From: Verrucomicrobiota bacterium | Lineage (GTDB): Bacteria > Verrucomicrobiota > Verrucomicrobiia > Limisphaerales > UBA11358 | Length of the DNA stretch: 33,308 bases | Direction of reading: 5' to 3' | Assembly (NCBI GenBank): GCA_028872915.1 | Contig: JAGWNY010000034.1 | Coordinates: forward strand, 1 to 33,308 | Shown here: piece after piece, positions 1-33,308 of the stretch | Position numbering within the stretch: the first letter of the stretch is position 1 | How the letters are laid out: every line of letters starts with the position of its first letter | Notes under the pieces: model-generated | Database searches by the model: none | What the model saw: only the letters and a program-made list of their open reading frames with translations | What the model was told of the DNA's origin: nothing | Position numbers and translations under genes: made by a program

Positions 1-60
1 CTCTTGCAATCGCCGCCAACTGGCGGCAGGCTCAATGACGAGGGCTGTGTTGGCTCTCAT
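1..60 (-). CDS. Partial 5' end of an unidentified, probably element-encoded protein
   Basis: An ATG at 60 reading leftward gives MRANTALVIEPAASWRRLQE before the window ends. A GAAAGGA Shine-Dalgarno-like sequence lies just upstream, about 6 bases from the ATG. The same start is present at the right end (33251). The family is not recognisable from 20 residues. A transposase is the obvious guess because the unit is repeated, but nothing in these residues proves it. The reading frame is open to the edge, so this is a truncation by the contig end and not a broken gene. Confidence 0.55.
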   Translation of the reverse strand, partial: MRANTALVIEPAASWRRLQE

Positions 61-115
61 GGGTGTATCCTTTCTTTGGTTGATGGTTCGCTTGTTTCTG
101 AACCGGGATACACCC
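61..115 (-). promoter_or_regulatory. Inverted repeat over the ribosome-binding site of the left end-repeat gene
   Basis: GGGTGTATCC (61-70) and GGATACACCC (106-115) are perfect 10-bp inverted arms around a 35-base loop. In transcripts reading leftward the arm at 61-70 carries the GGA of the ribosome-binding site directly before the start codon at 60. A transcript covering both arms would fold and hide that site. This resembles the protection that many insertion sequences have against read-through expression. The fold is inferred from sequence only. Confidence 0.45.
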
Positions 116-233
116 TCTCGCCTTTTTACACACGTTTCCTTACACCACCCGGACGTTTCTTTGGCGCTTTTTTGCTCGACATCGGGCCAAAGGTGGTTCA
201 TTCTGCTCGCAGGGTTGGAAAATTTGACGAAGT

Positions 234-845
234 ATGGCCAGACTGCTCATCAAAACACCGGGGCTTCAGAACCGGACATTGGAATTGCGCCTGGGCATCA
301 ACCGGGTTGGCCGCGATCCCAATTGCGATTTCCCCATTGTGCATCCCACAGTGTCAGGGGTCCATTGTGAACTGGAAGTATCGCAGGAAGGCGTCCGGCT
401 GCGGGATTGCGGTTCGACCAATGGAACTTTCCTGAACGGGGACCCGGTTACAGAAGCGTGGCTGATGCGCGGACAGGAATTGCGGGTTGGGGACGTGGAA
501 CTGTTTGTGGAGTCCACGGAAGTGAACGTGGTGATTCCCGAATATGAGCGGCGGCCGCCCCGGCCGGCAATCATCGTGGAAAGCGGCGCGCCGGTTTGCA
601 CCCGCCACCCGGACGATCAGGCCACTTACAAATGCACGGGTTGCGGCGACACGATGTGCAATCATTGCGTGCGGATTATGCGGATCAAGGGCGGGCAACC
701 TCTGTTTCTGTGCCCGGTGTGCAGCCACAAATGCGAGCCGATTGTCGGCGTTCCACGCCGGGGAAAGAAAAAGGGATTTTTTGCAAATCTTGCGGACACG
801 GTGAGATTGAAGCTCAGTCCCGGCCGGCAAAAAACGCGGCGATAA
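234..845 (+). CDS. FHA-domain protein with a C-terminal B-box-like zinc finger
   Basis: This 203-aa protein has an N-terminal forkhead-associated (FHA) domain (about residues 2-95). The phosphothreonine-binding signature is present: GRD with Arg27, Ser41-x-x-His44, and Asn63-Gly-Thr. FHA domains bind phosphothreonine peptides and often act in Ser/Thr kinase signalling or in assembling secretion machines. After a proline/arginine linker (about 105-115) comes a cysteine/histidine cluster (Cys122, His125, Cys134, Cys137, Cys142, Cys145, then Cys160, Cys163, Cys167) that resembles a B-box or double zinc ribbon. The tail is strongly basic (GRK/KKK) and ends in RR. No membrane segment is visible, so it is probably cytoplasmic. 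It faces prs convergently. The ribosome-binding site is weak. The partner is unknown; a role with the pseudopilus ATPases further right is only a guess. Confidence 0.8.
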   Translation: MARLLIKTPGLQNRTLELRLGINRVGRDPNCDFPIVHPTVSGVHCELEVSQEGVRLRDCGSTNGTFLNGDPVTEAWLMRGQELRVGDVELFVESTEVNVVIPEYERRPPRPAIIVESGAPVCTRHPDDQATYKCTGCGDTMCNHCVRIMRIKGGQPLFLCPVCSHKCEPIVGVPRRGKKKGFFANLADTVRLKLSPGRQKTRR

Positions 846-867
846 GCCTCGCGGGGAAATTCCAGAA

Positions 868-888
868 TTCAGATTTCAGATTTCAGAT
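868..888. repeat. Short tandem repeat, 3 x TTCAGAT
   Basis: Three perfect 7-bp units lie in the 66-bp gap between the convergent FHA gene and prs. There is no T-run hairpin here that would qualify as a terminator for either gene. It is probably neutral slippage sequence. Confidence 0.6.
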
Positions 889-911
889 CGCAAACGGGGC
901 GGAGGGTGAAG

Positions 912-1856
912 TCAGCTCGTGCGACCGCCTTTGAACTCAAAGAGGGAGTTGACGGATTCGTTGCTGTGGATGCGTTTGATGGCTTCACCCAAAAGGCTGG
1001 CGACGGAGAGGGTGGTGATTTTGAGGCTGTCAATGGCGGGGCGTTGAACGGTGTCGGTGGTAATCAATTCGTCAATGGCTGATTTTTTCAGGCGGGCGAT
1101 GCCGGTTTCCCCGAGGATGGCATGGGAAACACAGGCGAGGATTTGTTTTGAACCTTTTTTCTTCAAGAGGGCGGCGGCTTCGGTGAGCGTTCCCGCAGTT
1201 TCGGTGAGGTCATCCACGAGCAGGACGTTTTTGCCTTTGATATCGCCGATGACGGCCATGGACTCGACGTCGGTGGCGCTTTTACGGCGCTTGGCGACGA
1301 TGGCGAGGCCGGCCTCGAGGGTTTGGGAATAGGCATGGGCCATTTTCAGGCCGCCAATATCCGGACTGACGACCACCAGGTCGCGAAGGTTCTTTTTTTT
1401 GAGATACTGGTACATGACGGGCGCGGCATAAAGATGGTCCACCGGGATGTCGAAGAAGCCTTGGATTTGCTGGGCATGGAGGTCCATGGTTAGGATGCGG
1501 TTTACGCCGGAGGCAACAAGCAAATTGGCGATGAGCTTGGCAGTGATGGGCACGCGCGGCTGGTCCTTGCGATCCTGGCGGGCGTAGCCGTAAAACGGGA
1601 GCACGGCGGTAATGCGGGCGGCGCTGGCGCGGCGCAGCGCGTCAATCATGATGAATAATTCCATCAGATTGTGATTGGTTGGAGGGGACGTGGGCTGGAT
1701 GACGAAGACGTCCTCGCCCCGGACATTTTCCTCAATTTTGGCGAAGGTCTCGCCATCGGGAAATGGTTTGATGGTGCATCGGCCCAATTCGATGCCAATG
1801 GATTTGCAAATCGCCTGGGTCAGGGTCGGATTTGCCGTGCCGCTGAAAATTTTCAC
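912..1856 (-). CDS. prs: Ribose-phosphate pyrophosphokinase (PRPP synthetase)
   Basis: The enzyme makes 5-phosphoribosyl-1-pyrophosphate from ribose 5-phosphate and ATP, the precursor for purines, pyrimidines, NAD, histidine and tryptophan. The chosen GTG start at 1856 gives 314 aa, the normal family length. It is preceded by AACGAGG 8 bases upstream and begins KIFSGTANP, as PRPP synthetases do. The open frame continues further upstream without family similarity and was not used. Hallmarks are YGYARQDRK (89-97), the metal/substrate segment MDLHAQQIQGFF (124-135) with His127, VVSPDIGG (162-169), KRR (189-191) and the PRPP-binding loop VDDLTETAGT (214-223). That loop is usually VDDMIDTAGT, so Leu-Thr-Glu replaces Met-Ile-Asp; this is conservative. 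thiG lies upstream on the same strand with a 112-bp gap. Confidence 0.96.
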   Translation of the reverse strand: MKIFSGTANPTLTQAICKSIGIELGRCTIKPFPDGETFAKIEENVRGEDVFVIQPTSPPTNHNLMELFIMIDALRRASAARITAVLPFYGYARQDRKDQPRVPITAKLIANLLVASGVNRILTMDLHAQQIQGFFDIPVDHLYAAPVMYQYLKKKNLRDLVVVSPDIGGLKMAHAYSQTLEAGLAIVAKRRKSATDVESMAVIGDIKGKNVLLVDDLTETAGTLTEAAALLKKKGSKQILACVSHAILGETGIARLKKSAIDELITTDTVQRPAIDSLKITTLSVASLLGEAIKRIHSNESVNSLFEFKGGRTS

Positions 1857-1913
1857 AATCGCAACCTCGTTAAAACAATATCTCCACCCAATTACGGAAT
1901 GAGAGCGGGCGCG

Positions 1914-1941
1914 ACTATAACAAGCCTTAAAAAAGGCGCAA
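1914..1941 (-). promoter_or_regulatory. Possible promoter for prs
   Basis: On the minus strand, TTGCGC (1936-1941) and TATAGT (1914-1919) are separated by 16 bases, about 57 bases before the prs start codon. The -35 is only a partial match to consensus. Its presence would mean prs can be transcribed independently of thiG. Confidence 0.35.
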
Positions 1942-1968
1942 GGAGAATCTCCCGGCGAAATTCTTAAG

Positions 1969-2748
1969 TTAATCCAGAAAGGCGGTGAGGGGGCTGGTGG
2001 GGGCGGCGGTTTCGGTTGGGGAGGCGAGGCCGGATTCAAAGGCGGCGCGGCCGGCTTCGACCGCCATCTTGAATGCGACGGCCATGCGGAGGGGATCGCT
2101 GGCAACGGCTATGGCGGTGTTAACCAGGACGGCGTCGGCGCCCATTTCCATGGCTTCGGCGGCATGGCTGGGTGCGCCGAGGCCGGCATCCACCACGACG
2201 GGGACGGTGGCTTGTTCGATGATGATCCGGATTTGGTCACGGGTCTGGATGCCGCGGTTGGAGCCGATGGGGGAGCCGAGGGGCATGACGGTGGCGGCGC
2301 CGGCGTCCTGCAACCGTTTGGCCAGGATGGGGTCGGCGTTGATATAGGGCAGCACGGTGAAACCATCTTTGATGAGGATTTCGGCGGCTTGAAGGGTTTC
2401 GACGGGGTCGGGAAGGAGGTAACGGGGATCGGGATGAATTTCGAGCTTGATCCATTTGGGCAGGCCGGCGGCGGCGGCCAGCCGGGCAAGGCGGACGGCT
2501 TCGGCGGCGTTCATGGCGCCGCTGGTATTGGGCAGGAGAAGGAATTTTTTGGGATCAATGAAGTCGAGAATGTTGGCGAAGGCATCGCCTTTGCCGGAAA
2601 GGTCGGCGCGGCGCAAGGCGACGGTGACCATTTCGGCGCCGGAGGCGTCCAAGGCGTCGCCCATGGCCTGGGGCGAGGAGAATTTTCCGGTGCCGAGGAT
2701 GAGCCGGGAGCGGAAGGAACGTCCGGCGATGACCAATGACTGGCTCAT
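1969..2748 (-). CDS. thiG: Thiazole synthase ThiG
   Basis: ThiG forms the thiazole phosphate half of thiamin from 1-deoxyxylulose 5-phosphate, dehydroglycine and the ThiS thiocarboxylate. The start at 2748 ([10 protein letters not shown]) gives 259 aa, the normal size; the open frame runs far upstream as a shadow of the ATPase gene on the other strand. Visible signatures are LGTGKF (18-23), PNTSGA (73-78), the Schiff-base lysine in WIKLE (Lys101), and the phosphate-binding barrel ends [12 protein letters not shown] (156-167) and [20 protein letters not shown] (185-204). The C-terminal tail after about residue 240 is Ala/Thr/Pro-rich. ThiS, ThiF and ThiH are not in the window, so this is a stand-alone thiamin gene here. 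It is divergent from the first assembly ATPase. Confidence 0.96.
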
Positions 2749-2892
2749 TCGTGGTTTAACGATGACGGCAAGGCGGCAGCACGACAGGGAGTTTAGCGCA
2801 ATCTTGCGCAAATAACTACAGCAATTCTCAAATTGCCAGGAATCCACCAGTTTTTGAGACGCGCAAAATTTGGCGAAAGGGATGGACGCGCG

Positions 2893-2920
2893 TTGACATT
2901 GGGCTTTTCGGAGGTAGTCT
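2893..2920 (+). promoter_or_regulatory. Candidate promoter of the pseudopilus ATPase cluster
   Basis: A consensus TTGACA (2893-2898) is followed after 16 bases by TAGTCT (2915-2920), which matches the -10 consensus weakly. It lies about 40 bases before the ATPase start at 2959, in the 210-bp divergent gap with thiG. No clear operator is visible around it. Confidence 0.45.
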
Positions 2921-2958
2921 GTTTCAACCCACTCCACAGGCAAAAATGGGAGTGGGAG

Positions 2959-4674
2959 ATGGTTGTGGCAGAAAGAGACGATTATTTGGCCGACGTTTTG
3001 GTGGATCTGGGTCTGGTTCAGGCCGAGCAGATCGCCAAGGCGCGCGAAGAAGCCGGCGCCGCGGGCGTTGGCGTGATTGATTTGTTGCTGGCCAATCACG
3101 TGATCCGCCCGGAGGACGTGACCCAAGCCAAGGCGGCCCAATTCGGAGCGGAAGTCGTGCAGTTGAAGGGGTTGCAGATTCCGGACGAGGTTATATCCAT
3201 CATTCCGCGGCACATTGCGAAGAAGTACCGGATCGTGCCGGTGCTCAAGACCGACAACAAGGTGGCGGTGGCGATAGCGGACCCCTCGGATTTGAACACG
3301 ATTGATACGCTGACGCATTTGTTGGGGGCGGAGATTGATCTGCGAGTGGCATCGGAGGAGGACATTGAGGCGGCGTTGACAAAGTATTATGGCGGGGACA
3401 AAAAGGCGGTGCAGGACAGCCGGTTCACCGAGGTGATCCAGGAGTTGACGGAATCGGAGGTGTTTGTGGCGCCGACCGACGACAATGGCGAGGCGGTGGA
3501 CGCCGACGCGCCATTGATCCGGTTGGTGAACCAGATCATTGTGGATGCCTTCAAGATGCGGGCATCGGACATTCATCTGGAGCCATTGGCGAAACGGTTC
3601 CGGCTGCGGTATCGGATTGACGGATTGCTGCACGAGATGAAAGCGCCGCCGAAGCGGCTTCAACCTTCCATCGTGACGCGGCTTAAAATCCAGTCGGCGA
3701 TGTCCATTTCGGAACACCGGATTCCCCAGGACGGGCGCATTCAGACAAAGGTCGGGTCGAAGTTGATAGACTTGCGTGTGTCGTGCCTCCCGACCAATCA
3801 CGGTGAAAGCATCGTGATGCGTATTCTGGACAAGGAAGGGCTGAAACTGGGGCTGCCCGAACTGGGTTTTTTTCAAGATGACCAGCAATTGTTTGAGAAG
3901 ATCATTTCATTGCCTGACGGCATTTTGCTGGTGACGGGGCCGACGGGGTCGGGCAAAACGACGACCCTGTATTCGTGCCTGCATTTCATCAACCGACCGG
4001 ACAGGAAGATCATCACGGTGGAAGACCCGGTGGAATATATTCTCGCGGGGATCAACCAGGTGCAGGTCCATGAGGCGGTGGGGCTGACGTTTGCCGCCGC
4101 GTTGCGCTCGATTTTGCGCCAGGCGCCAAACGTGATTATGATCGGGGAAATTCGCGATTTGGAGACGGCGTCCATAGCGATCAACGCGTCGCTGACGGGT
4201 CACCTGGTGTTTTCGACGTTGCACACCAACGACGCGCCGAGCGCCGTGACCCGGTTGATTGACATTGGCGTGAAGCCGTTTTTGGTGGCGTCCTCGACGC
4301 GGTGCCTGATGGCGCAGCGCCTGGTGCGGAAAATCTGCAAGAAATGCGCGGAGCCGTACCAGCCGACGGACCAGGAGATGCGGGCGCTGCAACTGACCCC
4401 GGAAATGTTGAAGGAGGCGACGCTGATGAAGGGCCGCGGGTGCGCGAACTGTTCCAATACGGGCAATCGGGGCCGGTTCGGAATTTTTGAAATATTTGTC
4501 ATAGACGACGACGCGCGGAAGCTGATTTACGAAAAAGTCTCATCGTCGGTCCTGCGCGCGCGGGCGCGCGAAATGGGAATGAAGACGTTGCGGGAGGATG
4601 GCATCCGCAAGGTGCTGGCGGGGCTGACGACGGCGGAGGAAGTGATCCGGGCGACCGTGGGGGACGAAGGATAA
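2959..4674 (+). CDS. gspE: Type II secretion / type IV pilus assembly ATPase (GspE/PilB family), copy 1
   Basis: This cytoplasmic hexameric ATPase powers insertion of pilin-like subunits into a (pseudo)pilus. It is 571 aa from the ATG at 2959, which follows a GGGAG sequence. The in-frame open stretch upstream has no similarity and overlaps the promoter. The N-terminal MshEN/GspE-N domain spans roughly residues 1-150, followed by the ATPase. Walker A GPTGSGKT is at 327-334, with the Asp-box segment VEDPVEY after it. The Walker B region is VIMIGEIRD with Glu397. A C-terminal zinc tetracysteine is formed by Cys460, Cys463, Cys495 and Cys498. The usual RQDPD ahead of Walker B reads RQAPN (387-391), losing both acidic residues. 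It is first in a tight cluster (18 bp to pilT). Confidence 0.93.
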
Positions 4675-4692
4675 GAGAACGAAGGAATTTTT

Positions 4693-5817
4693 ATGTCGTA
4701 TTCAATGTCCGATTTGTTGCAATTGGTTGTGGCCGAGGGGGCGTCCGACCTGCACATACGGACAGCCGTGCCGCCGGTGATCCGGGTGCATGGCATTTTG
4801 CATCGGGTGGAAGGGCCGTTGCTCAAGCCGGAGGACACGGAGGAATTGATGCGGAGCATCACTTCGGAGGAACACATCCAATCCATCCGGGAGCGGGGCG
4901 GGGCGGACTTTGGATTCGCGTTTGGAGACGCGGCGCGTTTCCGGGTGAGCGCGTTCAAGGAGCGGGGCAACTTTGCGATGGTGTTGCGGCAGATTCCGAA
5001 CAAGCTGCTGACGATGGAACAAATCGGGATACCGCCGAGCGTGCGGGATTTGCTCTACAAACCGCGCGGGCTGGTGCTGGTGACGGGGCCGACGGGATCG
5101 GGCAAGACGACGACCCTGGCCTCGATGCTGAACATCATCAACGAGGAGCGGGAGGAGGCGCACATTGTCACCATCGAAGACCCGATTGAGTATTATCACA
5201 AGCACAAGAAGGCGCTGGTGACGCAGCGCGAGATCGGGGTGGACGTGCCGAGTTTTGCGGAAGGGCTGCGGCGGGCGTTGCGGCAGGACCCGGACATAGT
5301 GCTGGTGGGGGAAATGCGCGACCTGGAAACGATTGAAGCCGCCATCACCGCGGCGGAGACGGGGCACCTGGTGTTTGGAACGCTGCACACGACCGGCGCG
5401 GCCAAGACGATTGACCGTATCACCAACGCGTTTCCCACGAACCAGCAGGAGATGGTGCGCATCCAGCTTTCGACCGTCATGCAGGCGGTGATTTCGCAAT
5501 TGTTGATTCCGCGGATTGACAAACCGGGCCGCGTGGCGGTGTTTGAGGTCATGGTCAATACGCCGTCCGTCGCGGCCCTGATCCGCGACAATAAAACGTT
5601 CCGGATACAATCGGACATCCAGACGGGCGCGAAATGGGGAATGGTGACGTTGGATTCATTTTTAATTGACAAATATCTGCAAGGGATGATTGCGCGCGAG
5701 GAAGTGGTCACAAAGGCCCAGGACCCGACGACCATCATGGCCAAATTGCAGGAACTCGAACTGGCGCAGGGCCAGGCAAATCATGGAACGCCCGAGCGGT
5801 CCGCGGCGCCCGCGTAA
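4693..5817 (+). CDS. pilT: Twitching-motility/retraction ATPase PilT
   Basis: PilT is the hexameric ATPase that disassembles type IV pili and drives retraction. The protein is 374 aa, the usual size, and lacks both the long N-terminal domain and the zinc tetracysteine of its neighbours. Signs are the opening [18 protein letters not shown], Walker A GPTGSGKT (132-139), [23 protein letters not shown] with catalytic Glu207, [20 protein letters not shown], and the C-terminal GMVTLD segment. The family's AIRNLIRE motif is degenerate here (VAALIRDNK). A GAAGGA ribosome-binding site precedes the start. It sits between two assembly ATPases with gaps of 18 and 7 bp, so all three are almost certainly co-transcribed. 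A retraction ATPase argues for a dynamic type IV pilus or a retractable pseudopilus. Confidence 0.93.
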
Positions 5818-5824
5818 CGAGCCT

Positions 5825-7540
5825 ATGGCGGAAGAATTTGAAGTTTCCAATCCGCTGTTGTCCCTGATCCGGGAACAGGGGCTGATAGACGACCTCCAAT
5901 ACGAGGAAGTGGTGGGCGAGATGAAGCGGACCAGCGTGTCGGTGGTCCAGTTGTTGCAGGATTTCGGCATCATGAAGCTCGACGACATCCTGCATGTCAT
6001 CGCGACGCACGTGGGGGCCGACATCGTGTCCCTGAAGGACCGGGACCTGCCGCCGGAGGTGCTGAACGCGGTGCCGGCGAAGGTGGCCCAGATGTACCGG
6101 TGCCTCCCGGTGGCGGTGAAGAATGGCGCCGTGCAGATCGCGCTGGCTGACCCGCTGGACCCGGCCCGGGCGGACGAGATTCAGTTTGCGATCAAGCGGG
6201 ACGTGCAGGTCGCGGTTGCCGATCCGGTGGACATTGAGAAAGCCATCGAACGATTTTACGGGCACGACGACACGGTGGGAGGATTCGCGGACATTCTCAA
6301 GGAATTGGACGCGGACAAGAACATCGAGCGCGAGGTCGTGGAGGTGGATGAGGAGAATGCCAAGGCGATCGAAGCGCTGGCCAATGAGGCGCCAATCGTC
6401 AAGTTTGTCAGCCTGGTCTTGCAGCAGGCCGTCCAGGACCGGGCGAGCGACATTCATTTTGAGCCATTCGAGACGGAATTTCGCATCCGGTACCGCGTGG
6501 ACGGAGCGTTATACGAGATGGCGCCGCCCCCGAAGCACTTGGCGCTGCCGGTGATTTCGCGGCTCAAGGTAATGGCGAACCTGAACATTTCCGAGCGCCG
6601 TTTGCCGCAGGACGGGCGCATCAATCTGACCGTGGGCAGCCGGCAGGTGGACTTGCGCATGTCCACGCTGCCCACGCAGTTTGGGGAATCGGTGGTGTTG
6701 CGGGTGCTGGACCGCGCGTCCATCAATCTCGACCTCGAGACCCTTGGGTTTCCGAAATACGTGCATGAATACGTGACGGACGCGATCCAACGCCCCAACG
6801 GCATTTTTGTGGTGACGGGTCCGACGGGCTGCGGCAAAACCACCACCCTTTACTCCTGCCTGCGGCGGGTCAACGCCATTGATTCGAAACTGTTGACGGC
6901 CGAAGACCCGGTGGAATATGACATTGAAGGGATCATGCAGGTGGCGATCAATGAATCCGTGGGCATGACGTTTGCGAAGGCGCTGCGCTCCTTTTTACGG
7001 CAGGACCCGGACATCATCATGGTCGGCGAAATGCGCGATCTGGAAACCGCGCAAATTTCGATCCAAGCCTCGCTGACAGGGCATTTGGTGTTAAGCACGC
7101 TGCACACGAACGATTCGTCCGGCGCCATCACCCGCCTGGTGGACATGGGAGTGGAGCCGTTTCTGATTTCCTCCACGCTCATGGCCGTGCTGGCCCAGCG
7201 GTTGCTGCGGACCATTTGCAAGAATTGCCGGACGCCATTCGAGCCGTCGGAAGCGCAACTCGAGATGCTGAATCTTTCGCCGCATGACGTGGGCGAAAAG
7301 GTTTTTCATTACGGGCGGGGATGCTCGGCGTGCAACGATACCGGCTACAAGGGCCGCAAGGGAATTTTTGAACTGCTGGTGGTGGGCGACGCCATCCGCG
7401 CGCTCATCAATGAGCGCGCCCCCACGGTCGTGCTGCGCCAAAAGGCGGTGGAGCTGGGAATGGTGACCTTGCGCGAGGACGGATTGCGTGGCATTTTCGA
7501 GGGAGACACAACCATAGAAGAAGTCGTCAAGTACACCTGA
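5825..7540 (+). CDS. gspE: Type II secretion / type IV pilus assembly ATPase (GspE/PilB family), copy 2
   Basis: This is a second assembly ATPase of exactly the same length (571 aa) as the first. Its start at 5825 (MAEEFEVSN) lies 7 bp after pilT; the frame stays open upstream inside pilT but without family similarity. An N-terminal GspE-N/MshEN-like region (about 1-160) precedes an acidic linker (about 155-185). The ATPase follows: Walker A GPTGCGKT (332-339, with Cys in place of the common Ser), AEDPVEY in place of VEDPVEY, an intact [14 protein letters not shown] (Glu402), and the zinc-site cysteines Cys465, Cys468, Cys500 and Cys503. It is clearly paralogous to copy 1 but diverged, so the two probably serve different steps or form mixed assemblies. 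A gspF/pilC-type gene follows after 11 bp. Confidence 0.92.
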
Positions 7541-7551
7541 CGTCCAACATT

Positions 7552-8841
7552 ATGCCCAGATACGAATATGTAGCGCTTGACGCGCGCGGAAAGGAAACGA
7601 AGGGGACGCTGGAGGCGGGCAGCCAGAACGAGGCCATCGGCCGCGTCAAGGACATGCAGTTGTTCCCCACCCGGATTGTCGAAGCCGACAAGGTTCATGC
7701 CAAGGCGGCCCGAAAGGCCAAGCCGGCCGCCAAGGCCGGCGGCAAGGCAGGCAAGGGCCTGAACATGAACATCAACATCAAAATCCCCGGTCTTTCGGGC
7801 CGGGTGAAGCCGAAGGTGTTGACCGCCTTTACGCGGCAATTGGCGACGCTCGTGGACGCGGGCTTGCCGCTCTTGCGGGGATTGAGGGTCCTGCAAAAAC
7901 AGGAACGAAACGGAACGCTCAAGGTGATTCTCGGCGAACTGGCGCTGGCGATCGAAGGCGGCAGCACGTTTTCGGAGGCGCTCGCCCAGCATCCGAAGGT
8001 CTTCAACCGCCTGTTTGTCAACATGGTCAAGGCGGGCGAACTGGGCGGCGTGTTGGAAGTCGTCTTGAAACGCCTCGCGGAATTTTCCGAAAAGGCCCAA
8101 AAGATCAAGAGCAAGGTCAAGGCGGCCCTGTTTTATCCCGTCGCGGTGTCAATTGTGGCGATCGGCATCTTGATTTTGTTGATGGTATTCATCGTGCCGC
8201 GGTTCCAGAGCGTGTTTTCAGGCATGGAGCTAAAGATGCCGTGGTTCACCACGTTCGTCCTTAGCGTCAGCATGATCATGAAAAACCATATTCTGGAGGC
8301 CCTGGGCGTGGTGGCCGTCGTGGTGATTCTTTTCATGATCATCACCCGAAAGACAAAGTTTGGCCGTTATGTTTGGGACAAGGTCAAACTGAAGATGCCG
8401 CCGACCGGCCCGGTGATCAGCAAGGTGGCCATTTCCAGGTTTACCCGAACGTTGGGGACATTGGTCAGCAGCGGCGTGCCTATTTTGCAGGCCCTGACGA
8501 TTGTCCGTGACACGGCGGGCAACATGATTATCTCCAATGCCGTTTCCAAGGTCCATGAAAGTGTCAAGGAAGGCGAAACCATCACCGCCCCGTTGGAAGC
8601 CTCGGGCGTTTTCCCCCCCATGGTCGTCAGCATGGTGGACGTCGGCGAACAAACCGGCGCCCTCCCTGAAATGTTGTTGCGCATCGCCGACAACTACGAT
8701 GAGGAAGTGGATAATGCGGTTACAGCAATGACGTCGCTCCTCGAACCCATTATGATCGTTTTTCTCGCCGTGATGGTCGGCAGCATCGTCATTGCCATGT
8801 TTTTGCCCCTGATTTCCATGATCAGCCAGATGAGCGCATGA
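7552..8841 (+). CDS. gspF: Inner-membrane platform protein GspF/PilC
   Basis: GspF/PilC is the polytopic inner-membrane protein that couples the assembly ATPase to pilin insertion. The 429-aa protein starts PRYEYVALDARGKETKGTLEA, a typical family opening. Two T2SSF domains follow (about 88-212 and 290-415), each starting with a helical R-x-L-x-TLV-x-(A/S)G motif (FTRQLATLVDAG and FTRTLGTLVSSG). Membrane segments are seen at about 193-215, 246-265 and 395-420. Between the start and the first domain lies an unusual Ala/Lys/Gly-rich linker (about 49-70) resembling a histone-like tail. It closes the ATPase cluster; after it comes a 162-bp gap with a new promoter. Confidence 0.94.
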   Translation: MPRYEYVALDARGKETKGTLEAGSQNEAIGRVKDMQLFPTRIVEADKVHAKAARKAKPAAKAGGKAGKGLNMNINIKIPGLSGRVKPKVLTAFTRQLATLVDAGLPLLRGLRVLQKQERNGTLKVILGELALAIEGGSTFSEALAQHPKVFNRLFVNMVKAGELGGVLEVVLKRLAEFSEKAQKIKSKVKAALFYPVAVSIVAIGILILLMVFIVPRFQSVFSGMELKMPWFTTFVLSVSMIMKNHILEALGVVAVVVILFMIITRKTKFGRYVWDKVKLKMPPTGPVISKVAISRFTRTLGTLVSSGVPILQALTIVRDTAGNMIISNAVSKVHESVKEGETITAPLEASGVFPPMVVSMVDVGEQTGALPEMLLRIADNYDEEVDNAVTAMTSLLEPIMIVFLAVMVGSIVIAMFLPLISMISQMSA

Positions 8842-8913
8842 AGGAGCCGGCCAATCTACGGATGAGCCGGGATGGGTCGAACGGGTCAAATTGTTAAAAA
8901 AGTGAAAAAAAGT

Positions 8914-8944
8914 GGTTGACAACCTTTATGTTATTGTGTAAATA
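8914..8944 (+). promoter_or_regulatory. Strong candidate promoter with overlapping palindrome, ahead of the toxin-antitoxin pair
   Basis: A consensus TTGACA (8916-8921) and TAAATA (8939-8944) are spaced by 17 bases, about 60 bases before the toxin start. A perfect palindrome GGTTG-A-CAACC (8914-8924) covers the -35 box. BrnT/BrnA-type pairs are commonly self-repressed by the antitoxin, so this palindrome is a good operator candidate. That assignment is inferred. The surrounding 100 bases are visibly AT-rich compared with the genes on either side. The promoter could also feed the downstream pseudopilin genes. Confidence 0.6.
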
Positions 8945-9003
8945 CATTGTAACGACAAAGCATTGGCGTTCTATTTACAATCCAATGGGTTTTGGCTTTG
9001 GTT

Positions 9004-9288
9004 ATGGAATTTGATTGGAATAGCTCGCCCTTTGACGCGTGCTCTTTGACTCAGCGCGAAATCGAGGAGTCGTTCGAGGACCCTTTCGCGATCCGGCTCC
9101 TGCCCGATTCGCCGCGCTTCGGTGCCCAGGCGCGTTTTTTCAACCTGGGTGCCTCGGCGGGCGGCGTGGGCATTTTCAGTGTTTACCGGACCAACGGCAG
9201 GCAGGTGCGGGTGCTCCACGCGCGGCAATTCGAGCCGGAAGAACGTTTTTTTTACCAACGTAAGATGGATCAGACGCTGGCGCCGTGA
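9004..9288 (+). CDS. brnT: BrnT-family toxin (putative ribonuclease)
   Basis: This 94-aa protein starts at the ATG at 9004; a TTG at 9-12 bases upstream is in frame but unnecessary. BrnT proteins are RelE-fold ribonuclease toxins that inhibit translation. The family pattern is visible throughout: the opening MEFDWN, the central SFEDPFAIRL (23-32), a strand FFNLGAS, and the closing RQVRVLHARQFEPEERFFY (66-84), which corresponds to the conserved RIISAR-x-A-x-x-xE-R-x-x-Y ending. The usual NxxKHG near residue 15 is not conserved, so this is a diverged member. It precedes its antitoxin with a 37-bp gap, in the toxin-first order typical of the family. No strong ribosome-binding site is visible. 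Confidence 0.72.
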   Translation: MEFDWNSSPFDACSLTQREIEESFEDPFAIRLLPDSPRFGAQARFFNLGASAGGVGIFSVYRTNGRQVRVLHARQFEPEERFFYQRKMDQTLAP

Positions 9289-9325
9289 AGCGGCCGGGCG
9301 GGTGTCGCGGGAATGAGAAAACAAG

Positions 9326-9601
9326 ATGAGAACATTCAGCAGTTGGGAAGAAGTGCCGCTCTTCGATAGCGAGGAAGCGGAGGCGGAGTTTTGGTCCGAG
9401 AACAGGCCGGACCTGCGGTTGATGGACGCCGCGATGTCCGACAGCATGGAGGCGTCCGAATCGGTGACCATCACGCTGCGGATGGACCCGCGGATGCTGG
9501 CCCGGATCAAGCGGCTGGCGCGCTCGCGCTATTTGAACTATCAGAGCATGATCAAACAATGGCTGAGCGAACGGATGGAAACAGAACTGAGGGAACGATG
9601 A
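9326..9601 (+). CDS. brnA: BrnA/CopG-like antitoxin
   Basis: This is a 91-aa ribbon-helix-helix protein. The N-terminal part PLFDSEEAEAEFWSEN (11-26) matches the (F)xSExEExEFW motif of the CopG-type antitoxins that accompany BrnT. The C-terminal part (about 47-91) is a ribbon-helix-helix DNA-binding domain: a strand SVTITLRMDP, a helix with RIKRLARSR, and NYQSMIKQWLSERM. It should neutralise the toxin and repress the shared promoter. Its stop codon overlaps the next gene's ATG (ATGA at 9598-9601), so the first pseudopilin is translationally coupled to the antitoxin. This linkage is unusual for a mobile toxin-antitoxin module. Confidence 0.78.
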   Translation: MRTFSSWEEVPLFDSEEAEAEFWSENRPDLRLMDAAMSDSMEASESVTITLRMDPRMLARIKRLARSRYLNYQSMIKQWLSERMETELRER

Positions 9602-10323
9602 AAGAAATGAGAAAATTCGGAAGGAGCAGCCGCCTACGGAGCGCCCTCGAAGGATCGAAGGTATTGGCCGCCTTCACCCTGATCGAATTGCTGGTGGTCA
9701 TTTTGATTATCGGGATACTGGCGGCGTTGTTGATTCCGGTGGCGGGCGCCGTCAAGCGACATCAGGACATCAGCCAGGCGCAGGCGGAGATGGGGCAGTT
9801 GGAAACGGCCATCGCCGATTACAAGAATGATCGCGGTTATTATCCCCCCGGCAGCGATCCGACCGGATTAACCAACCAGCTTTATTACGAACTGGCGGCC
9901 ACGGTGCTCACCAACAACGGTCCGACCAGCGTCTTTCAGACGTTGGACGCGAGTGCATTCATCAAGACGGTGGACGTGCCCAATGCGTTCAACAGACTTC
10001 CCGGCTTTGCGAACAGTAATCGGGGCGGTGATACAAAGTCGTGGACGGCGCGGGATTATCTCCCGCAACTGAAGCCAAACCAGCTTGGGACGTTTCAAAG
10101 CGGTGGTGTCTGGATCACAAACTTGGTGACCGCCGTCGGCGGACCGGATGGACTCTACCGGCCGCTGGGCGTGGATGGTGTGAATCCCTGGCGCTATCTT
10201 TATCCCGGAACCAATAATCCAACCGGATATGATTTGTGGGTCCAACTGCGGATCGGCGGCAACAAATACCTCGTCTGCAATTGGACCCGGAACGTTGAGC
10301 TGAACAATACCCGGTATCCATGA
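9598..10323 (+). CDS. Pseudopilin, GspG-like (major-pseudopilin type), first copy
   Basis: This 241-aa secreted pilin-like subunit starts at the ATG overlapping the antitoxin stop. A 25-residue basic leader precedes the class III signal, cleaved before Phe26 in LAA|FTLIELLVV, with Glu30 at the conserved +5 position. The -1 residue is Ala and not the usual Gly. The hydrophobic helix runs to about residue 47, followed by an amphipathic stretch and YKNDRGYYPP, as in GspG. Near the C-terminus, NPWRYLYPGTNNPTGYDLW is a degenerate form of the GspG DPWG-x-PY segment. It has weaker calcium-site features than the next gene. A 15-bp gap separates it from the following pseudopilin. Confidence 0.85.
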   Translation: MKEMRKFGRSSRLRSALEGSKVLAAFTLIELLVVILIIGILAALLIPVAGAVKRHQDISQAQAEMGQLETAIADYKNDRGYYPPGSDPTGLTNQLYYELAATVLTNNGPTSVFQTLDASAFIKTVDVPNAFNRLPGFANSNRGGDTKSWTARDYLPQLKPNQLGTFQSGGVWITNLVTAVGGPDGLYRPLGVDGVNPWRYLYPGTNNPTGYDLWVQLRIGGNKYLVCNWTRNVELNNTRYP

Positions 10324-10338
10324 GGACAAAGGTCAATT

Positions 10339-11118
10339 ATGCGAATTGAAAAAAGACAGGGCTTCACGCTGGTGGAATTGCTGGTGGTCATCAGCATCAT
10401 TGCCATTCTGGCGGCGTTATTGTTGCCCGTGCTGAGCGCGGCCCATAAACACGCGTTGATTGTCAAGGCCAGGCTCGAAATGAACGAGATTGCCACCGCC
10501 GTCGAAGGTTACGATTCCACCTACGGCCGGTTTCCGCTGTCGCAATACGAACAAAATGTGGGCAGCACCAACGACCTGACGTTCGGCGGCGCGTTTCTAA
10601 AACCGGACGGAACAACGGTTTTGGTCGGCACTCCAATGGACGGTTCGGGCGCCGTCTCGAACAATGCCGACGTGATGGCAATTTTGATGGACTTGACCAA
10701 TTATCCCGCGGGCGGCGCGACCATCAATTACAATCACGTGAAAAATCCCCAGAAACAGGTGTTTTTGAGCGCGCCGACTGTGGCGGACACCAATTCGCCG
10801 GGAGTGGGGCCGGACTTGGTTTATCGCGATCCGTGGGGGCATCCTTACGTGATTTCGATGGATGCAAACTACGACGAGTTGTGCCGGGACAGTTATTATG
10901 GCCTTCAAGTTGTTTCCCAGACACAATCCGGGGCCTCGAGCGGATTCAACGGCCTGTTCAATCCCAATCCAAACCCCTCCACCCAATTGCAAAAGGATGA
11001 CTTTGTGTTTCGGGGCAAGGTGATGGTTTGGTCGGCGGGGCCGGATGGCAAGGTGGACCCCTCCGCGAATGCCATCAGCATCCCCAACAATGACAATATA
11101 TTGAGCTGGGCGCCATGA
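10339..11118 (+). CDS. gspG: Pseudopilin GspG-like (major pseudopilin)
   Basis: This 259-aa protein has a short 8-residue leader and a canonical processing site QG|FTLVELLVV with Glu13. It is predicted to be the main subunit of the pseudopilus in the inner membrane and periplasm. The C-terminal part has the family's diagnostic elements: YRDPWGHPYV (about residues 163-172), and SAGPDGKVDP followed by NNDNILSW. These correspond to the DPWG-x-PY and S-x-GxDG...DI-x-W calcium-site region of GspG. At 259 aa it is much longer than the about 140-aa enterobacterial GspG, because of an insertion between the helix and the DPWG segment. AAAGG lies ahead of the start, and the stop overlaps the next ATG (ATGA). 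Confidence 0.87.
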   Translation: MRIEKRQGFTLVELLVVISIIAILAALLLPVLSAAHKHALIVKARLEMNEIATAVEGYDSTYGRFPLSQYEQNVGSTNDLTFGGAFLKPDGTTVLVGTPMDGSGAVSNNADVMAILMDLTNYPAGGATINYNHVKNPQKQVFLSAPTVADTNSPGVGPDLVYRDPWGHPYVISMDANYDELCRDSYYGLQVVSQTQSGASSGFNGLFNPNPNPSTQLQKDDFVFRGKVMVWSAGPDGKVDPSANAISIPNNDNILSWAP

Positions 11119-12029
11119 AGAACGGACGAAAAATTCCTGATGCGGCCGGGCTGGGTGCCATGATGGGCCGGGGATTCACCTTGGTCGAAATGCTCGTTGT
11201 GATTTCGATCCTGGGTTTGCTCGCGGCGCTTGCGGTGCCGGCCATCAAGAACATGGGGAAGGCGGACGCGGGATTGGGCGCTTCACAGCAGTTGCTCGAT
11301 GATATTGGCCGGGCGCGGCAATTGGCCATGGCGAACGACACAACCGTCTATATGGTTTTTGTGCCGACCAACTTCTGGGCCGTCTCGACCAACGTCGCTG
11401 GGCTTGGCCCTCAACTCCAATTTCAAACGCTTAACGCCGTCTCGAATCTCATGGACAAGCAAATGACCGGTTATACGTTCATGTCCTACGGTCGGGTGGG
11501 CGACCAGCCCGGACAGCACCAATGGCGCTACCTGGAGCCGTGGAAAAACCTGCCGGAGGGAACGTTTATTGCCGAACAAAAATTCAATCAGGCGCCCGCC
11601 ATTTATTCTTATTCTTCGACGAATGCCCTCGTAATCACAAACCAGATTACGGGCCGGAAATTCTATGTTTATGGCTTCGCGACGAACGGGGGGCCTACGT
11701 CGCCGCTCCCTCCAATTCCGTTTCCACTTGAAACAACCCCGACGAATGTTGGCCCCGTTTCCCTGCCTTACATCGCGTTCAATTATCAGGGGCAACTGGT
11801 TCAATGGCGGTATGGCGTGGAGTCCCTGGCCGCCCAGGATGAAATCATCCCGCTCTCGCGGGGGGCGGTATTGCCGGCGTTGGCGAACAACGCAACCCGG
11901 AACTATTCATTCGATTCGCCGCAGGTGCTGGAATCGCCCCCGGGCAACGGCACCAATGCCGCGTTTACGCTGGTGGATGTGGACGCGCTGACGGGCCGGG
12001 CGACGTTGCAATTTGAAAAGGTTCAATGA
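11115..12029 (+). CDS. Minor pseudopilin, GspH/FimT-like (Verru_Chthon cassette D-type)
   Basis: This 304-aa pilin-like protein has a 20-residue leader and site RG|FTLVEMLVVISILGLLAA, with Glu25. The segment right after the helix, LLDDIGRARQLAMANDTTVYMVF (Leu61 onward, split here for length), is the GspH/FimT hallmark: a helix with AR-x-x-A followed by an N-x-(T)V-x-(L/M) strand. GspH is a minor pseudopilin binding near the tip. The order and size match the D-type protein of the four-gene 'Verru_Chthon cassette' described from Verrucomicrobium and Chthoniobacter. That match is made from memory of family features, not by a search. It overlaps both neighbours by ATGA. Confidence 0.75.
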   Translation: MKNGRKIPDAAGLGAMMGRGFTLVEMLVVISILGLLAALAVPAIKNMGKADAGLGASQQLLDDIGRARQLAMANDTTVYMVFVPTNFWAVSTNVAGLGPQLQFQTLNAVSNLMDKQMTGYTFMSYGRVGDQPGQHQWRYLEPWKNLPEGTFIAEQKFNQAPAIYSYSSTNALVITNQITGRKFYVYGFATNGGPTSPLPPIPFPLETTPTNVGPVSLPYIAFNYQGQLVQWRYGVESLAAQDEIIPLSRGAVLPALANNATRNYSFDSPQVLESPPGNGTNAAFTLVDVDALTGRATLQFEKVQ

Positions 12030-13018
12030 GGACGGAATCGACATCGGCCGGAAATGGCCCGCGGCGGGGAGCGGAAAAAACGCGTGGATTTACGATGATG
12101 GAGATTGCCATCAGTCTGGCGGTGATTGGCATTGCGCTGGTGGCCATCCTGGGAGTCCTGCCTCTGGGATTGCGCATGCAGCGGGATAATCGCGAACGCA
12201 CCGTCATCGCGCAGGACGCCACCGTCTTCATGAGTGACATGAGCAAGGGTTTGCAGGGGGCCGATGACCTCACGAATTACGTCTTTGCCATCACCAATTA
12301 CTGGTTCTCCACGAATCCGGTGGACAGGACGGGCAACGCGGGAGTGGACGGTTATGGCTTTCAAGGCTCGCAAATCACGAGCGTGGGCGCGAGCATGGGC
12401 CCGCCACAGGAATATCCCATTACCAACGGCCTGCGGATCATTGGTCTGATGGACACGCCGGTATATACGGATACCAATGGAGCGCCAATTTCAGCCGCTG
12501 AATTCGCGCTGGGGGGCGGTCGCAGCAATTACGTTGTCGCCGACGTTTATTCATTGAGCGGCCCGGCGGTGGAAAAACCGCCTCAGAACAATCCATTGGC
12601 GGTGCAGAGCGGGCTGGGCTACCAGATTGTCTGCCGCAATTCGCCGGTCGCACCGCCCTGGCAGGCGCGGGGGCCAGAGCCTTCCTATCCTCCCGGCGCC
12701 ATTATTCCTGATATTTTAAACGGCCGGGAGACGTATTGGCGTTGGGAGGGGACCAACTGGAGCTTGGGCAAGGCCCCTCCTGCATCGCCGTGGTTTCAGC
12801 TTCTGGGCTTTTATCCCAGCCAACTGTCGGCGGACCTTCACAACCTGCAGCTTGTCTTTTACTGGCCGCTGCTGCCCAATGGCCAACTGCCGCCGGCGCC
12901 CATATCCCAAAGCTACAACACCCTCGTCGCCGGCGAACTTGTCCAGACCGCGTATCCGGTCGGTTCGGTCAGCAACCTGTATTTCTTTGCCCCGCAAATT
13001 TTCACCAACGCGCCATGA
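12026..13018 (+). CDS. Minor pseudopilin, GspI/PilV-like (Verru_Chthon cassette B-type)
   Basis: This 330-aa protein has a 21-residue Arg-rich leader and processing site RG|FTMMEIAISLAVIGIALVAI, with Glu26. The LGVLPLGLRMQRDNRER stretch after the helix is like the A-x-x-xLP(L)G segment of GspI/PilV-like proteins. The rest is an extracytoplasmic domain rich in Asn, Thr and Pro with no recognised fold. Its place after the H-like and before the J-like gene is the canonical I position in type II secretion operons. Translational coupling is by ATGA on both sides. Assignment to I rests on order and N-terminus. Confidence 0.72.
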   Translation: MRTESTSAGNGPRRGAEKTRGFTMMEIAISLAVIGIALVAILGVLPLGLRMQRDNRERTVIAQDATVFMSDMSKGLQGADDLTNYVFAITNYWFSTNPVDRTGNAGVDGYGFQGSQITSVGASMGPPQEYPITNGLRIIGLMDTPVYTDTNGAPISAAEFALGGGRSNYVVADVYSLSGPAVEKPPQNNPLAVQSGLGYQIVCRNSPVAPPWQARGPEPSYPPGAIIPDILNGRETYWRWEGTNWSLGKAPPASPWFQLLGFYPSQLSADLHNLQLVFYWPLLPNGQLPPAPISQSYNTLVAGELVQTAYPVGSVSNLYFFAPQIFTNAP

Positions 13019-14034
13019 ACGGTAAATTCACAATGGGATGGAGTTTGCGCAATCGCTCGCCGTCGTGGAGTGCGGTGGCTGTGACACCGCTTTCGAACAT
13101 GACGGGAGCCGGGAGGGAAGCAGGCGCGCGGGCATTTACGCTCATTGAGGTCATGGTGGCGATGGCGCTGCTGACGCTCATTGTGATTGCGTTGATGGCG
13201 GTGTTCAACAGCACGCAAAAGGCCTTCCGCGCAAGTGTCACCCAGACGGATGTGCTGGAGGGAGGCCGGATTGTGATGAGCATGATGGCGGATGATCTTC
13301 GCGGCGCGGCGCCGTCATGGGGCCAAAGCAATTTTTATGCGGGCGCGGTGAATTTCTACGTCAATACGAACGCCTATTCAACCAGCTATCCGGCGCCGCT
13401 GGAGCAGTCGCTTGCCCCGGGCGATACCGTTAGGGCAAACGCATTGGAAGGTTTCTTCGTGTTGCATCATCAAAACCTGGATTGGAGCGGCGTGGGATAT
13501 GCCGTCGCGCCGCGGGCCCCGGATGGCGGGCTTTATGCGCTTTACCGCTTTGAATATCCATCCAACGGCGCGCCGGTGAACGCCGGACGGATCAATCCGG
13601 GTTTCATTTTTACGAACCAGTTCCAAAAGTTTCTCAACGCGCCGACCAATGATGTTCCGGGATATAGCCGCCTGATGGACGGTGTGGTGGATTTGACCAT
13701 CCGTGCTTACGACATCCATGGCGTGCTGATGACCAACAATTACCTCCTGAACCCAATCAGCGCCGCGAACGCGATCACAACCAACCGGAACGCCTATTAT
13801 TTCCCGCCGACTCAGGCCCTGGCGTCCGGCGTCGAGGGATTTGAGACGTTCAGCAACACCTTGCCGGCGTCGGTCGAGATAGAGATGGGGGTGCTGGAGG
13901 ACCGTGCGTTGCAGCGCGCGGAATCGCTGGGCGGGATCGCGCGGAGCAATTATCTGTGGGGGCAGGCTGGGGCCGTCCACGTCTTTCGCGAGCGCGTTTC
14001 CATTCCGAACATGGACCCCGCCGCTTATCAATGA
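13015..14034 (+). CDS. Minor pseudopilin, GspJ/PilW-like (Verru_Chthon cassette C-type)
   Basis: This 339-aa protein starts at the ATG overlapping the previous stop. Its leader is long (40 residues) and ends RA|FTLIEVMVAMALLTLIVIAL with Glu45; Ala again occupies -1. The in-frame ATG at 13033 would shorten the leader by six residues and is also possible. GspJ-like features are the IEV-(M/L)-(V/I)-A-(M/I)-A opening, FNSTQKAFR, and the helix EGGRIVMSMMADDLRGA (about 83-99), which corresponds to the R-x-(M/L)-x-x-(M/L)-x-x-DLR segment of GspJ. It is probably part of the I-J-K tip complex. The downstream gene overlaps by ATGA. Confidence 0.75.
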   Translation: MNGKFTMGWSLRNRSPSWSAVAVTPLSNMTGAGREAGARAFTLIEVMVAMALLTLIVIALMAVFNSTQKAFRASVTQTDVLEGGRIVMSMMADDLRGAAPSWGQSNFYAGAVNFYVNTNAYSTSYPAPLEQSLAPGDTVRANALEGFFVLHHQNLDWSGVGYAVAPRAPDGGLYALYRFEYPSNGAPVNAGRINPGFIFTNQFQKFLNAPTNDVPGYSRLMDGVVDLTIRAYDIHGVLMTNNYLLNPISAANAITTNRNAYYFPPTQALASGVEGFETFSNTLPASVEIEMGVLEDRALQRAESLGGIARSNYLWGQAGAVHVFRERVSIPNMDPAAYQ

Positions 14035-17000
14035 AGACACGAAGAACAAATGACGAGTCGGGAATTGCGCTGGTTGTCACGCTCATTTTGATGGCGGTGG
14101 CCTTGGTCATGGCCGTGGCGTTTCTGGCCATCAGCCGCCGGGCCAAAGGATCCGTCGCCACGCAAACGAACGGGACCGCCGCGCGGTACGCGGCGGATGC
14201 GGCGCTGGCTGGCGCCGAGGCGCAAATCGTGGCAACCATCATGAGCGGCGGGACCAATACCCACGGCCAGATCGCCGCCGATCCTTGCGGCTTTGGCCTC
14301 GTCGTTTCCACGAATGACATCTCCACAAACGCATTTTCACAGCCCGCGTGCGTCGGATTTGCCAATGTCAGTTACTACTACGCCAACGGCAACGTCGTGG
14401 GCGGAGACGATTTTAACCAGGTCCTCACCAATCTCTATTATGATCCGCGCGTGCCGGTGATGATATCCAGCAATGAACCCGCCGGGCGCTTTTACCTGGA
14501 CCTCAATCGAAACGGAAAATTCGATGCCAATGGGTTTGCCGCGGATGTTATCAGTAATGGCGTCGGAGTGGTTACCAACGGGAACAGCTTTCACGTGGGC
14601 GACCCGGAATGGATCGGCATTCTGGAACATCCGGACGCGCCCTATGGGCCGGACAATCCCGCCGTGGCCCGTTATGCCTTCATCGCCGTGCCCGTCGGCA
14701 ACGCCTTGGACCTGAATGCGATCCATAATCAGGCAATGGTCGTAATGAACAATCAGAGCAGGTATAGAGCGCCCGTGAACCCAATGACACGCGGTCAGGA
14801 TTATTTCTTCCGGAATCAGGGCGTCGGCTCTTGGGAGTTGAATCTGGCCGCGTTTTTGGCGGATTTGGACACCAACCAGTGGGGCGCAATGGTTGGGTCG
14901 GGGCCAACACCTCCCGGCTACGATGCGAACTTTTACTGGTATAATTACCCGCTCGCGGGGCGGGGCTACCAGGGTTACGCCTTCGACGACGCTTTTTCCC
15001 TGATCACAAACCGCTACGCGGCGAATTATGATTCGCTGGCGACGAATGTCTTCAATGGAGTCGGTGACATTGACTATTACAACGACGGGCCGTTGATGAC
15101 CGGATTTTCTCCCATCTCGGAAACCTTTTACGTCAGGGGCGTGCCGCCGCCCTGGGTCGGTTCGGACAACACCAACCATTTCTTTGACGAGCCGGATGAC
15201 CTGTTTGATCCGGCGCAATCGTCGGCCGGATTCGTCCAGCGCCTCACCGCCGCCGGCGCCGCCGCCGCCACTTATGATCGCTACTCCTATTACCGGTTGC
15301 TGTCGCAATTGGGCACGGACAGCGATCCGGATTCGGGAAAAATGAATTTGAATTACGACAACGTGGATGCGAATGGCAGCGTTGTTGACGGGGCCGAAAC
15401 GAATTTCATTTCCTGGACGCCGCTGGGTTTTTTCACGAATGCCGCGAACCGGCTGCTGCTGGCCTATACGGCCGATTGGGCCGCCAATTACGTGCCCACG
15501 AACAATGGCGTCATGATTCCGGTCCTGAACTCAAACTTTTGGGCCACGTTCAGCGTAACCAACGCCTTTGGCGTTGGCGACATCCCGGTGCTGGTGAGCA
15601 ATCGTTTTGTCTATACCCCCGCCGTCCAACGCCTCCTCCAGCTTGCCGCCAATATGTACGATGCCACCACCAACAACACATACAACGGCTCCCCGGACTG
15701 GCCGGATGTATTCCGCCCGCTCTTTTCGCGCGATACCAACGGCAATGTCTTCATCACCGGCTACACCAATGTTTATCCCATGGGACAGATGAATGGTTAT
15801 CCCGTGGAATCTACGAATGGTTATCCCCTGGCCCTGCCGGTGGACGTGACCAGCCTTCCGGTAAACGTCTATAACATGGTCACGAACGTCTATGGCGTGC
15901 CGTGGATTGTGGGGGCTAAAAAGGGCTATCCCAATTTCAATAAGTTTCAACTACAGACCATATTTTCCATGACGCGCAAGCTGCAATACACCCGCACGAC
16001 AGCGGGTCCTCGTATTACCATCAAAGCTGACCCTGGCGACTATACCCTATCGCAGGAGCTTCTACTTTCGGTGACGAACCTGTTTGGAGTGGAATGCTGG
16101 AACTCTTACTCAAACGATTTCAAGGGCAGGATTTCCATTTCCGTCACGGGCACCAATATCGTCACGTTGACTAATGATGAAGGAGCGTTGTACCGGGCCG
16201 GTGCGTCTTACGCCGATTTCATCAGTCCTCCAACAGTATCGGGAACGTTCACGAACCTTTCGGATTGGGAGGGATACAATCCGTCGTCATCCACATATTA
16301 TGCGCCTCTGAATTTCATCGTGCCGTTCAATACGCAGGGGAACACGAACCTGGCGTGGTCGAATTCCGAAGGACCGCCAAACTCGCCAAACGTGGCTCCC
16401 CTGCCGGATGCGACCTACCGCTTTGACACGCGCCTGTTTGACACGAGCGGGAGGACGAATTTCTACAAAGTGCCTCCCTATCTGCAACCGCAATGGACGT
16501 TGCTGACAACCAATCGCTTCCGCGTCATCATTTTCGACCAGGACGGCTCCGGCATTTATCACGTCATTGACTACGTTCAACTTGCCGGACCGGACAGCAC
16601 GATAGCGGCGACAAACTATGTCGCCCCCGGCGCAACCAATACCGTCTATGACGCGCCGCAATGGGACACCAACCTGATTAAGAGCGGAATACCGTGGGGA
16701 TTTGCCAATCAGCTCGCCGTGTCGCAGGACCAGCCCCGGTATTATGTTGACCCGTCCAATAACCACATCTACGACTGGGGTGGCTCGGGCGCCATTGGGG
16801 AATACAATGTGGATCCGACGATGGTTTACCGCGTTGAAGACGAAATAGACGGGTTTGAGGCATTTTTAGGTAGTAGCTTGTCGTATCCAAATGTGCCCGG
16901 TGAAAGCAATATCGTAGCCACGGCGGAGCAGAGTACCAACCAACAAGTGCCTTTCACCCCGACAGAAACCATCGTCAAGACAACCAAGTGGGAGGCGAAC

Positions 17001-18140
17001 GATCCGCTGGTCCATTACACGGCCAGCGACTTGACCGATTTGAACCAGACCGCCAATGAATTGAATTATTTTTACAAAGACCCGGTAATCCCCCCGTTGG
17101 TCTATAACAAGGTAAACAGCCGTTACATGCCGTGGGGAGGGCCGTCGCTCTCGGCGGCCGGCACGGACCCAAGCCCCTTCAATCCGGCCTTCAAAGACCC
17201 GGGTATGTGGGATTCGGATGGTTGGAATTTTCCGGCGGCAAAACTGCCGACGGTTGGCTGGCTGGGGCGCGTCCATCGCGGAACCCCCTGGCAGACGGTC
17301 TATTTGAAGGCATCGAACATTCTCGATGAGACCAATGCGGTCGGAGCCAATATCGGCGTCAACACCTGGCTTTATTGGACGGGCGATGGAAATCTCTACG
17401 ATGACATGAATTCGGCGCCGGCTTGGGACCGTCTGCTGTTCGATTCGTTCACAACGGCCGTTGGCGACAATTCCACGCGCGGCCAGCTTTCGGTGAACGT
17501 GGGTTCGGCAGCCGGTTCGGGCAGTCTGGCGGCGTGGTCGGCGTTGTTCAGCGGCGTTCAAGTCCTCTCAAACACGGCGCCCGACGCATACCTCGGAACG
17601 GCATATCGGCCGCCCATGTTTTACACGAGTTTTCCCATTGATCCAGCCGGCCCGCAGGGCTACTCGTCCGCGCTCGGTGAACTGGCCGCCAATATTGACC
17701 AGACTCGCGCGGCATTCACGAACCGGGACGGTTTGGTGGGAGTCTTCGAGCACGCGGGCGACATTCTGGCTTCCCCGGCGCTGACCGAAGGTTCGCCCTT
17801 CCTCCACCTCTCCAACTACGTCGCCGGCGTCGGTTGGGTGCCGGATGAAGCGCAGCAAACCAATGGCATGAATGACGCCATGTATGAGTGGCTGCCGCAG
17901 CAGATCATGTCGTTGGTCAGGCGGGGCGCGCCGCGCTACGTGATCTATTGCTATGGCCAGGCGCTCAAGCCAGCCCCCGGCGGCATTGACATCAACCCGC
18001 TCAACCCCGCCTTCTTTGGCATGGTCACGAATTATCAGGTGGTGGCGCAATCCGCCGCGCGGGTGGTGCTGCGCGTCGAAGGCACGCCGCCCAACGCGCA
18101 TGTAGTGATCGAACAATACAACGAGCTGCCGCCGGATTAA
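14031..18140 (+). CDS. Giant GspK/PilX-like tip protein (Verru_Chthon cassette A-type)
   Basis: This 1369-aa protein occupies the K position of the pseudopilin operon. The N-terminus is a basic leader, then SG|IALVVTLILMAVALVMAV without Glu at +5, as in GspK. It is followed by ISRRAKG and an alanine-rich amphipathic helix (AARYAADAALAGAEAQI, about 46-62) typical of GspK/PilX. Two GspK-like NLN motifs follow: ALDLNAIHNQ near residue 225 and SGKMNLNYDN near 436. Typical GspK is about 300 aa, so some 1000 residues are extra. The extension is rich in Asn, Tyr, Thr and Pro, has few Cys and shows no recognised domain. It is probably an exposed tip or adhesin-like ectodomain. The start at 14031 makes an ATGA overlap. 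A new promoter follows the stop. Confidence 0.75.
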   Translation: MKTRRTNDESGIALVVTLILMAVALVMAVAFLAISRRAKGSVATQTNGTAARYAADAALAGAEAQIVATIMSGGTNTHGQIAADPCGFGLVVSTNDISTNAFSQPACVGFANVSYYYANGNVVGGDDFNQVLTNLYYDPRVPVMISSNEPAGRFYLDLNRNGKFDANGFAADVISNGVGVVTNGNSFHVGDPEWIGILEHPDAPYGPDNPAVARYAFIAVPVGNALDLNAIHNQAMVVMNNQSRYRAPVNPMTRGQDYFFRNQGVGSWELNLAAFLADLDTNQWGAMVGSGPTPPGYDANFYWYNYPLAGRGYQGYAFDDAFSLITNRYAANYDSLATNVFNGVGDIDYYNDGPLMTGFSPISETFYVRGVPPPWVGSDNTNHFFDEPDDLFDPAQSSAGFVQRLTAAGAAAATYDRYSYYRLLSQLGTDSDPDSGKMNLNYDNVDANGSVVDGAETNFISWTPLGFFTNAANRLLLAYTADWAANYVPTNNGVMIPVLNSNFWATFSVTNAFGVGDIPVLVSNRFVYTPAVQRLLQLAANMYDATTNNTYNGSPDWPDVFRPLFSRDTNGNVFITGYTNVYPMGQMNGYPVESTNGYPLALPVDVTSLPVNVYNMVTNVYGVPWIVGAKKGYPNFNKFQLQTIFSMTRKLQYTRTTAGPRITIKADPGDYTLSQELLLSVTNLFGVECWNSYSNDFKGRISISVTGTNIVTLTNDEGALYRAGASYADFISPPTVSGTFTNLSDWEGYNPSSSTYYAPLNFIVPFNTQGNTNLAWSNSEGPPNSPNVAPLPDATYRFDTRLFDTSGRTNFYKVPPYLQPQWTLLTTNRFRVIIFDQDGSGIYHVIDYVQLAGPDSTIAATNYVAPGATNTVYDAPQWDTNLIKSGIPWGFANQLAVSQDQPRYYVDPSNNHIYDWGGSGAIGEYNVDPTMVYRVEDEIDGFEAFLGSSLSYPNVPGESNIVATAEQSTNQQVPFTPTETIVKTTKWEANDPLVHYTASDLTDLNQTANELNYFYKDPVIPPLVYNKVNSRYMPWGGPSLSAAGTDPSPFNPAFKDPGMWDSDGWNFPAAKLPTVGWLGRVHRGTPWQTVYLKASNILDETNAVGANIGVNTWLYWTGDGNLYDDMNSAPAWDRLLFDSFTTAVGDNSTRGQLSVNVGSAAGSGSLAAWSALFSGVQVLSNTAPDAYLGTAYRPPMFYTSFPIDPAGPQGYSSALGELAANIDQTRAAFTNRDGLVGVFEHAGDILASPALTEGSPFLHLSNYVAGVGWVPDEAQQTNGMNDAMYEWLPQQIMSLVRRGAPRYVIYCYGQALKPAPGGIDINPLNPAFFGMVTNYQVVAQSAARVVLRVEGTPPNAHVVIEQYNELPPD

Positions 18141-18181
18141 CGACTGTGAAAAGCCCCAATAGAATTAACCATAATTTAACT

Positions 18182-18210
18182 TTGAATCCACTTTGTTGAA
18201 AAGGTATAAT
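18182..18210 (+). promoter_or_regulatory. Candidate promoter of the giant protease gene
   Basis: TTGAAT (18182-18187) and a perfect TATAAT (18205-18210) are separated by 17 bases, with the start codon only 17 bases further on. The 86-bp gap is AT-rich compared with both neighbouring genes. The 5' leader would be very short (about 10 bases) and no good ribosome-binding site is visible, so translation may be near-leaderless. No T-run hairpin separates it from the pseudopilin operon, so read-through is also possible. Confidence 0.6.
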
Positions 18211-18226
18211 AATTAAGATTGCCGTT

Positions 18227-21200
18227 ATGAAAAAAAGTTCGCCCCTATGGATGGTGTTGTGCCTGCTCCTGCTCGCCGCGGGCGCGTGGTTAATCTGGCA
18301 TTTTGGCGGCCGCCCTGCCATGCATTCTCCGTCCGCACGGTTGGTTCGGACGGCGCCGCGTCCCGGTTTGCCGTGCAATCCATCGGCAGCGCCGAAATTT
18401 CCCAAACAGGCGCTGGCGAGCCAGGCAACGAACCAATTGGCGTTGCGCTTGAGCAATACGAGGGAGCCATTGGCGCAATTGATTCACAACAGCCACGCCA
18501 TCTTGCTCGAAAATGCCTTCATTGACACAAGCAAGCCTTTGAATCTGGCCATTCCGGCGCATTTGCGCGCCAAAGGCGACGCCGGCGCTTACATCGTTCA
18601 AGCGCAAGGACCAATAGGCACGGCTTTTCGGGCGACCCTGTCGCAATTCGGCGCCACCATCGTTTCCTACATCCCCAACAACGCGTATCTCGTGGAACTT
18701 GATGCAACTAACGCCGCCGAACTGGCCGAAGAACCGGCGGTTCAGGCGGTGATTCCATACCAACCGTATTACAAAATTGATTCGCTCCTGTTGCCCCGAG
18801 CCGTGGCCAATCATCCGCTGCCCGATGGGAAGCTGTTGACTCTCGGCCTGTATGCGGACAGCGCAAACCGGACGATTTCCGAAATCGAAAATATGGGCGG
18901 CCAAATCGTGGACAACGGCGGTTTCAATTCGCCATTCGGGCCGGTTGTCACGGTGCGCCCGCCGCGCAATTGGACGGCTCTGACAGGGCTGCGCGGCGTG
19001 CAGATCGTCGAACCCTTTCTGCCCCGGATTTTGGCCAACGATTTGAGCCGCGCGGAAGACGCGGTGGCGGCAAATTCGGTGACCGCAAGCAATTACATGA
19101 ACCTTTCAGGTTCAAACGTGCTGGTCGAAGTGGATGATTCGGGCATTGATACGAACCATCCGGATTTTAAAGGAGCCGGGGTCTTGCGCGTTTTATTCAA
19201 TAATCCAGCCAATGGTCAGGACATTGATGGCCACGGAACGCACGTGGCGGGCATTATCGCCGGAGACGGTTCGGAGTCCGAAACGGTGACCAACGCATCA
19301 GGCTCGATCATTACCAACACGGCGGCGTTTGCCGGCCTCCCCCGCAATGCGCGCCATGCCAACCCCTTTCAATTTCGGGGCATGGCCCCTGCCGCCAGAT
19401 TGTTCGCCATGAACTTTAATGATTCCGATTACGACCTTCAGGAGGCGGCCGCGAAAACAAACGCGCCCATCTCGAACAACAGTTGGAATTTCTCCGGCGA
19501 CAACCTCTATGACCTGGCGGCCGCCAGCTATGACGCCGCCACGCGCGACGCCCTGCCCGAGGCCACCGGGTCGCAGCCTGTTCTCTTCGTATTTTCCGCG
19601 GGCAATTTTGGCAACGGCAACAACAGCGGCGGCGGCGGTTCGGCCGATACCATCCTCTCGCCCGCCACCGCCAAAAACGTGGTGACGGTCGGCGCCATCG
19701 AGGAATTGCGCGACATCACCAATATCGTTACCGACGCCAACAGCAACCAAAGCGCCATCTGGCAGCCGGAAACCGACACGAGCACGGAAGTGGCGTCGTT
19801 TTCGAGCCGGGGCAACGTGGGCATAGGTACCGAGGGGCCGTTTGGGCGGTTCAAGCCGGATGTCGTCGCGCCCGGCACGTTTGTCGTCTCCACCCGTTCC
19901 AGTGAATGGGACATCACCAATTATTTCTATCAGAATCCGACAAACTACGACGTGCAGACGTACTCCGGCTTGATTGTTCAATCCGGATCAACCTATTCCA
20001 CGGGATTTCCGGCCATCTCGGATAACACGATTGGGGTTGCTATTAATCTCTATGCCAACCCGGATTCGCCCAGTCCATTTCCCACGAACCTCCTGCCCAT
20101 CTATGTCGGATTGACGACTTCGCCTGGATACGACTTTTTCAAGACGGATGGCGCCGTCAACATTCCGCCCGACGGCGGAGCGGGTTATTTGGACCAGATC
20201 AAGAACACCGAGACTTTTGACGGCTTTTACTATGCCGTGAGCAATGCCACCACCGAGCCGGTGGATTTCGACCTGACCACGACGGTTATCACCACCAACG
20301 CCGTCGGCAATGAATCGCTCGTCTTGAGCAACCTGGACGAGAGTATCGGAGTGCCCAATCCCCTCGGCACCGGACCGGGGCCGTATTACCGCTATGAATC
20401 GGGCACGAGCATGTCCGCGGCGGACGTCTCGGGCGCGCTGGCATTGATGGAGGATTTCTTCATGAATCACAGCTCGCTCACAAATCCCAGCCCCGCCTTG
20501 CTCAAGGCCATGCTCATCAATGGAGCGCGCCCCACGGCATCCTACGATCTGGGCGTCACCAACCCCATCAATTACGAGGGCTGGGGCCTCGTGAATCTGT
20601 CCGACTCTCTGCCACCGGCCATTTGGACTAATTTCGACGGCGCCGCCCCGTCCTCAATGTTTCTCCAGGACCAGAGTCCCACCAATGCCCTCGCCACGGG
20701 CGACAGCCGCGCTTATAACGTCACGCTCTCCACAAATGCCGTGAACCAGGGCCTGCGCGTCACGCTCGCGTGGACGGACCCGCCAGGCGACCCGGCGGCG
20801 GCCGTCAAACTCGTCAACAACCTGGACCTGGTCGTCACCAACTTGGACAACGGGAACGTTTACTTTGGCAATGACATCCCCGCCGGTGCCCTTGATAACG
20901 AGGCATGGAATACGAACTCAATTACCAACGCCGTGAACGTGGCGGATTCCGTCAACAACGTCGAGCAAGTCATTTTACCGGCCCCGCTGGGTACCAACTA
21001 TTCTGTCACGGTGATTGGCCGGGACGTGAACGTAAATGCCGTGACGGCGCAGACAAACAATGCCGCCGGCGCTTACGGCCCAAACACGGTGCAGGATTAT
21101 GCGCTGGTCGTCAGTTGCGGCGGCGGGGCCGTGCCGGATGCCATTGCGTCCGTGACAATGGCGGGCGCAATCGCGTTTACCAATCGGGTGACTGACGTGA

Positions 21201-24200
21201 CGGAGGTGACGAACAATGATTCGGCCGTCGGCGCGCTGATGGATCAATTCGTGGGCGCCAGTTCGCCCCTGATGGGCACCAACCAGGTTTCCCTGGGCGC
21301 CGGAACGCCGTGGAGCCCCGAAGGCGCCATTACGCTGGGCGAAACCAACCAGTGGCATTTTTACGTGGTCACCAACTCGCCGCAAAACCCGTCCGACTTC
21401 ACCAACGCCGCCTTCATCACCTTTTTGGCGCCCACCCTTTCCGTGCCGCGCATGGGCGTCTTTGCCGATTCCATCACCAACGCCACCCGGCCGGAGGCGG
21501 ACATTGACCTTTACGTGACGACCAATGCGAACCTGCTGATCTTGGACCCGGCTGCCGTTTCCGGCGCCGACAAGTCAGTGGGCCGCGGCGGCACGGAGTT
21601 CGTCGCCTACAACAATTCGTCGCGCGGAACCGTTTATTACGTCGGCGTCAAGTCGGAGGACCAGATGGCCTCTGAATACAGTTTTATGGCGGTCTTCACG
21701 CGCATTCCCTTCAGCCAGAACACCAATGGCAATGAAGTGGTCAACGGGATCGGGTTGCCGGCCATCATCCCCGACGGCGCGCCCACCCATCCCGGCATTA
21801 CGAACATCCTCCTGCTCGCGCTGACACCCATCCAGATCGGCGACGTGGTGGTGACCAACGTGATTTTCCATCAAAACTTCGGCGACCTCATCGGCACGCT
21901 CGAACACAAAAATACCGTGACCGGCGGCGACGTGGCGGACGTGCTCAACAATCACGACGCGCTGGGAACGGGAACCTTCACGAGCGTGTATGACGACGGA
22001 AGCACCGTCCCGAATCCGCCCGCCAGGAAATCGGATGGCCCCGGCAGCCTGCAAAGCTTTGTTGGCATGGAAGGCATGGGCCTGTGGTTGTTGGCCGAGG
22101 AGGACGATTCGCCCGGCCAGACCGGTGTCGTGGAGAATGCCTCCATGCTGCTCGTCAGACATCATCGGCTGAACAAGGGCGTGACCGCGAGCATTGCCCC
22201 CGGCCAGGTTTATTACGATTTCGTTGACGTGCCCGCGGGCGTCACCAATCTCACCATTGACGCAACCAACATTACCCAACCTCCTGACCTGGCCAATCCG
22301 CTTGAAATGGTTTTGAAATTCGGGAGTGAACCCACGTTGACCGACGCCGATAAGGGACCCGTCCTGCTCAATTTGGGAACTCCGCCCGGCAATTCCCTGT
22401 CCGTGGGACCCGCGGACGTGCCGCCCATCCAGCCCGGCCGTTACTGGATCGGCATCACGAACCGGAGCGCCTTAACGCAAACCGTCTATATCGTAGCGAA
22501 CCTGGCTTATCAGGGCGAAGGCTCATTGGTGGATTACACCGGCAGCGGTTTCTCGCCCATTTTGGATGACGCCGTGGCCTACTCGACGAACTTTGTCGGC
22601 AGCACGTTGCCCGTGGCGTCGGTAAACGTGGGCATCATGGTCCAGCATCCCCGCATTTCGGACCTGATTTTCCATCTCATCAGCCCCAACGGCACCCGCG
22701 TCCTCCTCATGGAAAACCGCGGCGGCGCCGATACAAACGGCGCGGGCGCGGTGGCGGTTACGGCAACGACAAACGTCATTCCGATTACACCAACGTTGGT
22801 GACAAACGTAACCTTTGAAGGTGTGACCGCTGCTGATTACACGAACGGTCAATCTGCCGGGCAATGGGCGGTAATGGCAAACCAAGTTAGCGTGGTCGCT
22901 GATCCGTTGACCGCCAATAATGGAACCAATTTTTTGGCATTGGCGAATGGAGTGCTTTCAGGGGCGGTGGCGACCGTACCGGGAAGCACCTATACACTAA
23001 CATTGGTCTGTCGCGGTCCAGGTATTGTCGGCTGGTGGCGTGGTGAGAGCAATTACGTGAACTCCGTTGACGGTGTTGCGGCAACCAATAATGAGGAGCA
23101 GTTCGTAAGCGGTGAAGTCGGCGATGCATTTAATTTTAATGGCACAACAAACTATTTGACAGCGCCGCCAAGCACCAGTCTGGCTGTTTCAAATTTGACG
23201 TTGGAAGCCTGGGTTTACTCCACCGACCAGAGCTCGGAGCGGCCTGTAATTGATTACAGCCAATCTGGTAGGTATGCAGCAATTCAGTTTTGGATCAACA
23301 CCACCGGATTCACTTCTGTTAATCCCGGTGGAATTCACGCCGTTATCCGCTATGATCCGAACTCATTAGAGGTGGATGATGGAAACGATGTGGTAACGAT
23401 GAATCAATGGCACGATATAGGATTCACCGTAAACGCTACAACCGGGAAGGGAACTATTTATTGCGATGGAAGCTCCCTGAACTCCGGGATGGCAACGTCC
23501 ACACCTGTTGCCCCTCCGTCATTTGAGGACGTGAATATCGGATACAGGGACGCGATGGCGACTGAACTCCTGGCAGGCTATAAATTCCTTGGCGACCTAG
23601 ACGAGGTTTCTATCTATAACCGTCCTTTGTCGGACTCAGAGATGCTAGCCATACACAGTGCCGGAACGGCAGGCAAGTTCGATCCGGTTGAATTCGCTGT
23701 TTCACCGACAGAAAGCCTTGCCGAGGCCAACGTTAGCGTAAATGGCCAAACTCCCACCACCATTTATGGTGATAACACAACCTGGCAGGCTAGGACAATC
23801 GCGTTTACCGCAACCAAGAGTTCAACGCCCATCCGAATTTCTGGGGCTGATCCCGGTCTGCTGCTCTCATCGGTGACAGTCACGAATACGGGGATCGCAG
23901 ACATGCAAACGAATAATTTGTATCTCACCTTCACCGAAGACACGAATTTAACCCTGACGCCAATTAAATACGCCATTCCGCCCTTCGTGCCGAACACAAA
24001 TACAGTCGGCGTACTCGCCGACAGTTTTGAAGGCTATGCGGATGGAACTTACACGACCGCCTTCGGTCCGTGGGATGTGAACACCAACCAGGTGATCATT
24101 ACAAATAACTGGCCCGCCTATGACGGAACCAATTTCCTGGCCCTGACGGATGGCTCGGTGTCAACCTCCCTCCCGACCGTGGCCGGACAGCACTACGTCC

Positions 24201-25891
24201 TGCAATACGCGCAAGGCGTCACGCCGCAGGAACTCTATGTGGCCAACTATGGCAACAGCACCGTCGAAAAATTCGATTTAACCGGTGCGGGATCGCCGTT
24301 TGTGACGGCAAACCTGTCCGGCCCCGTATATCTCGAATTCCATTCAAACGTGTTGTATGTCGCAAATTATAGTCTGAACACGATTTCGGAGTTCGATTCA
24401 AGCGGGGCATTTCTTGGCGCGATCAGCTCGGGCGTCAATGGACCCAGGGCCGCGGCCTTTGACAATAGCGGCAATCTCTATGTCTCGAATTTTGGCAACG
24501 ACACAATTGAGAAATTTGTGGGCGGCGTGCCGTCGGTTTTTGCCAGCGCGGGTGTTTACCGCCCAGCCGACATCGTTTTTGATTCCAGCGGCAATCTTTA
24601 TCTGGCCAGCATTGGCACGAACGTCATCGAGAGATTTAATACAAGCGGCGCGGGCACGGTTTTCGCCACGGGCGTCGGCCGGCATCACGGGCTGGCCTTC
24701 GACAGCAGCGGCTATCTTTACGCCGCCGACTTTGACAATAATACGATCGAGAAATTCGATACCAACGGAAACATGTCTGTTTTTGCCTCAACAGGCGTGG
24801 ATCAGCCATACGGCCTGGCTTTTGACGGCAGCGGCAGCCTTTATGTGGCGAACTGGGGGAATGACACCATTGAGAAATTCAACGCCAATGGCGTCGGTTC
24901 CGTCTTTGCCAGTGCCGGCCTGAAGAAACCAATCGGAATGACTTTCTCAGATGTCGGCGCCGTCAATGCGGATTGGCAGCCGGTCGTCACGAATTTCGTG
25001 GCAACTGAAAATGGAACAACCTTGCTGCTGCAAGGGCTGCCTCCTGGAACAGCGGCAAACGAGGGAACAAATCAGATGACCCTCGCGTTCCCCACGAACA
25101 CGCTGTTGGACGCCTTCAACCTCACCCAGGTTCCAGGCGATCTTTATTACCTGCCAGAAGAATCGCTGGACGCCTTTGACGGCGAAAGCGCCTATGGACC
25201 ATGGGTCCTGGAAATCCAGGACACCCGCGCCGGCGCCGATCTCACGAACCTGATCGTCAGTTGGAAACTGGACTTCACCTTTGCCGAGACCAATCCCGTC
25301 CCCGGCACGCTTGAAGGCGGCCTGCTGCAGTCGAATCTATTCCTGCCCGCCGCCGATATCGCCTGGTATCAAGTGTCAGTGCCGACAAACGCAAGTTTTG
25401 CCACGAACATCCTCCTCTATGCCACCGCGCCGGTAAACGTCTGGTTCAGCACCAATTCGCCGCCAGGCATCACCGGCATCGGCGATACAAATTTGATCCC
25501 AGGTTCAACGGGCGGGTCGGCAACGCTCACGACCAACGGCCTGCCGTTTATTGTCCCGGGCGGGACTTACTACCTCGGCGTGCAAAATACCAACGGCGTC
25601 ACCGTTAATTACGGCATTGAAGTCCTGTTCGATCGGGGGAACGTGGCCGGCGTCAGCAGTGTGAACATCAGCGGCATCGTGGTCTCCGCCACCGCCATTA
25701 CGTTGAACTGGACGGCGTCGCCTGACGCCCAATTCCAGGTCCAATGGACGGATGACCTGACCCAGCCATGGAACACCGTTTCCCAGGCGATTACATCCAG
25801 CGATGGCAATTTCACCTTCACGGACGATGGCTCCCAAACGGCCCCGCTCGGTCCACAGCGGTTCTATCGGTTGGTGGAAATTGCGCCGTGA
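18227..25891 (+). CDS. Giant secreted subtilisin-family (S8) protease with P-domains, LamG and NHL-type repeats
   Basis: This 2554-aa extracellular protease has a signal peptide or anchor (about 7-27) and a prodomain (about 95-190). The S8 catalytic domain shows Asp304 (VDDSGID), His336 (DGHGTH), the oxyanion Asn460 (FSAGN) and Ser728 (SGTSMS). A beta-sandwich follows at about 825-965. A complete proprotein-convertase P-domain spans about 1200-1312 (FGDLIGTLEHKN ... GMEGMGLWLLAEEDD). A second P-domain starts at about 1435 (ISDLIFHLISPNGTRVLL) but resumes only at about 2278-2355 (ESLDAFDGESAYGPWVLEIQD). Between the halves lie a LamG domain (about 1598-1818), a six- to seven-bladed NHL-like repeat (about 2002-2242, repeated LYVANxGNxTIEKF) and flanking jelly-roll halves. 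The C-terminus is an Fn3-like module ending FYRLVEIAP. It follows the pseudopilin operon and is a plausible secretion substrate. Confidence 0.88.
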   Translation: MKKSSPLWMVLCLLLLAAGAWLIWHFGGRPAMHSPSARLVRTAPRPGLPCNPSAAPKFPKQALASQATNQLALRLSNTREPLAQLIHNSHAILLENAFIDTSKPLNLAIPAHLRAKGDAGAYIVQAQGPIGTAFRATLSQFGATIVSYIPNNAYLVELDATNAAELAEEPAVQAVIPYQPYYKIDSLLLPRAVANHPLPDGKLLTLGLYADSANRTISEIENMGGQIVDNGGFNSPFGPVVTVRPPRNWTALTGLRGVQIVEPFLPRILANDLSRAEDAVAANSVTASNYMNLSGSNVLVEVDDSGIDTNHPDFKGAGVLRVLFNNPANGQDIDGHGTHVAGIIAGDGSESETVTNASGSIITNTAAFAGLPRNARHANPFQFRGMAPAARLFAMNFNDSDYDLQEAAAKTNAPISNNSWNFSGDNLYDLAAASYDAATRDALPEATGSQPVLFVFSAGNFGNGNNSGGGGSADTILSPATAKNVVTVGAIEELRDITNIVTDANSNQSAIWQPETDTSTEVASFSSRGNVGIGTEGPFGRFKPDVVAPGTFVVSTRSSEWDITNYFYQNPTNYDVQTYSGLIVQSGSTYSTGFPAISDNTIGVAINLYANPDSPSPFPTNLLPIYVGLTTSPGYDFFKTDGAVNIPPDGGAGYLDQIKNTETFDGFYYAVSNATTEPVDFDLTTTVITTNAVGNESLVLSNLDESIGVPNPLGTGPGPYYRYESGTSMSAADVSGALALMEDFFMNHSSLTNPSPALLKAMLINGARPTASYDLGVTNPINYEGWGLVNLSDSLPPAIWTNFDGAAPSSMFLQDQSPTNALATGDSRAYNVTLSTNAVNQGLRVTLAWTDPPGDPAAAVKLVNNLDLVVTNLDNGNVYFGNDIPAGALDNEAWNTNSITNAVNVADSVNNVEQVILPAPLGTNYSVTVIGRDVNVNAVTAQTNNAAGAYGPNTVQDYALVVSCGGGAVPDAIASVTMAGAIAFTNRVTDVTEVTNNDSAVGALMDQFVGASSPLMGTNQVSLGAGTPWSPEGAITLGETNQWHFYVVTNSPQNPSDFTNAAFITFLAPTLSVPRMGVFADSITNATRPEADIDLYVTTNANLLILDPAAVSGADKSVGRGGTEFVAYNNSSRGTVYYVGVKSEDQMASEYSFMAVFTRIPFSQNTNGNEVVNGIGLPAIIPDGAPTHPGITNILLLALTPIQIGDVVVTNVIFHQNFGDLIGTLEHKNTVTGGDVADVLNNHDALGTGTFTSVYDDGSTVPNPPARKSDGPGSLQSFVGMEGMGLWLLAEEDDSPGQTGVVENASMLLVRHHRLNKGVTASIAPGQVYYDFVDVPAGVTNLTIDATNITQPPDLANPLEMVLKFGSEPTLTDADKGPVLLNLGTPPGNSLSVGPADVPPIQPGRYWIGITNRSALTQTVYIVANLAYQGEGSLVDYTGSGFSPILDDAVAYSTNFVGSTLPVASVNVGIMVQHPRISDLIFHLISPNGTRVLLMENRGGADTNGAGAVAVTATTNVIPITPTLVTNVTFEGVTAADYTNGQSAGQWAVMANQVSVVADPLTANNGTNFLALANGVLSGAVATVPGSTYTLTLVCRGPGIVGWWRGESNYVNSVDGVAATNNEEQFVSGEVGDAFNFNGTTNYLTAPPSTSLAVSNLTLEAWVYSTDQSSERPVIDYSQSGRYAAIQFWINTTGFTSVNPGGIHAVIRYDPNSLEVDDGNDVVTMNQWHDIGFTVNATTGKGTIYCDGSSLNSGMATSTPVAPPSFEDVNIGYRDAMATELLAGYKFLGDLDEVSIYNRPLSDSEMLAIHSAGTAGKFDPVEFAVSPTESLAEANVSVNGQTPTTIYGDNTTWQARTIAFTATKSSTPIRISGADPGLLLSSVTVTNTGIADMQTNNLYLTFTEDTNLTLTPIKYAIPPFVPNTNTVGVLADSFEGYADGTYTTAFGPWDVNTNQVIITNNWPAYDGTNFLALTDGSVSTSLPTVAGQHYVLQYAQGVTPQELYVANYGNSTVEKFDLTGAGSPFVTANLSGPVYLEFHSNVLYVANYSLNTISEFDSSGAFLGAISSGVNGPRAAAFDNSGNLYVSNFGNDTIEKFVGGVPSVFASAGVYRPADIVFDSSGNLYLASIGTNVIERFNTSGAGTVFATGVGRHHGLAFDSSGYLYAADFDNNTIEKFDTNGNMSVFASTGVDQPYGLAFDGSGSLYVANWGNDTIEKFNANGVGSVFASAGLKKPIGMTFSDVGAVNADWQPVVTNFVATENGTTLLLQGLPPGTAANEGTNQMTLAFPTNTLLDAFNLTQVPGDLYYLPEESLDAFDGESAYGPWVLEIQDTRAGADLTNLIVSWKLDFTFAETNPVPGTLEGGLLQSNLFLPAADIAWYQVSVPTNASFATNILLYATAPVNVWFSTNSPPGITGIGDTNLIPGSTGGSATLTTNGLPFIVPGGTYYLGVQNTNGVTVNYGIEVLFDRGNVAGVSSVNISGIVVSATAITLNWTASPDAQFQVQWTDDLTQPWNTVSQAITSSDGNFTFTDDGSQTAPLGPQRFYRLVEIAP

Positions 25892-25905
25892 AGTTTTCAT
25901 AGAAA

Positions 25906-25936
25906 TTTCCCATTTTGCTGTTAGCATTTTGGGAAA
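25906..25936 (+). promoter_or_regulatory. Weak hairpin between the protease and the methyltransferase
   Basis: TTTCCC (25906-25911) and GGGAAA (25931-25936) form 6-bp arms around a 19-base loop. The right arm contains the only GGGA sequence that could serve as ribosome-binding site for the gene at 25942. It is too weak and T-poor to call a terminator. A modest role in limiting translation is possible but speculative. Confidence 0.25.
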
Positions 25937-25941
25937 CATCC

Positions 25942-26604
25942 ATGAAAACAGGCCTTGGACTAACGCTGGACTTATTGAAGCGGAAATCGGATCCGGCGGA
26001 AATTATTGTAAAATTGGCGTTAAGAAAGGCGCTCGCAGATTGCGAGAGCGTTCTGGACATTGGTTGTGGGGCTTCGCCTACAATGCGCCAGCTTGGCGTT
26101 TCTCAGATTGTTGGCGTTGAAGGATACAAGCCATCTGTCGAGCAGGCCAAGTCATTAAAGACGCACGACGAAATTATTGAAGCCGACGTGCGCGAACTGG
26201 AATGCCACTTCCACGCAAAACAGTTCGATGCGTGCGTGGCCCTGGATGTCATCGAACACCTGACCAAATCGCAGGGTCTCAAATTGATGGAAAGCATGGA
26301 GAGGATTGCGGTAAAAAAAGTGGTTTTCTTTACGCCATGCGGGTTTCTCCCGCAGAGGCACGTAAGTAATGACGACTTGCAGGAGCATCTTTCCGGATGG
26401 GCCCCTCCTGAAATGCGGCAGCGCGGATACGCAGTTGCCGGCTTGCTTGGTCCGAAGCGATTGCGCGGCGAGTATCACGTTATCAAGGGGCAACCCCGCA
26501 TCTTCTGGGCCGCCCTTTCCCTCCTTGGCCACTTTTTATGGACTCACCGCCATCCGGAAAAAGCCGCGGCGATCTTGTGTGTCAAGGATTTGGCCAAGCC
26601 TTGA
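25942..26604 (+). CDS. Class I SAM-dependent methyltransferase, target unknown
   Basis: This 220-aa protein starts at the ATG at 25942 (MKTGLGLTLDLL), with GGGA about 8 bases upstream. It has the Rossmann methyltransferase signatures: motif I VLDIGCG (37-43), the acidic residue after strand 2 (GVE, Glu60), EADV near 80-83, and CVALDVIEHL (98-107), the DxxEH motif of Methyltransf_11/23-type enzymes. NDDLQEHLSGWAPPEMRQRGY (143-163) is like small methyltransferases of surface-polysaccharide or small-molecule pathways. A hydrophobic stretch near 194-206 (FWAALSLLGHFLW) could be a membrane-associating segment. The gene stands alone, convergent with addB at 19 bp. No neighbour reveals the substrate. 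Confidence 0.82.
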   Translation: MKTGLGLTLDLLKRKSDPAEIIVKLALRKALADCESVLDIGCGASPTMRQLGVSQIVGVEGYKPSVEQAKSLKTHDEIIEADVRELECHFHAKQFDACVALDVIEHLTKSQGLKLMESMERIAVKKVVFFTPCGFLPQRHVSNDDLQEHLSGWAPPEMRQRGYAVAGLLGPKRLRGEYHVIKGQPRIFWAALSLLGHFLWTHRHPEKAAAILCVKDLAKP

Positions 26605-26623
26605 TCCGTCGGCGATTTCCCGT

Positions 26624-29600
26624 TCATTCCTCCGGCCCGGCGGGCTTTTCAGCCCGGAGGACACGGAAAGCATGGGTCCACGGATCAATGCGGCAGACTG
26701 CGGCGTAATCGCAAAATTCACACGGCGTTTGCCGGCCTTTGCGATACGGGTCCACGGAGGCTGCCCCGGAATAAATGGCGTCTCCGAATTCCCGCAACCG
26801 CGCTTCCACGCTCTCAAGCAATTGCCCGAACCCGGCGCGCGGCATGGCTTCATGTGAACCGCCATGCAGTTTGCCCGATCCGGTCAGGCGATAGTTGAAC
26901 TGGTCGCACGCGCCTTTGCTGTCCATTTTCGGAAGGGCTGCGGCGTCAAAGCGTCCCGTGTGGCGCCACATCGTGCGGCGGGCGGCATCGGCTTGTCCCA
27001 GCGCCTCGTCCCTTGATTTCGCGCTTTCCGATTCACCCCGCAAATTCACGTAAAAAACTCCGGCGGGAACCAGCGCCTCCGCCCCGAAAACACGGGCCGG
27101 ATTCTTCCAGTGGCGAAGCACGTTCAGATAGGCCGGCAATTGCAGTTGGATGCCATGCGCCAGCAGGGTTGCGTCCAGCTTTTTTCCGCCGGATTTGTAA
27201 TCCACCACAATGGCCAACGCTCCCGGCCCGCCGGGATCGCTGCAGGTGTCCACGCGATCAATCCGCCCGCGCAACGCCAGCCGGCGGTCGTTGCCCAAAT
27301 CCAATTCCCAGGCCGTCTCCGGCGATTCGCCGGTCCCAAATTCCAATTCGGCGGCCACCGGATCAAACGCATTCTGTTCGCGCAGCCACGCCACCGTCAC
27401 AGCCGCGAAATCCTGCAATGATTTCGCCATCGCCCGCGCGGCGAATCGTGTGCGGGCCGTTTCGCGCAAAAGTCCGCCCCGAAACCGCTGCATCACTTCT
27501 TCCGCAATGCCGCCGATCCGCTGGCGGGCTTCCTCCGGCGTCACGTCGCGCCAGCGCCGGCCTTCGCCCGAGAGTTTTTCGTGGAAGGTCTTGAGAACTT
27601 CATGCTGAAAACTGCCCCGCTCGCGCGCGTCCAGTTCAAACAGTTTTCGTTCGCCGGCGCGCAGGCCGCCGGAGATGAAAAAGCGGAATGGACACGCCGC
27701 AAAGTCCTCCAACCGGCTGGCCGACGTTCGTAACACCGGCCCGTAAAGTTCTTGGGCGATCCGCGGCGAAAGTTTTTCCCGCGGATCCGGCTCGCGCAAC
27801 GACTCCAATTCATCTTTCAACGCGGCCAGCGCCGGCAACCGCAGTAACCCCGCCCACTCGCGTTCCGCCCGCGTCGTTTCACCCCCGGTTTCAGCCGCCG
27901 CCGCTTGAAGAAGCGGCCCGACGATTTCGGTCGCGTGTTCGGCCTGGGCGGGAGGAATGTCCGCGTGAAATTCCTCGATTTGAAGCGCGGGCAGAAGACC
28001 CTGCAATTGGCGGACAAACGGCGATGGGTTGAGAATCTTGCCGTCGGAATCGCGGCGCGAAAACGTGAGCAGCAGCGCGTCCGAGGCGCGGGTGCAGGCA
28101 AGGTAACCATGGAATCGTTCGCGCGAAAGTTGCTGGCGCGTGTCCGGACCGGCGCACAGTTCGAGCTCCTCCCGGTCGGTTTCGGTCAGGATGGTCTCTG
28201 CGGACGGCGGGGCCGGAAAAATAGTCTCGTTAAAGCCGGGAACGATGGCGAATTTGAGATCGGGATTGCGGGCGCGATCAATGGCGCCGATGAGCACTTC
28301 ATCCAGGACGGGCGGAATCGCGCCAACGGTGAGGCCGGACAGTCCCGATTCCAGAATGGGCAGCCAATCGGCCACGGCAAGCGCCTGGCCGGGAAAGCCC
28401 CGTTCAACGTTTTCAAGCCACGCGGTCATCTGATCGAATACTGTCGCATGAATGGCCGTCTGGCCGCCTGAAACATCCGCGCTCCAGCGTTCCAGGATTT
28501 CCCCAACGCGCAACTCGTCCCAAAACTCCCGAATGGACGCGGCCAATTGCCGCCCATTGGGCTGGAAATTCAGCCGCGCGAACCGTTCATAAAGCCGTTG
28601 GAACGGCGGAAACACGTGTTTTCTGATCGGCTCGAAATCCCCGTCGGGCAGCGGCTCGCGCCATTTCCCGCCCCGCCAGCCAAATTCCAGCGCGGCGTTT
28701 TCCAGGCGGTCAATGGCAATGGCGTCCGCGCCCGAAAAGCCGGCCCTCAGGGCGGCGAACCAGTGTTCGTGCCGCCAGTCAAAGGCCACGGTGCGCAGGG
28801 CGTTCCGGCTCAACTCCGCCAGCGGATGATGCGCCACCGATTCACGACGGTCCAGGAAGAACGGGATGCCATAATGGCGAAAGGCGCGGGCAAGGGGCCG
28901 GTGATGCGTCTCCAGGTTGCGCGGCAGAACGCCGCAATCGCGAAAACGGTTTCCCGCGCGAACGAATTTCAATATTTCGCGCGCGACGCAAACCGATTCC
29001 GCTTCGGGATTTGCGCAGAGGCACAGGCGCACGCCGCCGTTCAACGCCGAACCGGCGTCCGGCGCCTCCAAAACGCCTTCTCGCGCGCTTTGCCAGTGCG
29101 CTTCGATGCGGCGCAGCGCGGGATTTCCGCCGAACCGGCTCTTTTGCGGATGCCGCGGCAGGACTTCAACGCTGACCTCGCAATCCGAAAGGCTTTCGAG
29201 CCGCTGGCGGCATTGCTGGACAGTGCGTCCGACACTGTTCCACATGGAAAGCCAGGAATCGTTCGGGTCTGTCTCGGCGGCAAGGCAGAAGGCCAGCGTC
29301 GCGCGTTCGCTATGCGGAACGATGGCGGCGAGCAAACCAAGCTCCTGTGGCGTCATTTCCGCAAAACCGTCCAGCCACAAACCTTGAAATTTCGGAGCCA
29401 ATGACCGGCTTTCAAGCGCGTCCGCGGCCAGGTCCAGCAAGGAATCGGCGTCCTGTAATTGGTTTTCGGAAAGCCATTGGCCGTAGGCTTGGTGAAGAAA
29501 GGCCAGATCGCTTAATTTGCCCCGCAGTTCCGGTCGAACGGTGGAACGATTGGCGAGGTCGCCCATCATGGCTGCGCTGACGTGATATTGCCGCAATTGC

Positions 29601-29986
29601 CGAAGCAACAGGCTCAATTGACCCGCAAAGCCGCGGCGCCGCGCGCTCTGCCGGAACGTTTTGAACTCCTGTTCATGCCGCAGAAGCAGCGCGCGCAGCA
29701 CCATCACCCTGCCGTCCTCGCCCAGCAATTGGGGCGGCGCGAGGCGCAAGGAATCGAAAATAAACCATGCCAGCCGTTCAAAGGAGAAAATCCGCAGCCG
29801 CGTAAACCCTGCTGGGCCATCGGGATGCGCCAGCAACTGCCGTTCAAGCTGGAACGTGGCCTGTTTGGGCGCCAGAAAAAGGAGAGGCGGCCCATCCGGA
29901 TCGCCTTTGAGAGAGCCGCGGATTTCCTGGAGGCAGCGGAAAGTCTTGCCGCTGCCGGCCGGTCCAAGAAGAAAACGCGCTTGCAC
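26624..29986 (-). CDS. addB: AddB-like helicase-nuclease subunit (double-strand-break repair)
   Basis: AddB pairs with AddA to resect double-strand DNA breaks for RecA loading. The 1120-aa protein begins at a GTG (29986) with AAAAGG upstream. It shows Walker A GPAGSGKT (8-15) at the very N-terminus and inactivated UvrD-like helicase domains. At the C-terminus is a PD-(D/E)XK nuclease domain (GRIDRVD, then VVDYKSG with Asp929 and Lys931). The iron-sulphur cluster cysteines are all present: Cys765 in AACPFRFF, and Cys1089, Cys1092 and Cys1098 in CEFCDYAAVC. This Cys...Cys-x2-Cys-x5-Cys arrangement is diagnostic for the AddB group. No addA is adjacent: the next gene downstream is convergent and upstream is a 916-bp gap. 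The partner must be encoded elsewhere, or it works alone or with another helicase. Confidence 0.9.
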   Translation of the reverse strand: MQARFLLGPAGSGKTFRCLQEIRGSLKGDPDGPPLLFLAPKQATFQLERQLLAHPDGPAGFTRLRIFSFERLAWFIFDSLRLAPPQLLGEDGRVMVLRALLLRHEQEFKTFRQSARRRGFAGQLSLLLRQLRQYHVSAAMMGDLANRSTVRPELRGKLSDLAFLHQAYGQWLSENQLQDADSLLDLAADALESRSLAPKFQGLWLDGFAEMTPQELGLLAAIVPHSERATLAFCLAAETDPNDSWLSMWNSVGRTVQQCRQRLESLSDCEVSVEVLPRHPQKSRFGGNPALRRIEAHWQSAREGVLEAPDAGSALNGGVRLCLCANPEAESVCVAREILKFVRAGNRFRDCGVLPRNLETHHRPLARAFRHYGIPFFLDRRESVAHHPLAELSRNALRTVAFDWRHEHWFAALRAGFSGADAIAIDRLENAALEFGWRGGKWREPLPDGDFEPIRKHVFPPFQRLYERFARLNFQPNGRQLAASIREFWDELRVGEILERWSADVSGGQTAIHATVFDQMTAWLENVERGFPGQALAVADWLPILESGLSGLTVGAIPPVLDEVLIGAIDRARNPDLKFAIVPGFNETIFPAPPSAETILTETDREELELCAGPDTRQQLSRERFHGYLACTRASDALLLTFSRRDSDGKILNPSPFVRQLQGLLPALQIEEFHADIPPAQAEHATEIVGPLLQAAAAETGGETTRAEREWAGLLRLPALAALKDELESLREPDPREKLSPRIAQELYGPVLRTSASRLEDFAACPFRFFISGGLRAGERKLFELDARERGSFQHEVLKTFHEKLSGEGRRWRDVTPEEARQRIGGIAEEVMQRFRGGLLRETARTRFAARAMAKSLQDFAAVTVAWLREQNAFDPVAAELEFGTGESPETAWELDLGNDRRLALRGRIDRVDTCSDPGGPGALAIVVDYKSGGKKLDATLLAHGIQLQLPAYLNVLRHWKNPARVFGAEALVPAGVFYVNLRGESESAKSRDEALGQADAARRTMWRHTGRFDAAALPKMDSKGACDQFNYRLTGSGKLHGGSHEAMPRAGFGQLLESVEARLREFGDAIYSGAASVDPYRKGRQTPCEFCDYAAVCRIDPWTHAFRVLRAEKPAGPEE

Positions 29987-30080
29987 GGGAACCTTTTAAC
30001 GCAACGGCGCCGTCCGACAAGCGCAAAAGCCGGCGCCGCCGCCAAAACAGGCCGCCGGACCACCCTCTCCAAAAACGCGG

Positions 30081-30100
30081 GAGCGGACCCGAGTCCGCTC
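30081..30100. repeat. Perfect short hairpin, REP-like
   Basis: GAGCGGAC (30081-30088) and GTCCGCTC (30093-30100) are an 8-bp perfect inverted repeat around CCGA. No T-run follows on either strand, so it is not a typical intrinsic terminator. It sits upstream of addB, not after a gene. It may be a dispersed palindromic repeat; only counting copies in the genome would show this. Confidence 0.5.
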
Positions 30101-30152
30101 TAATACCAAAATCTGTGTCAATTTCCGGATTGGTTTGGCTTTCTTTTTCCAA

Positions 30153-30193
30153 AAAAGTTATTCAACTTGGGCCAAATCAGTTAGATAACTTTT
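30153..30193. promoter_or_regulatory. 41-bp AT-rich palindrome in the divergent regulatory region
   Basis: AAAAGTTAT (30153-30161) and ATAACTTTT (30185-30193) are perfect 9-bp arms. Inside them AACT (30164-30167) and AGTT (30179-30182) pair as well, giving an almost continuous stem with an 11-base loop. A second palindrome, TTGG-G-CCAA (30167-30175), is nested within. With a T-run on either strand it could act as a bidirectional terminator. Lying between divergent genes, it could equally be an operator for a dimeric regulator. The sequence cannot decide. Confidence 0.4.
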
Positions 30194-30281
30194 AGGAACC
30201 CGTTCCCGTGCAGGAGCTTGCGCGATAAATCCAGTTCGATATCTTTTTATGGATTTCCTCCCATCCATGTGGTTTAATGCA

Positions 30282-30407
30282 ACTGTAGTAATGAACGGAA
30301 CTGTGGTAATGAATGGAACTGCGGTAATGAACGGAACGGTCGTAAAGAATGGAACTGTCGTAAAGAATGGAGCGGTCGGAATGAATAGAACGGTCGGAAT
30401 GAGCAAG
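30282..30407. repeat. Seven imperfect 18-bp tandem repeats
   Basis: Units start at 30282, 30300, 30318, 30336, 30354, 30372 and 30390. The consensus is roughly ACTGTNGTAATGAANGGA. The first three keep TAATGAA, units 4-5 read TAAAGAA, and 6-7 read GAATGA. The units change in blocks, as expected from stepwise tandem duplication. Because 18 is a multiple of three, both strands stay open and create apparent coding frames of hexapeptide repeats (VVMNGT-like on +). Confidence 0.8.
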
Positions 30408-30771
30408 ATGGAATCCGGGATCACGCCGGTGGCGCCGTTGGAATCTCCGTGGTTTAACGGAGCTTGGCCGGGAGCAACCGAGCCGGCGGCATGGTTCCGC
30501 CCTGGTGCGAGCAAGGCCGTGAGACTGGCTGAGCCGCTGACGCGCCGTTGGGAAGGCCCCGCCGCCCGATTCACGCCAAAAAACATCCTTTCCCCCGCCC
30601 GGGCCGCCCTCGCCTGCCGCCGCTCATCACCATTTGCAGTGAACCGGGGGTATTTGCAGTTAATTTGGGTTGCCGGGCATTTTTCCACCGCCTTCAACGC
30701 CCACATACCCGGCGATCGGGACGACGACCGTTGCGGCGACAGCCGCGCCGTGCTTCGCCTGTGTTCAATCC

Positions 30772-30860
30772 GAAAAGGAGAGATGGCGAATGGCATATTT
30801 TTCCAGGAGCGTTCGCGGACGAAGGATCGCAATACTCCATTAGTCATCTCTCCCCTTTTC
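30772..30860 (+). promoter_or_regulatory. Long imperfect inverted repeat upstream of the uxaE-like gene
   Basis: GAAAAGGAGAGATG (30772-30785) is matched in inverted orientation by CATCTCTCCCCTTTTC (30845-30860), differing only by two extra bases. The match continues inward through AATGG (30789-30793) with CCATT (30837-30841). In RNA, the left arm carries the best Shine-Dalgarno in the area (AAAAGGAG), and the hairpin would bury it. A 17-codon frame starts at the ATG at 30790 and ends at 30843, within the loop and right arm. This could be a leader-type regulatory element for the gene at 30903, or the remains of a small inverted-repeat element. Confidence 0.4.
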
Positions 30861-30902
30861 TTCATTGCTTCCAGTGCCGGGCGGATTATCCTTCGTGAAA
30901 CG

Positions 30903-32159
30903 ATGAGCAAGGTTGAACTCGGAAGATTTTCGTTTGGCATGGGAGACCGTTTCGGGCATCAGGCAAAGGCGCAGCTCCAGGCGTGCATCCTGGCCGCCGA
31001 ACGCGGCGCGCGCGTCACGCCGGTTTGGAACAAATCCAACCGCGAGCATACGATCATCGGTTCCCAGCCTTCCAGTGTTCGCGACGCCGCGCAAAGGGCC
31101 GTCAAGGAACTGGGCTGGAAACATCCCTGGCACGTGGACGCCGACCATATCCGCTTGGAAACGGTGGATAAATTCCTTGACACGTCGGATTTTTTCACCA
31201 TTGACGTGGCCGATTCCATCGGCAAATCCGCCGCGCCGGAGGCCATACGGGGATTCATCGGTCATCATCCCGAATTGATCGGCGAAATCGTGATTCCGAA
31301 TGCCTCCGATGCCTTCCATACGACGCGGGAGCAGGTGGAACGCATCGCGGCCAAATACCTTTTTGCGATCCAGGACGCCGCGAAAATTTACCGGCGCATT
31401 GCCGCGGCGAAGGGCAAGGGCAAATTCATCGTCGAGGTTTCCATGGACGAGACCGATTCGCCGCAGACGCCGCCTGAATTGCTCGTCATCCTGGCGGCGA
31501 TGGCCGATGAAAAAATTCCGGCGCAGACCGTGGCGCCCAAATTTACCGGCCGATTCAACAAAGGCGTGGATTACGCGGGCGATGTCAAAAAATTCGAGCG
31601 CGAATTCAACGACGATCTGGCGGTGATCGAATACGCCATCCGCGAATACAACCTCCCGCGCCCGTTGAAATTGAGCGTTCACTCCGGCAGCGATAAATTT
31701 TCCATTTACCAGCCGATCCGCCGCGCGCTGCTGAAGTTTGACGCGGGCCTGCACATCAAGACGGCGGGCACGACGTGGCTGGAGGAATTGATCGGCCTGG
31801 CGGAGGCGGATGGCGAGGCCCTGGCGCTGTGCAAGGAAATCTATTCGGACGCCCTGGATCATCGGGACGAGCTGTGCGCGCCATACGCCACGGTCATTGA
31901 CATTGATCCGAAAAAGCTGCCGTCCAAGGAGACCGTGGCCGGCTGGACGGCGGCGCAGTATGTCGCGGCCCTGCGGCACGACCCGAAGTGCCCGGCGTTC
32001 AATCCGCATTTTCGGCAATTGCTGCACGTGGGATTTAAAATTGCAGCCAAAAAAGGCGACCGCTACCTGCGCCGGCTGGAAGCCTGCGAAGCGTCCGTTT
32101 CCCGAAACGTTACGGCGAATCTTTACGAGCGCCATCTGCGACCGCTGCTGGGATTGTGA
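30903..32159 (+). CDS. uxaE: Tagaturonate epimerase family protein (UxaE-like)
   Basis: UxaE interconverts D-tagaturonate and D-fructuronate, joining galacturonate (pectin) breakdown to the glucuronate route. The 418-aa protein shows the family's opening FGMGDRFGHQ (about 11-20), NKSNREHT, the metal-binding-like VDADHIR, VEVSMDETDSPQTP, and the strongly conserved APKFTGRFNKGVDYAGD. Later come KLSVHSGSDKFSIY and HIKTAGTTWLEE. Some relatives carry about 60-70 more N-terminal residues. Here the frame stays open upstream, and an ATG at 30783 behind AAAAGGAG is a second possible start. The residues in between look random, however, so the 30903 start is preferred despite its poor ribosome-binding site. 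Other uronate genes are not in the window. The name comes from recalled family motifs. Confidence 0.75.
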   Translation: MSKVELGRFSFGMGDRFGHQAKAQLQACILAAERGARVTPVWNKSNREHTIIGSQPSSVRDAAQRAVKELGWKHPWHVDADHIRLETVDKFLDTSDFFTIDVADSIGKSAAPEAIRGFIGHHPELIGEIVIPNASDAFHTTREQVERIAAKYLFAIQDAAKIYRRIAAAKGKGKFIVEVSMDETDSPQTPPELLVILAAMADEKIPAQTVAPKFTGRFNKGVDYAGDVKKFEREFNDDLAVIEYAIREYNLPRPLKLSVHSGSDKFSIYQPIRRALLKFDAGLHIKTAGTTWLEELIGLAEADGEALALCKEIYSDALDHRDELCAPYATVIDIDPKKLPSKETVAGWTAAQYVAALRHDPKCPAFNPHFRQLLHVGFKIAAKKGDRYLRRLEACEASVSRNVTANLYERHLRPLLGL

Positions 32160-32208
32160 GACGGTTGCCGTTCCACCCAAAGTTCAATGGCGCCGTTCCC
32201 GCGCGATT

Positions 32209-33066
32209 TCAAGTGGCCGGAACGAACCGCTGGAGGACGAGAGTGGCGGCAAACAAGGCGCAAAACGCGGCGCTTAACGCCGTCGGGCAGCCCGGGGCCA
32301 CCGCCAGCCAGTCCACAAAAACAATCCCCACCAGAAGGCCGGAAACAATCTGGCCGATGTTGACCTCGCTTCGCTGAAAAATGGTTCGGACGCATCGTAT
32401 TACCCAGAGGGCGAGGATGATGGAGAGCAATGCGGCGGGGCGGCGCGCGGGGCCGTCATCCATGAGCATGGCCAGGAGAATGGGCGCGGCCAGGAGAATG
32501 AGAGGCCACCAGGGAACGGCTGCGCGGAAACTTTCGCGCCGGGCGACATAACTCAAGCCGACGATGTAAGAGGCAAGAGCCATCCCGCACCAGATGGGCC
32601 AGCCGTTGACTCCGTAACGGCCCGCCGAGGCTGCAATCACATAAACCCAAAACCGGCACACGCCCATGAGCCAGGGAGAGGCGTTGACGGCTTTGTGCGT
32701 GGCGTCGTAGGCAATGATGGAGCCGAGCAGAACAACGGCGAGCACGGCGGCGGTTTTGCCCGCAAAAGCCAGGGCCAGGATACCCGCGGCAAAAAGACCG
32801 ATGCTCCAGACCAGGACGGATTCGCGGGTGATGGCGCCACTGGGAATGGGGCGGGAGGGACGGCGTTGCCGGTCCACGGGGGCATCCAGGGCGTCATTGA
32901 GAAACATGCCGCCGGTGTAGAGGGCGCTGACGCCCAGGAACAGCAACGGCAATTTGCCGGCGTTGCCGGCGCCGCCAAGCCACCAGCCGGCCAGGCAATT
33001 TGACCAGACGGTTGGCAGATTGGAAACGCGACCCAATATCAACAATGTTCGCAAACGGGGCGGCAT
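32209..33066 (-). CDS. UbiA-family prenyltransferase (EboC-like possible)
   Basis: This 285-aa integral-membrane prenyltransferase transfers a polyprenyl chain to an aromatic or other acceptor. The first catalytic aspartate-rich motif is clear: NDALDAPVDRQRRPSRPIPSG, with Asn57, Asp58, Asp61 and Asp65. The second is reduced to YDATHK (Asp121, Lys125). Eight to nine hydrophobic helices are visible. The N-terminus RVSNLPTVWSNCLAGWWLGG resembles the EboC branch of the superfamily, whose genes sit in ebo clusters that traffic unusual metabolites to the periplasm. The other ebo genes are not seen, so this is a suggestion only; menaquinone or ubiquinone biosynthesis is the main alternative. It is convergent with the uxaE-like gene (49 bp) and divergent from the right-end element. 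Confidence 0.85.
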   Translation of the reverse strand: MPPRLRTLLILGRVSNLPTVWSNCLAGWWLGGAGNAGKLPLLFLGVSALYTGGMFLNDALDAPVDRQRRPSRPIPSGAITRESVLVWSIGLFAAGILALAFAGKTAAVLAVVLLGSIIAYDATHKAVNASPWLMGVCRFWVYVIAASAGRYGVNGWPIWCGMALASYIVGLSYVARRESFRAAVPWWPLILLAAPILLAMLMDDGPARRPAALLSIILALWVIRCVRTIFQRSEVNIGQIVSGLLVGIVFVDWLAVAPGCPTALSAAFCALFAATLVLQRFVPAT

Positions 33067-33195
33067 TTAGAATTTGCGCGGGCGGTCCAAGCCGCGGCGC
33101 CGTGCCATCGTAAACGAAAAACGCCAAAATGCAATTTGCGAACTCGCAAAGAAAAACCGCGGGTGGTGTAAGGAAACGTGTGTAAAAAGGCGAGA

Positions 33196-33250
33196 GGGTG
33201 TATCCCGGTTCTGAAACAAGCGAACCATCAACCAAAGAAAGGATACACCC
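33196..33250 (+). promoter_or_regulatory. Inverted repeat over the ribosome-binding site of the right end-repeat gene
   Basis: GGGTGTATCC (33196-33205) pairs perfectly with GGATACACCC (33241-33250). The second arm overlaps the GAAAGGA ribosome-binding site and abuts the ATG at 33251. The loop differs from the left copy by one base, while both arms are unchanged. Confidence 0.45.
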
Positions 33251-33308
33251 ATGAGAGCCAACACAGCCCTCGTCATTGAGCCTGCCGCCAGTTGGCGGCG
33301 ATTGCAAG
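33251..33308 (+). CDS. Partial 5' end of the same unidentified element protein
   Basis: The ATG at 33251 gives MRANTALVIEPAASWRRLQ and runs off the window. It is identical in sequence to the left-end copy as far as both can be read. Which protein it is cannot be told from 19 residues. Confidence 0.55.
   Translation, partial: MRANTALVIEPAASWRRLQ

What the first reader, a model, noticed from the sequence alone, without database searches (positions are those of the whole stretch)
22528..25300. Nested ('Russian doll') domain insertions inside a P-domain of the giant protease
The second P-domain is cut after its first strands (ISDLIFHLISPNGTRVLL, about residue 1480) and resumes about 790 residues later with the canonical second half (PEESLDAFDG ... 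GPWVLEIQD). The intact P-domain at about 1200-1312 in the same protein is an internal control. The insert itself seems to be two DUF642-like jelly-roll domains, each also split. In both, the first half (FEG ... GTNFLAL ... TV-x-G-x-x-Y-x-L) is interrupted right after the YxL strand, once by a LamG domain and once by an NHL-like repeat. The matching second halves (NTTWQARTIAFTATKSSTPI and DWQPVVTNFVATENGTTLLL) follow. Two different domains inserted at the same point of two sister domains, both inside a third, suggests a preferred site for building such proteins.
Basis: partly seen in the sequence, partly recalled or inferred. Interest (0 to 1): 0.72.

Follow-up and report, generated by a model that had tools for sequence, protein, structure and literature searches.

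The report
Protease with nested, swappable inserted domains
A giant secreted bacterial protease carries two sockets in one of its domains; relatives fill them with different, often nested binding modules that seem to have been swapped between sockets, giving a natural record of how such Russian-doll proteins are built.

The parts
18227..25891 (+). whole gene: 2554-aa secreted S8 (subtilisin-like) protease with N-terminal hydrophobic signal
   Evidence: single open frame; PF00082 1.5e-34; motifs VDDSGID at residue 302, GHGTHVAG at 335, SGTSMSA at 725
19109..19915 (+). peptidase S8 domain, best Pfam stretch (residues 295-563)
   Evidence: 13 of 25 orthologous segments hit PF01483 at E <= 0.1; no hit for the window's own
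22550..22750 (+). P domain, first piece (residues 1442-1508, ends ENRGGADTNGAG)
   Evidence: P1 profile 113 bits; PF01483 positions 2-53
22793..23014 (+). socket 1: DUF642-like domain, N half (residues 1523-1596)
   Evidence: profile of unsplit relatives, positions 8-85, 47 bits
23024..23695 (+). guest inside the socket-1 DUF642: LamG (residues 1600-1823)
   Evidence: PF13385 4.4e-18; LamG profile 213 bits
23702..23851 (+). socket 1: DUF642-like domain, C half (residues 1826-1875)
   Evidence: positions 87-134, 21 bits
23921..23986 (+). P domain, middle strand between the two sockets (residues 1899-1920, YLTFTEDTNLTLTPIKYAIPPF)
   Evidence: 45.6 bits; present in 134 of 135 homologues with both halves
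23987..24217 (+). socket 2: DUF642-like domain, N half (residues 1921-1997)
   Evidence: profile match 1921-2003, positions 2-91, 58 bits
24233..24958 (+). guest inside the socket-2 DUF642: NHL beta-propeller (residues 2003-2244)
   Evidence: PF01436; AF2 pLDDT about 90 or more there and propeller matches
24959..25111 (+). socket 2: DUF642-like domain, C half (residues 2245-2295)
   Evidence: positions 107-145, 9.5 bits, i-Evalue 4e-5 in a one-sequence search
25118..25282 (+). P domain, last piece (residues 2298-2352, YYLPEESLDAFDG...GPWVLEIQD)
   Evidence: 75 bits; PF01483 positions 51-86 at 2313-2350
13956..18140 (+). upstream neighbour, 1394 aa, GspK / Verru_Chthon-cassette-A-like; conserved next to the protease
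   Evidence: weak NCBIfam matches E 0.0017 and 0.0042; found upstream in 29 of 31 loci that hold more than 2.5 kb upstream
2833..14034 (+). type II secretion / type IV pilus-like genes (three T2SSE ATPases, T2SSF, several N-methyl pseudopilin-like proteins)

Best explanation
The second P domain of this secreted S8 protease is a scaffold with two fixed sockets in surface loops: socket 1 between the ENRGG strand and the YLTFTEDTN strand, socket 2 between PIKYAIPPF and YLPEESL. In the window each socket holds a DUF642-like carbohydrate-binding-type beta-sandwich, which is itself a scaffold with one socket after its Y-x-L strand; these hold a LamG domain and an NHL propeller. In relatives LamG is a scaffold too, taking a C-type lectin or another DUF642. 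Shown by sequence comparison: the pieces, their order and mirror-image nesting, and the changes of occupant between relatives. Shown in a predicted model of a relative: the three P pieces close into one furin-like P domain across two inserts. Inferred: guest modules are replaced by recombination between related genes, helped by their conserved edges, while catalytic core, P domain and DUF642 hosts descend mainly vertically; the displayed modules bind polysaccharide or protein matrix and so aim the protease; the neighbouring type II-secretion-like system exports it.
Against: The AF2 model of the window itself is poor (mean pLDDT 69, pTM 0.42; LamG and the P middle strand mostly under 50-70), so closure is not shown for the window. 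Foldseek's own list for the L093 model does not show P domains in its top 50 rows; they appear only after VIA re-alignment. The ranges give only first and last aligned residue. Socket-2 C half in the window is weak (9.5 bits). Guests are not wholly decoupled from hosts: at socket 2 N-LamG r is 0.37 and significant, and with 147 columns the LamG tree shows slight clustering by socket (12 and 18 of 500 shuffles as low). LamG is more alike than the core in only 10 of 793 cross-socket pairs. L061 lacks a detected middle strand; P0055 and L059 do not parse. 26 of 141 large inserts are not the simple one-N one-C type. Binding and aiming functions are untested.
Confidence: 0.78

Rival explanations
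1. One insertion: a single insert of about 790 residues in the P domain, holding two split jelly rolls side by side.
For: Pfam sees only two P-domain pieces.
Against: The strand between the two jelly rolls is conserved in 134 of 135 homologues, also where one or both sockets are nearly empty (L032, L045, L057).
Confidence: 0.05
2. No true nesting: the segments called halves are separate small domains or decayed tandem repeats lying like beads on a string.
For: Some half matches are weak (9.5 bits); tandem full copies also occur (P0032, P0038, L023, L043).
Against: Halves meet at the same model position in the great majority of simple inserts; in L063 the order is D(L(D(L(D )L )D )L )D, exactly mirrored; N and C halves share one history although a differently behaving guest lies between them; the P pieces superpose on one furin P domain in L093.
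Confidence: 0.07
3. Architecture right, but no exchange of guests: LamG lineages existed in both sockets anciently and were lost differentially, and the trees look mixed because LamG evolves fast.
For: LamG is less conserved than the core, few pairs exceed core identity, and many forks are unresolved.
Against: At least 12-13 socket changes are forced by strongly supported branches; P0003 socket 1 and P0059 socket 2 share an 80% identical LamG although their cores are 64% and their DUF642 hosts 68% identical.
Confidence: 0.15

Closest known systems
Recursive insertions in cyanobacterial RNA polymerase beta-prime SI3 (six-level nesting; PMC13114784, passages seen)
   Same: domains inserted into inserted domains; six levels reported there, six parsed here in L063 (P included)
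   Different: SI3 is described there as built largely of one domain class (hybrid motif) in one protein; here unrelated folds fill fixed sockets, vary between relatives, and guests exchange
Proprotein convertase P domain (PF01483; furin, Kex2, Aeromonas sobria serine protease)
   Same: same fold after removal from view of the inserts; all three pieces align on furin 457-572 in L093
   Different: Pfam halves are about 796 residues apart in the window; two loops carry whole nested domains
DUF642 (PF04862) and CBM_4_9-type modules
   Same: unsplit socket-2 inserts match PF04862 and CBM4, CBM16, CBM22 folds
   Different: here often split at one loop and used as host for LamG or NHL
Polymorphic toxin systems (PMC3482391, title and abstract start seen in the listing)
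   Same: large secreted proteins with exchangeable modules
   Different: there C-terminal cassettes are exchanged; here exchange is inside loops of internal domains; no toxin domain was identified in the window protein

Membership tests
S8 subtilase | Peptidase_S8 domain with Asp, His and Ser motifs | tested here: met
   PF00082 1.5e-34; motifs at residues 302, 335 and 725. Activity not tested.
Proprotein convertase P domain PF01483 (second P domain) | full-length profile match | tested here: met
   positions 2-53 and 51-86 in two pieces; 33.9 bits over, and 19.6 bits just under, the 21-bit cut-off separately; whole protein 45.4 bits
Proprotein convertase P domain PF01483 (second P domain) | P-domain fold closed across the inserts | tested here: inconclusive
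   seen in relative L093; the window's own model too poor
DUF642 PF04862 | match above the curated cut-off | tested here: inconclusive
   unsplit relatives L022 and L063 socket 2 reach it; L045 (none) and L052 (18.7 bits) do not; the window's separate halves do not match PF04862 and are assigned only through the unsplit relatives
LamG PF13385 | match above the cut-off | tested here: met
   66.3 bits against 27.6
NHL propeller | NHL repeats and propeller fold | tested here: met
CUB (name used for the common socket-1 occupant of relatives) | Pfam CUB match | tested here: not met
   two examples, L026 and L049, hit no Pfam family; only weak Foldseek rows to C1s CUB. The name is a label, not a claim of membership.

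The most novel reading that the evidence does not exclude
A recursive, exchangeable protein grammar: one bacterial protease family in which P, DUF642 and LamG domains each carry a fixed socket that accepts other domains, including copies of the hosts, so that genes grow and shrink by inserting whole modules into modules, and guests pass between sockets and lineages by recombination at conserved edges. It would be a natural system for combinatorial display of binding modules on a protease.
Probability: 0.5. Interest if true: 0.82.

Novelty: new variant of a known kind. Interest (0 to 1): 0.66.

Why it matters
How nested, discontinuous domains arise is usually inferred from single end products. 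Here empty, singly filled, doubly filled and six-level states coexist in living relatives at the same sockets, and host and guest histories can be separated statistically. That makes stepwise building of nested proteins directly testable and offers natural insertion-tolerant loops (in P, DUF642 and LamG domains) for protein engineering. It also warns that linear domain annotation breaks such proteins into false single or partial domains.

Tried and rejected
Rejected: one single insert (see rivals). Intragenomic silent cassettes as the source of variation: a search of the window's own assembly (completeness 93%) with residues 1513-1897 found, besides itself, one distant match (27% identity, C45, one TGA inside), so nothing supports silent copies there. 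Led nowhere: Foldseek and VIA searches with the window model list only the propeller, so the LamG, DUF642 and P parts were not tested by them. Sequence search of PDB with the minimal P domain gave only a weak match to the Aeromonas sobria protease (E 0.0056); the window stretch matched only propellers. Profile comparison of the two P domains was weak. A regular expression for the catalytic Asp in relatives was too strict to use, so only the window's motifs are cited. A first trial of the parsing script failed because loci are stored in joint files and was rerun. Sampling bias: the 120 proteins were found with the insert region itself as query, which favours LamG, NHL and DUF642 inserts; the 48 loci were found by a P1 pattern (RxLL[MA]ENRG[GA]) and do not have that bias, but are limited to sequences holding it. 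In that set 44 of 48 have the middle strand and 40 both sockets measurable.

The state labels on the core tree are coarse, that tree is a FastTree without bootstrap, and 14 rows tokens (for example 'D(L' without a C half) show that detection at E < 0.01 misses some halves.

Full report
What it is. The window holds one open frame, 18227-25891 (+), 2554 aa, with a Peptidase_S8 domain and its three catalytic motifs. Relatives found by name are Verrucomicrobia subdivision 3, Limisphaerales and Pedosphaera genomes; that the window belongs there is an inference from them. 58 of 59 relatives searched have some match to the protein (this counts any part, including other S8 proteases).

The P domain is in three pieces. 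Pfam sees the two outer pieces. Aligning relatives with very short inserts showed a third, middle piece, YLTFTEDTNxTTTPIKFAxPPF. Of 135 sequences with both outer pieces, taken from the 120 listed proteins, the open frames of the 53 loci and the window, 134 have it; 10 further sequences had only one outer piece. In the pattern-based set 44 of 48 loci have it. So the domain has two sockets. Insert lengths fall in classes: socket 1 about 0-20, 93-127, 362-410 and 780-940; socket 2 about 0-18, 133-170, 314-444 and 503-612.

What fills the sockets. Over 149 distinct socket-1 inserts: 106 of a CUB-like class, 28 with DUF642 parts round LamG in the simple form (22 with both halves detected, 6 with one half missed or merged), 6 empty, 3 with LamG parts in swapped order, and single cases of C-type lectin, intact DUF642, an unlabelled insert (legume lectin, L062), deeper nests and one unparsed. 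Over 149 distinct socket-2 inserts: 53 DUF642(LamG), 24 intact DUF642, 29 DUF642 with LamG parts and C-type lectin in the nested class, 16 DUF642(NHL), 8 empty, 7 C-type lectin, and 12 others. Pfam supports DUF642 (L022, L063), Lectin_C (L024, L029, L052) and Lectin_legB (L062); L045, L026, L049 and L059 hit nothing.

The split point is fixed. A 146-column profile made from 22 unsplit socket-2 DUF642-like domains (seven lectin inserts of that size class were left out) was run on all inserts. Of 141 distinct inserts of 300 aa or more, 115 show one N half and one C half in order; N ends at model position 88 (median; quartiles 87-90), C starts at 88 (86-92), the guest between is 233 residues (median). 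The other 26 are nested, tandem, partly detected or, in L059, without any hit. Four of 106 small socket-1 inserts gave a stray hit.

Nesting goes deeper. With a LamG profile from 82 unsplit guests, L063 socket 1 reads D N, L N, D N, L N, full D, L C, D C, L C, D C: P, DUF642, LamG, DUF642, LamG, DUF642, six levels. The two DUF642 shells are alike (69% over the N, 61% over the C halves), their LamG bodies are not (35%). P0001, the window's nearest row in the core tree, has five levels at socket 1; P0006 has four at socket 2; a large class has a C-type lectin inside LamG.

Occupants change often. On a tree of 131 core sequences, socket-1 state needs at least 20 changes and socket-2 state 41. L032 (both sockets nearly empty) and P0105 (socket 2 with DUF642 and LamG) are a fully supported pair with 56 of 60 identical residues at the start of P1.

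Guests move more freely than hosts. In 79 DUF642(LamG) cassettes (51 in socket 2, 28 in socket 1) the joined DUF642 halves need 5 changes of socket label (shuffled mean 23, 0 of 500 as low); each half alone 8 and 7 (0 of 500). The LamG guests need 21 (shuffled mean 23; 89 of 500 as low for the socket-2 label, 73 for socket 1), at least 12 of them forced by supported branches. With the same number of columns as the hosts (147) LamG needs 19, at least 13 forced, with 12 and 18 of 500 shuffles as low: slight clustering remains. Distances of N and C halves correlate at 0.705 (0.646 in socket 1, 0.771 in socket 2), N and LamG at 0.331 (0.102, not significant, and 0.371, significant). P0003 socket 1 and P0059 socket 2 share an 80% identical LamG, cores 64%, hosts 68%; but LamG exceeds core identity in only 10 of 793 cross-socket and 13 of 970 same-socket pairs. 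The window's own LamG (socket 1) is nearest to socket-2 guests of P0020, P0024, P0022, P0018 and P0011. LamG edges are more conserved (majority fraction 0.68 and 0.74) than most of the middle (0.28-0.55), so recombination at the edges is plausible; a tree of the edges alone is mixed too (19 changes), so they may travel with the guest.

Surroundings. Upstream lie T2SS / type IV pilus-like genes; a 1394-aa GspK-like neighbour (weak profile matches) sits upstream of the protease in 29 of 31 loci with more than 2.5 kb of upstream DNA (exceptions L106, L121).

How it may work. Shown: the anatomy, its variation, the separate histories. Inferred: sockets are surface loops tolerant of insertion; the guests, of carbohydrate- or protein-binding fold classes (from general knowledge of LamG, lectins, CBMs and NHL), aim the protease at changing targets; the linked secretion genes export it.

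Known and new. Insertions are found in about 20% of multidomain proteins, and six-level nesting is reported for cyanobacterial RNA polymerase (PMC13114784; passages seen). P domains in large planctomycete proteins were proposed for peptidase anchoring and activation (PMC6461901; passages seen). Eight searches listed nothing on this family. I rate it a new variant of a known kind.

Noticed in passing
L050 residues about 1520-1754 and L060 about 1412-1640 of their frames (socket 1): LamG appears circularly permuted: its second half comes first, then its first half. L106 carries the same label from the parser but was not read.
   Followed up: partly
L062 socket 1: A legume-lectin domain (PF00139, 9.4e-14) fills the socket that holds LamG-bearing DUF642 in the window.
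   Followed up: partly
window 13956-18140 and relatives L075-L121: A GspK / Verru_Chthon-like 1394-aa protein is a conserved upstream neighbour of the protease (29 of 31 loci with enough DNA), suggesting a dedicated secretion link.
   Followed up: partly
window 2833-7540: Three T2SSE-type ATPases in a row, two with MshEN domains.
   Followed up: no
window 26624-29986 (-): AddB-like helicase-nuclease gene downstream on the opposite strand (ADDB_N 4.5e-57).
   Followed up: no
L024, L030, L033 and others, frames of 4000 aa and more: The tail after the P domain also varies strongly, with repeated copies of the tailA and tailB segments.
   Followed up: no
G000:C45:9532-10347: Distant LamG-like match in the same genome with one TGA inside the aligned frame.
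   Followed up: no
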